A DNA stretch of 64,000 bases, taken from the NCBI GenBank assembly GCA_944319735.1, contig CALUEU010000001.1, positions 248,001 through 312,000 on the forward strand. The letters run 5' to 3'. The notes under the pieces were generated by a model, which was not told the origin of the DNA, made no database searches, and saw only the letters and a program-made list of their open reading frames with translations. The position numbers were made by a program, and so were the translations under genes. Source of the DNA: an uncultured Methanomassiliicoccus sp. Lineage in GTDB: Archaea; Thermoplasmatota; Thermoplasmata; Methanomassiliicoccales; Methanomassiliicoccaceae. Position 1 is the first letter of the stretch. Each line of letters begins with the position of its first letter. This document shows positions 1 through 64,000 of the stretch, one piece after another.

Positions 1-1
1 T

Positions 2-250
2 GCAGAGTTCAAAGGCAGGATGATCCATTCGCTAGGACACGGATTGGGTCTTGATGTTCATGATGGCGGTTCATTTTCTCCTCGATCACAAATAATTCTT
101 GAAGAAAACATGGTGATGACGGTAGAGCCAGGAATTTACATACCTGGATGGGGAGGAGTAAGAATTGAAGATGATGTGCTGGTAACAAAAAATGGGTGTG
201 AGTTGCTCACACACGCAAAGAAAGAACTTGATGAAGTAAGAATATTTTAA
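2..250 (+). CDS. M24 family metallopeptidase (Xaa-Pro aminopeptidase/dipeptidase type), C-terminal part
   Basis: The reading frame enters from the left edge, so only the last 82 residues are present. The segment [13 protein letters not shown] and the later TVEPGIY...[12 protein letters not shown] match the C-terminal 'pita-bread' domain of M24 peptidases: the His of GHGLG and the Glu residues of EPG and RIED are the usual dinuclear metal ligands. Such enzymes release N-terminal residues before proline in the cytoplasm. The stop codon interlocks by 4 bp with the stop of the convergent gene at 247-726. Family assignment is secure; the exact peptidase subtype cannot be decided from this fragment. 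Confidence 0.85.
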
Positions 251-726
251 GACAATATCCAGGGGATATTCGTTTTGATTATTCCAAACAAAACATCTCC
301 GCTTTTCCCAGAAAGCAGGGCACCATAAGGAAAATTATTAGCTGGGTCTACGAATTGTTCCACCTTCAAGGTGCCGTTCTCTTTTTCTTCTATCCGCATA
401 AATTTTTCCAGTTCTTTGTCCCCAAACGGAGTGGGAACTTTTTCCTTTCCTATCTTTATGCCGTCAAATACTACTGACCAACCAGCTACTATTCCGCCCA
501 GATTTGATAAGTCATTTCCAGACCATGGAAAATCAAGCTTTGCAGGATTCATAAAAGGTATGTCTTTTGGCAAAACAGCAACCTTGAATCCTTTGTCTGT
601 AGTGGAAATTACTTTTACTGCCAATATCCCTTCTACATCCTTGTCTCCAAGTTTCCCTGTAGCCGAATAGATATAATAATCACCCTTGTTGAGAAGATGT
701 TTCTTTTTTGAGATCATATTATACAA
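247..726 (-). CDS. Hypothetical protein, 159 aa
   Basis: I do not recognise this family. It is a soluble protein without signal peptide or membrane span, made of alternating short beta-type segments and charged loops, for example [21 protein letters not shown] and a C-terminal [11 protein letters not shown]. The start at 726 has a GAGG motif about 8 bases upstream and overlaps the end of the cyclophilin-like gene by 8 bp; the ATG at 717 is an alternative. The overlap suggests one transcript with that gene and translational coupling. Its 3' end interlocks with the peptidase gene. Confidence 0.7.
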
Positions 727-1090
727 GCCTCACAGTAACTTTAGTTCGGTCACCGACCTTCTCAAGAAGTTCTACTGGGCAGTCTATTTTTCCAACCGGT
801 GTCACTTCAGAAATTGCAGCTGGTTGATCTCCTTTACCTACAGGTGTTGGACCGAAGAATATGCATAGGGCTTGCCCCTCTGGCCAATAAGCTATCTCGC
901 CAGGCTTCATTATTTTTCTGCCATTCTCAAGCCTTGTTTTAACAGGTATTTCAAAATATATTTCTCCACCCCACACATTAGTGTATGAGGTGAAAGGAGC
1001 AGCAAGCCAGATTGCGTTAGCAGTGTCTGAATCATTGAGCTCTGCCTCAAACTCAATGTTGCCGATTAGGAAAGATATTCTGTTTCCCAT
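719..1090 (-). CDS. Cyclophilin-like fold protein (DUF369/TM1367 type)
   Basis: A 123-residue protein matching the small cyclophilin-like family found in archaea and Thermotoga. The central block GGEIYFEIPV followed by GEIAYWPEGQALCIFFGPTP is the family signature, in which a glycine- and aromatic-rich strand pair builds the cyclophilin-like barrel. Peptidyl-prolyl isomerase activity has not been generally established for this family, so I assign only the fold. It is the upstream partner of the hypothetical gene that begins inside its last codons. No signal peptide; cytoplasmic. Confidence 0.75.
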   Translation of the reverse strand: MGNRISFLIGNIEFEAELNDSDTANAIWLAAPFTSYTNVWGGEIYFEIPVKTRLENGRKIMKPGEIAYWPEGQALCIFFGPTPVGKGDQPAAISEVTPVGKIDCPVELLEKVGDRTKVTVRLV

Positions 1091-1130
1091 ATGCTGCCCT
1101 TAATTGAATAAAGGTATTAGCGTTTTGCCT

Positions 1131-3275
1131 TCAGAGATAGTTTTCAGCCTTTCTGTTGGCAGGATTTAGCTTCTTTACAGCAGAAAGGAAGGAAGACATC
1201 GTGACTTTGGCATCGTTCAGACTCTCATCGGTCATGTCGTCATTTTTGACTAGTTCCCTTACAGCATCCATGATTGCCTCATTAACAACAGCAGACAGAT
1301 CTGCACCTGTGTACCCTTCAGTTTTTTCTGCGATTGTGTTTATATCAACATCGTCAGCTAACGGAGTATTTGCTGTCTGTATAGTTAAGATGCTCTTACG
1401 GCTCTCTAAGTCTGGTAGACCTATTTCCACCATACGGTCAAACCTGCCTGGACGCAGTAAAGCCGGATCTATCATATCGGGACGGTTAGTAGCGGCGATG
1501 ATTACAACATCTTGGAGTCCTTCCAGTCCATCCAGTTCTGTAAGAAGCTGAGAAATCACACGTTCTGTTACGTGTGAATCGTCACCGCTTCCTCTGGATG
1601 AGGCTATCGAATCAATCTCATCCATGAATATCACACATGGAGATGCTTGCCTGGCCTTGCGGAAAGTTTCCCTTACTGCTTTTTCGGATTCTCCCACCCA
1701 TTTGCTTAGGAACTCTGGTCCTTTTACGGAAATGAAGTTTGCCTCAGACTCTGTAGCAACTGCTTTTGCAAGCATTGTCTTACCCGTTCCTGGAGGTCCA
1801 TACATCAGTATTCCTTTTGGCGGATTTGCATTCATTTTTCTGAAGATCTTTCCATATTTAAGAGGCCATTCAACGGCTTCCTTCAATTGGCGTTTGGCAT
1901 CCTCTAATCCACCGATATCTGTCCAGTGAACATTTGGACGCTCCACCAGCACTTCTCTCATGGAAGACGGCTGCATTTCCATGAGTGCACCCATGAAGTC
2001 ATCTTCAGAGACAGTGATCTTATTTAGAATCTCAATTGGAATCATATCGTCTTCCAGATTGAGTTCTGGGAGGATTCTGCGAAGAGACCTCATAGCCGCT
2101 TCTTTGCATAACGCAGAGAGATCGGCTCCTACATATCCATGTGTGAGGTTGGCAAATTTATCAAGATCTATTCCCTCTTCTAAAGGCATACCTCTGGTGT
2201 GTATCTGTAATATCTCCAGACGTCCTGTTTTATCAGGAACTCCAATCTCTATTTCACGGTCAAATCTGCCTGGACGTCTAAGAGCGGGGTCAAGAGCATT
2301 CGGTCTGTTGGTAGCTCCTATAACTACCACTTTGCCGCGAGATTCTAGACCATCCATCAAAGACAGCATCTGTGCTACTACTCTACGCTCTGTTTCTCCT
2401 GTAACTTCTTCACGCTTCGGTGCTATTGAGTCGATTTCATCAATGAAGATGATGGTAGGTGCGTTTTCCTGGGCCTGTTTGAATATTTCACGAAGATGTT
2501 CTTCACTTTCCCCATGATATTTGGACATGATCTCAGGACCGCCAATGGTCATGAAATTAGCATTAGTCTCTGATGCTACTGCCTTAGCTAACAGTGTCTT
2601 ACCAGTTCCTGGAGGACCATGAAGCAGCACTCCTTTTGGAGCTTCAATTCCCAGCCTCTCAAAGAGTTCTGGATGTCTTAGCGGCAACTCAATCATTTCC
2701 CTTACTTTCTTGACCTCATCGCCTAACCCTCCAATATCTTCATATGATATTCTCGGAACTGACGGAGTTTCGCTCGCCGGTTTTTCACTGATTACAAACT
2801 CAGTGGATGATTTTACGATTAGAGCATCTGCTGCCGGGCTGCAGTTGGTTACTACCAGATCGATACGGCCTTCCAGAGTGTTGACTTCAACTATGTCTCC
2901 TTTGACAACTACCCGTCCATTCAGAATCTGACGGAGATATTCCTCACCACCTACAATTCTCAAAGCCTTAGTAGGTGCCACGGTGATCTTTGTAGCTTCT
3001 TTGGCAGAGATCTTGCGGATAGAAATGCGATCGTCAATACCTGTGTCGGCATTTCTTCTCAGAGTACCATCAATCCTCACAATGCCTTTGTTAGTATCTT
3101 CAGGAAGTCCTGGCCATGCTATGGCAGCAGTTCTTTTCTTTCCTTCAATTTGGATTACATCCCCTGCCGTTATACCTAAGATCTCCATTACTGCAGAATC
3201 AATACGTGCTATGCCGCGGCCTGCATCTTTAGAACGCGCTTCGGCCACTTTCAACACTTTATCGTCATTTTTCAT
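1131..3275 (-). CDS. Cdc48/VCP-like tandem AAA+ ATPase (VAT)
   Basis: A 714-residue unfoldase with the Cdc48 layout: an N domain (double-psi barrel, residues 1-180), D1 with Walker A GPPGTGKT near 220 and Walker B FIDEID near 280, and D2 with a second GPPGTGKT near 493 and FMDEID near 553. Both rings keep the GATNRP/AATNRP sensor and the RPGRFDR arginine-finger region, so both should hydrolyse ATP. The C-terminus ends in N-Y-L with Tyr penultimate, resembling the HbYX tail by which archaeal ATPases dock on the 20S proteasome. The start is set at 3275 because AGGAGG lies 6 bases upstream; a longer frame from 3290 would place that ribosome site inside the coding region. Confidence 0.97.
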
Positions 3276-3356
3276 ATGTTGCCTCCTCATACTTACATCC
3301 GGGAGTAGTTAACTTACAGTTGTATAGATAACCTAGAGCAGATCTTCTATAAATAG

Positions 3357-4097
3357 TTAACTGATAACCCCTTTTAATTTCTGTACAAGGAAATTAATTT
3401 CATTCAGAGCTACTGACCCTTTTGGAGCTAATGAGTATAATTTTGTTTTCATGTCTTTGATGACATATCCAGAATCCCGAAGGGCATTGAGGTGGAATGT
3501 TATATGGCCCGTAGGCATTTCAAACTCTTTGCATAGCCATGATAGGTTTTTAGGGCCGTCTGCAAGACTTCTCATAATTCCGATTCGTTTAGCATTAGAA
3601 AGAGGTGCTAAGTAGGTTTCAACTTCTTCTTCTGTGGATATTGCTGCCTGTACAGGCAGTCCTGCACTGCTTCCCATCATACTGATTATTCTAAGATATG
3701 TGCTCTGAACGGAGTCTATTTTATGCAACATTTCGATGGTTTTGCGAGAACATTCTTCATCCTGACACGTTTCTGAGTTGCAGCAAACAAAATTTTTCGC
3801 ATTCAGAAGAATTTGCGAGGCTTCTTCAAAGTTACCCTTTTCAAATTCTTGAGTAGAACTATCAACAATGGCCTTCAACTGAGAAGTACAAGATGCACGC
3901 AATTCACACACTGAATCGTTTTCAGCATCTCGACGGTCATTCTCGAAAACTTTTCTTCCTTCATCTGCAATAACTGGCCGCATGTATTCAGTACAGAGAT
4001 TTTTAAAATCAGAGTAACGAAGATTGGCTAATTTATCGCTAAGGGAAGACATTTCATCCCGGAGTTCACGAATCTCTTTGAGTATCTCATCAGTCAT
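3357..4097 (-). CDS. ArsR-like winged-helix regulator with N-terminal coiled coil and cysteine cluster
   Basis: 246 residues. The N-terminus is a predicted coiled coil (ILKEIRELRDEMSSLSDKLA), the middle has a cluster of cysteines (CC-x5-C-x4-C around residues 104-116, plus two more near 64 and 70), and the last 90 residues form a winged helix (AKRIGIMRSLADGPKNLSWL, then TGHITFHLNALRDSGYV) of the ArsR/DUF-type archaeal regulators. The cysteines could bind a metal or sense redox state; this is inference. It is divergent from the flavin-binding gene at 4166 and lies just upstream of cdc48 on the same strand. Confidence 0.8.
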   Translation of the reverse strand: MTDEILKEIRELRDEMSSLSDKLANLRYSDFKNLCTEYMRPVIADEGRKVFENDRRDAENDSVCELRASCTSQLKAIVDSSTQEFEKGNFEEASQILLNAKNFVCCNSETCQDEECSRKTIEMLHKIDSVQSTYLRIISMMGSSAGLPVQAAISTEEEVETYLAPLSNAKRIGIMRSLADGPKNLSWLCKEFEMPTGHITFHLNALRDSGYVIKDMKTKLYSLAPKGSVALNEINFLVQKLKGVIS

Positions 4098-4165
4098 AAG
4101 TATAGTAAATTATGCATTCTAAATATTTATGTATTACTTATTCAATTTAGAGCATAGGTGTTAAA

Positions 4166-4576
4166 ATGGTATCACTACCGGAAAACGTTATGAAACTCGT
4201 AAATGACCCAGCTACAGTCAAGATTTTGGCTACCGTAGACGCTCAGGGAAATGCTCATGCAATTCAGGTTGGAAGTCTTTCAGCCCCAGATGCAAACACA
4301 CTTGTGTTTGGAGCAGTTCTGATGAAAACTACTGGAAAGAACTTGGAAAAAATGAAAGCAGAAGGCAAGAAAATGACTGTACTTGTATCTGGTGGAATGG
4401 AGTCATATTCAATTAGTGCCTCCATAAAAGACTTTCAGACATCAGGTCCAATTGTGGATGGAATGAATGAGCATCTTGCTGCAATACACCTTCACGCTTC
4501 TGGAGTCTGGATTGTAGAACCTGCCGAAGTTTTCGACCAAGGCGCTAACCCAAATGCAGGAAATAAAATCGCATGA
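4166..4576 (+). CDS. Pyridoxamine 5'-phosphate oxidase-like FMN-binding protein
   Basis: A 136-residue split-barrel protein. The beginning, PENVMKLVNDPATVKILATVDAQG, followed by HAIQVGSLSAPDANTLVFGAV, is typical of small PNPOx-like flavoproteins that bind FMN at a dimer interface; the K-T-x-K-N-L-E block at about residues 55-61 matches the loop that contacts the phosphate. The substrate is unknown. It stands alone on the plus strand, divergent from the winged-helix regulator, and ends at a stem-loop terminator shared with hsp20. Confidence 0.8.
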   Translation: MVSLPENVMKLVNDPATVKILATVDAQGNAHAIQVGSLSAPDANTLVFGAVLMKTTGKNLEKMKAEGKKMTVLVSGGMESYSISASIKDFQTSGPIVDGMNEHLAAIHLHASGVWIVEPAEVFDQGANPNAGNKIA

Positions 4577-4582
4577 AACTAC

Positions 4583-4610
4583 AGCCGCACTAGCGGCTTA
4601 TTTATTTTAA
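4583..4610. terminator. Bidirectional stem-loop terminator
   Basis: AGCCGC (4583-4588) and GCGGCT (4593-4598) form a 6-bp stem with loop ACTA, followed by TATTTATTTTA. It lies between two converging genes (PNPOx-like and hsp20), so it may serve both; the T-rich side favours the plus-strand transcript. Confidence 0.6.
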
Positions 4611-5051
4611 ATCAATTTTTCTGAGTTCCATCTCTTTTTTAGGTATGTTAACGCGCAGAACGCCGTCTACAAGCTGTGCTTCAAGATTGTTTCGATCTGC
4701 ATCTTCAGGCAGTTCTATTCTACGGAATATCGTCGAGACTCCACGCTCTCTTTTTATGTAACCTGCGCTTTTTGTCTCTTCTTCATCAATTCTAGTTGCT
4801 TTAACAATAAGAGCGTGGTCTGAACATTCCAGTGAGACGTTCTCTTTAGAGATGCCTGGTAAATCTACATTTATGACATAGTTGTCAAAATTGTCTATGA
4901 TGTCCACCGCTGGAAAGTGAGGAGCTATCATATTACCTGCTGATTGAACCATCCCGCCTACAGCTAATTTAATGTTCTCCATTGCTTTGCTCAAATCCTC
5001 AATAGCATTGTTTTGAGGCTTGCAGCAACATTTTTGGTCTTCGTTATTCAT
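4602..5051 (-). CDS. Small heat shock protein, Hsp20/alpha-crystallin family
   Basis: 149 residues with an alpha-crystallin domain from about residue 50: the early VINVDLPGISKENVSLE strand pair, FRRIELPEDAD, and the G-V-L-x-V-x-I-P-K motif near residue 135 are all present. It is a cytoplasmic holdase that binds unfolded proteins as an oligomer. The C-terminal I-x-I/V oligomerisation motif is not obvious; the tail reads LRKIDLK. Unusually, the N-terminal arm carries three consecutive cysteines (KCCCKPQ), which are rare in this family and might coordinate metal or form disulfides. A TATA-like AT-rich tract precedes the gene. Confidence 0.93.
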   Translation of the reverse strand: MNNEDQKCCCKPQNNAIEDLSKAMENIKLAVGGMVQSAGNMIAPHFPAVDIIDNFDNYVINVDLPGISKENVSLECSDHALIVKATRIDEEETKSAGYIKRERGVSTIFRRIELPEDADRNNLEAQLVDGVLRVNIPKKEMELRKIDLK

Positions 5052-5100
5052 AATTCACCCAACTTATCTTGGGTGGATCTGAGATATATTATTTGCCTGC

Positions 5101-5685
5101 TCATTCAACGTGCGTTGATGAAGACTGACTGAGCATTTTTGAAGCGTTTTCTACCCATTTAGACTTAATATCACCAATGCTAATGCCTTCAAGAGCGCCG
5201 GCCATATTTTCTATGAATGAAGTTACCAAGTCATTGTTTACTTTTTCTACGTTTTCAACTTCATCAATAATCGACATGGCAACCATCTGAGCCAGGAATG
5301 ATTTGACTGCAAAACCCATGCTCCTAGAAGACCTTAAAAAAGCATCTTTTAAAGCCTTGTCTTTGGTAGCTTGATATAAAGCACTGAAGTAAAGTTCTGG
5401 ACCCCAAGGGCTTATGGAAGCTTCAAGGCCGTCAAACATTACTTCCATGTAATTCTCCATATTCCCCATGACTGGATCTCTGAATATTTCTTCCATCCTT
5501 CTCTGCCCTTTTTTAAAGGTTTCATGTAAAATGTCCCCCGGGATTTCATAGTATGCTGAAATATCATCTAGAGAAATTCCAGACTTCTCTGAAATATCAC
5601 TCATGTCAACATTAGATAGTCCTTTTTCTGCAAATAATTCTAATGCTGCATTGACAATAATTTTCTTTTTGTCGCTTGTGGACAT
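5101..5685 (-). CDS. TetR/AcrR family transcriptional regulator
   Basis: 194 residues. The N-terminal helix-turn-helix is clear: IIVNAALELFAEKGLSNVDM followed by ISEKSGISLDDISAYYEIPGDIL (residues 8-50), then an all-helical ligand-binding domain. The ligand is unknown. The gene is divergent from the FAS1 protein at 5843, and the space between holds repeated TCCGC/GCGGA half-sites that are a plausible operator. It lies behind hsp20 on the same strand, 49 bp away. Confidence 0.88.
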   Translation of the reverse strand: MSTSDKKKIIVNAALELFAEKGLSNVDMSDISEKSGISLDDISAYYEIPGDILHETFKKGQRRMEEIFRDPVMGNMENYMEVMFDGLEASISPWGPELYFSALYQATKDKALKDAFLRSSRSMGFAVKSFLAQMVAMSIIDEVENVEKVNNDLVTSFIENMAGALEGISIGDIKSKWVENASKMLSQSSSTHVE

Positions 5686-5729
5686 TTCTGATCTCCGTTA
5701 CCGAGAAGAATGCCAATATAATTACACTT

Positions 5730-5768
5730 TCCGCTTAACAAAAATGCGGAGAATCATGAATATTCCGC
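5730..5768. promoter_or_regulatory. Candidate operator: three TCCGC/GCGGA half-sites
   Basis: TCCGC at 5730-5734, its reverse complement GCGGA at 5746-5750, and TCCGC again at 5764-5768 occupy the divergent gap between the TetR gene and the FAS1 gene. The spacings (16 and 18 bp) put the half-sites on roughly one or two helical turns, as for a dimeric repressor. Assignment to the adjacent TetR regulator is inference. Confidence 0.4.
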
Positions 5769-5842
5769 AATGTGGTTGGATAGATTGCATATAAAATGCA
5801 ATGTGCCTCAATTCCATGGAGCGCAAACATCACTTATTGAGC

Positions 5843-6670
5843 ATGGAAAGAAAAATTCTAAAAACACTTGAAAACAAAGAAGGATTCCAAAGAATCATTG
5901 ATGCAGTAGACCTGAGCGGATTAGAAAGTGAGCTTAATGGCAGCGGACCGTTTACATTTTTTGCTCCAACAGATGAAGCGTTTTCAAAGATGCCTCCGGG
6001 AATGATGGATACATTAATGATGGATAAAGCTAGAATGGCCGAGGTAATAAAACATCATGTTGTGGCGGATGAAATTTCTTCTTCTGATGTCATATCTGCC
6101 AAGAATGCAATGGCTTTGGATGGTGAAGTTCTTAACTTTGAAACATGCAATGGATTCAAGATAGGGGATGCTACTGTTACTGAAGCAGATATTGAATGCC
6201 GCAATGGGCTTGTGCATGTAATAGACTCCGTACTTCTACCAAAAGATGTCAGAGGTGATTTGGTAGAAACTGACACTCCACAAGGCGGAGAGGTGAAGAT
6301 GGTTCCCAAAGGCGGAATGATGGATAAGACCATGGAAGCCGGATCTCAGAAAATGCATGACATGAAAGATAAAATGAAAGACATGGGAAGCAAAACAATG
6401 TCTGCTGGATCTTCTAAGATGGGCGATATGAAGGATAAAATGCATAATGCAATGGATGACAATTCTTCAGAAACACCATCTATGATGGATACGATGAAAG
6501 AGAAATTCCATGAAAAGATGGGGGAGATGTCTTCATCTGGATCTACTAACGCTGATGAAATGAAAGACAGGATTCATAACAGCATGAATAAAGAATCCAT
6601 GTCAGCAGAATCATCAAAAATGGAAGAAATGAAAGAGAAAGCTCAAAAGAAAATAGAAGATAAAAACTAA
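5843..6670 (+). CDS. Fasciclin (FAS1) domain protein with methionine/lysine-rich repeat tail
   Basis: 275 residues from the ATG at 5843; in-frame ATGs at 5801 and 5816 are possible but add nothing typical of the family. Residues 1-135 are a FAS1 domain: the F-T-F-F-A-P-T-D-E-A-F block (H1 motif) and NGLVHVIDSVLLP (H2 motif) are both clear. The remaining 130 residues are a low-complexity amphipathic tail built from degenerate units such as KMHDMKDKMKDMGSKTMSAG, with very many Met, Lys, Asp and Ser and no hydrophobic core. There is no signal peptide, so this FAS1 protein is probably cytoplasmic, which is unusual as FAS1 domains are mostly extracellular adhesion modules. Confidence 0.85.
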   Translation: MERKILKTLENKEGFQRIIDAVDLSGLESELNGSGPFTFFAPTDEAFSKMPPGMMDTLMMDKARMAEVIKHHVVADEISSSDVISAKNAMALDGEVLNFETCNGFKIGDATVTEADIECRNGLVHVIDSVLLPKDVRGDLVETDTPQGGEVKMVPKGGMMDKTMEAGSQKMHDMKDKMKDMGSKTMSAGSSKMGDMKDKMHNAMDDNSSETPSMMDTMKEKFHEKMGEMSSSGSTNADEMKDRIHNSMNKESMSAESSKMEEMKEKAQKKIEDKN

Positions 6671-6687
6671 TTACCAATAAATTGGTA

Positions 6688-6719
6688 GATATCTCTCAAG
6701 AGAGGGATATCCTTTTATT
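6688..6719 (+). terminator. Stem-loop terminator after the FAS1 gene
   Basis: GATATC-TCTC (6688-6697) pairs with GAGA-GG-GATATC (6700-6711, two-base bulge) around a short AA turn, followed by CTTTTATT. It sits 18 bp after the FAS1 stop and before trkA. Confidence 0.6.
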
Positions 6720-6760
6720 GTTCCATGCATACTCCTTGCTGAAAGTAGGCAGGAACAGCT

Positions 6761-8122
6761 ATGAATATTGTCATTATAGGAGCGGGTAACGTTGGATACC
6801 TATTGGCACAGATACTTTCAAAACAACATTCGGTGACTGTAGTAGAAAGAGACAAAAAAAGATTTGATTACGTCATTAATTCATTGAATGTTGGTGGGAT
6901 TAATGCTAACGGTGCTAGCCCTAGAATTCTTAACCAGCTCCTGAATGAAAAAACAGACTTGATTATGGCAGTTACAGAAAGTGACGAAGCCAATATTTTT
7001 GCCTGTATGACTGCCAAACGCTTGCAGCCCAATGTAACTACTCTTGCTAGGATGAGAGATAGAGACTACACATTCGGAGACCAGCTAGAAAATTATCTGA
7101 GTGTGGACTGTATAATTTCTCCAGAGTACATCGTAGCATCCAAAATGAAAGAGATTGCTATGATGGATAATGCAATTGATTTTGAAGATATTGAAACTGT
7201 AGGGTTAAGCCTAGCTAAATTTCGCGTAGGTCCTGACAATCGTCATGGCATTCAAGGAATAGCTTTGAAACATCTTCCACTGCCTAAAAAATGTAAAATT
7301 ATCATGATTCACAGGATGAGCCAGAAAGGTATGGAAAGTATAGTTCCCACGGATGATGATTATTTTATTGTAGGAGATGAAGCGGTCGTTATTGGAGATA
7401 GAGAATCCCTCAGGGAATTTGATAAGTTTCTAAGCCCTCATAAAAAACACCGCGATATACTGATGATCGGTGGCAGCATATTGGCCGAATATCTTCTTGA
7501 AATGCTATCTGAAGAAAAAGTAAGTGTTAGATTGATCGAAAAAGATGAAGAGCGCTGCCAAGAGTTATCCAAAATGTTTGATGATGCTATAATCATCAAC
7601 GACAATGGTACAGATCCTCTAGTTTTGAGGAGCCAGGATGCTAAAAATACAGATGTTTTAGTCTGCACTACTAATAATGAAGATGGTAATCTATTGTCTT
7701 GTCTAGTAGGAAAACATCTAGGAGTAAGTAAGACTGTTACGGTGTATACAAAGGGAGACTATAGGGACATTTTTAGAATGGCGGGCATTGATGCCGCTAT
7801 CGGATATTACGGCGTAGTTGCAAATGAAGCAATCCGCCAAACTGTTCCAGAGTATGAAGTATTGATGACTATGGAAAGCACTACAGAAGAGTTTATTGGA
7901 CTTACTGTAGGCCCTCGCTGTCGCATTAAGGATAAGATGCTTATTGAAGCTAATTTACCAGAAAGGACTAACGTAGCACTTATCATAACTGGTACAGATA
8001 TTATCATACCCGGACCAGAAGCTGTAATCAAAGAAGGAGATACTCTCCTCGTTTATGCAGATAAAATGGACATTCATGCTTTGGAAAAGCTGTTTGGAAC
8101 GACCATACCAATAACACCTTAA
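6761..8122 (+). CDS. trkA: Trk potassium uptake system peripheral subunit TrkA
   Basis: 453 residues with the doubled RCK layout of TrkA: Rossmann domain 1 begins IVIIGAGNVGYLLAQIL with an intact G-x-G-x-x-G and the acidic ERD at the end of strand 2; a TrkA-C domain follows; the second Rossmann domain begins ILMIGGSILAEYLLEML, whose glycine motif is degenerate, so NAD(H) binding may be limited to the first half. It gates the TrkH channel on the cytoplasmic side in response to nucleotides. trkH follows 13 bp later, so the two form an operon. Confidence 0.94.
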   Translation: MNIVIIGAGNVGYLLAQILSKQHSVTVVERDKKRFDYVINSLNVGGINANGASPRILNQLLNEKTDLIMAVTESDEANIFACMTAKRLQPNVTTLARMRDRDYTFGDQLENYLSVDCIISPEYIVASKMKEIAMMDNAIDFEDIETVGLSLAKFRVGPDNRHGIQGIALKHLPLPKKCKIIMIHRMSQKGMESIVPTDDDYFIVGDEAVVIGDRESLREFDKFLSPHKKHRDILMIGGSILAEYLLEMLSEEKVSVRLIEKDEERCQELSKMFDDAIIINDNGTDPLVLRSQDAKNTDVLVCTTNNEDGNLLSCLVGKHLGVSKTVTVYTKGDYRDIFRMAGIDAAIGYYGVVANEAIRQTVPEYEVLMTMESTTEEFIGLTVGPRCRIKDKMLIEANLPERTNVALIITGTDIIIPGPEAVIKEGDTLLVYADKMDIHALEKLFGTTIPITP

Positions 8123-8135
8123 GAGGCATTGCAGC

Positions 8136-9719
8136 ATGGAAATAAGCCAACCATCCCCAAATAAACAAATGACACCCATTAAGAAAAAATCATTTCTTAA
8201 GCGTCATGGATTCGACAGATATGACATACTTAAGAAACTTTCCAGAAAAGAAAATACCATTCTCTATTTATTTGGGACGCTCATTTTCTATGTAGGTTTG
8301 GCGTTAATCATCCCATTGGGATGTTCGTATATCTACAATGATCCGCATCTCCCTTGGATCATTACAATGCTCATCTGCTTTGCAATCTCTGGCCCACTTC
8401 TTACCAGATTTAGATCTGCAGAACACACACGACCTACAGAAACTCTGTTTGTAATAACCACTTCATGGATTCTTGTTACTATTTTCGGTTCGCTTCCATT
8501 CATATTGTCTGGAATGGGCGTTATAGATGGACTTTTTGAAGCAATGAGCGGATTCACCACCACTGGTTCTACTGTAATGGGTGGAGGTGGCGTAGCCCCG
8601 ATCGAAGAATGGCCCAGAAGCATATTGCTTTGGCGCAGTATGATGCAGTGGTTAGGAGGTGCAGGAATCATCATGATATTCGTGACGATCCTGCCAATGA
8701 TGGGAGCTACTGGCCGCAGCCTTGTAACGCTGGAACTAGCAGGAACTGATACTCAGAATATCACACAGAGAATGCAAGAAGAATCCAGAAAGTTTCATTA
8801 CATTTACATAAGCCTGACTTTGCTGATGATTGGATTACTCCTATTAACAGGATTAGGAGTATATGACTCAATAACAGTTGCGTTCTCTTCTCTTTCAACA
8901 GGTGGACTTTCACCATACTCAGACAGCATAGCTCATTTCAACAGCAGAACTGTAGAATGGATTGTGATGATATTCATGTTTCTGGGAGGTATGAATTTCT
9001 TCCTGCAGTTCCGTGCCATAAGCAAAGGCGGATATAAAGAACTCATTAAAAACTCTGAGTTTAGAGCATATGTTTTGATTGTAATAATTGCAAGCCTGCT
9101 TATGTTTGTATTCCTGAGTCCAGACTTGACTGGAATGAATACGTTTGATAAGATTACCACATCTGCGTTTCAGGTAATATCCGCTATGACCGGCACAGGC
9201 TATACTACCATAGGCCTTGGCGGTCTTGTAAACATGGCCAGCATGATCTTGATCATCGTTATGATTATTGGGGCATCTTCTGGTTCTACATCTGGCGGTA
9301 TAAAGGTAGTTAGATTTGTTATACTGCGTAAATTCTTATCCGCTACATTATACAGAACGATCCACCCCAAGGCAGTAGTTCCCATAAAAATCAATGAGAA
9401 AACGATTGAAGAAAAGACAATATCCTCACTTATGGCTCTTCTGGTATGCTATTTCGGCACAGCAGTTGTTTGTATTTTTGCACTCATGATGCTGGGAGTA
9501 GACACAATGGGTTCAATAAGTTCAACAATAGCCTCACTTTCAAATGCAGGACTGGGTATGGGGGATGTGGCTTCATCATACGGAGGGTTGCCTGACCTAG
9601 CCAAACTGGTTTTAATGTTCGCCATGTGGGCTGGTCGTCTAGAGTTTATTTCTGTATTCGTCATACTAAGTCCGGTATTCTGGAAAGAATTCCTTAGATT
9701 CCACAAAAGATACAGCTGA
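8136..9719 (+). CDS. trkH: Trk potassium uptake system membrane subunit TrkH
   Basis: 527 residues with about ten to twelve membrane spans in four M1-P-M2 repeats. All four pore loops are visible: SGFTTTGST, SSLSTGGLSP, SAMTGTGYTTIG and SLSNAGLGMGD, each with the conserved selectivity-filter glycine. An N-terminal cytoplasmic stretch rich in lysine precedes the first span. It is the potassium-conducting subunit, gated by the TrkA encoded just upstream. The initiator at 8136 is preceded by AAGAGGC. Confidence 0.94.
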   Translation: MEISQPSPNKQMTPIKKKSFLKRHGFDRYDILKKLSRKENTILYLFGTLIFYVGLALIIPLGCSYIYNDPHLPWIITMLICFAISGPLLTRFRSAEHTRPTETLFVITTSWILVTIFGSLPFILSGMGVIDGLFEAMSGFTTTGSTVMGGGGVAPIEEWPRSILLWRSMMQWLGGAGIIMIFVTILPMMGATGRSLVTLELAGTDTQNITQRMQEESRKFHYIYISLTLLMIGLLLLTGLGVYDSITVAFSSLSTGGLSPYSDSIAHFNSRTVEWIVMIFMFLGGMNFFLQFRAISKGGYKELIKNSEFRAYVLIVIIASLLMFVFLSPDLTGMNTFDKITTSAFQVISAMTGTGYTTIGLGGLVNMASMILIIVMIIGASSGSTSGGIKVVRFVILRKFLSATLYRTIHPKAVVPIKINEKTIEEKTISSLMALLVCYFGTAVVCIFALMMLGVDTMGSISSTIASLSNAGLGMGDVASSYGGLPDLAKLVLMFAMWAGRLEFISVFVILSPVFWKEFLRFHKRYS

Positions 9720-9768
9720 ATATACGGTTGATTGAAATAGTATCAGCAGTTAGTAAATTGGGAGCCCA

Positions 9769-10623
9769 ATGGCTGAGTATGTAAAGGTATGTTCCAACTG
9801 TGGAAGCAGAGATATTGAAATGTCAAGAGACATAGGATATGTTCCTGGCCTTACTGGCAGTGAAAGATATTTCTGCAGATCGTGCGGATATGAATCTGCT
9901 CCTTTGCTGATAGATGTGTCAAATGCAGAAGAGGATCTTCAAAAAGATAGTTTTTACAAAATATCGCTGATTCCAATAAATACTATAGACCAGGATGTGG
10001 AAAACATTGTATCGGAGATACAGTGGAATGGTAAAGAATACACTACTACCGGCAAGCACGCGGTGCTTGATCAGTACAGACATACCATAAAGGGTAATGA
10101 ATACTCAAATACAATCATTCTTGATCTAAAAGGAATCAAAACTGGACATCCCAATTACAAAATAATGAAAAGTGTTGTGAAGCCCAAATATAACATCTGG
10201 TTAGATATCGGAATACATAATGACGGTGACATATTTGATGCATTTACATTAGATGCAAACAGAGTCATATGCAGCAGTATCTGTGTTTCATCAATGCAAA
10301 TTTATGAAGAAGCGTTTGCTTTGTCAGATAATGTGCTTCCATGCATCTGCATATATGATGATAAAGTAGAGTGGAAATCGTCAGATAATGAAAAAAATGT
10401 ATATCGCGTGATTGAAAGTCTTAAAAAAATAGGGTATGATGAGATTATTCTCATTGATTTGAAGCGCCTTGGCAGAAATGAAGGGGCAGACATATCTTAT
10501 GCATCCAGAGTTTCAGAAACATTTTCTAACATAATCTTCGGCGGAGGAATACGCGAAGAAGATGTATTAAATTTTAAAAAACTGAAACTCAGAGGAATTA
10601 TACTTGATCCAGAATTTAACTAA
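9769..10623 (+). CDS. HisA/HisF-like barrel protein with N-terminal zinc ribbon
   Basis: 284 residues. The first 45 carry two CxxC pairs (C8-x2-C11 and C36-x2-C39) forming a zinc ribbon. The rest matches the archaeal HisA-related (beta/alpha)8 family: NTIILDLKGIKTGHPN, then IWLDIGIHNDGDIFDA, and near the end DEIILIDLKRLGRNEG and IIFGGGIREEDV, which correspond to the phosphate-binding and substrate strands of HisA. The paired catalytic aspartates of true HisA are not convincingly placed, so it is likely a paralogue with another role rather than the histidine-pathway isomerase. GGGAG stands 6 bases before the start. The 3' end interlocks by 4 bp with the NikR-like gene. Confidence 0.7.
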   Translation: MAEYVKVCSNCGSRDIEMSRDIGYVPGLTGSERYFCRSCGYESAPLLIDVSNAEEDLQKDSFYKISLIPINTIDQDVENIVSEIQWNGKEYTTTGKHAVLDQYRHTIKGNEYSNTIILDLKGIKTGHPNYKIMKSVVKPKYNIWLDIGIHNDGDIFDAFTLDANRVICSSICVSSMQIYEEAFALSDNVLPCICIYDDKVEWKSSDNEKNVYRVIESLKKIGYDEIILIDLKRLGRNEGADISYASRVSETFSNIIFGGGIREEDVLNFKKLKLRGIILDPEFN

Positions 10624-10997
10624 AGTATGGTGATGTTAATCCTCACATCCTTCTGCGCAGATAAATTGCAGAAGAGATCTTTTATTTCTGAAGAGGGTCC
10701 ATCCAGCACGATCTGTTCAACACATTTCCCGTTGACGTGTGTATGCATTGATGAGTGTACAACGTCAGCATAATCATGGACTATGTCATGGACATGGTGC
10801 TTCTTTTTGTCAGAATAAAGGATTGTTACAATGCAGCTTATTTTTTCACCAGTATCGGGTATGCATTTCTTAGTGGAAATAAAATCTCGGATAGCATCGC
10901 GCATTGCATCAGATCTTGACGAGAAGCCAGCATCTTTTGAAGCACCGTCAAACTCTTGTAATTCTTCTTCTGGAATAGATATGCTAATAACCACCAT
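10620..10997 (-). CDS. NikR-like nickel-responsive ribbon-helix-helix regulator
   Basis: 125 residues. An RHH domain (ISISIPEEELQEFDGASKDA, then SRSDAMRDAIRDFI) is joined to an ACT-type ligand domain. Candidate nickel ligands are visible: histidines in KKHHVHDIVHDY, then H-T-H and a Cys in MHTHVNGKCVE. In E. coli NikR the second His of H-x-H and the Cys are six residues apart; here they are five, a one-residue deletion. Nickel control would suit a methanogen, which needs Ni for F430 and hydrogenase. I place the start at the ATG at 10997; an ATG at 11015 would add six residues. Confidence 0.78.
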   Translation of the reverse strand: MVVISISIPEEELQEFDGASKDAGFSSRSDAMRDAIRDFISTKKCIPDTGEKISCIVTILYSDKKKHHVHDIVHDYADVVHSSMHTHVNGKCVEQIVLDGPSSEIKDLFCNLSAQKDVRINITIL

Positions 10998-11018
10998 TGT
11001 TCCACTGTGCCACATGGT

Positions 11019-11576
11019 TTAATGCGATCTTTCTACAACAAGTTTACGGCCTGCCTCTCTCGCTTCTTCTAATGCAAATGGAGCGTCTAGAATGGATCCT
11101 GGTTCCTCAAAGCCAGGGAATAATAGAGATTTTTCCTGATGGAAACCTAACGTCTTAAAAAAAATACGAATCGTTTTCTCTACACAAACAAAGTCGGTAT
11201 TTAGTCTTGCAGCTACAGAGATGAATAATCCTTTCTTTGAATGACTTTGGTCCAAATTATTAGACCATAAAAACTGCCCCCTGTCAATAAATGTCTTCAT
11301 CCAGGAGGAAATGCTTTCAAAATAAATTGGAGATGTTAGAATTACTGCATCGGCTCTGCCTATGCAATCATAAATCTCCGAAATATAATCATCAATGTTA
11401 CATGAACCTGTATCTGCACATCTGCCACATCCAAGACATCCTGAGCAGACTGAATCAGATAGATAGAACTTTTTAACTTCGGCGCCGTTAGAGGCAGAAC
11501 CTTCTAATACAGCATCCAGTAGTAAATCTGTATTCCCATTCTTTCTTGGACTTCCAGAAATCCCGATTACAAGCAT
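11019..11576 (-). CDS. NADPH-dependent FMN reductase / iron-sulfur flavoprotein
   Basis: 185 residues from the ATG at 11576, where the flavodoxin-like fold begins at once (LVIGISGSPRKNGNTD, the FMN phosphate loop). A compact cysteine motif C-x2-C-x2-C-x5-C (CSGCLGCGRC...GSCNIDD) follows, as in archaeal iron-sulfur flavoproteins that carry one [4Fe-4S] cluster next to FMN. SPIYFESISSWMKTFIDR is the family's second flavin contact. It probably moves electrons between ferredoxin-type partners. A frame opening 14 codons upstream exists but lacks a family-like extension. The NikR-like gene follows closely on the same strand. Confidence 0.85.
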   Translation of the reverse strand: MLVIGISGSPRKNGNTDLLLDAVLEGSASNGAEVKKFYLSDSVCSGCLGCGRCADTGSCNIDDYISEIYDCIGRADAVILTSPIYFESISSWMKTFIDRGQFLWSNNLDQSHSKKGLFISVAARLNTDFVCVEKTIRIFFKTLGFHQEKSLLFPGFEEPGSILDAPFALEEAREAGRKLVVERSH

Positions 11577-11693
11577 CGTAAGATGTATGCATCGTGATGA
11601 TTTACTACTTTCCGGCATACATATATTTTAAGACACAGTTGTCAAAGTTCACCGAGAAGATACAAATAGCCGTCCATGGTTAGGGTGGATTAA

Positions 11694-12758
11694 ATGGATG
11701 AAAGTAATTTTTGTAAAGTTCGTTCGATTCTTTTTCCCAGGAACGTACTGATGGGACATGGCGTAATAAATGACATTCCCGAAATGTGTAAAAATTTCGA
11801 TCTGTCTGGAACCGCAGCAATTATTACAGGTGACAAAACAAAAGATGTAGCGGCAGACTCGATATCTTCACATCTTAAATCAAATAATTATGATGTAACT
11901 ACAATCAGCATAGGAGCTGCTACCAGAGAAAATTTGCAAGAGGTAGTGGACCTGGCTAAAGACAGTCATGCTAATTTTTTAATAGGAGTGGGAGGCGGCT
12001 CCAAAATAGATCTTGCTAAAATGGCAGCTAAAGAGCTGGATATTGAGTTTATTTCAGTGCCAACCTCGGCATCTCATGACGGCATAGCATCTGGCAGAGC
12101 CTCCATAAAAGGTCCTGACGGACCAATATCTATGGACGCTAAGACTCCGTTGGGAGTAGTTGCAGATACGAGTGTCATCGTAAAAGCACCTTTTAGACTA
12201 CTTGTAGCTGGGTGTGCAGATGTAATTTCAAACATAACTGCTATTAAAGACTGGGAATATGCTGAAAGACTCCTTGGTGAAGAGTTCTCAAGATCTGCAT
12301 GTGCCATGGCACTTTACACCTCAGAAGCAATGATTGAATCTGCTGATTTAATAAAACCCGGAGTTGAAGAAAGTGTCTGGGTTGCTTTAAAACCAATTAT
12401 TGTATCAGGAGTTTCAATGTCTGTAGCTGGCTCATCCAGGCCAACTAGTGGATCAGAACACATGTTTTCCCATGCTTTGGATATGATTGCTCCAGGTAGG
12501 GCTCTCCATGGAGAGCAATGTGGAGTAGGCTGCATCATGATGATGTATTTGCATGGTGGGAACTGGATGGGCATAAGGGATGCATTAATCAAATTAGGCG
12601 CTCCCACAACAGCAAGAGAATTGGGAATCACAAAAGAAGAGATTATCGAAGCTCTTACAACAGCTCACAAAATTCGTGATAGATTTACGATACTTGGTCG
12701 TCAAGGTCTCACGTACGAAGCTGCGGAGAGACTGGCTAAAATCACAAAAGTCATTTGA
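11694..12758 (+). CDS. egsA: sn-glycerol-1-phosphate dehydrogenase
   Basis: 354 residues. This NAD(P)H-dependent enzyme reduces dihydroxyacetone phosphate to sn-glycerol-1-phosphate, the stereo-specific backbone of archaeal ether lipids. The nucleotide loop GVGGGSKIDLAK (near residue 105), VPTSASHDGIASGRAS, and the zinc ligands in GSEHMFSHALD and HGEQCGVG are all intact. Length is normal for the family. The UPF0179 gene begins 10 bp downstream, so both are likely co-transcribed. Its presence marks the host as an archaeon. Confidence 0.97.
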   Translation: MDESNFCKVRSILFPRNVLMGHGVINDIPEMCKNFDLSGTAAIITGDKTKDVAADSISSHLKSNNYDVTTISIGAATRENLQEVVDLAKDSHANFLIGVGGGSKIDLAKMAAKELDIEFISVPTSASHDGIASGRASIKGPDGPISMDAKTPLGVVADTSVIVKAPFRLLVAGCADVISNITAIKDWEYAERLLGEEFSRSACAMALYTSEAMIESADLIKPGVEESVWVALKPIIVSGVSMSVAGSSRPTSGSEHMFSHALDMIAPGRALHGEQCGVGCIMMMYLHGGNWMGIRDALIKLGAPTTARELGITKEEIIEALTTAHKIRDRFTILGRQGLTYEAAERLAKITKVI

Positions 12759-12768
12759 GGGATTAAAA

Positions 12769-13194
12769 ATGGTAGTCGTTACATTAATAGGAGAAGATTT
12801 TGCAGAAGTTGGAAAAACTTTTGTCTTTCGCGGCCCAATAACTGAGTGCAGAGATTGCAAATTAAAAGGCATCTGCTTCAATCTTGATGCTGGCTGCCGA
12901 TATTGTGTAAAAGAAGTGAGGGATGTTCATCATGAATGTCGCATTCATGAGAGTGGTGTATGTGCAGCAGAAGTTGAGAAATTAAATATAAACGGAGCAG
13001 TTCCAAAAAAATATGCACTGGAGGGATCCACACTATCATTTAATCCAACTGATTGCAACCAGATTGGATGTGAAAATTATAGATTGTGTCATCCAACAGG
13101 TGTCACTAAAGGTATGCGCTTCAAAATAATCTCTGCCGGTGAAGAACTTAACTGTCCTGCCGGGCAGAGAATGATAAAAGTAGTTTTAGAATGA
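12769..13194 (+). CDS. UPF0179 family protein
   Basis: 141 residues of the archaeal UPF0179 family, function unknown. It contains many cysteines in pairs: C-x2-C (CRDCKLKGIC), CRYC, a Cys-rich middle HHECRIHESGVC, and two later ones in the QIGCENYRLCHP block, suggesting one or two metal sites. The start at 12769 follows GAGGGATTAAA; a longer frame that overlaps egsA by 80 bp is not needed. It trails egsA by 10 bp. Confidence 0.85.
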   Translation: MVVVTLIGEDFAEVGKTFVFRGPITECRDCKLKGICFNLDAGCRYCVKEVRDVHHECRIHESGVCAAEVEKLNINGAVPKKYALEGSTLSFNPTDCNQIGCENYRLCHPTGVTKGMRFKIISAGEELNCPAGQRMIKVVLE

Positions 13195-13205
13195 GTTTGT
13201 AAGTT

Positions 13206-14114
13206 TCACCGGAAACTTTCTCCGGTGAGACGCTCAAACATTTCAATATACAGGTCCTGAACTTTCCTTATCCATTCGTTAGGAAGTGCTGGAATATCAG
13301 GTTCGGGTTGTCCATTTTTCCTTGCAGCCATTAAATTATCAAAGTAGCCTGTTTCTCTGTAATACTGCCTTACTGCTTCTTTAGATAACTCTACACATTT
13401 TCCAGCTGCGTAAGCGTCTTCGTCCCACCAGCGGTCTTCATCAGAAGTTCCGAATGTGTCTATCAGCATAATATTACGCTGGGAATCCATTGCAAACTCT
13501 TTCTTCCCGTCCACATGGATGAGCATTCTTTCACCGACTTCTGATGCGATTATATCATCAATCTTTGCTACAAGATCAAATACATCATCAAGTTCTTTTT
13601 CTGTTAAACCAGATAACTCTAGAGCTTCTTTTCTTGTAAGAAGCCTGTCGACTTTTTCGAGCTTTGTTGTAGTTTCATAATATGGAGTCGGGAGCTTTTC
13701 TCCATACTTCACTTCATGATCTTTTTCAAATCCAAGATCTGAAGCAGATATCTCGCCTGAACGAACCCTGTCAAACAGAGATCCAGCTACATAATGCCTA
13801 GAAATGAATTCCAAAGGAATTAGATAATTAACAGTCGATGTGTTTATCTTGCTTGTGTCTTCGATAACATCGACTCTTTTTACCCTCATACGGTTAGGCG
13901 GGATTAACTCAGTAAAATGAGTCTTAATACCTGCTTTGCGGCATACTTGGAACCAGAATGCTGCGGTCCTGCAGAGGGTTTCTCCTTTGCCTGGAATGTT
14001 GGAGGGTATTATCTTATCGAATACAGAAATATTGTCAGTAAAGACAAATTCTAAGGTATCGTCATCTACTTCATAAACTTCCTTTACTTTACCGGTTCGT
14101 AATAAGTTCATCAC
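13206..14114 (-). CDS. purC: Phosphoribosylaminoimidazole-succinocarboxamide synthase
   Basis: 302 residues. The enzyme joins aspartate to CAIR with ATP, giving SAICAR in purine synthesis. Recognisable are the opening LLRTGKVKEVYEVDDD (ATP-binding strand pair), VFDKIIPSNIPGKGETLC, and the metal/substrate segment IMLIDTFGTSDEDRWW. The length matches the longer, eukaryote-like PurC type. It stands alone on the minus strand and converges on UPF0179 with 11 bp between stops. A 216-bp gap upstream, AT-rich and without genes, holds the promoter. Confidence 0.95.
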   Translation of the reverse strand: MMNLLRTGKVKEVYEVDDDTLEFVFTDNISVFDKIIPSNIPGKGETLCRTAAFWFQVCRKAGIKTHFTELIPPNRMRVKRVDVIEDTSKINTSTVNYLIPLEFISRHYVAGSLFDRVRSGEISASDLGFEKDHEVKYGEKLPTPYYETTTKLEKVDRLLTRKEALELSGLTEKELDDVFDLVAKIDDIIASEVGERMLIHVDGKKEFAMDSQRNIMLIDTFGTSDEDRWWDEDAYAAGKCVELSKEAVRQYYRETGYFDNLMAARKNGQPEPDIPALPNEWIRKVQDLYIEMFERLTGESFR

Positions 14115-14330
14115 TAGCTCCCCAAGCGAAGAGATTTATGGCAGTATATGAGGTTTTTGCATAAGCTTCACAATAACTCACGCATTTCGCAAAAACAGCA
14201 GTATAATTGACCTAAATTGCAGCATGATATTAGTTTACCAGTTTTTAGACGTCAACATCAAGTAAGTAACGCATTGCGACCATAGTCTTACGAAAGTATA
14301 ATGTCACTAATCCTCTAAAAACTTAGACTA

Positions 14331-15374
14331 ATGGCTCTTGAAGCTGATGAGACTGATTCTTTATCCCACATGCTGGCACTCAAAGACATATGGAACGAAT
14401 TGCTGAAATCGAGCGGAGAAGATTCTTTTTTTCTATCCCTGCCATGGCTAAAAACATGGTGGGATGTTTTTGGAGCAGAATACAAATTAAAGTGCATAAC
14501 TGTTAAAGAAAACGGAGAAGTTGTGGGTATAGGGCCATTTGCAGTTTCCTCAAGAGGCCGGGTTATATCTTGGAGAAAGGTTTTATTTATTGGAACTGGA
14601 CCGTCTGATCGATGTGGAATTATTGCAAAAGATGGTCGGAGAGATATCCATATGGCAATTTGGGACTATCTAAAGTCAACAGATAATTGGGATGTTATAG
14701 AACTCAGAGATATGACCTCCACGAATCCAACCTTCATAAACGCAAAATCGGCTTTTCCAGAAGCAGAACATATCGCAAGCCAGTCTCCATATATCGACGT
14801 GTCGTGCGGATATTCAGAGTATATGGCTAACCTCTCAAAAAACATGAGATATAATATTGGGCGATCCAAACGAAAGATTGAGAGCGTGGGCGGACGGTTT
14901 ACATCCAGAAAAGGGGATGAGAAATGCGAAGAAGGAATGAAAATGCTTCAAAAGCTCAGCAATGCCAGATGGGAAGGAGATAATGTTTTAAAACTTCCTA
15001 ACATGATGAAGTTTGCTGAAAAAGTTTCCAAGATACAAGGTGAGTTAGGAAGCACGATATTTCATTCAATTGATGTTGATGATACTCCAATAGCAATATC
15101 CATGGGCTTTGAGGATAAAAACCGGTACATGTATTATCTTTCTGGTTTTGATCCAGAATACGCAAAGATGTCTCCTGGATATGTGCTTATCTCTGAAATA
15201 ATACACGAATGTTGTCTAAACAAAGTTGGAGAAGTGGATATGCTGAGAGGTACTGAAGGATACAAGTATAGATTCAATGCGATTGACAGGATGCAAGCTA
15301 CAATGAGGATCGTCAACAAAGGTGTATTGAGGGGTGTTGAATCAAGATTTAGAGAAGAGCAGCTTACACCCTAA
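14331..15374 (+). CDS. CelD/BcsL-type GNAT acyltransferase
   Basis: 347 residues with the two-lobed GNAT architecture of CelD-like proteins (FemAB-related). Diagnostic stretches are FFLSLPWLKTWWDVFG near the N-terminus, SKNMRYNIGRSKRKIE in the middle, and PGYVLISEIIHECC plus MLRGTEGYKYRFNA at the acceptor end. These enzymes acylate sugars or glycan precursors in the cytoplasm; the acyl group here is unknown. It opens the glycan locus, and a paralogue of the same family (29859-30968) closes it. Its last 11 bp overlap the convergent PIG-L gene. Confidence 0.85.
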   Translation: MALEADETDSLSHMLALKDIWNELLKSSGEDSFFLSLPWLKTWWDVFGAEYKLKCITVKENGEVVGIGPFAVSSRGRVISWRKVLFIGTGPSDRCGIIAKDGRRDIHMAIWDYLKSTDNWDVIELRDMTSTNPTFINAKSAFPEAEHIASQSPYIDVSCGYSEYMANLSKNMRYNIGRSKRKIESVGGRFTSRKGDEKCEEGMKMLQKLSNARWEGDNVLKLPNMMKFAEKVSKIQGELGSTIFHSIDVDDTPIAISMGFEDKNRYMYYLSGFDPEYAKMSPGYVLISEIIHECCLNKVGEVDMLRGTEGYKYRFNAIDRMQATMRIVNKGVLRGVESRFREEQLTP

Positions 15375-16098
15375 ACATCTTTTTTAGATCTTTACCTGGC
15401 ATGTATAAAAACGACTCTGCATAACCGTTTAATCTATTCATTGCAGCCCTGTATTCATTTATTCCTCTTACCATTCTGACATAATCAATATCTTCCATTT
15501 GAGTGCCATGCATCCTGATAACGCTGAGTTTCTTTTCCATCGTTTCAGATATTGGCACTACCAGATTCGGCATTAAAGCGCCCCAGACCTCATACATGAG
15601 AACATTTATGCTATCGTCATTCTCCAGAAGGTCTGCAACAGCATGGAACGTTCTTAGATGCTCATCATGATTTTCAAACGGAGACGGAACCAAGATTGTA
15701 TCTGGTTCAAATGTGAAAATTTCATCGGAGATTATACTCTTAAGATCTGCAGCGTTAGGAAACGAAGTTTTGTTTAATCTGCAGTTGAGGATTTCACTTT
15801 CTCTGATTGCTGCATTTATTTCAGATAATCTTTCATCTGGAGTAAAATTACCAGTCTGCATAGATGTATAGACTATTCGTATTTCCGAACCGTTATCGTG
15901 AAGCTTAAGTAGTGTGCCCATACAACCTATTGCATCATCATCGGGGTGGGGAGAGATTACCAAAAATCTATTTCCTGGAGGAATGTCCATCACCTTAGGA
16001 TCCCAGGTAGTTCCTTCTAGAGAGTCCATTACTCCAAATCTTCTCCTAAGTTTCTCCGTTATGAACTTTAACTCTAACGACGCGCTATGTATACCCAC
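15364..16098 (-). CDS. PIG-L (LmbE) family deacetylase
   Basis: 244 residues. VISPHPDDDAIGCMG carries the zinc-binding H-P-D-D motif and HDEHLRTFHAV supplies the third ligand, so the active site looks intact. Members remove acetyl groups from N-acetylglucosamine-type sugars on lipid or small-molecule carriers. Placed in a glycan locus next to acyltransferases, it likely trims an amino sugar. The first 45 residues precede the catalytic core and have no clear counterpart. It is divergent from the glycosyltransferase at 16148, whose start lies 49 bp away. Confidence 0.9.
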   Translation of the reverse strand: MGIHSASLELKFITEKLRRRFGVMDSLEGTTWDPKVMDIPPGNRFLVISPHPDDDAIGCMGTLLKLHDNGSEIRIVYTSMQTGNFTPDERLSEINAAIRESEILNCRLNKTSFPNAADLKSIISDEIFTFEPDTILVPSPFENHDEHLRTFHAVADLLENDDSINVLMYEVWGALMPNLVVPISETMEKKLSVIRMHGTQMEDIDYVRMVRGINEYRAAMNRLNGYAESFLYMPGKDLKKMFRV

Positions 16099-16147
16099 AT
16101 TGAATATACTGAAAGGTTCCCTTAATAAATTAACCGGAGGAATTTTC

Positions 16148-17149
16148 CTGAAAACCGCAATTATTGCACTAAATGACTATTCTCAAGTCAAAGGAGGCAC
16201 GGAAGTATTTACCAAACATCTACAGACAGTATTTCCTGAGTCCACGGTGGTAAGTGCACCACAGAATGTAGGACAAGTCTTTGAAAAAATAGGTTTTCAA
16301 AATGAGTACCGATCTTGGAAAGCCGGGAAAAAGTTTCTAAACATTAATGATCAATTTGATGCTGTTTTCAGAAACTCATATGCCGGCTGGAATGTTAAGA
16401 CTGAGTCTCCACTAATAAATGTGTTTCACTTCACATATTATGGGTTTTCACAGGAGGCCATGCAGGGATCAAAAGGCCATTTTCAAGCTAAATATGTCTC
16501 ACCTTTTTTTGAAAAGCTCTGTTTGAATAATGGAGTGAATATTGCAGTCAGCGCAAAAGTTCAGAGAGAATTGAAAAAATACTACAAGAAAGAATCCAGA
16601 GTTATTGAAAATGCTGTTCCAGACATATTTCATAACATTCCTAGGGAAAAAGCCAGAAAAGAACTTGGCATAGATTATTCTGGACCACTGGGAATATTTG
16701 TCGGGCGCACAGATCGGACTAAAGGTTTTGATATTGTATTAAAAATTTCTAAAAATATAAAAATAATATGTGTTACTCCAAGCAATAGGCAAAGTACAGA
16801 TAACATAATCGTAAGAACAAATGTGGAATATGAAAATATGCCAAAATACTATTCTGCTGCTGACTTCTTAATATTTCCTTCAAGATATGAGTCATCTGGC
16901 TACTCTGTCATGGAAGCCATTAAGTGTGGAATTCCAGTAGTAGCTTCAAAAACAGGAATACTTGAAGATATTGATCCAAATGAAGTTGGTGCAATAGTTG
17001 ACATTGATGATGATGAAGGGTACATAAAAGGAGTTCAACAAGTCATTAAATCTAACTTTACTCCTTCTTCAGAAATTAGTAAACGATTTTCGATGGAAAG
17101 ATTCAAAAAAGAATATTTGGATCTCGTGAAAGAAGTTGGAGAGCTATAG
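16148..17149 (+). CDS. GT4 family glycosyltransferase, apparent CTG start
   Basis: 333 residues, GT-B fold. The N-domain glycine loop is KGGTEVFTKHL and the C-domain carries LGIFVGRTDRTKGFDIV, FPSRYESSGYSVMEAI (the E-x7-E type motif) and GIPVVASKTGI. The only strong ribosome site, GGAGG at 16136-16140, lies 7 bases before an in-frame CTG at 16148, and the protein then begins with the expected first strand LKTAIIALNDYS. No ATG stands nearby; a TTG at 16100 has no ribosome site, and longer forms would overlap the PIG-L gene antisense. Six bp of the 3' end overlap the convergent GT2 gene. Confidence 0.82.
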   Translation: MKTAIIALNDYSQVKGGTEVFTKHLQTVFPESTVVSAPQNVGQVFEKIGFQNEYRSWKAGKKFLNINDQFDAVFRNSYAGWNVKTESPLINVFHFTYYGFSQEAMQGSKGHFQAKYVSPFFEKLCLNNGVNIAVSAKVQRELKKYYKKESRVIENAVPDIFHNIPREKARKELGIDYSGPLGIFVGRTDRTKGFDIVLKISKNIKIICVTPSNRQSTDNIIVRTNVEYENMPKYYSAADFLIFPSRYESSGYSVMEAIKCGIPVVASKTGILEDIDPNEVGAIVDIDDDEGYIKGVQQVIKSNFTPSSEISKRFSMERFKKEYLDLVKEVGEL

Positions 17150-18064
17150 ATGTTTTCTACTGGCTCCATCTTTCCAACCTTTCAGGAGTCCAACTGCTTC
17201 GAACACAGTTCCAACAGCAACTATGTAGATGGGCAGTTTACCTTCTGTTTCTTCTTTTTCCAAAATTCCCTTCGGAGCAACGCGTTTATTGATAAAATTA
17301 GACATTCTGCAATTCACATAGTGTTTAAATCTCATTTCTTCTCCAAAATGTTTACGTACTAAATATGAATTATTTCTGCCCCAAAGATATCTGAGTTTCA
17401 GATACCAGCGCACTCTATCTTTTCTATAGGATCCTTCACACCATTCATGCCTTACAGCCGCCGTATCTGAATAGGCTATCTTATAGCCTGATTTTACAAC
17501 TTTAAGACATGCATCTGTTTCATCCTGATGGAATTTAAAATATGGATCAAAGCCTCCTGCATCTATCAGAATTTGTCTCCTGAATGACATGTTACATCCC
17601 ACCATTACAGGATAAAGACCATCTAAGCATTCTTCTCTTGATTCGTCAAACCATCTTCCATCTGGAGCGACTGCGTTCTTTCCCATCGATAGGTTTCCAT
17701 TCATATCAAAAACAGGGCCTCCTACACCGCCAACTCTTTCATCGTTGTATGCATCAAGAATGGACTGTAACCAGCCTGGCTGTGCTACTGCGTCATCATC
17801 AATAAAGCAAACCACATCAGAAGTTGCCTCTGCTAAACCAAGATTTCTAGCAGATGATATTCCACCTAAGGTTTCCTGACGAATTAATTTGAGTTCTCCT
17901 TTTGTAGCTAGTAATTCCAGCATATCTCTTGTACCATCATTAGAGGGCCCATCAACAACGATGATCTCATCTGGTTTCGGTAACTGAGATTCTATAGATC
18001 TGAGACATTTTGTAAGCCATTGTATTCTATTATATGTACATACGATAATGGAGATCGAAGTCAT
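17144..18064 (-). CDS. GT2 family glycosyltransferase
   Basis: 306 residues, GT-A fold: ISIIVCTYNRIQWL at the start, VVDGPSNDGT, then the D-x-D-type metal site CFIDDDAVAQPGW and the acceptor-side MSFRRQILIDAGGFDPYF followed by HQDETDACLKV. Such enzymes transfer sugars from nucleotide donors to lipid-linked glycans; the donor cannot be told. The ATG at 18064 is 2 bp after the stop of the methyltransferase gene, with GGTGA upstream, so the two are coupled. A hydrophobic C-terminal stretch (IYIVAVGTVFEAVGLLKG) may touch the membrane. Confidence 0.9.
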   Translation of the reverse strand: MTSISIIVCTYNRIQWLTKCLRSIESQLPKPDEIIVVDGPSNDGTRDMLELLATKGELKLIRQETLGGISSARNLGLAEATSDVVCFIDDDAVAQPGWLQSILDAYNDERVGGVGGPVFDMNGNLSMGKNAVAPDGRWFDESREECLDGLYPVMVGCNMSFRRQILIDAGGFDPYFKFHQDETDACLKVVKSGYKIAYSDTAAVRHEWCEGSYRKDRVRWYLKLRYLWGRNNSYLVRKHFGEEMRFKHYVNCRMSNFINKRVAPKGILEKEETEGKLPIYIVAVGTVFEAVGLLKGWKDGASRKHL

Positions 18065-18065
18065 A

Positions 18066-18824
18066 TCATTCTTCACCTTTTTTAAGCTGCATCATCAAGT
18101 GCCAGCTTCTGCTACCATAATCTCTCTGGAAATCTGACTCTTCAATCCGCCTTATTGCATCTGACAATTTTTTAATGCCCATGCTGTCCGTAAACATTAA
18201 CGCATAGCCACACAAAGGATACAACAAAAGTCCTCCATAGTGTTTGTTTACGACGGTGTAGTGAGGAAGCATTTTCAGTAACTCTTCTGTCCTATAGTGT
18301 TTGTGTTCCAAGACAGAATCATTTTTTCCCAAGAGTATCTTTCGGCCTGCAGCAAATATTCTGGAACGCTGAGCGTCTATAAACCAAAATGAACCTTTAT
18401 GGGGCACAGAAATAATCAGATGCCCACCAGGTCTAAGAACACGATCTATCTCGCTTAAGGATTTTTCAGGATTTGGTACATGTTCCAGAACATCTAGCAT
18501 TGAAACTGTAGTGAATGATTCGTCCTCAAATGGCAGACTATCTGCACTTCCAAGAACGAAATCAAAGTCTGGATAACGTTTTCTTGCTTCAGCCATTGTT
18601 CTCGTATCTACATCCAGACCTACTGCTTTTGAGCAGCGACTGCCTACGGAACCTACTACTTCCCCGTCCGAACATCCAACATCCAGATATGTTTCTCCAT
18701 CAGACATCCATTCGGATAATATTCTTGTTCTTCCAAGCAGTCCGTTCTCAGAGCCATACACTACTTTGACTTTTGTAGTATGAGGTATTTGATAGGTATC
18801 TTGATCATTCAGTAGGGGGGACAT
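18066..18824 (-). CDS. SAM-dependent methyltransferase (class I)
   Basis: 252 residues. Motif I YLDVGCSDGEVV, the acidic end of strand 2 (GLDVDTRT), MLDVLEHVPNPEKSL and LRPGGHLIISVPH identify a class I Rossmann methyltransferase like those of the UbiE/Methyltransf_11 group. In this locus the substrate may be a sugar hydroxyl. The start is placed at the ATG at 18824, 20 bp inside the end of the DUF1616 gene; a GTG 33 bp further upstream is possible. Its stop lies 2 bp before the GT2 start. Confidence 0.87.
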   Translation of the reverse strand: MSPLLNDQDTYQIPHTTKVKVVYGSENGLLGRTRILSEWMSDGETYLDVGCSDGEVVGSVGSRCSKAVGLDVDTRTMAEARKRYPDFDFVLGSADSLPFEDESFTTVSMLDVLEHVPNPEKSLSEIDRVLRPGGHLIISVPHKGSFWFIDAQRSRIFAAGRKILLGKNDSVLEHKHYRTEELLKMLPHYTVVNKHYGGLLLYPLCGYALMFTDSMGIKKLSDAIRRIEESDFQRDYGSRSWHLMMQLKKGEE

Positions 18825-19740
18825 AAATAGGCATCCAAAGTTGTAATGTTTCTTCACTGCTTATTAATGTGAAATAGATGGTATGGCTACCTGGTGCAGG
18901 AACTGAAAAGTATATGTTTAAACTCAACTCCTCACCTTCAGCAAGTGTCAGCATAGTAGATCGTCCGATTGACGGATCAAGAGAAATTACAGATCCAGGT
19001 GTAAAATAAACTGTCTGGCTATATCCCAATCCATCTGAAACTATTAATGTTAAATTTTCCTCTTCGGACAGATGTGACTTTACATTAACAATGACATTAG
19101 ACACTCCAACCACTGTACTAGGAAGACTTTCTACGGTTCCAGATGGTCCGTTTATGCTGAATTCCACAAAATTCTCTTTTTGTGGTTCTTTAGCCAAAGT
19201 GGATGCAGACACGGCAACGAATACTACTAGTGCCGCAACGACCAAAACCATTATTGATCTTTCTGCAGCAGTATATCTTTTTCCAGTTCCAAATTTAAAG
19301 TTTAATACGAATGGATCTCTGGCCCATGAAATTCTCCTGCTGATGGCGATTACTGTGAAAATCACTGTAAATATAAGAATTTCAAATGCTGCGGTGATCG
19401 TAGTAATTCCAAAAAGACCCCTAGATAAAAGGGTTCCAGTTATGCCTACAATTACAGCACTTAGCGCTACAGATAATGCTATTCTCTCCAACATTGTTAT
19501 TTCATGTGTTTTTTCTGATCGAGGCAGCGTAAAGGACTGTGACAGCAATGCTGTGTTTCCAGGAAATAATGCAGAAACCAGTGCATAACCAGTAGCAAAA
19601 AAAACTGCATAAAATGCAATAATGTCTAAAATGATTCCATATAAACCAGCAAGGCTCATGAAAACTGCAACGCATACAACGATCAGATTGAGAATCAGAT
19701 CGGATGGCCTTGTCGGTCCTGCAAAAACAATGTTTTTTAT
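18805..19740 (-). CDS. DUF1616 family membrane protein, apparent ATA start
   Basis: About 312 residues. Four membrane spans fill the first half (LILNLIVVCVAVF, GIILDIIAFYAVFF, then after a loop ERIALSVALSAVIVG and AAFEILIFTVIFTVI), a fifth lies near residue 170, and the rest is an exported beta-rich domain. This is the layout of archaeal DUF1616 proteins, often found in glycan and S-layer loci; function unknown. GGAGGTG at 19746-19752 is an excellent ribosome site, but the codon at proper distance is ATA (19740-19738), overlapping the previous stop as TAATA. The only other in-frame start upstream, a TTG at 19788, lacks a ribosome site. Confidence 0.75.
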   Translation of the reverse strand: MKNIVFAGPTRPSDLILNLIVVCVAVFMSLAGLYGIILDIIAFYAVFFATGYALVSALFPGNTALLSQSFTLPRSEKTHEITMLERIALSVALSAVIVGITGTLLSRGLFGITTITAAFEILIFTVIFTVIAISRRISWARDPFVLNFKFGTGKRYTAAERSIMVLVVAALVVFVAVSASTLAKEPQKENFVEFSINGPSGTVESLPSTVVGVSNVIVNVKSHLSEEENLTLIVSDGLGYSQTVYFTPGSVISLDPSIGRSTMLTLAEGEELSLNIYFSVPAPGSHTIYFTLISSEETLQLWMPIYVPPTE

Positions 19741-20825
19741 TATAACACCTCCAGACAAGATTTTAATTTGGGAGCGACCGCTTCCCAAGAATATTTGTCA
19801 ACGATTAGTTTACGTCCTTCATTTCCAAGTACAACTCCAAGCTCTGGATTGCAGAGAATTTGTGCCACTTTTTCATGAAAATCATCCTTAGTTCCAATTA
19901 AACAATTTTTTCCATCAACTAGTTCTGGAATTCCATCAACTGCAAGTTTACTTACTACAACGGGGCAGCCTACAGATAGCATATCAACTACTTTGGTGAG
20001 GATTCCAACTCCTTTCCAAAGCGGAGCAACGCATACATCTGCAGCAGAAATCCATAAAAATATGTCTGGGACATATCCAAGCATTACTGCGTCTCCAGTA
20101 TTTTCAATATTTCCGCTACCAGCAACGTATAATGTTACATCAGGAATTGTTTCTTTTAACCTTGGAACTACTTCATCAATTAGATATCGTACAGCGTCTT
20201 CATTTGGATAATAATTTAATGATCCAAAAAATAAAATTACTTTCTGATCTGATGGTATTCCTAATTTAGATTTGGCTTCAGATTTGGGAGTGATGGTTAC
20301 CCTGTTTAAGTCAGCACAAGTTGGAATTACGATGAATTTTGAGCTGTCAAAACCGATCTTTTTGTAAACGTCTTCATCTTTTTCAGATACTACAATTATC
20401 TTTGAAGCAGCTTTTGCCACCATCTTTTCCATAATCAAATTAGATTTTATGAAGGCACTGGATTTTCCTACTGCTGCACCAAAGTCTTTGATGTTTCCAT
20501 GGTTATCCCAAACCGAAGGGATTTGTAGAATCTTAGAAGCCATTGCACCTGCAAATGCATAATATGAACCTTCTGCAAACACAATTGAGTCTCTATTTTT
20601 CTTACCTGTTCGCAGTATGTTAAAGAATGTTTTAAACTCACTTAATATAAATAAACCATATCTTTGAAATTTATTATATTCTTGATTATATACTCTGTTA
20701 TCTAATTCATCTGTGGAGATTGGTAGTATTTTTGTCCATTCAGACAATATATGAACAAGTTTTGGAGTCCTCTCACTGCTTTGAGGGTTTGGGTTAACAT
20801 ATGGAACAAATATGATTTTATTCAT
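19740..20825 (-). CDS. GT4 family glycosyltransferase
   Basis: 361 residues, GT-B fold. The donor-binding C-domain is clear: KVILFFGSLNYYPNEDAVRY, DVTLYVAGSG, VPDIFLWISAADVCVAPLW and SVGCPVVVSKLAVDGI. It starts at the ATG at 20825 with GGGAG 6 bases upstream, overlapping the stop of the preceding glycosyltransferase by ATGA. It is the third gene in the minus-strand set 23666 to 17144. Donor and acceptor sugars cannot be read from sequence. Confidence 0.88.
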   Translation of the reverse strand: MNKIIFVPYVNPNPQSSERTPKLVHILSEWTKILPISTDELDNRVYNQEYNKFQRYGLFILSEFKTFFNILRTGKKNRDSIVFAEGSYYAFAGAMASKILQIPSVWDNHGNIKDFGAAVGKSSAFIKSNLIMEKMVAKAASKIIVVSEKDEDVYKKIGFDSSKFIVIPTCADLNRVTITPKSEAKSKLGIPSDQKVILFFGSLNYYPNEDAVRYLIDEVVPRLKETIPDVTLYVAGSGNIENTGDAVMLGYVPDIFLWISAADVCVAPLWKGVGILTKVVDMLSVGCPVVVSKLAVDGIPELVDGKNCLIGTKDDFHEKVAQILCNPELGVVLGNEGRKLIVDKYSWEAVAPKLKSCLEVL

Positions 20826-22000
20826 TGTGACTCCCCATAAATGCAACACAATCTGTCTGCAGAAACACCAAAATCAAATTCATTAACTGCTAAATCTCGG
20901 GCTTTACAGCTCATCGATTCAATTCTGCTTTCATCATTGAAAAGTTCCATGATGGAGGCTGCAAAGTCTTCTGGAGTAGGTGATGCCATAAGCCCTGCAC
21001 CCTCGTTGATTATATCAGATTCAACACCCCTACCAAATGAAGATAATATCGGTATGCCGCAAGATATAGATTCTATAGCAGTAAATGGAAACAGATCGTT
21101 TCTACTGCTTAATGCATAAAGATCAGCACAGTTGTATAGCTTGGCTAGGTCATAATTGTCAAGATATTCGGTGTGGATGGAGACTGTGTCTGTGAGTCCT
21201 AATTTCCCAATGAGTCCTCTTAGATTTTCTTCCTCGGGACCTGTTCCTTTGATGATTAACTTAAAATCTGGATTTTCATCTTTTATTATTCTAGCCGCTT
21301 TGACTAAGATATCCATACCTTTATTATGATGCAGCCTTCCAACTGAAATAACTACATTGTGATTTTCAGACAATCCAAATTCCCGACGAGACTTTTCTTT
21401 ATCCATCGGTTTGAATATTGAACAGTCTACACCAGAGTGAACTACTTGCGTAATCAGTTCCTCTTCAAACCCACAATCTGTAAGATGATTTGCTGCAGAT
21501 TTTGAACGTGGAATTATTTTACAATTTCTTGTTATTCTTTTTCCAAGTGTATTGTAAAATTGTTTTTGGATCGTTCCTGCTACGCCTTGCATTAGGATGT
21601 CTAGTTCCTGCCAGACAAACAACTTTGAAAATGAACTTTTGACGGCAGAATTGGAATACATAGTCCCCATCTGGAAAACTTCTCCAGATTGGACTACATC
21701 AAATGCATTCCGTCTGAGATGTGCTTTCAATGATGGCGTACAGGGAAATACAGCCGGAGGAAAGATAGATGACATCCGTGTTGGTACGTATACGATATTT
21801 ACATCATCTAAAGAACATTTTATAGCTGGCTCATATGCATCAGAGATGTATATTGTTACTTGGTGGCCTCTAGAAGCTAGAGTCGTGGCTAATTTTGTGA
21901 TGTTTAAGTCTTTATCTGATTCAGGTACTGGATTTTTCACTGCTCGTCCTTTGGGAAGGTCTGCAGTTTTGGTAATCAGGTTTACCAAAGCGATGTTCAT
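20822..22000 (-). CDS. GT4 family glycosyltransferase
   Basis: 392 residues, GT-B fold. NIALVNLITKTADLPKGRA begins the acceptor domain; the C-domain shows VVISVGRLHHNKGMDILVKA, FKLIIKGTGPEEENLR, YALSSRNDLFPFTAIESISC and GIPILSSFGRG, the last two containing the catalytic E-x7-E. AGAGGGATATGAA precedes the ATG at 22000, which falls 1 base after the stop of the upstream membrane protein. It overlaps the next gene by 4 bp. Confidence 0.9.
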   Translation of the reverse strand: MNIALVNLITKTADLPKGRAVKNPVPESDKDLNITKLATTLASRGHQVTIYISDAYEPAIKCSLDDVNIVYVPTRMSSIFPPAVFPCTPSLKAHLRRNAFDVVQSGEVFQMGTMYSNSAVKSSFSKLFVWQELDILMQGVAGTIQKQFYNTLGKRITRNCKIIPRSKSAANHLTDCGFEEELITQVVHSGVDCSIFKPMDKEKSRREFGLSENHNVVISVGRLHHNKGMDILVKAARIIKDENPDFKLIIKGTGPEEENLRGLIGKLGLTDTVSIHTEYLDNYDLAKLYNCADLYALSSRNDLFPFTAIESISCGIPILSSFGRGVESDIINEGAGLMASPTPEDFAASIMELFNDESRIESMSCKARDLAVNEFDFGVSADRLCCIYGESQ

Positions 22001-22001
22001 T

Positions 22002-23666
22002 TCATATCCCTCTGGCAAACATTACCTGATACCGTCCGTTATCGTAGACCTTAGAGTTCATTACTTCTTGATTTAGATAGAAATCATATCTATCTTCTAT
22101 ACCCCATTGTTTATACCATAATTCGGTAGTATCATCAAACAGATATGAACCCGATCCAGAACTTGAAGCCATCTCAAGCACGGTCGTTGGATAAGTTGCA
22201 CTGAATTGCAGTCTTTGATAAGATTCTCCATCGCCCCAGTCTTTGTACGGATAATACCCTCCAATTACATAGGTTTGAGGAACTTCCTCAGATAGGTAAT
22301 CTGTAGCTGCAATACTTTCTGCACTGCTGGTATACAAACTCTGCTGGTAGAACAAAGTTGATGCGCACGAGACGACGATACCAGCCACGAGTATAGTGGT
22401 TAATACTGCAGTAACTTTCCTTTTCCTCAAAAGGGTTGGCACAAAGAACAATGGCGCTACCAGCATCAGATATAAAATTCCCCTATCGTAGATTTGCCCA
22501 TTGAAAAACAGAGCATCTAGAGGGATGGCGATTGCCGGTATGAATAGCAGCGGAAGTATGTGCTTTGGAATTGAAATTTTCTTTCTATTAAATACATAAA
22601 TTAATAGTCCAATTAGAGTTAACAAACCAAATATGAGGATTGTAAATGTACGAATCTGAGGATAAAGTGTCCCAAATATATTTTCAGTACCTGTCCTCAT
22701 TTCATATTGGTTTTGAACTGCCTGATCCATGAATCCTAGATATTGAACCTGACCTAGCACAAACTGTGTCAGGTTTAGAGTAAATTCGGCTGCTCCGATT
22801 AAAGACCATATTATCCAGATTATCAAGAATAAAGCGGCTGGCCAATGACCATTTGCAGGAGGTGCAGTAGTCTTAACTCTATGATATATTCTGCTGATTA
22901 TTTCCTTTGCAACCACTGCACTCAATACGAACAATACAGTAGTCGGGTGAGATACAGTCAAAAATGCAAACAATGCAACGGCAGTGCCTTTCCACGCGGT
23001 TCCCTGTCTTTCGAGACATACAAAGATTAGAAGCCCAATTGCCAGACCTATGGATTGTGGAGAGAAATTAAACTGCAGCCATACATTTACAAAAGCGGCG
23101 ACTAGAAATGCCACTCTGTATCCTGTTGATGGAACATATGTCCTAACAAACAAGTATATTGCAACTAGCGTGAAAGCTGCAGCAAATACTGGATAAAATC
23201 TCAAAAATCCAAGTACATTTGGATCGGCAATGACTGAAAATGTTGCAGCGAATGCAAAGAACCCAGGATAGTTATATGCATATGAATAATCAGGATCATC
23301 TGGGATAAAACCAGTTGATGCCATCTCAAATGAGGAATTGTAATGCATATATGAGTCCCATACAACAGGGTATGTTTGAAACAAAGCAGTGGATCCCCAT
23401 AATGTAACAAAGACAGCCATAGCTTGTATGAAAAATACCCTTTCTGAAGCAGTGAATGCTCCTATTGCAAGGGACAATATCATTATCCCCATTCCAATCC
23501 AGAAACCAATAGGGAGCATTCCAAGAAGCCCAAACGGTTCAGATACTGGAATGTGCTGTATTGAATATCCGTATGATGAGATTATGCATATTGCTAATCC
23601 CACCAACGTCAAAAGATAGAGGGGTAGTGGACGTACCCGGTATTCATTGTTCAAGAATTTCCCCAT
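22002..23666 (-). CDS. Polytopic membrane protein, GT-C glycosyltransferase-like
   Basis: About 554 residues with some twelve hydrophobic spans, followed by a 110-residue exported C-terminal domain (from about residue 440). The loop after the third span reads VVWDSYMHYNSSFEMA with an Asp, as in the first extracytoplasmic loop of GT-C enzymes that use polyprenyl-phosphate sugars; NYPGFFAFAATFSVI follows. I infer a transferase, ligase or polymerase acting on lipid-linked glycan outside the membrane. The start is uncertain: the ATG at 23666 precedes the first span, and one at 23741 is possible. It heads the minus-strand half of the locus, divergent from 23875. Confidence 0.7.
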   Translation of the reverse strand: MGKFLNNEYRVRPLPLYLLTLVGLAICIISSYGYSIQHIPVSEPFGLLGMLPIGFWIGMGIMILSLAIGAFTASERVFFIQAMAVFVTLWGSTALFQTYPVVWDSYMHYNSSFEMASTGFIPDDPDYSYAYNYPGFFAFAATFSVIADPNVLGFLRFYPVFAAAFTLVAIYLFVRTYVPSTGYRVAFLVAAFVNVWLQFNFSPQSIGLAIGLLIFVCLERQGTAWKGTAVALFAFLTVSHPTTVLFVLSAVVAKEIISRIYHRVKTTAPPANGHWPAALFLIIWIIWSLIGAAEFTLNLTQFVLGQVQYLGFMDQAVQNQYEMRTGTENIFGTLYPQIRTFTILIFGLLTLIGLLIYVFNRKKISIPKHILPLLFIPAIAIPLDALFFNGQIYDRGILYLMLVAPLFFVPTLLRKRKVTAVLTTILVAGIVVSCASTLFYQQSLYTSSAESIAATDYLSEEVPQTYVIGGYYPYKDWGDGESYQRLQFSATYPTTVLEMASSSGSGSYLFDDTTELWYKQWGIEDRYDFYLNQEVMNSKVYDNGRYQVMFARGI

Positions 23667-23874
23667 CTTTGAATCATATTTCAACAGAGTGTTTATAAAA
23701 TTAACCGATGAATATGGTGATGTTTTCAAATGAACTGTCATTAAAACCGAAATTATAAGTATCTCTCCCTTACACAATAGAATCAATTCTAAGCAAACGC
23801 TGGATAGCGAGATATGATTCTGAAAAAATGATCTCTGCAGGATATAGCGTGAGCTATGAATGAGGATGCCAGAA
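23667..23874. promoter_or_regulatory. Divergent promoter region of the glycan locus
   Basis: The 208 bp between the two outward-facing glycan operons contain no convincing gene. The region is AT-rich and should hold both promoters. I see no strong palindrome that would mark an operator. Confidence 0.45.
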
Positions 23875-24711
23875 ATGTCCAAAAAGGTAGCAATTATCAT
23901 ACCTGCATTGAATGAAGAAGAAAGTATAGCAGATGTTATTGATAATGTGTTAAACGTTGGTCTCCATAATCCAGATTATAATCTATTTCTAGAAGTTATA
24001 GACGGTCGTTCATCAGATAATACAGCAAAAATTGCAAGAGAAAAAGGTGCAAATGTAATAATTCAAAAAGGAAAGGGAAAGGGCGTCGGAATCAGGCAGA
24101 CCATTGATCTTTGCTTCCCAAAGAATGTTGTAGATAGGACCTTGTCTCTTGCGTGCGGAAACTGCAATAATATCCAAGATATTTCTTCACTTCTAGATAC
24201 TAATTATATAATAATGTTGGATGCCGACGGAACATATCCACCAGAGCATATTCCAGATGTGATTGCTGCCCTCGAATCTGGTGAAGATGTTGTTATGGGA
24301 TCACGATTCAAAGGCACTATTGAAGAAGGTGCCATGACTAAAATGAATAGAGTTGGTAATAGAATCCTGAGTACTCTGGCAGCAATATTGTACAATCATA
24401 AATGCAGTGATATATGCACGGGAATGTGGGGATTTAGAACTGATGCATTAAAAGTATTGCAGTTAGAATCTAAGCATTTTGAACTAGAAGCAGAATTATT
24501 TGCTGAATCTGTAAAAAAGGGACTGAATGTAGGAGAGGTTCCGATCAGATATTTACCAAGGCGTGGAGAGACTAAATTAGTTCCAGTGGCAGCAGGAATC
24601 TCTATACTGTCAATGATAGTAAAAAGAAGATTTTTGAATGCTGGAGGAGGTTTTGGAGTCCGATTAATGAAGCCTAAAGAAAATTCTGCAAATTCAATTC
24701 GTTTTGGATGA
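23875..24711 (+). CDS. GT2 family glycosyltransferase, dolichyl-phosphate sugar synthase-like
   Basis: 278 residues. VAIIIPALNEEESIADVIDNV, EVIDGRSSDNTAKIA, IMLDADGTYPPEHI (the D-x-D metal site) and VVMGSRFKG match the DPM/DPG synthase group, which charges polyprenyl phosphate with a sugar on the cytoplasmic face. CTGMWGFRTDALKVL and FELEAELFAESVKKGLNVGEVPI are also typical. There is no C-terminal membrane pair. Between strands 2 and 4 it has an extra cysteine-containing insert (LACGNCNNIQD). GAGG lies 9 bases before the ATG at 23875. The next gene starts 4 bp after the stop. Confidence 0.9.
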   Translation: MSKKVAIIIPALNEEESIADVIDNVLNVGLHNPDYNLFLEVIDGRSSDNTAKIAREKGANVIIQKGKGKGVGIRQTIDLCFPKNVVDRTLSLACGNCNNIQDISSLLDTNYIIMLDADGTYPPEHIPDVIAALESGEDVVMGSRFKGTIEEGAMTKMNRVGNRILSTLAAILYNHKCSDICTGMWGFRTDALKVLQLESKHFELEAELFAESVKKGLNVGEVPIRYLPRRGETKLVPVAAGISILSMIVKRRFLNAGGGFGVRLMKPKENSANSIRFG

Positions 24712-24715
24712 TTAT

Positions 24716-25888
24716 ATGAAAATTGCAATGATTACTCCAGAATTTCTTAGTTGGGGAGGGATAGGGAGCTATACAATACAACTTTCAAAACATCTTCCAT
24801 CTGAATTTGAAATGCATTTGATATGTTTAGGTGGAAATGAATGTTCATGCGATATTGATGTACACAGCCTTGGAGAGTCGAAAGATACATTTTTCTGCAA
24901 TGGACAATTTCAATACAGACTATGGCGTTCATTTAGAAAATTACAGGATGAGAATAAATTTGATCTCATACACGCCAACCATGCTCAGATGCCAGACATC
25001 TTGATGAAACTTTGGCATAACAACATGCCTTCGATAACGACTGTGCACAGTACAATTGGATCTCAGCGGCTTGGCACTAAGAATTCAGCTGCCCCGGTGG
25101 AACGCCTAGAAAAATCAGAACGTATGACCTATGCACTTTTTCCAATATTATCAGCTACTGAAAAATTCTACTTAAAAAGGTCACCCAATCTCATATTTGT
25201 TTCAGAGTATATACGAGCGTGGTGTGTAGATAGAGTAGGTGTAGGAATAGGAGCAGAAGTTATTCCCAATGGTATAGATACAAATGTATTTTCACATCAG
25301 GAATACAGTAAAGCAATAGAACATTTTCCACAACTTGACGGCATTGAAAATATCGTTTTATTTTCTGGAAGAATGATCGCTCTTAAAGGAATAGAAACTG
25401 CAATATTAGCTAAAAAAGAGCTTGATGAAAAAACTTGTTTTGTCTTTGCAGGAAATGGAGATGCCTCGAAATGGATCTCTTATTCTCATTCAATTGGTTT
25501 GAGTGATAAGGACTGCCTATTCCTCGGACCAGTGTCTTATGAAGAAATGCCATATCTATATTCTTTAGCCTCTGCATTTATTCTTCCTTCTTTTTCCGAA
25601 AGTTTTCCATTGACGATTCTAGAAGCCATGTCATGCGGAGTTCCGGTAATTGCTTCAGATATCGGCGGAGTTCCTGAAATTGTTCAAAATGAAAAAGATG
25701 CCATATTGATAAATGCTGGAGATAGTAAAGAACTGTCAAATGCAATATCTAGGATATTGATTGATGATAATTTTGTAAATAATATTAAAATTAACGCACG
25801 TAACAAAATTTTAGATAAATTCAATGTGGAAACTATGGCAAAAAACACTGCGAACGCATACATAAAAGCTATTGAGGGGTCTAAATGA
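24716..25888 (+). CDS. GT4 family glycosyltransferase
   Basis: 390 residues, GT-B fold. KIAMITPEFLSWGGIGSYTIQL gives the N-terminal glycine loop; NIVLFSGRMIALKGIETAI, FVFAGNG, ILPSFSESFPLTILEAMSC and GVPVIASDIGGVPEIV define the donor domain with the E-x7-E. It lies between a GT2 and a radical SAM gene in a plus-strand operon; the next gene overlaps its stop by ATGA. Confidence 0.9.
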   Translation: MKIAMITPEFLSWGGIGSYTIQLSKHLPSEFEMHLICLGGNECSCDIDVHSLGESKDTFFCNGQFQYRLWRSFRKLQDENKFDLIHANHAQMPDILMKLWHNNMPSITTVHSTIGSQRLGTKNSAAPVERLEKSERMTYALFPILSATEKFYLKRSPNLIFVSEYIRAWCVDRVGVGIGAEVIPNGIDTNVFSHQEYSKAIEHFPQLDGIENIVLFSGRMIALKGIETAILAKKELDEKTCFVFAGNGDASKWISYSHSIGLSDKDCLFLGPVSYEEMPYLYSLASAFILPSFSESFPLTILEAMSCGVPVIASDIGGVPEIVQNEKDAILINAGDSKELSNAISRILIDDNFVNNIKINARNKILDKFNVETMAKNTANAYIKAIEGSK

Positions 25889-27300
25889 AAGTTCTTCTTG
25901 TAAATCCACCTAGATACAATGGAGTATCTGTTATACGTGAAGAGAGATGTGAAGTCACAGAAAGATATTCTGTATTGGAGCCTTATTCATTATTGCAGAT
26001 AGCTTCACTTCTAAGAAATGATGGACACAGCGTATCATTCATAGATTTAAATGGATTGGATATGAGATATGATGCTCTGAAGGATAAACTCGACAGAACT
26101 AAGCCTGATGCTGTTCTGTTTCGTTTTACCCCCACCACATTTGATCATGACATAAAAACAGCTAGCATAACTAAAGAATTAGATCCAGACATACATACAG
26201 GAGGATTATGCTGGACATTACATACTCTTGGATCACAAGTTATGAATGAAGCTCCAGATCTTGATGCATACATAACCGGTGAGTATGAAGTTGCCTCTCC
26301 CACTTTGATTAATTCCTGGGAAAGGGGAAATGATGTGTCACCAGGGGTTATGACAAAACATGGATATGGCGGTGACGTGGAACCATTGAAAGATTACGAT
26401 TCTCTTCCACTTCCCGCATATGATTTACTTCCCAATCTGGATCCGTATTTTGTAACTGCCCCTGCAGGCCAACCATTCAGCATAATGTATACCAGCAAAG
26501 GATGCCCGTTCAAATGTTCATTCTGCACAGTAGCCGGCACTCCATTAAAAATGAAATCTTCACAGAAGATAATTGAAGAGCTTAGATATCTTAAAGATCA
26601 TTACAGCCTTAGAACCGCTTCATTTTTTGATGAAACATTTACTTTTAATAGAAAAAGAACAGAAGAAGTCTGTAGATTACTGAAAGAAGAAAATCTTGAC
26701 ATCAAATGGTATTGTAATACAAGAGCACATTTGGTAGATAAAGAACTTTTAGAAATGATGAGATCTGCTGGTTGCCGTGGGGTATCATTTGGAATTGAAT
26801 CTGGAAGTCAACGTATTTTAGATTCTGTAGGAAAAAATATTAAAGTAGATGAAGCAAAAAATGCAATAAAATGGGCTAAAGAAGCTAAGATCAAAACATT
26901 CTGTTCATTTATTCTTGGACTTCCTGGAGAAAACTGGGAAAGTGTGTCTGAAACTATGCGTTTTGTGAAAGAAACTTTACCCAATTCAGCACAATTCAAC
27001 GTGGCCGTTCCATATCCTGGAACGAAATTGTATGAAGACACCTATGGAAAAGATACACCGATTACAGATTTCAGGTTACTGTATCAGGACAGTGCAATAG
27101 CTGGTACTGATGAACTTACTCCAGAAGACCTTAACAATGCTAGAGAAGCAGCATACAGAGCGCTGTATACATCAAGTAGATGGTGGGGGTCAAATCTAAA
27201 ACATGTAATTACAGAACCTTCGGATCTTGATTTAGCATTCAGATATGCTTTGAAAATTGTAAATAATTTCGTGTTCCACAAAATGAAGGATGCTCATTGA
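25885..27300 (+). CDS. B12-binding-domain radical SAM protein
   Basis: 471 residues. The N-terminal 150 residues form a Rossmann-like cobalamin-binding-type domain (PYSLLQIASLLRNDGHSVSF...DLNGLD), without the D-x-H-x-x-G of base-off binders. The radical SAM core has the [4Fe-4S] motif C-x3-C-x2-C in GCPFKCSFCTVAG, followed by FDETFTFNRKRTEEVC, GVSFGIESGSQRIL and FCSFILGLPGENWES. Relatives methylate or rearrange unactivated carbons. In a glycosyltransferase operon it probably modifies a sugar or lipid carrier, but no substrate can be named. Confidence 0.85.
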   Translation: MKVLLVNPPRYNGVSVIREERCEVTERYSVLEPYSLLQIASLLRNDGHSVSFIDLNGLDMRYDALKDKLDRTKPDAVLFRFTPTTFDHDIKTASITKELDPDIHTGGLCWTLHTLGSQVMNEAPDLDAYITGEYEVASPTLINSWERGNDVSPGVMTKHGYGGDVEPLKDYDSLPLPAYDLLPNLDPYFVTAPAGQPFSIMYTSKGCPFKCSFCTVAGTPLKMKSSQKIIEELRYLKDHYSLRTASFFDETFTFNRKRTEEVCRLLKEENLDIKWYCNTRAHLVDKELLEMMRSAGCRGVSFGIESGSQRILDSVGKNIKVDEAKNAIKWAKEAKIKTFCSFILGLPGENWESVSETMRFVKETLPNSAQFNVAVPYPGTKLYEDTYGKDTPITDFRLLYQDSAIAGTDELTPEDLNNAREAAYRALYTSSRWWGSNLKHVITEPSDLDLAFRYALKIVNNFVFHKMKDAH

Positions 27301-27308
27301 GGAATCGT

Positions 27309-28478
27309 ATGGAAACTATGAAGATATTGATGGTCTCAACATTCTATCCGCCATACCATCTGGGCGGAGATGCAATTCACGTAAAGTATCTTACCGATGA
27401 ACTAGTGAAGGCAGGACACGAAGTACATGTAATTCATAGTTTAGATGCATATGATCTCAAAAAGAAGGGAAAGAAACAGGATGAGAAGGATTCTGCAGAA
27501 CATATCTATAGGTTAAAAACAGAATTGGGATCGTTTTCTGCAGCCGGCAGCTATCTAACTGGTAAAAATCGAAGCGCAGACAGACTTGTAGATAGAATAT
27601 GTTCTGAAATTAAACCGGACTGGATACACTATCACAATATTTCCATGCTAGGGTGTGGTGTGTTAAATAAAGGTAAAACTAAGAAAATATACACCTGCCA
27701 TGATCATTGGCCTTTTTGTCAACGCAACGACTATATGAAATTTGGAGAATATATCTGCGATGTACAAAACTGCTTAAGCTGTTCGATAAAATCACATCGA
27801 CCAGTTAGATTAATTAGTACAAATCAAATCATGTCCGAAATCAAACGTGTAGATGCTATAATTTCTCCATCGAGATATATGAAAAATATGCTGTCTGCAT
27901 TTGGAGCAGAGTCTGTTCTGATTAAAAATTTTGTTCCTCGCCCTACAGAAAACACGAATGTTAAAAGTGATCCACACTTCATATATACAGGAGTTCTTGA
28001 AAAACATAAAGGATTAGATATATTAGTCAATGCTTACTTGAAATCAAAGTCAGACTTTGAATTACACATTCTTGGAGATGGATCTTTAAAGGAAAACATC
28101 AAGAATATGTCTGATAAAGGAGTAAAATATTTAGGATTTCTTCCAAGATCAAAATTAATTCCAGAAGTTGCATCATCACTCTGTATGATTGCACCGTCAA
28201 TATGCGGTGAAAATTCTCCATTGTCTTGCATTGAGGCATTATCTGTCGGTGTACCTCTCATTGTTTCACCGAATGGAGGATTACCAGAGCTTGCAGAAAA
28301 CTGCGGAATTATTTCGCCACCCACTGAAAAAGAATTCGCTTCTGCACTGATTCGAATTGATAGTGATAAAGAATTGAGGGATAAAATGTCGCACAATGCA
28401 TTGAGGAAATATGAGAAAGAGCATAGTCCAGAAGCCTTCATGAAAGAATATTTTTCATTAGTGGAGGCATTGATATGA
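27309..28478 (+). CDS. GT4 family glycosyltransferase
   Basis: 389 residues, GT-B fold. KILMVSTFYPPYHLGGDAIH starts the acceptor domain; FIYTGVLEKHKGLDILVNAY, FELHILGDGS, APSICGENSPLSCIEALSV and GVPLIVSPNGGLPELA form the donor domain. A cysteine-rich patch (ICDVQNCLSCSI, near residue 155) is common in the CapM-like group. GAGGA stands 5 bases before the ATG at 27309, which settles the start. ATGA overlap with the next radical SAM gene. Confidence 0.9.
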   Translation: METMKILMVSTFYPPYHLGGDAIHVKYLTDELVKAGHEVHVIHSLDAYDLKKKGKKQDEKDSAEHIYRLKTELGSFSAAGSYLTGKNRSADRLVDRICSEIKPDWIHYHNISMLGCGVLNKGKTKKIYTCHDHWPFCQRNDYMKFGEYICDVQNCLSCSIKSHRPVRLISTNQIMSEIKRVDAIISPSRYMKNMLSAFGAESVLIKNFVPRPTENTNVKSDPHFIYTGVLEKHKGLDILVNAYLKSKSDFELHILGDGSLKENIKNMSDKGVKYLGFLPRSKLIPEVASSLCMIAPSICGENSPLSCIEALSVGVPLIVSPNGGLPELAENCGIISPPTEKEFASALIRIDSDKELRDKMSHNALRKYEKEHSPEAFMKEYFSLVEALI

Positions 28479-29869
28479 AGGTAGCACTGATAAATACTGG
28501 TTTTGAACCTGGTGAAGGTGATTTGCGACCTGCACCCCCATATGGAATAATGACAATAGGTGCATACCTAGAGGCTAAAGGACATGATATAACATTATTT
28601 GATTGGAGTGGAGAAGAGATAGATGATGAAAAAAGAAGAACTCTTATTAATTTAAAACCAGACATTATTGGGATACATACAAAAATTTCTACAGCCCTGC
28701 TGAGGGCGATTAAAATCAGCAAGTGGGCCAAAGTAAAGGAGATTCCAGTAGTCTGGGGAGGTCCTGGAACTATGGTTATTCCAGAAATTATGCTAAAAGA
28801 AGGTCCAGTCGATTATTTAGTGTTAGGCGAGGGGGAAATTACGACTGCAGAACTTATAGAATGCTTAGAAAATGGATCTCCTCTGAAAGATGTTAAAGGA
28901 ATAGCGTATTTAGAAAACGGGGAATATGTAAGAACTCCCCCACGAAGTAGGATGACAGATCTTGATTCTCTTCCATCACCTCTTTGGAATAAACTTGGAG
29001 ATCTCTCTAAATACTTCACTCCGCTGCATGGAAGAAATGCAGTGTCGATTGTCACAAGCCGTGGCTGCCCTGGAAATTGTACATTTTGTTATTCTAAAAT
29101 GATGTGGGGCTACAAATGGCATGCGTTTAGCCCGCAAAGAGTTATAGAGGATATGGAAAAAATCATGTCGCTGGATCCAAGAATAAATGGATTCATCATT
29201 ATGGATGATCTGTTTGCCACTGATCCTAAAAGAGTGGAAGAGATCTGTTCATTAATAATCAGTAAAAAACTTGATATTATCTGGAATTGCGAAATACGAG
29301 CAGACATGATAAGTGAATCTCTTTTAGATATTATGAAGCATGCTGGATGTAAACAAATTTTAGTTGGTGTAGAGTCTGGCTCTGATAGATTATTATCAAT
29401 GGTTAGGAAAGATATTACAGCAGATGAAATAATCCATGCATCCAATCTTATTCATAAAGCGGGCATGGAAGTTTACGCAATGGTCATTAATGGTCTTCCT
29501 ACTGAAACTAAGGAGGACATTAAAAGTACAGAACGCATGCTTGACATAATAAAGCCAGAATATACTGAATTTCTCACATATATGCCATATCCAGGAACAG
29601 CTCTTTTTGACTCAGCTGTAGAAAATGGATTTAATCCCCCAGATAATTTAGAAGGATGGGGAGACATGGGGACATTTAGTGTAGCTTCCATTAAAGACAA
29701 GGGATTGTCAAGTTACGCCAACAAAATGTATATTTCAATGGAAAAAAGAACTAAACGAAAAGCGACTATGAATTCATATCTTAAATCAATTACAAAGGAT
29801 CCAATCACTGCACCAATGAGAGCTGTTAAATTCATGATGAAACGCAAGGGGGACAATAATGGAGCATAA
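28475..29869 (+). CDS. B12-binding-domain radical SAM protein
   Basis: 464 residues. The N-terminal domain PPYGIMTIGAYLEAKGHDITLFDWSG and PVVWGGPGTMVIPEIML...VLGEGE is the B12-binding-like half. The radical SAM core shows GCPGNCTFCYSKMMWGYKWH (C-x3-C-x2-C), then MDDLFATDPKRVEEIC, QILVGVESGSDRLL and AMVINGLPTETKEDI. It resembles the BchE/MagIV group. It is the second such gene in this operon, each placed after a GT4 gene; whether the two work in series is unknown. The stop overlaps the acyltransferase start by 11 bp. Confidence 0.87.
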   Translation: MKVALINTGFEPGEGDLRPAPPYGIMTIGAYLEAKGHDITLFDWSGEEIDDEKRRTLINLKPDIIGIHTKISTALLRAIKISKWAKVKEIPVVWGGPGTMVIPEIMLKEGPVDYLVLGEGEITTAELIECLENGSPLKDVKGIAYLENGEYVRTPPRSRMTDLDSLPSPLWNKLGDLSKYFTPLHGRNAVSIVTSRGCPGNCTFCYSKMMWGYKWHAFSPQRVIEDMEKIMSLDPRINGFIIMDDLFATDPKRVEEICSLIISKKLDIIWNCEIRADMISESLLDIMKHAGCKQILVGVESGSDRLLSMVRKDITADEIIHASNLIHKAGMEVYAMVINGLPTETKEDIKSTERMLDIIKPEYTEFLTYMPYPGTALFDSAVENGFNPPDNLEGWGDMGTFSVASIKDKGLSSYANKMYISMEKRTKRKATMNSYLKSITKDPITAPMRAVKFMMKRKGDNNGA

Positions 29870-30964
29870 AATTCTAACTTCACAAGATGAAGTTGAGAGC
29901 TTAGAAAGAGATTGGGAAATTCTAAGGAAATGTTGTGATGCGTCTATTTACTCATCTCACGCTTGGGCTCTGGAATGGCTGGAAAAATTTGGATCTGATA
30001 TACACACAAACGTGATTGTACTAGAAGAAGATGGTAAAATATGTGCCATTGCACCATTCATCATCTGTGAACAGAAAACATCAGGTATTAAAATCAAGAA
30101 ATTAACAATGATAGGAAATGGTAATGGTACCACAGAGCTATATGATCTTAGCATACTCTGGTGTGGAGAGGCTGAAAGTATAGTAGATTCTCTTATAGAA
30201 GCAATAGATCAATTAGACTGGAATGTTCTCCAGCTTCATGATATAAGAGAAGATGAGGTCTCATCGTTACTTTATGAAAAGATATCCTCATTGTGGGACA
30301 CAGATGAGATAGTGAAAATTCCATGTCCATATGTTGATTTAGAGTCCGTTACAGATGCTTTGGATAACGCTTCGTCGCGTACTAGAAGAATGATCAGAAA
30401 AACATTGCAGTCTTTAGATGATGACGCACGAATCAGATACAGAAGGGTGGATATACCTGAAGAAGTGAAGGAAGCCGCAGAGTTCTACGCTCTGCACCAT
30501 ATCTCTAGATGGGAAGACAGAGGTGGCAGCATATTTTCAAATGAAGACATTGCGTCGTTTTTGAAAGACATTACAACATATGCGGCTAACGAAGGATATG
30601 GAGAAGTGTTTGAAGTTTGGATTGATGGCACGCTTGCATCACAAATGATATGTTTTGAAGATGGGGATGTTATGAGAGCGTATAGGGTTGGTATGCAACC
30701 CAGATTTTCACAGTTGTCTCCTGGAAATCTAGTATCATATTATGCCATGAGTGAAGCACTAAAGTCTGGATTCACACGATTTGACTTTGGTGCTGGCTCT
30801 GAAGAATACAAATACAGATTAGGATCGAAAGACAGATTTTTAATGCGCATACAGTCAAAACGGGGATCTATGAAAACCATATCCAAACTGTCTTCACTTC
30901 CGGGAGTAAAATACGTATTAAACAAAAGTGGAGTTAAGGAGAATGCTTTGAAAGCAATAAATGA

Positions 30965-30968
<4 letters not shown>
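29859..30968 (+). CDS. CelD/BcsL-type GNAT acyltransferase
   Basis: 369 residues, same family and layout as the protein at 14331-15374: YSSHAWALEWLEKFGSD at the start, SRTRRMIRKTLQSL in the middle, and QLSPGNLVSYYAMSEALKSG plus FDFGAGSEEYKYRLG at the acceptor end. It likely transfers an acyl group to a glycan precursor. It overlaps the radical SAM gene by 11 bp and its stop interlocks by 4 bp with the convergent pncC. Together the two paralogues bracket the glycan locus. Confidence 0.85.
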
Positions 30969-32001
<1,033 letters not shown>

Positions 32002-32010
32002 TTAAAAAAA

Positions 32011-33990
32011 TTAGTTTGGAGCAGGGCCGCTTCCCCTGAGATTTACAGGTCTGATTTTTTCAGTTCCTCTAGAGACGATGTTTGTGAACTTACTTACCAG
32101 ACTTTCCTTTTCAGGACAAGAGACTAATGCATTTTCTAAGACATCTTTAAGAGTGTCAACTGGGATGATCTCGATCATATCTCTGTAACGGTCTTCTATG
32201 ACAACGTCACCTAGATTTGATCTTGGGATTATTACTTTCTTAATCCCAGCATCTGCAGCTGCCTCGATTTTTGCAGTGACTCCACCAACAGGCAGAACCT
32301 GACCCCTGACTGAAAGTGATCCGGTCATGGCAATGGTCTGATTGATTGGAATATTTGCATAGGCTGAAATTACTGCAGTGGCTACACTTACTGATGCAGA
32401 GTCACCTTCAACTCCCTCATATGTTCCAATGAACTGGATATGCACATCGTGGTTGGATATGTCCTCACCAGAGTATTTCTTGACCAGAGCTGAGACGTTT
32501 TCAACAGCTTCTTTTGCGATTTCACCAAGCTTACCAGTTGCGATAATCCTTCCACCAGACCTAGTCTGTGGAGGAGTTATTTCAGCCACTATTGGTAACA
32601 CCACACCAGAATACTCGGACATGGAGCTTTCAGCATTCAGAGCTGCAAGACCGTTGACTACTCCTACTGCATCACCCTCTACAACAAATGTGTTGTATTC
32701 TTTTTTAGACTCCAGATACCTATCTGCAATCTGTTGCTCAAGACTGCGGGCGATTCTTTTAGCATCTACGACTATGTTAGCAGTAACAAGGTCTACTCCC
32801 CTTTCTCTTGCCACATCACCAGAAACTCTGATCAGTCCACCTAATTCCCTTAATCTAAGGGTAAGATGGCCGAATCTGCCAGCTCTGCGCTGTGCTTCTT
32901 TAAGAATTTCACCTACTGCGGCTTTGTCAAAGTGAGGGATTTTTTTATCTTTTGCAATCTCCTGAGCTACGAATCTTATAAGCTTCGTTCTGTTTTCATC
33001 ATTGTCAGGCATTGTTGACTGCATGTAGACTTCATAACCATATCCGCGAATACGAGATCTCAGAGCTGGATGCATTCCTTGAATAGCATCGAGATTTCCA
33101 GCACAGACTAAGATGAATTCACAAGGTACAGGTTCTGATTTTACCATGGCACCAGATGATCTTTCGCTCTGTCCAGTAATTGAGAACTCTCCTTCCTGCA
33201 GAGCAGTTAACAGACTTTGCTGGCTCTCTGGCCTGAGAAGGTTTATCTCATCAATGAATAGAACTCCTCTTGAAGCTTTGTGAATTGCACCTACTTCTAA
33301 ACGTTCGTGAGCAGGTGTTTCTAATCCTCCACTCTGGAATGGATCGTGCTTAACGTCGCCGAGTAATGCTCCTGCATGTGCCCCTGTTGCATCCACGAAT
33401 GGCGGCATTTCATTATCATCGTGCCCAACTAGTAGTTTAGGAACCAGATAATTTTCTTTATTACCGCCTATGTAGCGCATGGCCATCATGATGACTATGA
33501 TGAATAACAGCGCAACAAAGAGGATTGTTGTGTCTCTGGTTGTAATGAACCATGCTAGACACATCACACCTACAAGCACCATAATCATGGTGAACATTGT
33601 TGTTTTCTGCTGCTTTCTTTGCATAGCCTCTCTTTTTTGCGCAGCGACGATCTCTTTTCCTTTTCCAGCAGGGACTACCCTTATCTTAGGTTCATTGGGA
33701 TCTTCTTGATTGTGGTATCCAATGATGTCCTGCATCTCACTCTTTGGAAGGTATTCCGTCATCGATCTGGCAAGCATAGACTTTCCAGTACCAGGCTCAC
33801 CAATAAGCATCACATGACGCCTCTGTTCGGCGGCCTTTTTTATTACCTCGACAGCAGAATCTTGACCGATGACTTGATCGGCAAGCTTTTCAGGAATTTC
33901 TATATCAGCAGTTGTGTTAAAACTCTGAGAATTTAACCAGTTGTCGATATCAGAAGACCTTCCTGTAGAGCTGAATTGTTCGTTGCTCAT
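32011..33990 (-). CDS. Archaeal membrane-anchored ATP-dependent protease LonB
   Basis: 659 residues. AAA+ domain with Walker [11 protein letters not shown] (near residue 70) interrupted, as in all archaeal LonB, by two membrane spans ([19 protein letters not shown] and [19 protein letters not shown], about residues 130-180) before Walker [10 protein letters not shown]. The C-terminal protease domain has the Ser-Lys dyad: the Ser in EGDSASVS and the Lys in [10 protein letters not shown]. It degrades unfolded proteins at the inner membrane face. The ATG at 33990 is chosen because GGAG lies 10 bases upstream; the longer frame starts with TTG inside that site. Confidence 0.96.
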
Positions 33991-34159
33991 ATTAGATATT
34001 CTCCAACTCAAATGAACTCATGCCCCTGCCCTTAATTAAAGTTTATCCTTACCTTTATGAATCTATGGCAACCAATTTATGCAAAATTTCCAAAGCCACC
34101 GTTTAAAATCTAATATGATAAAGGAAGAGTTTTAATTCAAGTAAAGAATGTTGAAGTGA

Positions 34160-36358
34160 ATGGTTAAAAAAAACGTATCAGTGGAAGATCTAGATCTGCC
34201 TGAAGGAGTTACAGATATTCTGATAAAAAATGGCATCAAGGAACTATATCCTCCACAAGCAGAAGCTGTTTTCCCAGCACTAGATGGAAAGAATCTAATG
34301 GTAGCCATTCCCACTGCATCCGGAAAAAGCCTGATAGCCTACTTAGCTGCAGTTAAACAGGTACTGGAAAATCACGGGAAAGTGATATATATAGTACCTT
34401 TGAGGGCCTTGGCCGCAGAGAAATATGAGGACCTAAAGAGGTTTGAGAGACTAGGCCTGAAAGTTGGAGTTTCAGTAGGAGATTTTGATTCGCCTGATCC
34501 TCAATTAGACAGGTATGACATAATTGTAGCTACTTCTGAAAAAGCAGACTCGCTGCTGAGACATAGAACAGACTGGGTCAAGACTGTTGCATTAGTGGTG
34601 GCGGATGAAGTGCACCTGATACATGATCCCGGCAGAGGTCCCACATTAGAAATAACTCTAGCCAAGCTGAAAAAACTAAACCCAACGATTCAGATAATTG
34701 CATTGTCTGCTACCATCCATAACGCCAAAGACGTTGCAGAATGGCTTGATGCCAAACTGATAGAAAGTGAATGGCGCCCTACCAGGTTAAAGGAAGGCGT
34801 ATTTCTGGAGAATAAAATTTACTTTGTAGACAATACAAGGCATGAAGTACGGAATCTTAAAACTCCAGTAGTCTCGCTTGTTTGCGATGCTGTAGAAAAT
34901 GGCGGCCAGTGTTTAGTTTTTGTAAACACTAGGAAAGCCACAGAAACTGAAGCAAAGAAAATCGCTGCTACTCTGAAGTATTCTCCTGAGTTGGAATCTG
35001 AAGAAAATGAAGATGGTGAGCAGACTTCAGTAGCAAAGTTGCTGAAAGAGTGTATGAAGCGTGGGGTTGCATTTCACCACGCAGGTCTGACAAATGAACA
35101 GCGTAAGTATGTAGAACGGAATTTTAAACATGGCCACATCAAATGCATCGTGGCCACACCCACTCTTGCTGCTGGCATAAATCTTCCAGCTAGACGAGTT
35201 ATCATCAGAGATGTTCAGAGATTTGGACCAGGTGGACAGGTTTCAATTCCAGTGATGGAAATAAAACAGATGTGTGGAAGAGCCGGCAGACCAAGGTTTG
35301 ACCCATATGGTGAAGCCATACTTCTTGCCAACTCTGAAGAAAAGAAGTCATTTTTGATTGAAAATTATATTCTTGCAGATTCTGAAGAGATTTACTCCAA
35401 ATTAGGCAGTGAATCAGTCTTAAGATCTCATATCTTAGCACTCATTGCATCTGAAACTGCACATTCCCGAGATACTCTGATGGATTTCCTAAACTCCACA
35501 TTTTATGCATACCAGACGACGATGTCACTTCTGGAAGATACAGCGGACAGAGTGTTAGAGTTTCTAGAACAGGAAGGGATGATTAGTACTTCTGATGAAG
35601 CTATAAAAGCTACATTTTTTGGAAAAAGAGTTTCCGATCTGTATATTGATCCGCTCAGCGCAATAAAGATGAGAGATGCTCTGCGCAACTATTCTGCTGG
35701 AAAAACCATATTTGGATTCCTTCAAGCCATCTGCTCTACTCCCGATTTGCTTCCTCTTTATCTGAAAGTTGGTGAGGATATAAAGTATGATGAAGTTGTG
35801 ATTAGAAGGTCTAGTGAACTTCTTCTTGAACCGCCTAATGAATTCAGTGAAGATTATGAATTTTATCTTACAGAAATAAAGACTGCATGTATGATAGAAT
35901 CTTGGATTGAAGAAAAAGATGAAGACGAATTACTTTCAGAGTTTGGGATAGGGCCGGGTGATCTAAGAAACAAATCAGACACGGCCGAATGGCTTATTTA
36001 TGCTACAAGAGAGCTTTCAAACATATTCAATAAAGATGCTTATCCAATGCTCACAGAGCTTATGGCAAGATTGAAAAATGGTGTCAAACCAGATCTTTTA
36101 GAGTTGGTGCGTTTAAAGGGCGTTGGCAGAGCCAGAGCCAGATCCATGTACAATTATAATGTCAGGAGTTTTGAGGATATCCGCAACACCGATATGCAAA
36201 AATTAGCAAGGGTCCCCAGCATAAACCTCAAACTGGCTGAGAGGATTAAGAGACAGGTTGATCCTGAGTGGTCTTCTAAAAATGAAAAAGTAGAGCTGAA
36301 AGAACCTGTAAAACAGGTCCCTTCGTCTCCAAATCAAAAAAGTCTTTTTGATTTTTAA
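34160..36358 (+). CDS. hel308: Hel308 family Ski2-like DNA helicase
   Basis: 732 residues, close to the family norm. RecA1 has AIPTASGKSLIAYLA (motif I), ADEVHLIHD (II) and ALSATIHNAKD (III); RecA2 has VFVNTRKATETEA, ATPTLAAGINLPAR (V) and QMCGRAGRPRFDPYG (VI). A winged helix, ratchet domain and the C-terminal helix-loop-helix brake (LKGVGRARARSMYNYNV) follow. It is a 3'-5' helicase acting at stalled replication forks in archaea. The last eight residues, QKSLFDF, resemble a PCNA-interacting (PIP) box. The stop interlocks by 4 bp with thrC. Confidence 0.96.
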   Translation: MVKKNVSVEDLDLPEGVTDILIKNGIKELYPPQAEAVFPALDGKNLMVAIPTASGKSLIAYLAAVKQVLENHGKVIYIVPLRALAAEKYEDLKRFERLGLKVGVSVGDFDSPDPQLDRYDIIVATSEKADSLLRHRTDWVKTVALVVADEVHLIHDPGRGPTLEITLAKLKKLNPTIQIIALSATIHNAKDVAEWLDAKLIESEWRPTRLKEGVFLENKIYFVDNTRHEVRNLKTPVVSLVCDAVENGGQCLVFVNTRKATETEAKKIAATLKYSPELESEENEDGEQTSVAKLLKECMKRGVAFHHAGLTNEQRKYVERNFKHGHIKCIVATPTLAAGINLPARRVIIRDVQRFGPGGQVSIPVMEIKQMCGRAGRPRFDPYGEAILLANSEEKKSFLIENYILADSEEIYSKLGSESVLRSHILALIASETAHSRDTLMDFLNSTFYAYQTTMSLLEDTADRVLEFLEQEGMISTSDEAIKATFFGKRVSDLYIDPLSAIKMRDALRNYSAGKTIFGFLQAICSTPDLLPLYLKVGEDIKYDEVVIRRSSELLLEPPNEFSEDYEFYLTEIKTACMIESWIEEKDEDELLSEFGIGPGDLRNKSDTAEWLIYATRELSNIFNKDAYPMLTELMARLKNGVKPDLLELVRLKGVGRARARSMYNYNVRSFEDIRNTDMQKLARVPSINLKLAERIKRQVDPEWSSKNEKVELKEPVKQVPSSPNQKSLFDF

Positions 36359-37557
36359 GCGATGACGCGCTTAACATCTGCTGCATTAGGTTCGGCATTC
36401 AAGATATTTCCACAGGATTTTATGACTGTGTCTGGATCTTTGAGTACGTTGCCTGTGCAGATGCATACCACACGTTCATCAGAGTCGATTATTCCCTCAT
36501 TCTTGAGCTTAATCAGCCCTGCAACGGATGCTGCGGATGCAGGTTCTACACCAACTCCTTCTTTGCGCCCGAGTAATTTCTGAGCTTCAAGAATTTCTGT
36601 ATCTGTTACAGTAGTTGAGTAGCCGTTTGTGTCATAAATTGCCTTTAAAGCCTTTCTGCCGCTGGCAGGATTTCCAATCCTTATTGCAGTAGCAACCGTC
36701 TCAGGGTTCAATTCTGGCTTAAAGTCTGAAGATCCTTCTTTAAATGCTTTTGCCACTGGTGCGGCTCCTTCTGCCTGAATACCAGTGAGCTTAGGCATCT
36801 TGTCAATCCAGCCCAAAGCTTTCCACTCAGACAATGCTTTGTACACGGCCCAGATGTTAGCTGCATTTCCTACAGGTATGATTATTCTATCTGGAACATC
36901 AAAATTCAGCTGATCTATGATTTCAAATGCCAATGTCTTTTGCCCTTCTGGACGATATGGGTTTATGCTGTTTAAAAGATACAAAACACGCTCGTCTGCA
37001 AGAGATTTTACGACGTTTAGTGCATCATCAAAGTTTCCATTGACCATTACCACCTTTGCACCGTAGAACATTGCTTGTGCCAACTTACCGGCTGCAACTT
37101 TTCCAGAAGGAAGAAGCACTACACATTTCAGACCACCCTTGGCGGCATAAGCTGCCAAAGATGCAGAAGTATTGCCAGTGGAAGCGCATCCAACAGTCTG
37201 GCATCCAAGCTCAATTGCTTTGGATACACCCACTGTCATACCGCGGTCTTTGAATGACCCGGTGGGATTTGCTCCCTCATACTTCACATACACTTCTTTA
37301 ACTCCAAGCTGCTTGCTCAGAGCCTTACAGTCATAAAGGGGAGTTCCTCCTTCTAGCAGTGAAACGTTGCATTTAACAGGTAAGAATGGAGCATATCTCC
37401 AGACACTCAGTGGTTTTTCTCTCAAATCTTTTGGTTTAAGATTTGCAACTGCATCGAAATCGTTCTCAATTGTTAGAATTCCGCCGCACTTAGGGCAGGC
37501 ATCTAAAAATGGATCTGTGACTTCTAATCCACACTCAAAACATTTGACTTTATGCAT
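36355..37557 (-). CDS. thrC: Threonine synthase
   Basis: 400 residues. PLP enzyme converting O-phosphohomoserine to threonine. A short N-terminal zinc ribbon (VKCFECGLEV...DACPKCGG) precedes the core; the PLP lysine is in ANPTGSFKDRGMT, the phosphate loop is CASTGNTSASLAAYAAK, and VGNAANIWAVYKAL follows. AGGAG lies 9 bases before the ATG at 37557, so the 27 upstream codons in the open frame are not used. It follows thrB, with 1 base between the genes, as a threonine operon. Confidence 0.96.
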   Translation of the reverse strand: MHKVKCFECGLEVTDPFLDACPKCGGILTIENDFDAVANLKPKDLREKPLSVWRYAPFLPVKCNVSLLEGGTPLYDCKALSKQLGVKEVYVKYEGANPTGSFKDRGMTVGVSKAIELGCQTVGCASTGNTSASLAAYAAKGGLKCVVLLPSGKVAAGKLAQAMFYGAKVVMVNGNFDDALNVVKSLADERVLYLLNSINPYRPEGQKTLAFEIIDQLNFDVPDRIIIPVGNAANIWAVYKALSEWKALGWIDKMPKLTGIQAEGAAPVAKAFKEGSSDFKPELNPETVATAIRIGNPASGRKALKAIYDTNGYSTTVTDTEILEAQKLLGRKEGVGVEPASAASVAGLIKLKNEGIIDSDERVVCICTGNVLKDPDTVIKSCGNILNAEPNAADVKRVIA

Positions 37558-37558
37558 A

Positions 37559-38491
37559 TTATAAACTCCTGCACCCTTCACCCCAAGTGGTGATCCAGGT
37601 TTTATCAACAGCAATGTTTGCCCGCTCGTAGCTGCCAAGCATTGCTTCTAAAATAGATTTTCCGTCAGTTATTGAATTATCAAATACTGCAATAACACAA
37701 GGGCCGGAACCTCCTAAAAATGATCCTGCTGCTCCCGCCTCAATGGCTGCGTTTTTAGCTTCTAAGAGTCCAGGATTCAGTTTAGATCTTGAAGGTTCTA
37801 CTATTACATCAGTCATGCTTTTACCAATCAGGTCAATGTCTCCACAGCACATTCCTAAAACTAATGATGAGGCATTTCCAACTTCATAAGTCAGATCGCT
37901 CATGGAAACTTGTTTAGGAATCACCATTCGTGCATCGAGTGTTTTCACTGTAAAAGATGGCATTACAATTACGACGCCTAGATTTTTTGGTGGTGCTATG
38001 CTTTTAATTTCAAGAGGTTCGCAACACCGGATTACAGTAAATCCCCCTAAAACGCAAGGACCAACATTGTCCGCATGAAAACTTCCAGAGGTTACTTTTT
38101 CAGATTCAGCAGCACAAGTTATGACGTCTCTTGGAGAAAGTTTGTTGCTTAAAAGCAGATTGGCTGCTACAGCACCACCTGCAGCAGAAGCTCCAGAAGA
38201 GCCTATCCCAGACCCAGGACGGAACCCTTTTTTGATAGTGAATGCAATGCCAAAATCAGCATTGCCTTTTTTCAGAACTTCAGCTGCGGCAACTCCAGTT
38301 GAGTTTAGAGTTGCATCATTAGTTATAGCTTCGGCGCCCCATCCTTCGATTGATTCGATGATCACTCCAGGTTCGCTGGTCTTTCTGGCCTCGATTACAT
38401 CAAACGGTTCCGCCAAGGCCATTCCAAACACATCAAACCCGGATCCAAGGTTGGAGAGTGTTGCCGGAGCAACAACCTTTACTTTTTCCAT
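37559..38491 (-). CDS. thrB: Homoserine kinase
   Basis: 310 residues, GHMP kinase. VKVVAPATLSNLGSGFDVFG starts the fold, the ATP loop is FRPGSGIGSSGASAAGGAVAAN (P-G-S-G-I-G-S-S), and the C-terminal motif is GSFLGGSGPCVIAVF. It phosphorylates homoserine, feeding thrC directly downstream. Nothing is truncated or missing. Confidence 0.96.
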   Translation of the reverse strand: MEKVKVVAPATLSNLGSGFDVFGMALAEPFDVIEARKTSEPGVIIESIEGWGAEAITNDATLNSTGVAAAEVLKKGNADFGIAFTIKKGFRPGSGIGSSGASAAGGAVAANLLLSNKLSPRDVITCAAESEKVTSGSFHADNVGPCVLGGFTVIRCCEPLEIKSIAPPKNLGVVIVMPSFTVKTLDARMVIPKQVSMSDLTYEVGNASSLVLGMCCGDIDLIGKSMTDVIVEPSRSKLNPGLLEAKNAAIEAGAAGSFLGGSGPCVIAVFDNSITDGKSILEAMLGSYERANIAVDKTWITTWGEGCRSL

Positions 38492-38658
38492 GGTTATACC
38501 TCTGAGCCTCCATTGGAATGGACTACTTTAAGCTTTCACAAATGAGCCCATAACGATATAATCAAAACAACCTCAATGTGATTGCATTTACCAATTTTCA
38601 GTAATTGATTTTGATTTCTTTCGAAAACCTGATATCTAGTATCAATCATCTACTCGTA

Positions 38659-39129
38659 ATGGCAGATGTGGCGGTAATCGGTGCAATGGGATCGTTTGAT
38701 GTTGAAGAGCTTAAAATAAAGCTTCAGGAGATGGGAGTATTAGGCATGGATCCAAAAATGGTCTGTGGAAAAGACCATATTGTTTCAGCTGCCAAATGTG
38801 CCATGAAAGCATTTTCTTCGAAAAAGAATGTATGCAGCACTTTGGCCATGGAAACTATGCTCTATGCATCAGGAGAAAGACAAATCTCGAAAGCTGCTGA
38901 CAAAATGGGAATTAAATCCAGTGGAGCTGTAGCATTAGTAGTATTTAATGAAAAAACAGAAGAAGTCCTCTCCATATTGAGTTTGAATCAGGACGATTCC
39001 ATACTAGATCCTTCTGAAGAAAAAATGGTGAATTTTGGAATAAGCAAATCTGAATTAAATTCTGTTTCTGAAAGTAAAAAATATGATCTTGTATTAGAAC
39101 ATGTGGCATTTGCATCTTTAAAGAAATAA
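38659..39129 (+). CDS. KEOPS complex subunit Cgi121
   Basis: 156 residues. The central block NVCSTLAMETMLYASGERQISKAADKMGI (in two parts here: TLAMETMLYASGERQI and AADKMGIKSSGAVALVVF) is the Cgi121 signature. This subunit binds the tRNA 3' CCA end in the complex that makes t6A37 in ANN-decoding tRNAs, together with Bud32. Cgi121 and Hel308 genes are often neighbours in archaea; here they lie 2.3 kb apart. The start at the ATG at 38659 has no ribosome site, as in a leaderless transcript; a TTG at 38605 is less likely. Confidence 0.85.
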   Translation: MADVAVIGAMGSFDVEELKIKLQEMGVLGMDPKMVCGKDHIVSAAKCAMKAFSSKKNVCSTLAMETMLYASGERQISKAADKMGIKSSGAVALVVFNEKTEEVLSILSLNQDDSILDPSEEKMVNFGISKSELNSVSESKKYDLVLEHVAFASLKK

Positions 39130-39483
39130 ATAACTGACTTAAACGTCAGGTAGATTAGAAGTTATGCTTCGTTAAATCAAATAAATTTTTACCACACTAA
39201 AAGTTAGATTTTGAAAAGGTTATTGCAGCTGCTGGTCTGACAATATACAGTTTGCAAACATGGGAATGTGACAATCGGTACAATATCAGTTGCAAGATGA
39301 AGTTGATAATAAAAAAAGACATGTGACGTTTTATTCAGTAAATCAAAAACGATAATGTTATTGAGAATCTGTAAGATTAGATACATTTTTAGATTTTTTA
39401 ACAAAAAGAGTTTTAATAGAAAGACTCTGAAAACGCATATTAGTTTCCAAAACGAAATCGCGGTGATGTGACTGAATTACAAA
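39130..39483. other. 354-bp intergenic region
   Basis: No supported gene. After the Cgi121 stop, CTGAC (39134-39138) and GTCAG (39145-39149) can form a weak hairpin. The rest is AT-rich; TTTTAATA at about 39408-39415 could be the TATA box of the membrane-protein gene that follows. An open frame on the minus strand here has biased, cysteine- and leucine-rich composition and no ribosome site, and I leave it out. Confidence 0.4.
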
Positions 39484-40521
39484 ATGAGTGTGCTTTTCCG
39501 CATTATTCCCTTGGCTATGGGTGCAATATGCATAGCATTTGGAATATATGTCCGCACAATGGGTATTGGAAGTGGTTATATCATCGCAGGAAATGTTTTG
39601 ATTGCACTTACTGCAATATGCATAGCTCTTTTTTCTACAGCAGCCACAATTATAAGACAGCTAATAGGAAAATTCAGCAGAGCAGATAGAGTATTTCTAC
39701 CCATCTTGGGATATGCAGCGGGAATAATTACATCCATTTGTGGAATATATTTATTTATTTTTGGAAAAACAACAGATGATTTGGTTTCTGGAAACGTAGT
39801 TTTTGGAGTTGGGTTGATTGCCTGCTGTGTAGCTACAGTTGCAATTTCTTCTGCTAAGTTTACAATGATTCCACAGAATTCGGAAAATCTCACTTACAAA
39901 GATGTGCCTTCCAACAAATACTCTAATTCACGATATTATGCATATTTTAGCGTTCCTGTGATTGCTACAGCAATCGCTTGGATCTATGCGTACATGCTAT
40001 TAAGCAGAAATACTCCACCAGATTTTGTAGCGGGACATGTCATGGTTGGATTAGGACTTGTGTGCGCAAGTCTCATAGCACTGGTTGGAACGGTTCTGCG
40101 TCAGATACAAAATAAATTTAGCAGAAAAGAACGCTGGATTTGGTCAGTCTTTGTCGGAATCATGGGCTCAATCTGCATAATCTGGGGAATTGCCATTATG
40201 GTTCCATACAGTGCTGTAGCCGTCGCTCCAGGATTTGTATTGATCGGATTGGGAATGATCTGCTATAGCATCTCAAGCAAAGTTATTCTTCTTGCATCAG
40301 TATGGCGCAGAAATGAGCCTCTGGCAAACCGTATTCCACTAATACCTGTTGTAACCGCATTAACATGTCTGTTTCTTTCAGCATTCCTGTTTGAAACTTC
40401 CTATTTAAATTCTAACTTCTTTGTTCCAGCACATATAATGATAGGTCTTGGAGCTGTATGTTTTACACTATTTGCAATTGTCTCCATATTGGAATCTGGA
40501 ACTTCAAAAAAATCACAATAA
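39484..40521 (+). CDS. Ten-span membrane protein, DUF2776 (YhiM)-like, with five internal repeats
   Basis: 345 residues, almost entirely membrane. It consists of five copies of a two-helix hairpin whose loop keeps a common pattern: SGYIIAGNVLIALTAIC, DDLVSGNVVFGVGLIAC, PDFVAGHVMVGLGLVC, AVAPGFVLIGLGMIC and FFVPAHIMIGLGAVC. The overall pattern resembles the bacterial DUF2776 family (E. coli YhiM), which I name with moderate certainty. Function and substrate are unknown. Basic linkers (RQLIGKFSRADR and RQIQNKFSRKER) between repeats 1-2 and 3-4 are nearly identical, indicating an ancient duplication of a four-helix unit. Confidence 0.7.
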   Translation: MSVLFRIIPLAMGAICIAFGIYVRTMGIGSGYIIAGNVLIALTAICIALFSTAATIIRQLIGKFSRADRVFLPILGYAAGIITSICGIYLFIFGKTTDDLVSGNVVFGVGLIACCVATVAISSAKFTMIPQNSENLTYKDVPSNKYSNSRYYAYFSVPVIATAIAWIYAYMLLSRNTPPDFVAGHVMVGLGLVCASLIALVGTVLRQIQNKFSRKERWIWSVFVGIMGSICIIWGIAIMVPYSAVAVAPGFVLIGLGMICYSISSKVILLASVWRRNEPLANRIPLIPVVTALTCLFLSAFLFETSYLNSNFFVPAHIMIGLGAVCFTLFAIVSILESGTSKKSQ

Positions 40522-40566
40522 AAGGATAAGAGGTGTTGGCTTGAACCAGCACCTTATTAAAATATC

Positions 40567-40971
40567 TTATTTAGTTACAGGTATGAATTTATATCCATAA
40601 TGGATTATACCGGATGCTCCCTCTTCACGTATTTTACGCATTGTTGCCCTTACTTTCATTCCTATATGTACCTCTGCAGGATCACAATCGATTATCTGAG
40701 CAGTTATGCGCACACCTTCAGTCATTTCAATAATTGCCATGATGTATGGTTTCTGCAATTCCAGTTGAGACGGTGCATCATGAACTATAGAGAAGGTAAA
40801 GACTTCTCCCTCTCCCCTGAGCTTATACGGCTCCATTTTGCCAATGCTGAGGCGGCGGCACTCTGGACAGATTGTCCGTGGAGGGAAGAATACTTTCCCG
40901 CAATTGCCACACTTCACCCCTACCAAATTGTAACGTGAAGAGTTTTCTCTCCAAAATCTAGCAACAGTCAT
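40567..40971 (-). CDS. DUF35 acyl-CoA-binding OB-fold protein with zinc ribbon
   Basis: 134 residues: a rubredoxin-like zinc ribbon (CGNC near 22 and CPEC near 36) and an OB fold (GEVFTFSIVHDAP...GVRITAQIIDC). In archaea this protein bridges acetoacetyl-CoA thiolase and HMG-CoA synthase, and its CoA-binding site is shared by both enzymes so that the unfavourable thiolase step is pulled forward. The gene touches the thiolase gene by one base, as the third gene of that operon. Confidence 0.92.
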   Translation of the reverse strand: MTVARFWRENSSRYNLVGVKCGNCGKVFFPPRTICPECRRLSIGKMEPYKLRGEGEVFTFSIVHDAPSQLELQKPYIMAIIEMTEGVRITAQIIDCDPAEVHIGMKVRATMRKIREEGASGIIHYGYKFIPVTK

Positions 40972-42140
40972 CAGTTCACCCTCTCTAAGATATGAACAAC
41001 AGAAGTAGCACCAGTCCCACCCACGTTCTGAGCTAGACCTACTTTTGCATTTGTAACTTGTCTCTTGCCTGCTTCTCCTCTTAACTGAGTTACAAGCTCA
41101 ACAATCTGTGCAATTCCCGTGGCGCCCATTGGATCACCTCTTGCCTTTAGACCTCCAGAAGTATTTATTGCCAGCTTGGAACCTAACTCTGTTTCCCCAT
41201 TTTCTGTAGCTTTTCCTCCCTCACCCTTGGGGAAGAATCCAAGATCTTCAATAGCAAGGATTTCAGAAATTGTAAAATTATCATGAACTTCCGCTAATTG
41301 AATGTCATTCGGGGTCAGCTTTGCCTGTTTGAAAGCTCTGCATGCTGCAACTGATGTTGCTTTAAATTCGCAGATGTTTTTACGGTGTGCTAGAGCCAGA
41401 GTATCAGAAGCTTGACCAGATGCTAAGACTTTGATCGGCGTATCTGTATACTTTTTAGCTTTGTCCATATCACACAAAACTACTGCTGCTGCACCATCTG
41501 AAACAGGAGCACAGTCAAACATTTTAAGAGGATCGGCCACCGGTGCTGCTTTCAGTACAGTTTCTAATTTAATCTCTTTCTGGAACTGAGCTTTTGGATT
41601 CAATGAACCGTGTTTATGATTTTTAACAGCTACCTGAGCAATTTGATCTCTGGTTGTATTATAGTCATGCATATGCCTTCTTGCAATCATTGCGTGAAGG
41701 GCTGGGAAAGTAGCTCCAAAGAAAGTTTCCCACTGTTGGTCAGCAGCCATCGCCTGGATTTCTGTAGAGATTACATCTCCAACATCAGTCATTTTTTCTG
41801 CTCCACCTACAACCACAATGTCTGTTGCTCCAGAAGCTACTGACATGTAACCCTGACGGAAAGCTAGACCGCCTGAAGCGCCTGCTGCCTCAATTCTGGT
41901 AGCTGGTATGTAATTTTTAGACATGCCTGAATAGTCAGCTATCAATGCTCCAATATGCTCTTGATCAACATACTTACCTGCAGACATATTTCCAACATAT
42001 AGTGCATCAATTTCATCTCCAGACAAGTTAGCATCATTAATTGCTGCCAATCCGGCAGTGATTCCTAGATCTCTAAGGGACATCCCCCACAGTTCACCAA
42101 ATTTAGTATCTCCGATTCCAATAATTGCTACGTCTCTCAT
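40971..42140 (-). CDS. Acetyl-CoA C-acetyltransferase (archaeal thiolase), catalytic residues substituted
   Basis: 389 residues, SCP2-type thiolase fold, in the conserved operon HMG-CoA synthase - thiolase - DUF35. It should make acetoacetyl-CoA for the mevalonate pathway. Two expected catalytic positions are changed: the nucleophile region reads EAAGASGG with Gly87 where related thiolases have Cys, and the C-terminal motif reads [14 protein letters not shown] with Asp336 where the family has the His of G-H-P. Each can be explained by one base change. HDNFTI and NTSGG are intact. Either this lineage uses a different chemistry or the subunit is structural; see findings. Confidence 0.88.
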
Positions 42141-43195
42141 TGGGATGCCTCCTTCATTCTTATTTTTCCACGTACTTTCGCATAGGAAGCGTAATCTAAA
42201 AATTTCTTATTCTCTACAAGATCTCTTACAGATGGTGCTGCCTCTTTTCTGAATTTACGTATTGCAGGTGTTACTGTAATATCAAAAGCATCAGATCCTG
42301 CACCGGATCCATAAGCTACCACGAATATGCGCTGATCCGGCTTAGCAATGTCAAGTACTGAAGCTAGACCCAGAGGTACGGCTCCAGAATAAGTGTTTCC
42401 AATAAATGGAGTCAGCAGTCCAGCGTTTATTTGTTCTTCTGTAAATCCCAGCTGTTTAGCTACTCTTACAGGGAACTTTCCATTTGGCTGATGGAATACG
42501 GCAAAATCATAATCACCCGGTGTGGTTCCCATTTCTTCCATGAGCTTCTTAGCAGCTGAAGTTACATGCTTGAAGTATGCTGGCTCTCCAGTGAAACGAC
42601 CCCCGTGAGATGGATAATGAGCACCCTCACGCCTCCAAAAATCAGGAGTATCTGTAGTGTATGAACAGGTTTTGTTGATTTTTGCAATGAGCTTGTCTCT
42701 GCCTATCAAGTATGCTGCACCACCTGCTGATGCCGAGAATTCTAAAGCGTCGCCTGGAGCTCCTTGGGAGGTGTCTGCCCCGATGGCTACACCGTATTTT
42801 ATCATTCCAGAACCCACCATTCCCATACAACATTGGATGGCAGCTGTTCCTGCCTTACATGCAAACTCAAAATCAGCAGCTGTAAGATCAGGGGCCGCTT
42901 CAATAGCTTCTGCAACAATTGTTCCAGTAGGCTTAACGGCATAAGGATGAGATTCCGATCCTACATAAAGGGATCCTATTTCTGCTGGATCCACTGTAGA
43001 CCTCTTCATCATATTTCTAGCAGCTTCAACTGCGATGGTTACGACATCTTCATCAGGAGATGGCACCGATTTAGAGATAATGAAGAGATTGCGACTCATA
43101 GCCTCTCCATCGGTACCCCACACTCTACCGATTTCTTGGGGAGTTATTCGATATCTAGGGATATATGCCCCGTAACTTACAATTCCGACGTCCAT
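42137..43195 (-). CDS. Hydroxymethylglutaryl-CoA synthase, archaeal type
   Basis: 352 residues. It condenses acetyl-CoA with acetoacetyl-CoA to HMG-CoA, the committed route to isoprenoid lipids. All catalytic residues appear present: Glu81 in VGSESHPYA, the nucleophile Cys113 in [10 protein letters not shown], and the His of FHQPNGKFP near residue 235. GGAGAG stands 9 bases before the start. It heads the operon, overlaps the thiolase gene by 4 bp, and the XRE regulator is encoded 15 bp upstream on the same strand. Confidence 0.95.
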
Positions 43196-43209
43196 ATAAT
43201 CAATCTCTC

Positions 43210-43893
43210 CTACTCAAATTTATTAAGCCTGTCAACTAAAATTGAAACTGGCAATGTTATTTTTACCAATGGTATATTTTCAAGAGTTGCCAAACGTATG
43301 GCTAAAGGATCTACCTGCTCAGGGCTCAAGTATGCCACCATTGAGGGTTTCAAAGGATGTGCCCTGATAGCAATCATCGGTGAACGACCATACTTAACCC
43401 CAGAGAAAATAAGCGCTCTTTCACTGCTCCATCCATATATCTGAAGATAGTCAAATGAACTCAGAGAAGTAATTGCCTTGAGTGAGTCTATGATTGTGTA
43501 GCCATGGATGTATCTTTCAGAGTCAAAAACATCATTCAATGGCTCAGCATCTATGGCTTTTAAGAAGTCTTCAATGGAGATGCTTGAACTAAATTCAGCA
43601 ATGTGGATGACACAGTCATGTTTTTTATCCAGTCCAAATTTTTTAAGGATCGTTCCTCCGGACAGTTCATCTAGCTCGATGAGGCTATCCACAATCCTAC
43701 GGACTATGGCGATCCCTGGTGACTTTCTTCTACCAGACTCATAGTCACTGATCATTGAGGGAGAGACGCCCATGTACTCAGCAAGATCTTGCTGTGAAAC
43801 GTGAAACTCTTCCCTCCATTTTCTGATGGTCTTACCAGCATCCTGAGAAAGAGTTATCTCTCCTGCGATCTTTTCTCGCAGCTGATCCTTCAT
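43210..43893 (-). CDS. XRE-family HTH regulator of the mevalonate-entry operon
   Basis: 227 residues from the ATG at 43893. The helix-turn-helix is [28 protein letters not shown] (residues 33-60, given in two blocks: [12 protein letters not shown] and [13 protein letters not shown]); the rest is an alpha/beta sensor-like domain of the kind found in archaeal regulators encoded beside HMG-CoA synthase. It is the first gene of the operon and a near-perfect 21-bp palindrome lies just upstream of its TATA box, so autoregulation is likely. The ligand is unknown. Confidence 0.85.
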
Positions 43894-43910
43894 TGAAAGT
43901 GAAAAAAGCA

Positions 43911-43947
43911 AGTAGATATAAATAGATGTCGAAGTTAAACATCGACA
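43911..43947 (-). promoter_or_regulatory. Promoter and palindromic operator of the XRE/HMG-CoA synthase operon
   Basis: The 21-bp sequence at 43927-43947 reads TGTCGA-n-GTT-n-AAC-n-TCGACA, a palindrome perfect except at the three spacer positions. On the minus strand it is followed at 43911-43919 by TTTATATC, a TATA-like box, about 20-27 bases before the regulator's start codon. A dimeric regulator bound here would contact the TFB/TBP site. Confidence 0.65.
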
Positions 43948-43978
43948 ATAGTACATTCTAATAAACTATGGGTGCGAA

Positions 43979-43987
43979 GATATATAT
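43979..43987 (+). promoter_or_regulatory. TATA box of tRNA-Pro
   Basis: ATATATATT at 43979-43987 is centred about 32 bases before the first base of the tRNA, the standard archaeal TATA-to-start distance for a tRNA gene transcribed from close to its 5' end. Confidence 0.6.
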
Positions 43988-44014
43988 TGGATTTGTTTGT
44001 TAGCGGTTTTAATT

Positions 44015-44090
44015 GGGTCCGTGGGCTAGCTTGGTATACTTGTAGCTTCGGGAGCTATAGACTCCAGTTCAAATCTGGGCGGACCCACCA
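44015..44090 (+). tRNA. tRNA-Pro (anticodon CGG)
   Basis: Acceptor stem GGGTCCG pairs with CGGACCC, followed by A73 and an encoded CCA. The anticodon arm is GTAGC-TTCGGGA-GCTAT, giving CGG at positions 34-36. The T arm is TCCAG-TTCAAAT-CTGGG. The D arm is GGCT...TACT; compared with the common archaeal tRNA-Pro pattern it appears to have a C12-A23 mismatch. The last 21 bases, including CCA, are the integration site of the element that follows and are repeated at 56869-56889. Confidence 0.95.
44070..44090 (+). repeat. attL (21-bp core in tRNA-Pro)
   Basis: The core begins CAAATCTGGGCGGACC and ends with CACCA; it is identical at 56869-56889. It covers the 3' half of the T arm, the acceptor strand and CCA. 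Flanking bases differ on both sides, so the match length is exact. Confidence 0.92.
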
Positions 44091-44194
44091 CTCCAGCACT
44101 GGATTTGTTTTGAAAAATCAAATAATTATCTAACAGATTTTGCTCAAAAATTCAGAAATTTAAACAAAAATCTGTTTGACTCGGAGGGTTCTCA

Positions 44195-44285
44195 ATGAGT
44201 AGAATCTTCCTTTCATTTTGCCTCTTCTGCATTCGTTCGCAGAGTCGGAGGTGGTGCCTATGATCTGATTTTCACCACCATTTTT
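44195..44285 (+). other. Left-end leader with hairpin and possible 22-codon reading frame
   Basis: GGAGG at 44182-44186 precedes an ATG at 44195 that opens 22 codons ending at 44263 (MSRIFLSFCLFCIRSQSRRW...). GGTGGTG (44250-44256) and CACCACC (44273-44279) then form a 7-bp stem with a 16-base loop followed by ATTTTT. The stem may be a terminator that stops read-through from the host tRNA or from attP. I do not claim the short frame as a gene. Confidence 0.3.
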
Positions 44286-44327
44286 GCTAAGTTTGTGAAC
44301 GATAATTAAATTTAAAGAGGTATAAAA

Positions 44328-44633
44328 ATGACAGATACTAACAATAACAATAATAAATCAAGGCCATATGGCGGCTGCTTACTTTATGCAATCAAAGATG
44401 AGAACGGAAAGGACATAGAGGCCATATATGCGAATTTGAGTAAATTTGATAACAGTTTTCCGCAGATTCAGATTTGTAGAAATATAAAAGATAATAGAGA
44501 TGATGGATCAGTTCATGAAATTAAGTCGTATCATGATGTTACATTAGGCTCTATAACAGATCTTCGTACTTTGATTGATAGATACTTCGAGCTCAGATCC
44601 TCTCACGTTTTACAGTTCAAAGGTAAGCAGTGA
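44328..44633 (+). CDS. Element protein of unknown function, 101 aa
   Basis: I do not recognise this protein. It starts with an Asn-rich tail (five Asn in a row from an AAY repeat), then a compact alpha/beta domain: GGCLLYAIKDENGKDIEAIY, FPQIQICRNIKDNRDDG, and a C-terminal helix DLRTLIDRYFELRS. The pattern of strands followed by a C-terminal helix is loosely like PC4-type ssDNA-binding proteins, which would fit a rolling-circle element, but this is weak. AGAGG lies 8 bases before the ATG. It is the first gene after attL, 12 bp before the BspA-like gene, probably on the same transcript. Confidence 0.7.
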   Translation: MTDTNNNNNKSRPYGGCLLYAIKDENGKDIEAIYANLSKFDNSFPQIQICRNIKDNRDDGSVHEIKSYHDVTLGSITDLRTLIDRYFELRSSHVLQFKGKQ

Positions 44634-44645
44634 AGGGGTGATCTT

Positions 44646-46841
44646 ATGAAAAAATGGAAACTGGGAGCGTTAGCTCTCATCTTTTTTCTATTGCTTGTGG
44701 CAGTATTTTCTGTAACGTTGGTTAGTGACGACTCCCAGGACGGGCAAAACACTAACAACGTTTCAGTTTTGGCTGCAAGCAGTAGTGATCTGACATTTAC
44801 TCCTAACAGTTCTTCCAGTCCTACATATTATACTGTAAGTGCTGCCAATACGTCAATGTCAGGAAACCTTGTAATTCCTGAGACTTACAATTCTCTGCCT
44901 GTTAAGAGTATAGCCAGTAACGCATTTTATGGATGTACTGATCTGACATCTGTAACTATTCCGTATTCAATAACGTCTATCGGAACTTCTGCTTTTGCAA
45001 ACTGTACATCATTAGAATATGTTTACTATAATGCTACATCGTGTAATAGTACATCATACTCTGTTGACAATTCAGCTTGGAAAAATGCAGGTGCTGACGT
45101 ACAGGGCGGATTGAAAGCTGTAATAGGAAACAATGTCACAAGTGTACCAAATTATGCATTTTACGGTGCTAATAATCTTACTTCACTGACAATAAGTCCG
45201 TCTGTAACTTCGATTGGATCCAGCATAATATACGGATGCGATAAATTACAAGATGTATATTTCAACGCTTTAGCGCTTACATCTACAAATTCTTCGTTTT
45301 CGCATTCTGCTACAATTTATGATGCTGGTGTTAATCTTCACATAGGGGCAGATGTTACAAAAATACCAACTTACTTATTTTCAGGCTTTAACACTCTTGG
45401 AACTGTTTATTACAATTCGTCTTCAATAGTTGGAATTTCATATACTGCTGATAATACAGCCTGGAAAAATGCTGGATCAGCAATAGAAGGAGGAGCTAAG
45501 CTAATAATAGGAGATAATGTTACAACGCTTGCATCATCTGCATTTGCTTATTTTTCAAATCTCTCATCAGTTCAGTTTAATGCTGAATTAGAGATTATAA
45601 AAGCATCTGCATTTGCTCATTGTACATCTCTTGTAGACATCGTACTGCCTGATTCAGTAGTTACTCTTGAGTCGTCTGCATTCTATGATTGTTCAGCATT
45701 GGAGAATATAACAATAGGAAAGGGTCTGAAATCTCTTAATAATACTTCATTTGCAAACTGTCCTCTTCTGAAAAATGTGTATTATAATTCAACGGCTGGA
45801 GATTCTTACTCTTACTCATCAACTAACTTCCCATTCTATCAGTCAGCGACAGAAGGATTTAAACTGATATTTGGTGAGGATGTAACTAGTATTCCGGATT
45901 ATAAATTCAGATTCTCAAACGTATCTTCAATTGAGTTTAGCCCGAATCTTAAGACTATTGGATACAACTCATTTGATTCATGCGTTATGCTTGAATCAAT
46001 ATCTCTGCCTGAAAATCTTGAATCAATCGGTTCATCGGCGTTTACCTCGTGTACATCGCTGAAGACAATTGAGTATAATGTCAGACTGCTGCTTGATCTT
46101 AATTCTAGCATATTTTCTGGATCAGAGTCAGGAGTTACAGTCATAATCTCTGACTCGGTAAATTACATTCCTAACAGCTTGTTCAATTTCAGTACGTTGG
46201 CTGTTGTGCATTACAATGCATCTTCAGTGTCTCTGCATCCGTATACGGCTAATACATCTCCCTGGAAAAACGCTGGATCAGCAATAGAAAATGGAGTCAG
46301 CTTAATAATTGGAGATAACGTAAAAGAAATTCAGGGTTATGCTTTTTACAATTTTAATAATTTAAAAAGTGTAACTATCGGTCCTGAAGTAGAGCGTATA
46401 AAATCTAATGCATTTGCTGTTTGTACATCTCTTGTTGATGTATCAGTTGCAAAGAATACAGTGATAGAGTCTAACGCATTTGATGACAATATACAGTTAT
46501 CCTACGTTGACACTGTCACAGTACATTTTAATAGCAATGGAGGTTCAGAGCTAAAAGATAAATACTTACTAACAGGAAATAAATTAACAAAGCCTGAAGA
46601 CCCGGTAAGAGATGGTTATAATTTTGCAGGTTGGTATACTAATTTAGCATTGACCAAAGAATACAATTTTGATAATCCAGTAACGGAAAATATCACATTG
46701 TATGCTAACTGGTCAAACGTCAATGATGATCCAGTAACAGATGATCCAATAAATAACGAAAAAGAAACAAATTATACTTGGATTCTTTGGGTCATTGTCA
46801 TTTTGATTGCTCTTTATCTGATCTTTGGAGGTCGGAAATAA
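44646..46841 (+). CDS. BspA-like leucine-rich repeat surface protein with InlB B-repeat and C-terminal anchor
   Basis: 731 residues. An N-terminal signal/anchor (LGALALIFFLLLVAVFSVTL) leads into about 560 residues of BspA-type LRR_5 repeats, recognisable by units such as TSIGTSAFANCTSLEYVYYN and LESSAFYDCSALENITIG. A longer module containing W-K-N-A-G-S-A-I-E-x-G-x-x-L-I-I-G-D-N-V recurs at least three times. Near the C-terminus is one InlB B-repeat (VHFNSNGGSEL...GYNFAGWYTN...NITLYANWS), then a linker and a membrane span (WILWVIVILIALYLIFG) with a short basic tail. It is displayed outside the cell or virion; BspA proteins bind host or microbial surfaces. Its stop overlaps the next ATG as TAATG. 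Confidence 0.9.
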   Translation: MKKWKLGALALIFFLLLVAVFSVTLVSDDSQDGQNTNNVSVLAASSSDLTFTPNSSSSPTYYTVSAANTSMSGNLVIPETYNSLPVKSIASNAFYGCTDLTSVTIPYSITSIGTSAFANCTSLEYVYYNATSCNSTSYSVDNSAWKNAGADVQGGLKAVIGNNVTSVPNYAFYGANNLTSLTISPSVTSIGSSIIYGCDKLQDVYFNALALTSTNSSFSHSATIYDAGVNLHIGADVTKIPTYLFSGFNTLGTVYYNSSSIVGISYTADNTAWKNAGSAIEGGAKLIIGDNVTTLASSAFAYFSNLSSVQFNAELEIIKASAFAHCTSLVDIVLPDSVVTLESSAFYDCSALENITIGKGLKSLNNTSFANCPLLKNVYYNSTAGDSYSYSSTNFPFYQSATEGFKLIFGEDVTSIPDYKFRFSNVSSIEFSPNLKTIGYNSFDSCVMLESISLPENLESIGSSAFTSCTSLKTIEYNVRLLLDLNSSIFSGSESGVTVIISDSVNYIPNSLFNFSTLAVVHYNASSVSLHPYTANTSPWKNAGSAIENGVSLIIGDNVKEIQGYAFYNFNNLKSVTIGPEVERIKSNAFAVCTSLVDVSVAKNTVIESNAFDDNIQLSYVDTVTVHFNSNGGSELKDKYLLTGNKLTKPEDPVRDGYNFAGWYTNLALTKEYNFDNPVTENITLYANWSNVNDDPVTDDPINNEKETNYTWILWVIVILIALYLIFGGRK
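45462..45488 (+). repeat. Internal repeat of the BspA-like gene, copy 1
   Basis: The sequence encoding WKNAGSAIE is matched at 46263-46289 with a single base difference (AATGCTGG versus AACGCTGG), 801 bp (267 codons) downstream. A diverged third copy encodes WKNAGADVQ near 45080. The near identity suggests recent duplication or recombination within the gene. Confidence 0.75.
46263..46289 (+). repeat. Internal repeat of the BspA-like gene, copy 2
   Basis: Second copy of the element at 45462-45488, differing at one base. Recombination between the two would delete 267 codons in frame. Confidence 0.75.
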
Positions 46842-48694
46842 TGAAGAATAAGAAATTAATTTTAGGAGCTTTAGCTCTTGCATTATCATTTGTCTTTATT
46901 GCATCAGCATATGCAATTACATCGGATAGTTCATCTGATGTGTCTGATGATAATGTTTGTTTAGGTGCGTCGGGATCTGCGACTGTTGGCAGCAGATTTA
47001 CAATGTCTGTATCTGTATTATCCAGGAATGCGGCTGAGATAGCAAATGATGATTTATATGCATCATTATCCGGAGCACCCTCTTGGGTATCAATATCAGG
47101 ATCTACGATTACAGGTGTACCTACTGCTGCAGGTACATATACATTTACTGTTAATGTTAGAGTATCTGTTGATTCGTCTGCATATGATAGTGAATCTGTT
47201 ACTCTTAGAGTCTCATCTGCAAGCAGCGGAACAACAACACATTCAATTACATATGATACAAATGGAGCTACATTTTGGGCTCTTGATTATACAAAACGTA
47301 CAGTATCTAGTGGTACATCAATATCTCTTCCTGGCGTTAATGATATTGTAAAAGCAGGATATACTTTTCAAGGCTGGAAGATTGGTAGCACAGTATATAC
47401 TCCTGGAGCATCATATACAGTTAACAGTAGTGTTACAGCTATTGCTCAGTGGTCTGTAAGATCTATTGATGTAACATATAATGCAAACGGTGGAGAAGGT
47501 ACATATTCTGAATCTGTTGGTTATGATTCTTCTATTACTCTGCCGTCTGATGGATTTAGTAAAGAAGGTTATGAACTTGCTGGATGGACAAGCGGCACAT
47601 ATGGTAATATTAAGAGTTATGCGTGTGGAGAGATAGTTCCTATAACTGGTACTATTACATTTTATGCGGTCTGGAAGGAACCTACAGTTACGTTTGATTG
47701 CGATGAGGCAATATCATACATATCCTCAAATGCTGGAGAGCTTGCTCTCAATAATAACAGTATTACATTGATTGGTGGTACTCATATTACGCTTCCTTCG
47801 TTATCTACACGTCTTGTAGATGGTTGGGTTCAGGTTGTTATAAATTGGAAGGATGAGGCTGGTAATGCTGCTGATTTTGATTACATAGTTACAAAATCAG
47901 TTACTCTTTCTCCTGTTTGGCATAATTATTTCCGTGTTGTTGTTGATGATCCTACGGCGACTGTAGAAATTGACAGTCAGTTTGCGTCATATCATAAGCA
48001 TGCTGTCAATTGGGGTGATGGCTATGCGTCTGTATCAGACAATCTTAGCGATTCCATCACACATACATATCAGACTAATGCTACATATGGTGTTACATTA
48101 TCATCTACATCATTATTCAGAACTGTCAGCGCTGTTTACTCTATATCTATAAGCGGTGCATCTGATAGTGTAGATGTTGTTACAGTAACATTTAACAGCA
48201 ACGGCGGATCTAGTGTTCCTAGTCAGACAATTGTAGTTGGGGCATCGATTATTGCTCCTGTAGATCCTTATAAACCAGGATATTCATTCTTAGGCTGGTA
48301 TAGTGATGAAGATCTGATAAATGAATATGATTTTACAACTCCTGTTTCTCAGGATATTACTCTTTATGCATCATATGTAGATATTGGCATGTGTGTTGTA
48401 TCATTTGAGACGAATGGCGGATCTTCGATACAAAGTCAGCATGTTAAGATAGGTACATCGATTGTCAAGCCTTCTGATCCTACTAAAGAAGGATACACAT
48501 TTGCAGGTTGGTATCTTAATTCAGATCTCACTGTCCCATATGATTTTAATACGATATTGAATGAAAATATCAAGTTATATGCAGATTGGGATAAATCATC
48601 AGAAAAAGGTGGATCATTCAATTATCTTTGGTTGTTCCTGCTGATCATAATTATATTTGTGATAATTGCAGTTGGCAAGGATGTGAGCAGATGA
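46841..48694 (+). CDS. InlB B-repeat / PKD-domain surface protein with C-terminal anchor
   Basis: 617 residues from the ATG at 46841, which overlaps the previous stop by one base. Signal peptide LILGALALALSFVFIASAYA; an Ig-like putative-binding domain (SGAPSWVSISGSTITGVPTA, AAGTYTFTVNV); two InlB/Listeria-Bacteroides repeats (GYTFQGWK; GYELAGWTSG); a PKD-like domain with VNWGDGYASV and THTYQ...YGVTLS (about residues 385-440); two further InlB B-repeats (GYSFLGWYSDEDL; GYTFAGWYLNSDL); then a membrane span (YLWLFLLIIIIFVIIAV) and a short basic end. No sortase motif. An adhesin-type surface or virion protein; ATGA overlap with the next gene. Confidence 0.88.
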   Translation: MKNKKLILGALALALSFVFIASAYAITSDSSSDVSDDNVCLGASGSATVGSRFTMSVSVLSRNAAEIANDDLYASLSGAPSWVSISGSTITGVPTAAGTYTFTVNVRVSVDSSAYDSESVTLRVSSASSGTTTHSITYDTNGATFWALDYTKRTVSSGTSISLPGVNDIVKAGYTFQGWKIGSTVYTPGASYTVNSSVTAIAQWSVRSIDVTYNANGGEGTYSESVGYDSSITLPSDGFSKEGYELAGWTSGTYGNIKSYACGEIVPITGTITFYAVWKEPTVTFDCDEAISYISSNAGELALNNNSITLIGGTHITLPSLSTRLVDGWVQVVINWKDEAGNAADFDYIVTKSVTLSPVWHNYFRVVVDDPTATVEIDSQFASYHKHAVNWGDGYASVSDNLSDSITHTYQTNATYGVTLSSTSLFRTVSAVYSISISGASDSVDVVTVTFNSNGGSSVPSQTIVVGASIIAPVDPYKPGYSFLGWYSDEDLINEYDFTTPVSQDITLYASYVDIGMCVVSFETNGGSSIQSQHVKIGTSIVKPSDPTKEGYTFAGWYLNSDLTVPYDFNTILNENIKLYADWDKSSEKGGSFNYLWLFLLIIIIFVIIAVGKDVSR

Positions 48695-50565
48695 TAAAAG
48701 ATAAACGTCGTTTGTTTGCATCACTTGCGTTGGTTGTAGCATTGTGTATGCTTGCTGTTACAGCAGCTACTCCTATAATCTTAGAAAATTCTGGAGAGAC
48801 AAATCAAGATATGACTGTTAATCAAGATATTGTGCTATCAGGCATATTTGATGGTCATGTTGATATTGTTGATGTGCTTGTTATGATGTGTCCAGTTGTT
48901 GGTTTGACGTGGAACATTGCAGAATATTTTAATCAGGGAAATTCTGGCGGCGGTGGAGGTGGATCAGGTGATCCTGAACAGATTGCTAAGGATACTAGAG
49001 CACATGAGTCAGAGTTAGTTTATACCATATTAGCAAAAAATGCAGAATTGCTTGCTAACAGCATAAACGGATACGGTGACATTTGGAAGTTTACGAATAA
49101 TTACTGGATGAGACAGGCGGAAGTTGCTGCTGCGGAACGCTGGTCTACAACGTCTCAATACTATGCTCCTTACATTCTTGAAAGGTCTGGATTGATGGGT
49201 AATTTAGCAAAACTCTTTGAAAATGTTGAAGACGGCCCTGATGCTACTTTTGAGCTGTTAAACGATAGGCTAACGGCTTGGAAGAATGCATCAGGATATA
49301 ATTCAATGAGTATTGTTTTACAGTATGGAAATAATACAATTACTGATTCATCTAATCTTGATATTAAGCTTCGTAATATAATTAATGTGTCAGCTCAGTC
49401 TGCAAGCGTTGCTTATCTTGATTCAAGAGAGCTTTGGGTTAGTAATGGCAATGCAGTTATTACATCAGAAGACGGTACGCGTTATACTCTCAATTCTGGA
49501 TATAATAATCTTGTATCAATGGGTATACCATCTGGCATATATTCATTCCAGTCTGGACATGCTTATGCAGGATCGATTATACCTGTTATAGCTTCATCTT
49601 CAGCAACTGTACATACAGGATTAGTTGTAGAATCTAGCAGCGATTTCAAGATTGCTCAGTATTACAACAACCAGGTACTGATTGACAATGTCAATTATAC
49701 AGATCTGAGCATTCACATAGACACTGGAGACGGTACCGTATCATCAAATGTTGATATTATGCCGATTCTGTCAATGCATAAGCTGCTGCTTGATGAGGCT
49801 TACAATTCATTATTGAAGTCTCATGTTGCTGCTCAGGCTGCCTGGAAGATCTTTGACACTGCAGAGGAAGCTAATATCCTGCTGTCCCCTTCTTCTCTCG
49901 TACCAAATTTAGGAGATATACAGGTATCATCTGAAGAGCTCTATACGCTTACAGTTCTGTATCTCGCACAGATTGCAGACTACTATGAAAGAGCAAACGG
50001 TAATCTGACAAAAACAGGATTTAACATTTCTCCTGAGTCTTTGGATCTGTACATCAGAGGTAACATATATGATCAAAACGGAACGCTGATCTACGAATCT
50101 GCAGTATTTACGCCTTACATCTGGCTTGATTCGATGAACATCCTGGAAGGAACTAACAAGTTTTCTCAGTCAGGATATATAGCAGTCTGGGGAGAGTCTG
50201 ACAACATACGCAATTGGCCAGGTGCTGACGGATATGCTCCTCAGTTAGTTTCTGTCTCGGCTGGATACTCATTTAGTGCTGCTCAGATCATGCATCATGA
50301 TAGGCTTGTATCGTCAGTAGCATTAGATGTGTTGGAAGTCGAGAAATGGAACGACATTGAGATAATACCCGGTCCTGATCCGCAGCCGATTCCTCATGTT
50401 GTAGATCTTGCACCATACATAATGTGGATACTGATTGAAGCAGCTGTTATCTGGTTCCTTCTCTGGGAGCTTTTCAAGATGGAGAATTTGATCCTGCTGC
50501 TGCCTTCAGTTGTGCTGCTGCTCTTAGGTCTGTTTGGTGCTGACTGGATCGCAGGGATGGTGTGA
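48691..50565 (+). CDS. 624-aa membrane-anchored ectodomain protein with Gly-rich linker (spike/pIII-like candidate)
   Basis: The start at 48691 overlaps the previous stop by ATGA. After a signal peptide (LFASLALVVALCMLAVTAA) and a short hydrophobic stretch comes a pure glycine linker (NSGGGGGGSG, near residue 94), then a 480-residue ectodomain with long helices (RAHESELVYTILAKNAELLA; EVAAAERWSTTS) and beta-rich middle. The C-terminus has two membrane spans (PYIMWILIEAAVIWFLLWEL and LILLLPSVVLLLLGLFGADW). Glycine linkers and a C-terminal anchor are features of inovirus pIII adsorption proteins; pleolipovirus spikes also have a C-terminal anchor. No sequence-level homologue is recognised. Confidence 0.8.
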   Translation: MIKDKRRLFASLALVVALCMLAVTAATPIILENSGETNQDMTVNQDIVLSGIFDGHVDIVDVLVMMCPVVGLTWNIAEYFNQGNSGGGGGGSGDPEQIAKDTRAHESELVYTILAKNAELLANSINGYGDIWKFTNNYWMRQAEVAAAERWSTTSQYYAPYILERSGLMGNLAKLFENVEDGPDATFELLNDRLTAWKNASGYNSMSIVLQYGNNTITDSSNLDIKLRNIINVSAQSASVAYLDSRELWVSNGNAVITSEDGTRYTLNSGYNNLVSMGIPSGIYSFQSGHAYAGSIIPVIASSSATVHTGLVVESSSDFKIAQYYNNQVLIDNVNYTDLSIHIDTGDGTVSSNVDIMPILSMHKLLLDEAYNSLLKSHVAAQAAWKIFDTAEEANILLSPSSLVPNLGDIQVSSEELYTLTVLYLAQIADYYERANGNLTKTGFNISPESLDLYIRGNIYDQNGTLIYESAVFTPYIWLDSMNILEGTNKFSQSGYIAVWGESDNIRNWPGADGYAPQLVSVSAGYSFSAAQIMHHDRLVSSVALDVLEVEKWNDIEIIPGPDPQPIPHVVDLAPYIMWILIEAAVIWFLLWELFKMENLILLLPSVVLLLLGLFGADWIAGMV

Positions 50566-50567
50566 GT

Positions 50568-50681
50568 ATGGACGTAATGGACATTATAGTCTATTCTACA
50601 GCTGCTTTCCTTGCAGGCTTTGCGGTTGTCTTAGCTGTCTGTATGTACAGAGGTGGTAAACGTGCCGATAGGATCTATTAA
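50568..50681 (+). CDS. 37-aa single-span membrane protein (coat-protein candidate)
   Basis: A very small gene starting 2 bp after the preceding stop, protein MDVMDIIVYSTAAFLAGF followed by AVVLAVCMYRGGKRADRIY. The N-terminus is acidic (Asp2, Asp5), the middle is one membrane helix with small residues, and the C-terminus is strongly basic (R-G-G-K-R-A-D-R). This is the charge organisation of filamentous-phage major coat proteins, including those made without signal peptide. The next gene's GTG start lies inside its last codons, so it belongs to the operon. A small membrane chaperone or holin is an alternative. Confidence 0.65.
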   Translation: MDVMDIIVYSTAAFLAGFAVVLAVCMYRGGKRADRIY

Positions 50682-51354
50682 ATCTGATTCTGTCGGCAAG
50701 ACTGGATGGGATGTTCTCGTCCAGTACAAACTCTATTTTGCAGCCTTAGCGGCTGCTATTTTATTTATTTTGATTGATATCTTTTATCCGGAACGTGTAT
50801 CTGCATTCTTTGATAATGCTGATGCCTGGTTTGAAGCTAACAAGGTTTATTTCATACCGTTTCTGACAGGTGCAATACTTGCCAGGTTTATTTACAAAAG
50901 ATACATCTTTGCTCCTGTCTTCGTTCATGTAGAAGACTGCAGCGAGGGAGTATCAGGATGGAGATTTTCCAGGACATACTTTGATTATATTACTAAACAG
51001 AATGGTTACTGCAATCCTATACCAACAAAGAAAGGCGGATCCTTCTTCTACGCTGTTCATTTTGATTCTGAAAACAAAGTTCTTGATTTCGGTTATATTC
51101 ACAGCAGGGAAGTTTCTCCAGGAGAGCTGTTTGCCAGGCGTGAGAGCTATACTAAGTTTTTAACATCTCTGCATGACGCTAATCTTAGATCTGTGCAGCT
51201 GTCTGATGCTCCGTTTGTAGAAGGTGTTGAGGTATCCCGCAGTATAATTAATTCTAATCTAGAAATAATGTCTAGGGTATTGAATATTAAAGAAGAAAAA
51301 GTAGAGCTTGATCCTGATCAGGCGTTGAACAATATAGATAAGGTGGAAACATGA
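50662..51354 (+). CDS. 230-aa two-span membrane protein
   Basis: The GTG at 50662 is chosen because AGGTGG (50651-50656) stands 5 bases upstream; it overlaps the 37-aa gene by 20 bp. After 20 polar residues come two spans (LYFAALAAAILFILIDIF and VYFIPFLTGAILARFIY), then a 150-residue cytoplasmic-type domain (HVEDCSEGVSGWRFSRTYFD, GSFFYAVHFDSENKVLDFGY) ending in an acidic helix. No family is recognised. It is coupled by ATGA to the Zot-like ATPase, which lacks its own membrane segment, so this may be its membrane partner. Confidence 0.75.
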   Translation: MPIGSIKSDSVGKTGWDVLVQYKLYFAALAAAILFILIDIFYPERVSAFFDNADAWFEANKVYFIPFLTGAILARFIYKRYIFAPVFVHVEDCSEGVSGWRFSRTYFDYITKQNGYCNPIPTKKGGSFFYAVHFDSENKVLDFGYIHSREVSPGELFARRESYTKFLTSLHDANLRSVQLSDAPFVEGVEVSRSIINSNLEIMSRVLNIKEEKVELDPDQALNNIDKVET

Positions 51355-51995
51355 ACTCATTAGATTACATCAACAATATGCCTCACGGCGTTATTGCCAT
51401 AGTCGGCAGCGGAAAGACTTTCAAGTCCGGTACGCTTTATTCTCTTTTAGAGTATTGTCCTGAATTTAAGTCCAGGCGTAAAGCATTTTATAAATTTCCA
51501 TATGTGACTAAATTATTTCCTAAAGAGCTTCTTGGTTATTCTGTAGATGACTATGATGATGTTGAACCAGATTCGATTTGCATCATTGAAGATGCAAACA
51601 GGATCTTTCCTTCCAGAGCATCAAGTAAATCTGTAGATCTGCAGGAGTTCTTAGGTCTTATTTCTCACAAGGACATTTTGATAATGCTGACAATTCAGAA
51701 TACCAGCAATACTGATGTTGCTTTCTTTAGAGATCAGGATGTAGTAATGATTCATAAAAAAATGAACATGACGGCAGTATCCTATGAAAGAGACGAGTTT
51801 AAAATGAACTGCGAAAGAGGCAATTATCTGATTGATCAGATTGCAGACAGTCAGCGGGTGCCAGTTCACTATGTGTCATATCTTCCCAGGTTCGGTGAGG
51901 TATTGGTTTTAGATCATCCTCCTTCCTGGTATGGTTATGATCAGTCACATGCATTGAGAGATTATAAAATACATAAAAAGGAGGCTGCAGAATGA
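51351..51995 (+). CDS. Zot/pI-like P-loop ATPase (virion extrusion or packaging)
   Basis: 214 residues. VIAIVGSGKTFKSGTLYSLL is the P-loop region; G19-S-G-K-T-F-K-S keeps G-S-G-K-T but lacks the first Gly of G-x4-GK[ST]. Walker B is SICIIED (Glu80-Asp81) and runs into ANRIFPSR, matching the D-E-x-x-x-x-F-x-x-R of Zot and filamentous-phage pI. LIMLTIQNTS (Gln116) corresponds to the sensor Gln strand (FLVQDLS in M13 pI), and DQDVVMIHKKM to the strand after it. pI proteins power phage extrusion through the membrane; related archaeal ATPases package or translocate DNA. The C-terminal membrane segment of pI is absent. ATGA overlaps on both sides. Confidence 0.8.
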   Translation: MNSLDYINNMPHGVIAIVGSGKTFKSGTLYSLLEYCPEFKSRRKAFYKFPYVTKLFPKELLGYSVDDYDDVEPDSICIIEDANRIFPSRASSKSVDLQEFLGLISHKDILIMLTIQNTSNTDVAFFRDQDVVMIHKKMNMTAVSYERDEFKMNCERGNYLIDQIADSQRVPVHYVSYLPRFGEVLVLDHPPSWYGYDQSHALRDYKIHKKEAAE

Positions 51996-52360
51996 ATGTC
52001 GCTGTAACGCCTGATTCAGAGGCTAATATCATTCTGTCAAGTCTTGCGTCATCAAAGCTCAGATTGTGCCGGGATGTAGCGTTAGCAGGTGAATCGGTGC
52101 CATACAGGCAGGCTAAGCTCTATTATCGTATGCTTAACCTTGATTCGCTGCCTCTTGCAGGATTCATATTGTCATCGCTGCAGGATGATGCTATCTCAAT
52201 TGCAATGACTAATGCATCTTTGCTTGATCGTGTGTGTGCAACAGTAGATACTGAGCCTGTTAAGATAATCAGACCGAATAAGCCCGATCCTATCATGTCT
52301 GATCCTATCATATTTGACGATTCGCAGCCGATAGGCAGCGAATCCAATAAGGAGCCGTGA
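51992..52360 (+). CDS. Element protein of unknown function, 122 aa
   Basis: I do not recognise this protein. The first 85 residues are helical (ANIILSSLASSKLRLCRDVA; RQAKLYYRMLNLDSLPLAGF), the last 35 are proline-, aspartate- and serine-rich and probably disordered (PDPIMSDPIIFDDSQP). No membrane span. The start overlaps the ATPase stop by ATGA and it ends the long coupled operon; the hairpin that follows could be its terminator or part of the replication origin. Confidence 0.7.
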   Translation: MNVAVTPDSEANIILSSLASSKLRLCRDVALAGESVPYRQAKLYYRMLNLDSLPLAGFILSSLQDDAISIAMTNASLLDRVCATVDTEPVKIIRPNKPDPIMSDPIIFDDSQPIGSESNKEP

Positions 52361-52433
52361 AAGCGCCTGAGCTTGGAGCCAGGCGCTTAAAGGCTCCGCC
52401 TTGGAGTGTCCTATATTAGCGTAAGCTATGGAC
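52361..52433 (+). other. Hairpins upstream of rep: terminator or rolling-circle origin candidate
   Basis: AAGCGCCTG (52361-52369) and CAGGCGCTT (52380-52388) form a perfect 9-bp stem with a 10-base loop. A second, imperfect hairpin runs from GTCC (52408-52411) to GGAC (52430-52433) around TAGC-GTAA-GCTA. The octamer TTAGCGTA in it (52416-52423) is repeated at 52473-52480 at the rep start. Neither stem is followed by a T run, which argues for an origin rather than a terminator. Confidence 0.5.
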
Positions 52434-52479
52434 GTTTTAGATTAATTACAAAACAGTAAAAAAATGAGTGTGTTAGCGT

Positions 52480-53802
52480 ATGCCATGGAAATATTCAGAT
52501 CCGCTTCTTTGGGAAGCTGCAGTTTCTACCGAAGAGTTTCCGATTAGTGATATATCAAGATGTTATCTCAGCTGGATGAAATATGATGAGTATTCTGTAC
52601 TTGAAAATAAGAATACTCATAAGCTCATATCTATGCTGCAGAGTAAGAGGGGCAATAAAGCATATGCCAGGAAACAGAAGAAGAGGTTAGAGCCTATAAA
52701 TAATGCAATGGCAGATTTAGATTTTGATCGTGCCGTTGCCTGGGACAATCGTATGCTGTATAGAGAGACTAAAGCCTTATTTATTACTCTTGGATCTAAT
52801 TCTACTGCTGGTGTATCGCTTCCTGATGCCTGGCTTAATTTGAAAGGTCATGATTCTGCATTGAATCAATTCAATGCATACATGAAAAGGTTGTTTTCTA
52901 GATATCATGGCATTAAATGTATCAAGTATGCTACTCATGCAAGAAAGGAAGCATACAGCAATGGTTATCCTCACATTCATATGATTGTAATTTTAGATGA
53001 TTATGTAAGAGTACACAACAGGCTTTCAAAGAAAGCTGATGCACTGGGCCATAAGGGTAGAGCTTGGCGTATTGATGACAGGGATTATAATCAGATAGTA
53101 AAACCACTCAAAGAGGCTTGGAGCAGGTATCACATTCCTGGTTCTTTTGTAGATGTTCAGGGCGTAGTAAATAATCAGATTTATGAGAAAGAATCAGGAA
53201 GAAAATACAGTGTCATGGGATATCTTATGAAATATGTTACTAAAGATGTACAAATTGACAATGAGAAATCAGTATACACGCATGCAATGCTGAAATTCTT
53301 TGGCATGCGTGATATCTTCAGTAAATCATTTCAAAAAATGATAGGCAGTTATACAGAAATTAACAATGAAGACGTTCGACTTGATATTACATTAACTGAG
53401 TTCAAACAAAGGCAGAAAGAGGCAAAGAAACGCATAAGACAGACGAGGAGAAGAATCATAGAGCTGGAGGCATACAAGCATTGCTTCGGCTTCCTTACAT
53501 CGGCGAAACACGCAGAATTAGAGCAGCGCATCGATGAGCTTGCACACCTTGAGCAGTATCTGATAGACCTCAAAGAGGCGTTTCTTAAAACGCATCCTGA
53601 ATATTCATCTGAATGGAGGTACATAAAAAGTGTAACGTTGGATAATCCATGCGATATAACATCATTTTTTGCATGGCTGGAAGAGTATAATACAAATCCA
53701 GATGCATACAATCAAGATTTCATTTCATCGATTGCTCATATTCCGTTTAACATTGATAACTTGAATAAGTGTCAAAATTATGCTGCAGCAGTAACTTCAT
53801 GA
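52480..53802 (+). CDS. HUH-family rolling-circle replication initiator
   Basis: 440 residues. Motif 1 is ALFITLGSN (near 99-107), motif 2 is YPHIHMIVIL with the metal-binding His165-x-His167, and motif 3 is YSVMGYLMKYVTKD with Tyr248 and Lys251 in the Y-x-x-K arrangement. These are the three motifs of Rep endonucleases of rolling-circle plasmids and ssDNA viruses; the enzyme nicks the origin and stays bound to the 5' end. The C-terminal 120 residues include a basic coiled helix (EFKQRQKEAKKRIRQTRRR), with no helicase motifs. The start codon at 52480 has only a weak ribosome site. Confidence 0.88.
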   Translation: MPWKYSDPLLWEAAVSTEEFPISDISRCYLSWMKYDEYSVLENKNTHKLISMLQSKRGNKAYARKQKKRLEPINNAMADLDFDRAVAWDNRMLYRETKALFITLGSNSTAGVSLPDAWLNLKGHDSALNQFNAYMKRLFSRYHGIKCIKYATHARKEAYSNGYPHIHMIVILDDYVRVHNRLSKKADALGHKGRAWRIDDRDYNQIVKPLKEAWSRYHIPGSFVDVQGVVNNQIYEKESGRKYSVMGYLMKYVTKDVQIDNEKSVYTHAMLKFFGMRDIFSKSFQKMIGSYTEINNEDVRLDITLTEFKQRQKEAKKRIRQTRRRIIELEAYKHCFGFLTSAKHAELEQRIDELAHLEQYLIDLKEAFLKTHPEYSSEWRYIKSVTLDNPCDITSFFAWLEEYNTNPDAYNQDFISSIAHIPFNIDNLNKCQNYAAAVTS

Positions 53803-53844
53803 GATGATCAGATGCACAAAATACGTTTATTGACGATTATTTAC

Positions 53845-53895
53845 AGATTATCAAGCATAATTGTAGAAAGATTCTGCATTCGAAGATTATCAAGC
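53845..53895. repeat. 12-bp direct repeat after rep
   Basis: AGATTATCAAGC occurs at 53845-53856 and again at 53884-53895, 39 bp apart, in the short gap between the converging rep and winged-helix genes. The second copy lies in CGAAG...CTTCG, a possible 5-bp stem. It could be an iteron pair or a terminator region. Confidence 0.4.
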
Positions 53896-53907
53896 TTCGT
53901 CAATTGC

Positions 53908-54234
53908 TTAAATTATCTGTACCTTTCTCGGCGGTATTGCTGTTTCTATGTCGTGTACACAGATCTCATTCACTTGCTGCAGCAAGTGTGATACCAGCCT
54001 GCCTTTTTCAGTATATTCAAGATAAGTTGTTTTTCTTGGTTTTGTTATGACATCTGTTTTTAATAGACCTGCACACACTAAGCTTTTTACTGCTGCATCT
54101 AAAATATGAAAATTAGTTATTATATTATCAAGATCGCTTAATTTTGGACGATCGTTCATGTATGACATGTAAGTTAGTACAAGCATTGCATTTTTATCAG
54201 ATAGAACATTTGCAATCTGTATTTCGTCTGCCAT
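53908..54234 (-). CDS. Winged-helix transcriptional regulator of the element
   Basis: 108 residues from the ATG at 54234. NAMLVLTYMSYMNDRPKLSDL and FHILDAAVKSLVCAGLLKTD form the helix-turn-helix; TKPRKTTYLEYTEKGRLVSHLL is the wing and following helix. The type is common in archaeal mobile elements as a repressor. A longer frame from 54291 would run through a palindromic array that looks like its own operator, so I prefer the shorter start. Confidence 0.75.
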   Translation of the reverse strand: MADEIQIANVLSDKNAMLVLTYMSYMNDRPKLSDLDNIITNFHILDAAVKSLVCAGLLKTDVITKPRKTTYLEYTEKGRLVSHLLQQVNEICVHDIETAIPPRKVQII

Positions 54235-54235
54235 A

Positions 54236-54301
54236 CGAAAGACAATAGTAATCTTATTTTTATTTAATTGTCTTTCGTCTGCAAGATGCAAGACGAAAGA
54301 C
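54236..54301 (-). promoter_or_regulatory. Palindromic operator array upstream of the winged-helix gene
   Basis: The motif CGAAAGAC occurs as 54236-54243, as its reverse complement GTCTTTCG at 54270-54277, and again at 54294-54301. The first two extend to an 11-bp inverted repeat (CGAAAGACAAT, ATTGTCTTTCG) and the last two to a 10-bp one (TCTTTCGTCT, AGACGAAAGA at 54271-54300). AT-rich promoter-like sequence lies between copies 1 and 2. Confidence 0.65.
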
Positions 54302-54312
54302 GAAGTAAAAAA

Positions 54313-54882
54313 TCAGTGATTTATTCTTCTATTCAGATTGTCAAGAGAGTAGAATGCTTTCTTGTCGATGTTATATTTCATATAGACTGACTGAAACATT
54401 TTGTTATATTTCATGTCATCAAGATCAAAGCAGTAAAGATCTCTAGGATTTGATGCATCTCCTCCGACTCCCAGCATAATGAATACTTTTAGATTTGTCT
54501 TATTTCTGATGTCTTTGTATTTCATCATTTTTTCATAAGTACACCAGTCAATTGATTTGTCTGCGTTTGGATGGCTGCGGTATTTGCATTCTACCCAAAA
54601 GATAGAACCTGTCTGTTTGTCTCTCAGTTTAAAGTCAGGATTTAAGCATCCTTCTAGTCTGCGTCCTGTAAGTGGATCAAAAGATATAGCCCTCTGAATC
54701 ATGCTGAAAGCATTTTCAGGAAATAGCGATAAGATATAGTTTTCAAAATCTGTTCCTTTCTTAATGTTCTCTTCTTTTTTCTGTTCTTGTAACTGTTCTT
54801 CAGTTACAATTTTTTCTTCTACTTTTTCTTCAGTTATTTCATAATCAGATTTTTTGCGTGAAAACTTATCGAGGATGCTCAT
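54313..54882 (-). CDS. PD-(D/E)XK nuclease-like protein
   Basis: 189 residues. A charged coiled N-terminus (EITEEKVEEKIVTEEQLQEQ) precedes a nuclease core: Glu47 in GTDFENYILSLF, Asp83 in LNPDFKL, and Glu98-x-Lys100 in FWVECKYRS, which together form the PD-(D/E)XK active site. KVFIMLGVGG and DLYCFDLDDM complete the alpha/beta core. It resembles restriction-endonuclease-like and Holliday-resolvase-like proteins in mobile elements; the role could be defence against rival elements or processing of replication intermediates. It lies 12 bp beyond the operator array, in the same minus-strand set. Confidence 0.75.
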   Translation of the reverse strand: MSILDKFSRKKSDYEITEEKVEEKIVTEEQLQEQKKEENIKKGTDFENYILSLFPENAFSMIQRAISFDPLTGRRLEGCLNPDFKLRDKQTGSIFWVECKYRSHPNADKSIDWCTYEKMMKYKDIRNKTNLKVFIMLGVGGDASNPRDLYCFDLDDMKYNKMFQSVYMKYNIDKKAFYSLDNLNRRINH

Positions 54883-54937
54883 CAGCGGTTATTGAGCGTC
54901 CATTTAAATATTACTTTTGGAAAAATGTTACTGAAAA

Positions 54938-55306
54938 TTAGTCTTTTTGCTGTTCACTTAAGGAATCCGGAATACTTTCCTTATGATCCCTTACATAATC
55001 TTCTTCTGATTCTGAGTCTTCGTTGTTTAGTACTTGTTCGATTGATAAAAGTAATTCAGCAATTTTTTTGCCTTCTTCTGTTAGTTTTAATGTTGTTTTA
55101 TTATTTTCGAATTTGAAGTTGGTTTGTACAATTAGACCTAATTCTTCTAATTCATCGAGTTTGTCAGGTATTCTATTGTTTTTAGAGATCTCTGTGTAAA
55201 TATCTGTTTTTTTAATTTCTTTGTCTTGGTTCTGGAACATATAGATTAGGATTGTGATTTTATGTCTGTCTTCCAGACATTTTGATTTTAGGTTTCTATA
55301 GTCCAT
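54938..55306 (-). CDS. Winged-helix regulator, second of the element
   Basis: 122 residues. HKITILIYMFQNQDKEIKKT and DIYTEISKNNRIPDKLDELE form a winged helix, with a wing NKTTLKLTEEGKKIAELLL and a very acidic, disordered tail (NNEDSESEEDYV). It is similar in layout to the regulator at 53908-54234 and may be its antagonist. It faces away from the structured region and the small-protein genes at 55524. Confidence 0.72.
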   Translation of the reverse strand: MDYRNLKSKCLEDRHKITILIYMFQNQDKEIKKTDIYTEISKNNRIPDKLDELEELGLIVQTNFKFENNKTTLKLTEEGKKIAELLLSIEQVLNNEDSESEEDYVRDHKESIPDSLSEQQKD

Positions 55307-55345
55307 TGATATTAGTATGTGTTATTTTTTTATTAAGATGGTTAT

Positions 55346-55517
55346 GGTATCAACTTTCCATTTATCGTGGAAACCTTTATATTGGAACTTTATAATTAGG
55401 TATCAAAGATTCATGGAATGTTGTAAGCCTTTGAATCTTCGACCCTGCCCGGGGTCGTGTTATCCCAAAGTGTTAGGGGGTGAAAATCCCCCATCAAACC
55501 TTTTTCTAAGAAGGTGG
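55346..55517 (+). ncRNA. Highly structured non-coding region (candidate RNA, single-strand origin or packaging signal)
   Basis: Successive hairpins: TTTCCA/TGGAAA (55355-55373), AAGATTCA/TGAATCTT (55406-55439, 18-base loop), CGACCC/GGGTCG (55440-55457, 6-base loop), GGGGG/CCCCC (55476-55492, 7-base loop) followed by ATCAAACCTTTTTC, and ACCTT/AAGGT just before the next gene. An 8-bp direct repeat GGTATCAA lies at 55346 and 55399. The G+C-rich stems stand out from the AT-rich surroundings. The 217-bp gap between genes has no reading frame of note. Confidence 0.45.
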
Positions 55518-55523
55518 TGAAAT

Positions 55524-55706
55524 ATGGCTGTAAAAAACAAGGTTTTCTGTTACCGCAATGGCAGTAATGTAAACATTGACCGTGCTAAGACTTGTTTAGC
55601 TTTTGAATCAGATCAGAGTCTGCGGATCTGCGGATACTGCTATCATGCGTTATCTGGTTCTGATGAAGAGATGATCATTGATCTTGATTCTGTGTTTGGT
55701 GATTGA
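55524..55706 (+). CDS. Small cysteine-rich protein, 60 aa
   Basis: Cysteines at positions 9, 24, 36 and 39 (the last two as C-G-Y-C) could form a small zinc site; the C-terminus is acidic (DEEMIIDLDSVFGD). GGTGG lies 7 bases before the ATG. Small zinc proteins of this kind are common in archaeal viruses and plasmids as DNA-binding or copy-control factors, but I cannot assign a function. Confidence 0.6.
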   Translation: MAVKNKVFCYRNGSNVNIDRAKTCLAFESDQSLRICGYCYHALSGSDEEMIIDLDSVFGD

Positions 55707-55708
55707 AT

Positions 55709-55855
55709 ATGAGAAAATATCTTGTCTATTACTATAACCAGGTAATCAGAGATTGGGAAGTTTTCAGAGTAAAAATGCATCCTGGTTCTGTTAAAAGTTG
55801 GCTTAGAGATTTTGAAAGCTCTGGCTTTACTCATGCTTATGAAGTTCAGTTATGA
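55709..55855 (+). CDS. Small protein, 48 aa
   Basis: Begins 2 bp after the preceding stop. The sequence (MRKYLVYYYNQVIRDWEVF, then a basic WLRDFESSGFTHAYEV) is rich in aromatic and charged residues with no membrane span. Probably a real short gene because of the tight packing between the zinc protein and the integrase, but unrecognised. Confidence 0.5.
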   Translation: MRKYLVYYYNQVIRDWEVFRVKMHPGSVKSWLRDFESSGFTHAYEVQL

Positions 55856-55861
55856 TCTGTG

Positions 55862-56806
55862 ATGTTTATGGCGTTTCTTGCTCCTTTTGATGATTATCCT
55901 GATGATGCTTATGCTTGCATTAAGCAGATGTGTGACCATATGGCTAAGGAAGTCAATCAGTACACATCACGTACTGTAAAACATTACAGGGACGGCTGCA
56001 AGATTGTATTCGATATTCTGCTTGATAAGTATCCTGATATGCTGCCTTACACTGTTGACTTAGAGCAGGTTCAATGGTTCATATCATATCTTAAAGATCA
56101 TGATTATGCTGTTTCTACATCTAAAGGATACGTTCAATGTCTTCGTAAGATCTGCAAGTATTATCGCAGCGAAGTTTTCAAAGATTTTGAAATCAGATGG
56201 CCTCATGATATCCGCCCTCATGTTGACTGGCTTTCAGAAGATGAAGCTCATCAGTTACTGATGGTTCAAAAGACGCCTACTCAGGAGCTTATGCTTCATT
56301 TGGAGTTGTGTTTGGGTCTCAGGCGTGTTGAGTGTGCTAGGATTAAACTTAAACACATACATGATGGGTATATCGACATAATGGGAAAGGGACCTATGGG
56401 CGGAAAGCCTCGTACTGTTCCGTTTCATTCCGATACCCAGTATGTTTTAGACTATTACATGGAATATCGTACTAAGACAATTGAGTCATATCTCAAGAAG
56501 CACAGGAAGCCTATAGAGATTCCAAGAGAGCTTATGATTACTCAAAAATGCGTTGCGTTTGAAACTGATAAATGTACTGGATTAGATTATCATATGACTA
56601 AATTAGCTAAGAAAGTTGATTTTCATTTTTCTAATCATACGCTCAGACGGACATTTGGCCGTTTGATGTGGAAGGCTAAAGTAGATATTGAAACAATTTC
56701 AAAGTTTCTTGGCCAGGATGATCCTAACGTTACTTTGGCATATCTTGGATTGAATTTTGATGACATGTATGAAGCAATGAAATTATCCCCGTTTAGGAGC
56801 CGTTGA
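55862..56806 (+). CDS. Tyrosine recombinase/integrase
   Basis: About 314 residues. An N-terminal SAM-like core-binding domain (TSRTVKHYRDGCKIVFDILL; VSTSKGYVQCLRKICKYYRS) is followed by the catalytic domain: Arg in LCLGLRRVECARI, the H-x-x-R in SNHTLRRTFGRL, and the nucleophile Tyr near 294 in NVTLAYLGLNF. It integrates the element into tRNA-Pro; the gene is complete and ends 62 bp before attR. A GTG at 55859 is an alternative start. It follows the 48-aa gene by 6 bp. Confidence 0.93.
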   Translation: MFMAFLAPFDDYPDDAYACIKQMCDHMAKEVNQYTSRTVKHYRDGCKIVFDILLDKYPDMLPYTVDLEQVQWFISYLKDHDYAVSTSKGYVQCLRKICKYYRSEVFKDFEIRWPHDIRPHVDWLSEDEAHQLLMVQKTPTQELMLHLELCLGLRRVECARIKLKHIHDGYIDIMGKGPMGGKPRTVPFHSDTQYVLDYYMEYRTKTIESYLKKHRKPIEIPRELMITQKCVAFETDKCTGLDYHMTKLAKKVDFHFSNHTLRRTFGRLMWKAKVDIETISKFLGQDDPNVTLAYLGLNFDDMYEAMKLSPFRSR

Positions 56807-56808
56807 TT

Positions 56809-56904
56809 ATGCAAAATACATTACATATAAGCGCTAAAAATAACAAGCCAGTATCATTCTTTGAGTTACAAATCTGGGCGGACCCACCAATTTTGTACAA
56901 TTGA
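56809..56904 (+). other. Short reading frame crossing attR; continues through attP in the circular form
   Basis: An ATG two bases after the integrase stop opens MQNTLHISAKNNKPVSFFEL, then runs through the 21-bp core (QIWADPP) and stops at 56904 after 31 residues. If the element excises, the same frame continues from the core into the left end (44091-44198: LQHWICFEKSNN... to DSEGSQ), giving 62 residues that end exactly at an ATGA next to a GGAGG ribosome site. Whether it is translated is unknown. Confidence 0.35.
56869..56889 (+). repeat. attR (21-bp core)
   Basis: Identical to the last 21 bases of tRNA-Pro at 44070-44090, 12,799 bp away. No other part of a tRNA remains here, as expected for the distal junction. 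Confidence 0.92.
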
Positions 56905-57129
56905 TTTTTAAGGGCTTTTCCTAGCGATCAAATATTCCATATCTTCCAGACAATTGCATGATTTAGATCAATGTGATTGATTGAAGAACTCTGAAATTCT
57001 TAGCATATTTAGTATCTTAATATTAATGTGTCAATATATGGTAATGTGTTATATATTGAATATTTGTTGAAGCTCCGATGCAGAATATTGAGTATCTGAA
57101 ATATCCCTTCAAATTTGAAAATTCTGAAA

Positions 57130-57140
57130 GGGGGGGGGGG
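57130..57140 (+). repeat. G11 homopolymer, tract 1
   Basis: Eleven G in a row near codon 18 of the acyltransferase frame, in an AT-rich neighbourhood. Ten G would join the ATG at 57078 to the main reading frame. Such tracts change length by slipped-strand pairing. Confidence 0.9.
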
Positions 57141-57761
57141 CAGTCGATCAGAAAATAAAACATTGCGTGGCATTACTGCATTAGCTGCGTTTTGTGTCGT
57201 GATCATTCACTGCAACGTTCCCGGAACGTTTGGAGATGTTGTGACTGGTTTAAGCAGATTTGCAGTACCTTGCTTTTTTATGATATCTGGTTACTATTTA
57301 TTTTCTAAAAACGGATATTTAGAAAAAATACCAAATAAGATCTGGAATACAGTAAAACTAATATTGATTCTTAAAGTAATGTATTTAATTATTGATTTTA
57401 TTTTACTGAAGAATGGCACCATTGGAATGAATGATGTGGCATATAATTTTATAATATCTTCAGATTATAATCAACATGTCTGGTTTTTATATGCACTTTT
57501 AGCATTGTATGTATTTAGTTATCTAGCGGCTAAGCATAATTTTGATATTAGCAGACTGTTTGGTATAGCCATTGTCATCATAGTCATTGATTTAATATTC
57601 TCTGAACTCTTGCCAGTATGTGGTTTTGATACCGTACAAATCAGTAATAAGATCTACCCCTTTATCGGATTATCATTTTTCATTATTGGATATTTGATCC
57701 GTAAAAATATGAAATATGTAAAATCACTATTAACTAACAAGCTATTAGCGATATCCGTGAT

Positions 57762-57772
57762 GGGGGGGGGGG
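57762..57772 (+). repeat. G11 homopolymer, tract 2
   Basis: Eleven G in a row (the first is the G of an ATG codon) two thirds into the gene. Ten G would join the middle frame to the downstream frame that encodes the last membrane spans. Confidence 0.9.
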
Positions 57773-58152
57773 CTGTCTGTTATCGAATCAATTTTTGTCA
57801 GCAGAACTAACCTATATTTCGGAATAATAGTATTTACAGTAGCCTTGTTTCTGTTTGCTATTAAAAACCCTAGTAAAATCAAATCCAGAATTCTAACATA
57901 CGTCGGAAGAGAGTTGTCTGGTGGCATATACATAATTCATCCAGCGATAATTCTTATTTTTGATCTGATGCAAACAAAAATAGAGGGTTTTGAGTATATT
58001 GAACCTGTCTTTGTGTACGCAATATCCGTCATAATGATGTTTTGTTTTAGTATTAGCATGAAGGTGATGAAAAACATGCAGAATCGGAGGGCAGTCATCA
58101 AACCCACATAAATGAGTTAGGTGGTTGTATGGCCTTCTGGCCATGCAAACCA

Positions 58153-59022
58153 TCATGCCTGAGCTTTAGAACGCCTTAATGAGTTCTTAGCTTCAGCATA
58201 TGCTCTTTTGATGGGTTCCAGAGTTGTCCAGCTGCCTTCTGGATCAATCAGCTCCAGATTCATCTCTTTACAGATCTCCTGAGCGCATTTTTCGTAGTTT
58301 TCTCTGTCTCCAAGATTAGTATCCAATCTAAGTGCATATTTGTAGCCGCATATCTCAAACAGCAGCCTCATCATAGATTGATCTGTTGTGTCGCAACCCT
58401 TGGCAATGTCGGAAACAGACATGAAGTCATTCCAATTTGTAGCCATAGCCGGTGTCAGGTAAAGTACGCCGCAGTATGCCTTGTTTAATCGGAAGTAGTT
58501 ATCGGTGCCGCCCACCGCAACACCAATACAATCATCACAGATCTTACCGTTTTCATCACGTATTGTGATTACTGGCGGAGCTGATTTTTCCTCAGAAACT
58601 TTTGATATGTCCCATCCATAGTTGCCACACATTCCGTAGAATACCATCATAGCATCAAATAGATATTTGTGCATTGCAACTTGATGCTCTATAGTACTTC
58701 GAAGATTTTTAGGTTCTGAGTGAAGACCTAATTGATTCATATAGATTACTAAATTAAATTTAGATTTGTCTAGATCGCCTATTCCAGTATCAAAGGCATA
58801 CTCACTAACCATCTGATAATTTATGCTGTTGTATTCCAGTTTCTTTACGAAACTTCCCTGATATCCTGTATCAACAACATATATGTTTTTTTCATCATTA
58901 TCAGTAATTATATCATAGATCAGTTCGTCTTCAAGCATAGGGCATGCGATTATGCCTATCGTTCCAGACACTTGTTCTACACTCTGCTCATTGGGTTTAT
59001 CAGTCTGAAAGTTAGAGTTCAA
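58153..59022 (-). CDS. DUF1638 family protein
   Basis: 289 residues from a TTG at 59022, chosen because AGAGGTG precedes it by 6 bases; upstream codons would overlap the TetR gene. GIIACPMLEDELIYDI, YMNQLGLHSEPKNLRSTI and MVFYGMCGNYGWDI match DUF1638, a family frequent in methylotrophic methanogens near corrinoid methyltransferase genes; its biochemical role is not established. Several conserved cysteines (CPML, CGN, CDDC) suggest metal or corrinoid handling. It follows the TetR gene by 16 bp and is likely under its control. Confidence 0.75.
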   Translation of the reverse strand: MNSNFQTDKPNEQSVEQVSGTIGIIACPMLEDELIYDIITDNDEKNIYVVDTGYQGSFVKKLEYNSINYQMVSEYAFDTGIGDLDKSKFNLVIYMNQLGLHSEPKNLRSTIEHQVAMHKYLFDAMMVFYGMCGNYGWDISKVSEEKSAPPVITIRDENGKICDDCIGVAVGGTDNYFRLNKAYCGVLYLTPAMATNWNDFMSVSDIAKGCDTTDQSMMRLLFEICGYKYALRLDTNLGDRENYEKCAQEICKEMNLELIDPEGSWTTLEPIKRAYAEAKNSLRRSKAQA

Positions 59023-59038
59023 ATCATTCACCTCTTTA

Positions 59039-59710
59039 TTATTCAATATCAATCTGCCTCCCCAGAATTGTGATTCTTTCAGATTCCAGCACATCATAGA
59101 GTAGATTTTTTGTCTCCTGAATGTTTTCTGGAACTGCCATATCAAAAATACGGCAGCAAACGTCTATGAATTGATCCAATTTTTCACGATAATCTGTTTT
59201 TCCATTGGTGTGATAGAGATCCCCCACCATGTTTCCCAGACCTCCAAGGATAAACAACAGTTTTGAGTTATATTCTCTGATGTCACCTTCTGGAGAGAGT
59301 TTATGATTTAAAGCCCAGCTCCTAGAGTACTTTAACATCTCATCAAAAACAGACCATGTGGAGTATGCTTTATAGAACAGTCTAGAAATTTTATCAGATT
59401 TGTCAGCCATGTACAATATTGAAGCGGTTGGGTATAGAAGCACTGCAAGATCGTTTGCTTCAGTCTGCAGAGTCCTGGCCTTTCTATGGATCATATCATA
59501 GATTGTGATCATTAATGCTTTGAGAATGCTCTCTTTGTTTGGAAATATATAGTACAGGCTTCCTATGTGAATGCCTGCTTCATCAATGATCATTCTGATT
59601 GTTGTGTCATCATATCCATTTTCCAGAAATAGATTGAAAGCTATGTCTATGACTTTTTCAAAAGAAGTTTCACATTTTTTATTTTTGACTTTTGAAACGG
59701 CTTCTTTCAC
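59039..59710 (-). CDS. TetR/AcrR family transcriptional regulator, GTG start
   Basis: 223 residues. EKVIDIAFNLFLENGYDDTT and IDEAGIHIGSLYYIFPNKESIL form the helix-turn-helix; the rest is the helical ligand domain. The GTG at 59710 follows GGAGATG at the right distance. The longer frame from an ATG at 59764 would place one of two strong palindromic operators inside the coding sequence and has no ribosome site, so I reject it. It is co-directional with DUF1638. Confidence 0.87.
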   Translation of the reverse strand: MKEAVSKVKNKKCETSFEKVIDIAFNLFLENGYDDTTIRMIIDEAGIHIGSLYYIFPNKESILKALMITIYDMIHRKARTLQTEANDLAVLLYPTASILYMADKSDKISRLFYKAYSTWSVFDEMLKYSRSWALNHKLSPEGDIREYNSKLLFILGGLGNMVGDLYHTNGKTDYREKLDQFIDVCCRIFDMAVPENIQETKNLLYDVLESERITILGRQIDIE

Positions 59711-59737
59711 ATTGTCATCTCCTATACATAGCTTTAT

Positions 59738-59785
59738 TTGAACAAGTTCAAGTAATGAATTCATAGTATTTGAACTTGTTCAAAT
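59738..59785 (-). promoter_or_regulatory. Twin palindromic operators of the TetR-DUF1638 operon
   Basis: TTGAAC-AA-GTTCAA (59738-59751) and TTGAAC-TT-GTTCAA (59770-59783), the second extending to the 18-bp perfect palindrome ATTTGAAC-TT-GTTCAAAT (59768-59785). Centres are 32 bp apart, three helical turns, so two dimers would bind the same face. They occupy bases 28-75 upstream of the GTG start, next to a TATA-like TTTTATTT. Confidence 0.75.
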
Positions 59786-59827
59786 AAAATTTAGCCATTA
59801 TTTGTGGAGTATAACATATATGTAGTA

Positions 59828-60625
59828 TCAGTGAGAATTCAGATTGTTGCGTTTAGTTTTGTAATCTTCAAATTTCTTCTTTTCATGATTCCAATACATC
59901 GTCCTTACAAAAGGAAATATTCGAAACAATACCAGAGCAAATCTGAACATGGTGCACGGCATGACCTTTTTCTTCCGTTTTTCCATACCTTTAATCATTC
60001 TTTTTGCTACAATGTCTGGAGACTGCACAGGATATGGTTTTTTGAACTCAACATTGCTAGCAGTTTTAAAGAATCCTGTATCTGTAGACACAGGAAAAAG
60101 AGTTATCAGGTGGATGTTGTCTGGTTTTTCCAGACGCACAGATTCCTGAAAACCGGTTATTGCAAACTTCGATGCAGAATAGAGTGTGAATCCTGGCATG
60201 CCCATGAAACCCATTGCTGATCCGGTGATGGCAAACATACCTTCTCTGCCATTCAAATATTCAACGAATTTTTGATATGAATAGATTGGAGAGATTGTAT
60301 TTGTCTCAAAAATATTTTCAATTCGTTTCCAGTCAGTATAGGTTAATTCTTCATAGTAAGCAAATCCAGCATTTGCATAAAATATATCGATTGAACCCAT
60401 TGCTGATATGGCATTCTCAAAGAGACTGTCGATATTTTGAGGATTGGAAACATCACATATGTATGGTATCACCCTCGAAGGATCAAAACTGCTGATTACA
60501 TCAGTATTGAGGTCAACGGCAAAAATAATGTTTCCATCTCTTTCCAGAAGGAGTTTTAAGACTTCCAGACCAATGCCGCTGTTTGCTCCAGTCAGGACTA
60601 TATGTTTATTTTCAATTGGCATCAT
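59828..60625 (-). CDS. Short-chain dehydrogenase/reductase
   Basis: 265 residues. NAD(P) loop VLTGANSGIGLEVLKLL (T-G-x3-G-x-G), the strand-4 motif FYANAGFAYY (N-A-G), catalytic Ser in AITGSAMGFMGMP, and Y-x3-K in YSASKFAITG are all present. A basic tail (KKFEDYKTKRNN) ends the protein. The substrate, perhaps a lipid or steroid-like ketone, cannot be inferred. The EFR1 gene is encoded 9 bp upstream, so they form an operon. Confidence 0.92.
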   Translation of the reverse strand: MMPIENKHIVLTGANSGIGLEVLKLLLERDGNIIFAVDLNTDVISSFDPSRVIPYICDVSNPQNIDSLFENAISAMGSIDIFYANAGFAYYEELTYTDWKRIENIFETNTISPIYSYQKFVEYLNGREGMFAITGSAMGFMGMPGFTLYSASKFAITGFQESVRLEKPDNIHLITLFPVSTDTGFFKTASNVEFKKPYPVQSPDIVAKRMIKGMEKRKKKVMPCTMFRFALVLFRIFPFVRTMYWNHEKKKFEDYKTKRNNLNSH

Positions 60626-60634
60626 TGTTACATC

Positions 60635-61402
60635 TCACAAATCAAATTCAACATTAGGATTCACATAACGATCTTTTTTCTTTGTAAAATGCCCAAACTG
60701 TATCGCAGAAGAGGGACAGCGATGAAGGCACGCTAAACATCGAGGGCAGGTCTCTTTAGACCAGCATGGTTTTCCATCATGAAATAAGATTACATTGGAT
60801 GGGCATATGCGTTCACACAGCCTACAGCCAGTACAAGAGTCGTCAACCCAGAATTTTTTAGTTGTCATTCCTTTTTTATAAATCATCCTGCAAAGTGAAG
60901 ATACGGCGCTGGGAAATCTTCCTTTATGTGTGTCGTAGTCTCCTGGCGGATTTTCATTCAGGATCTTCGCTATGTCAACAACAGAATTTTTTGCATTGGC
61001 AATCAATGACTGGCATGTTTCTTTGGAGGGTACTTTAAACAATGGCACATAATTCTCAGGCATATGAATTGAAAAAATATAATCTAGACTCAGGCCTTTT
61101 TCACTCAGATATTTTTGAGCGTTCGGTCCGGTGTTTGCAGTAAAAGAGCCAAATGTGACCACCAGATAAATTAAAGAAGATTTGGTAAAATCAGCCTTAT
61201 CTAGAAAGTCTTCTACAATTGAAGGAAGCCCGTAAAAATATACTGGTGTCACGATTCCAACTTTCTCTGAGTCTTTTAATTCAAATTTAAACTTGTTGCT
61301 GTTGATGCATTCTGGAATTGAAATAACAGTGTCATTGAGTTCATTTGCGAGCAGGCGTGCGGCATAAAGACTGTTTCCAGTTCCAGAGAAGTAGAAGATC
61401 AT
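60635..61402 (-). CDS. EFR1-type flavodoxin-ferredoxin fusion protein
   Basis: 255 residues. The N-terminal flavodoxin domain begins MIFYFSGTGNSLYAARLLA with the FMN phosphate loop S-G-T-G-N-S; the C-terminus carries two [4Fe-4S] motifs, CTGCRLCERICP and CPRCLACLHRCP. Such EFR1 proteins shuttle electrons between ferredoxin and a partner enzyme; here the partner could be the SDR downstream. About 70 residues of helix join the two domains. A promoter-like AT-rich stretch lies upstream in the 168-bp gap that also serves the CobW gene. Confidence 0.9.
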   Translation of the reverse strand: MIFYFSGTGNSLYAARLLANELNDTVISIPECINSNKFKFELKDSEKVGIVTPVYFYGLPSIVEDFLDKADFTKSSLIYLVVTFGSFTANTGPNAQKYLSEKGLSLDYIFSIHMPENYVPLFKVPSKETCQSLIANAKNSVVDIAKILNENPPGDYDTHKGRFPSAVSSLCRMIYKKGMTTKKFWVDDSCTGCRLCERICPSNVILFHDGKPCWSKETCPRCLACLHRCPSSAIQFGHFTKKKDRYVNPNVEFDL

Positions 61403-61530
61403 AATCTCACTCAGTCGGACAGAGTATATGTATCATAATTTAATTTCCTTGGGTCGTGAGCCATATTTTGAATGAAATGTTTTGTGAGTGATTATTGTAT
61501 TCATTTTTGTCTTTGCAACTAATGTTGAGT

Positions 61531-61539
61531 TATAAAATA
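61531..61539 (+). promoter_or_regulatory. TATA box of the CobW-family gene
   Basis: TATAAAATA at 61531-61539 lies about 32-40 bases before the TTG start with AGGAG between them, a normal archaeal promoter layout. Confidence 0.5.
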
Positions 61540-61570
61540 AAATACAATATAAAATTCAAAAGGAGTATAT

Positions 61571-62668
61571 TTGAGTAATTTCATATGGAAATCCATGAAG
61601 GCTCGGATGGTGTTGATCGGAGGGTTTCTCGGTGCAGGCAAGACTACATTGATAAACAAGATTGCTCAAAAGTTTATTGAAGAAAAGGTGCCAGTCGGGG
61701 TAATTACAAACGACCAGGGAGAATTACTCGTAGATACTGAATTCATTAAAGTCAGGGGATTAAATGTAGAAGAAGTGTGTGGCGGTTGTTTCTGCTGTAA
61801 TTTTCCTAAGCTTATAGATAATGCAAATAAACTCTTGAAACAAGTTAATCCCCAATACATCATTGCAGAACCTGTCGGAAGCTGCACAGACCTGATAGCT
61901 ACAGTTGCCATACCAATGAAGAAATATCATGGAGACAAATTTTCTGTAGCTCCGCTGATCGTATTAATTGATGCTCCGAGACTTCTAAATAATGCGTTTG
62001 ACACTTCAACTCTCGGTGGATATTTAAGAAGTCATCAGGCTGAAGAAGCTGAGTATCTAATACTTACAAAAGTTGATGAAATCGGCTCTGATGATGTTAA
62101 GTCTTTAATCTTAAAATTAAATGATATTAATCCAGATAGAAAGATTATCCCTTACTCTGCAGTCACCGGCGAAGGTTTGCAGGAGATTTTAGATATAATT
62201 ACATCTGAAGAAGAGACTGCAAGAAAACCAGTAGACGTAGATTATGACAAATACGCTGAAGCAGAAGCTGAGCTAGGATGGTATAACGGAATATATGAAT
62301 TCACTGCACCTGAATATGATTCGTATGAGCTCTCAATGGATATACTAAAAAACCTCGCATCGAAATACATGCCATCAGACATTGCCCATGCAAAAGTGGC
62401 AATAACAAATGATAACAGCCACACGAAGATCTCTCTCATCGGGAATGAGTTTACAATAGGCGGTGTCAAAGGGTCTAGGTTCGGCAAGGGTGCATCTAAA
62501 TTAAACTTCAATGCAAGAATTGTTTCAGAACCAGAAATGTTGAGACAGGCCATCAGAGAAACAATAGAATCCTGTTTCAAAGAAAAATGCATTCAATATA
62601 AACTTCAATTCGATGATTGTTTTTCACCTAGCAGGCCTAATCCAACTTACAGGATATTGTATGAATAA
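61571..62668 (+). CDS. CobW/P47K family metal-chaperone GTPase
   Basis: 365 residues, started at the TTG at 61571 because AGGAG lies 5 bases upstream; the ATG at 61595 lacks a ribosome site. Walker A GGFLGAGKTTLINKIA, the metal-binding C-x2-C-x-C-C in VCGGCFCCNFPKL, the Walker B-like YIIAEPVGSCTD, and the guanine motif TKVDE define the G3E GTPase family. The C-terminal domain (about residue 230 on) is not the usual CobW_C and is shared with proteins next to methanogen methyltransferase genes. It likely inserts a metal or helps a corrinoid protein. Confidence 0.88.
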   Translation: MSNFIWKSMKARMVLIGGFLGAGKTTLINKIAQKFIEEKVPVGVITNDQGELLVDTEFIKVRGLNVEEVCGGCFCCNFPKLIDNANKLLKQVNPQYIIAEPVGSCTDLIATVAIPMKKYHGDKFSVAPLIVLIDAPRLLNNAFDTSTLGGYLRSHQAEEAEYLILTKVDEIGSDDVKSLILKLNDINPDRKIIPYSAVTGEGLQEILDIITSEEETARKPVDVDYDKYAEAEAELGWYNGIYEFTAPEYDSYELSMDILKNLASKYMPSDIAHAKVAITNDNSHTKISLIGNEFTIGGVKGSRFGKGASKLNFNARIVSEPEMLRQAIRETIESCFKEKCIQYKLQFDDCFSPSRPNPTYRILYE

Positions 62669-62672
62669 ATAT

Positions 62673-62698
62673 AATGGGTTAACCCCATTTTTTATTTT
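62673..62698 (+). terminator. Terminator of the CobW-family gene
   Basis: AATGGG and CCCCATT (one bulged C) form a short stem around TTAA, directly followed by TTTTTATTTTT. Confidence 0.6.
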
Positions 62699-62707
62699 TA
62701 TGATGCA

Positions 62708-62741
62708 AAAAAATAAGTTTTGATCCGGCTGATGCCGAATC
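62708..62741 (-). terminator. Terminator of the SufB/D gene
   Basis: On the minus strand GATTCGGC and GCCGGATC pair (CGGC/GCCG core at 62726-62737, loop of 4), then comes ATCAAAACTTATTTTTTT, a T run directly after the sufB/D stop region. Confidence 0.55.
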
Positions 62742-62750
62742 ATAACTTGT

Positions 62751-63977
62751 TCATCCAGTAGCAAGATCGCTCTGTCTGATGGCCTCATCAATCTCGGCTT
62801 TTATGTCTTCAGGAATTCCACGTATTCCCACTTCAAGGAATCCTCTTACGATCATCCCTACAGCTTCATCCTCAGTTAGTCCACGGGACATGATGTATTC
62901 AACCTGATCCTGCGCAACCTTTCCCAATGAAGCTTCATGAGTCATTTCAACATCTGCTACCCTAGCATCCAGCTCTGGAATTGCAACGTTTATCCCAGAG
63001 TCTCCGAGGATCAGACCGCGGCATTCCAAATGTGCTTTGATATCTTTGGCTTCTCCAACCAATGTACCTCTGTTGATGACTTCTCCGCCGACAGTGATGG
63101 AGCGTGAAATGATTTCAGCTTTGCATTCAGGAGCTGACAGTACCACTCTTGACCCAAGATCAAGCTCTGCTCCGGGCTGTGCAATTGCTACAGTGTTGAA
63201 CTGAGCTACAGCACCTTTTCCAACAAGCCTTGCTGTTGGATATGTCTGAACACTCTTGACTTTTTTGAGGATTACATAGTTGTTGATGAATGTACCATTT
63301 TCTTCTACCACTATACCAGTACGAGGTCTTACGCCAATATTTTCTGCCCAGTTGTGGATCATGGTGAATTTCAAACTGGCATCCTTTTTGACATATATCT
63401 CTGAAATACCCATGTGAAGTGCGGTGTCTACATCGCTTCCAGAAGTGCATCCTGAAATGATCTCTATGGAAGCTCCCTCTTCAACGATGATTATGTTATG
63501 TACTGTCTGTGCGGAGATGTCGTGGCCGATCATAATACAGGTCTGAACAGGCAGTTTGACCTTTTTGCCTGCAAACGCTCTAATAAAGTAACCAGGAGAG
63601 TCGTTGAGATATGTGGCCGCAGTATACTTATCAGCATCAACATTTACTGCATTCCATGAGTAGTCTTTCAACCAGTCATATTTTTTCAAAGCATCCCTGA
63701 TATCCATCAGTTCAAATCCGTCATTATTGGAATTGTTCAGAACGATGGAATTGTCAATGACTAGCATGTTTCCATCATTTCCTTCTGTAGACGGATTGAC
63801 ACCGGTTTTCAGCATTGCTTCTTTGATATTATTTGGTAATTCTGAAGGAGCGTTGAATACAGGAATTTCTCCGGAAACTTCTGAGTATGTTTTAAGATCG
63901 AAATCTTCTCCGAAGGCTCCTTTTTTCTGTAATGCATTTTTTGCACGTTCTATCAGTTCATCTCTATCAGACGGCAT
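62751..63977 (-). CDS. SufB/SufD family Fe-S cluster assembly protein
   Basis: 408 residues. The middle and C-terminal parts form the right-handed beta-helix of SufB/SufD (NIIIVEEGASIEIISGCTSG; VISRSITVGGEVINRGTL; LILGDSGINVAIPELDARVA, then TEDEAVGMIVRGFLEVG). In archaea a single SufBD with SufC scaffolds [4Fe-4S] clusters. GAGGAG stands 9 bases before the ATG at 63977; an upstream GTG in the frame overlaps that site. sufC, if present, should lie just outside the right edge. Confidence 0.92.
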   Translation of the reverse strand: MPSDRDELIERAKNALQKKGAFGEDFDLKTYSEVSGEIPVFNAPSELPNNIKEAMLKTGVNPSTEGNDGNMLVIDNSIVLNNSNNDGFELMDIRDALKKYDWLKDYSWNAVNVDADKYTAATYLNDSPGYFIRAFAGKKVKLPVQTCIMIGHDISAQTVHNIIIVEEGASIEIISGCTSGSDVDTALHMGISEIYVKKDASLKFTMIHNWAENIGVRPRTGIVVEENGTFINNYVILKKVKSVQTYPTARLVGKGAVAQFNTVAIAQPGAELDLGSRVVLSAPECKAEIISRSITVGGEVINRGTLVGEAKDIKAHLECRGLILGDSGINVAIPELDARVADVEMTHEASLGKVAQDQVEYIMSRGLTEDEAVGMIVRGFLEVGIRGIPEDIKAEIDEAIRQSDLATG

Positions 63978-64000
63978 TTTATACACTCCTCGTAACCCTT

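Follow-up and report, generated by a model that had tools for sequence, protein, structure and literature searches.

An acyltransferase-3 gene in the genome of this uncultured methanogen contains two 11-base poly-G tracts that are, very probably, slipped-strand phase-variation switches belonging to a genome-wide set of such tracts. Simple-repeat phase variation is a textbook bet-hedging mechanism of bacteria, and the tracts described here suggest that archaea, too, probably use this kind of random gene switching, which is known chiefly from bacterial species. In the mechanism we propose, polymerase slippage at runs of 11 to 13 G would gain or lose single Gs, and these slips would often escape repair; the reading frame would open or close with tract length, cells of one population would differ at random in the surface adhesins and surface-modifying enzymes that they make, and the sequenced consensus would have captured the acyltransferase with both tracts OFF. 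We infer ongoing slippage in cells, and its effect on expression, from a pattern with several parts: tracts occur in and near genes far above chance, a one-base change toggles otherwise intact genes, surface genes and (in relatives) restriction-modification genes are enriched, and near-identical copies differ in tract length.

The window that we analyzed is a stretch of 64,000 nucleotides, in which the two acyltransferase tracts are the only G or C runs of at least 7 bases. As the initial annotation had claimed, both contain exactly 11 G and each is one base out of frame (Table 1). Its proposal that joining the frames yields a 343-residue acyltransferase-3 also holds, with the full protein (343-345 residues) obtained only when 10 or 13 G are present at both sites. 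The joined protein matches the PF01757 (Acyl_transf_3) profile with 96.7 bits in a single uninterrupted alignment covering profile positions 9-323 of 326, above the curated cut-off of 31 bits over the full domain; the broken downstream frame alone scores 74 bits, so that joining adds 22.7 bits. The best relative in the order (L187; 34% identity) has neither tract nor stop, and its alignment with the joined protein continues across each of the two junctions. At the first tract, which lies in the N-terminal tail ahead of the first membrane span, L187 has no insert or residues; at the site of the second it also has a GG pair, but its gene contains no G-run. Like OafA/OafB-type acyltransferase-3 proteins, the joined protein has the PF01757 domain and, where its first span begins, an Arg/His pair. 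The pair is not the R-x10-H core described previously, however: Arg30 and His44 are spaced R-x13-H, as they are in L187, L192 and L196, three of the four relatives that align clearly (the fourth is L189). The putative substrate is a surface glycan, which the enzyme would acetylate.

Table 1. Acyltransferase features in window coordinates, and G-tract loci elsewhere in the same genome and in relatives within the order.
Feature	Position	Strand	Tract and state
Start ATG and short raw frame	57078..57158	+	26 codons, then stop in the sequenced state; tract 1 OFF
Tract 1, G11	57130..57140	+	10 or 13 G required for acyltransferase frame
Main acyltransferase frame, 231 aa from TTG 57115	57115..57810	+	Spans tract 1; stops soon after tract 2 in the sequenced state
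In-frame TTG, Leu29 of joined protein	57163..57165	+	22 nt past tract 1; possible internal start
Tract 2, G11	57762..57772	+	10 or 13 G required; encodes Gly run M-GGG-L near residue 230 of 343
C-terminal acyltransferase frame, final membrane spans	57764..58111	+	Frame differs from the part upstream of tract 2
L040, adhesin-like gene			G11, ON
L041, adhesin-like gene			G12, ON; in frame, yet stop after 374 codons
L043, adhesin-like gene			G12, ON
L044, adhesin-like gene			G12, ON
L032, adhesin-like gene			G12, OFF; no convincing ATG start
L035, adhesin-like gene			G13, OFF
L036, adhesin-like gene			G11, OFF
L039, adhesin-like gene			G11, OFF
L042, adhesin-like gene			G11, OFF
L033			Tract 356 nt upstream of adhesin-like gene
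L034			G12, tract at contig edge
L037			Intergenic tract
L038			Tract upstream of ABC-transporter gene
L173, D12 methyltransferase, relative in order			Tract in frame, ON
L178, N6_N4_Mtase gene, relative in order			Interrupted by tract, OFF
L126, Mrr/ResIII restriction-type helicase, relative in order			Tract in frame, ON
L175, AAA-ATPase/PD-(D/E)XK gene, relative in order			OFF
L096, signal-peptide repeat protein, relative in order			ON

Some aspects of the acyltransferase sit less comfortably with phase variation. The initial annotation is to be corrected on the placement of the second tract, which is mid-gene (at about residue 230); such a position is less typical of phase variation than a 5' tract and counts against our preferred explanation. 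Further, one OFF tract is already enough to disable the gene, which bears against the two tracts acting as independent switches; random frames would leave the two of them ON together in roughly 1/9 of cells. The in-frame TTG at 57163 could serve as a start and so partially bypass tract 1, giving leaky translation.

The strongest rival to phase variation is that the acyltransferase alone has decayed and is an ordinary frameshifted pseudogene, even if the adhesin tracts described below are phase-variable. Its two tracts are OFF together, it is the sole PF01757 match of this genome, and no strong homologue was found in the rest of its family genomes. However, the tracts aside, its 343 codons contain no stop or frameshift, and both homology and membrane spans run on to the C-terminal end. 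It would be strange for a gene in decay to have come by two independent long G-runs through coincidence, given the chance expectation of such runs in a whole genome (about 0.04; see below), and we consider decay unlikely.

In the window, a XerA/XerC-like tyrosine recombinase gene (55859-56806) lies directly upstream of the acyltransferase gene, and the lower GC of the recombinase-acyltransferase region hints at mobile DNA. A run of glycosyltransferase-like and related genes (14331-30965), recognized from sequence only, is possibly a surface-glycan cluster whose product could be modified by an acyltransferase. A search of viral contigs with the tract flanks, made for other alleles, returned no match.

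In the genome as a whole (1.77 Mb in 21 contigs, 99.6% complete) we then counted 15 G-runs of 11-15 bases and two of 7; no G-run is 8-10 bases long. An order-1 Markov model predicts approximately 0.04 G or C runs of at least 11 bases by chance in a genome of 1.77 Mb, compared with the 15 observed. A or T runs longer than 8 bases are absent from the 212 kb of this genome that were sampled, although the genome is AT-rich. Eleven of the 15 tracts fall within coding sequence, and all 11 place G on the sense strand; the remaining four (L033, L034, L037 and L038), which lie ahead of genes, between genes or where a contig ends, have no clear coding role.

The initial annotation had proposed looking for further poly-G surface genes in this genome, and nine adhesin-like genes indeed carry a tract of 11 to 13 G directly after the signal peptide. 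Their frames are mixed, with four ON and five OFF, and the OFF genes keep intact frames downstream of the tract. Profile scans of eight of the nine (all but L039) matched List_Bact (Flg_new) repeats in L032, L035 and L036 and GLUG repeats in L042 and L043, and found nothing above the curated cut-off in L040, L041 or L044; the frames of L040, L042 and L043 extend past the end of the contig or of the available sequence. Signal-peptide proteins in this genome also occur without poly-G tracts: three are arranged in tandem within the window (44646-50562), and the middle one matches List_Bact/internalin-type repeats.

Could these runs instead be miscalled homopolymers, the true acyltransferase tracts having 10 G and the gene being intact and always ON? 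Homopolymer length is hard to sequence, the same correction of one base fewer is required at both acyltransferase tracts, and a 2025 archaeal resequencing study ascribes poly-C and poly-G differences to sequencing error (PMC11834397). However, miscalls of a single base in either direction could not yield 15 runs of 11-15 G at matching functional positions, nor would they explain the missing runs of 8-10 G, and several tract genes are in frame as read at G11 or G12. Even with single lengths off by one, the tracts would still be long enough for slipping. Miscalling does not account for a functional position that is shared by the long G-runs of many genes, and we assign it a low probability.

Differences between near-identical gene copies provide further evidence for slipped-strand switching. 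In three paralogues (C3, C7 and C20), the block that begins with the start codon and reaches ~35 nt beyond the tract varies, tract length aside, at only four positions; the tracts themselves are 13 G (C3, OFF), 12 G (C7, ON) and 12 G (C20, ON) long. Likewise, L034 (12 G) and L040 (11 G) share the same 66-nt 5' flank; these length differences are between gene copies of one genome rather than within a population, each species being represented by one genome and this genus by one species. The contigs of L034 and L040 both terminate in this identical 66-nt signal-peptide sequence just ahead of the G tract, and in L034 another signal peptide and a giant, tract-free gene come next.

The same copies weigh against programmed ribosomal or transcriptional slippage, by which some full-length protein would be made in every cell and the tracts would serve to attenuate translation. 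RNA polymerase, too, may slip on runs of 11 G, and the intact downstream frames of OFF genes would suit such a device. A programmed site would hold one fixed shift, however, whereas lengths and required frames vary among paralogues (in almost identical surroundings, 12 G is ON and 13 G is OFF) and some genes need no slippage to be read in frame; this explanation is less probable still. Least probable of all, to the point of being negligible, is selection of the G-runs as poly-glycine linkers: GGG or GGGG is indeed encoded just past the signal peptides, but GGG is the rarest Gly codon (49 of 543 Gly codons in sampled window genes), so that a need for Gly linkers alone would not yield GGG runs, over half of the coding tracts leave their gene out of frame, and relatives have tracts upstream of genes too. 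Each of the four rival explanations conflicts with at least one observed fact. By contrast, the phase-variation reading of the initial annotation gains support from the further tract genes, their mixed frames, the lack of a continuum at 8-10 G and the one-G difference between paralogues.

A profile search for MutL (PF01119) gave matches in 11 of 14 controls and in none of 15 family genomes. Where no MutL is detected, slips should often go unrepaired, and this result fits frequent unrepaired slipping at the tracts. The genome encodes a full McrA (982 bits) and a short PylS, a 284-codon frame that matches the C-terminal-domain model and is N-terminally short. PylS without the N-terminal domain is typical of Methanomassiliicoccales, and on the evidence of these two genes the organism is a Methanomassiliicoccales-type methanogen.

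In having many G/C tracts in a small genome, an enrichment of genes for surface proteins, for surface modification and, in the related genera, for methyltransferases, and mixed ON/OFF frames with the tract near the 5' end in most genes, this set resembles the phasomes of Campylobacter, Helicobacter and Neisseria (PMC6321876, PMC2823697, PMC5084427). It differs from them in belonging to an archaeal methanogen, in that its switching is predicted, in its large, repeat-containing adhesin-like targets, and in a tract cassette placed right behind the signal peptide. As in phasevarions (PMC3230613), poly-G tracts lie within DNA methyltransferase genes of relatives in the order (one OFF, one ON; Table 1), but these are in other genera only, and no methyltransferase tract was identified in the window's own genome. 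The methyltransferase and restriction-type genes that carry tracts elsewhere in the order belong to classes for which phase variation is classic. A survey of homopolymers in 99 genomes, 18 of them archaeal, reports mainly poly-A/T tracts of up to about 7-9 bases and, like us, proposes coding homopolymers as inactivation switches, archaea included; unlike the present tracts, poly-G/C runs showed no significant 5'-end placement in that survey, whose relevant passages describe no poly-G phasome (PMC2831843). A 2025 review lists the spread of simple-repeat phase variation across archaeal phylogenies as future work (PMC11868660), and a study reporting that Methanomassiliicoccales carry List_Bact-repeat and adhesin-like proteins does so without mentioning poly-G or homopolymers (PMC7883539). 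We found no account of poly-G phase variation in these methanogens in open-licence full text, and we claim no priority. If real, such switching could give host-associated archaea a changing surface, in both adhesins and chemistry, with which to face hosts, phages or neighbors, and would account for 'broken' adhesin-like genes in methanogen assemblies.

In the haloarchaeal virus phiCh1, switching proceeds by site-specific DNA inversion, not by homopolymer slippage. What phiCh1 shares with the present case is an archaeal setting and surface-adhesion proteins subject to phase variation, although phiCh1 is a virus and the tracts described here are in a cellular genome (Klein et al., 2012, cited in PMC8371274).

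Related genomes place these tracts in a wider setting. Within the order, 69 of 147 genomes contain a G-run of at least 11 bases; outside it, a phylum-wide sample shows at most 6 such runs per genome as against up to 76 inside, in counts that are not GC-controlled. Two draft genomes of one genus (G056 and G057) have 76 and 56 G-runs of at least 11 bases, far above all others, and this abundance may reflect either a genuinely enlarged phasome or faulty assembly. In the rest of the family, tracts are mostly exactly 10 G long and have no clear gene context, and we left them out of the counts; in one genus of this family (g2), a single signal-peptide gene (L062) carries a G10 tract and is OFF.

Of 109 tracts from relatives, 26 lie no more than 150 nt upstream of a gene scored as signal-peptide-like by a simple hydrophobicity rule (not SignalP), compared with 3.3% of 2689 control positions. 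We found no support for the possibility that related genera also use tracts inside signal-peptide genes, this arrangement holding for 1 of the 109 tracts against 2.3% of controls; in this sample, the placement of tracts inside the reading frames of adhesin-like genes is therefore peculiar to the window's own genome. On balance, we lean somewhat toward a broader proposal, in which poly-G slippage would be a main regulatory strategy of Methanomassiliicoccales methanogens. Their phasomes would comprise adhesins and surface-modifying enzymes and also DNA methyltransferases, the last making up archaeal phasevarions. Slippage would work in two modes: in this genome through tracts within reading frames, and in related genera through tracts that precede signal-peptide genes by ~36-56 nt, the latter with a possible tract-length-tuned RNA hairpin.

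Six loci from other genera of the order (L156, L160, L172, L174, L182 and L184) illustrate the upstream arrangement, with G11-12 at ~36-56 nt ahead of signal-peptide genes. In these 5' regions a pyrimidine-rich stretch and a Shine-Dalgarno sequence come after the tract and are able to pair with one another or with the G tract. With fold z-scores in a modest range, for the most part between about -1 and -2.4, an RNA switch tuned by tract length is only a lead.
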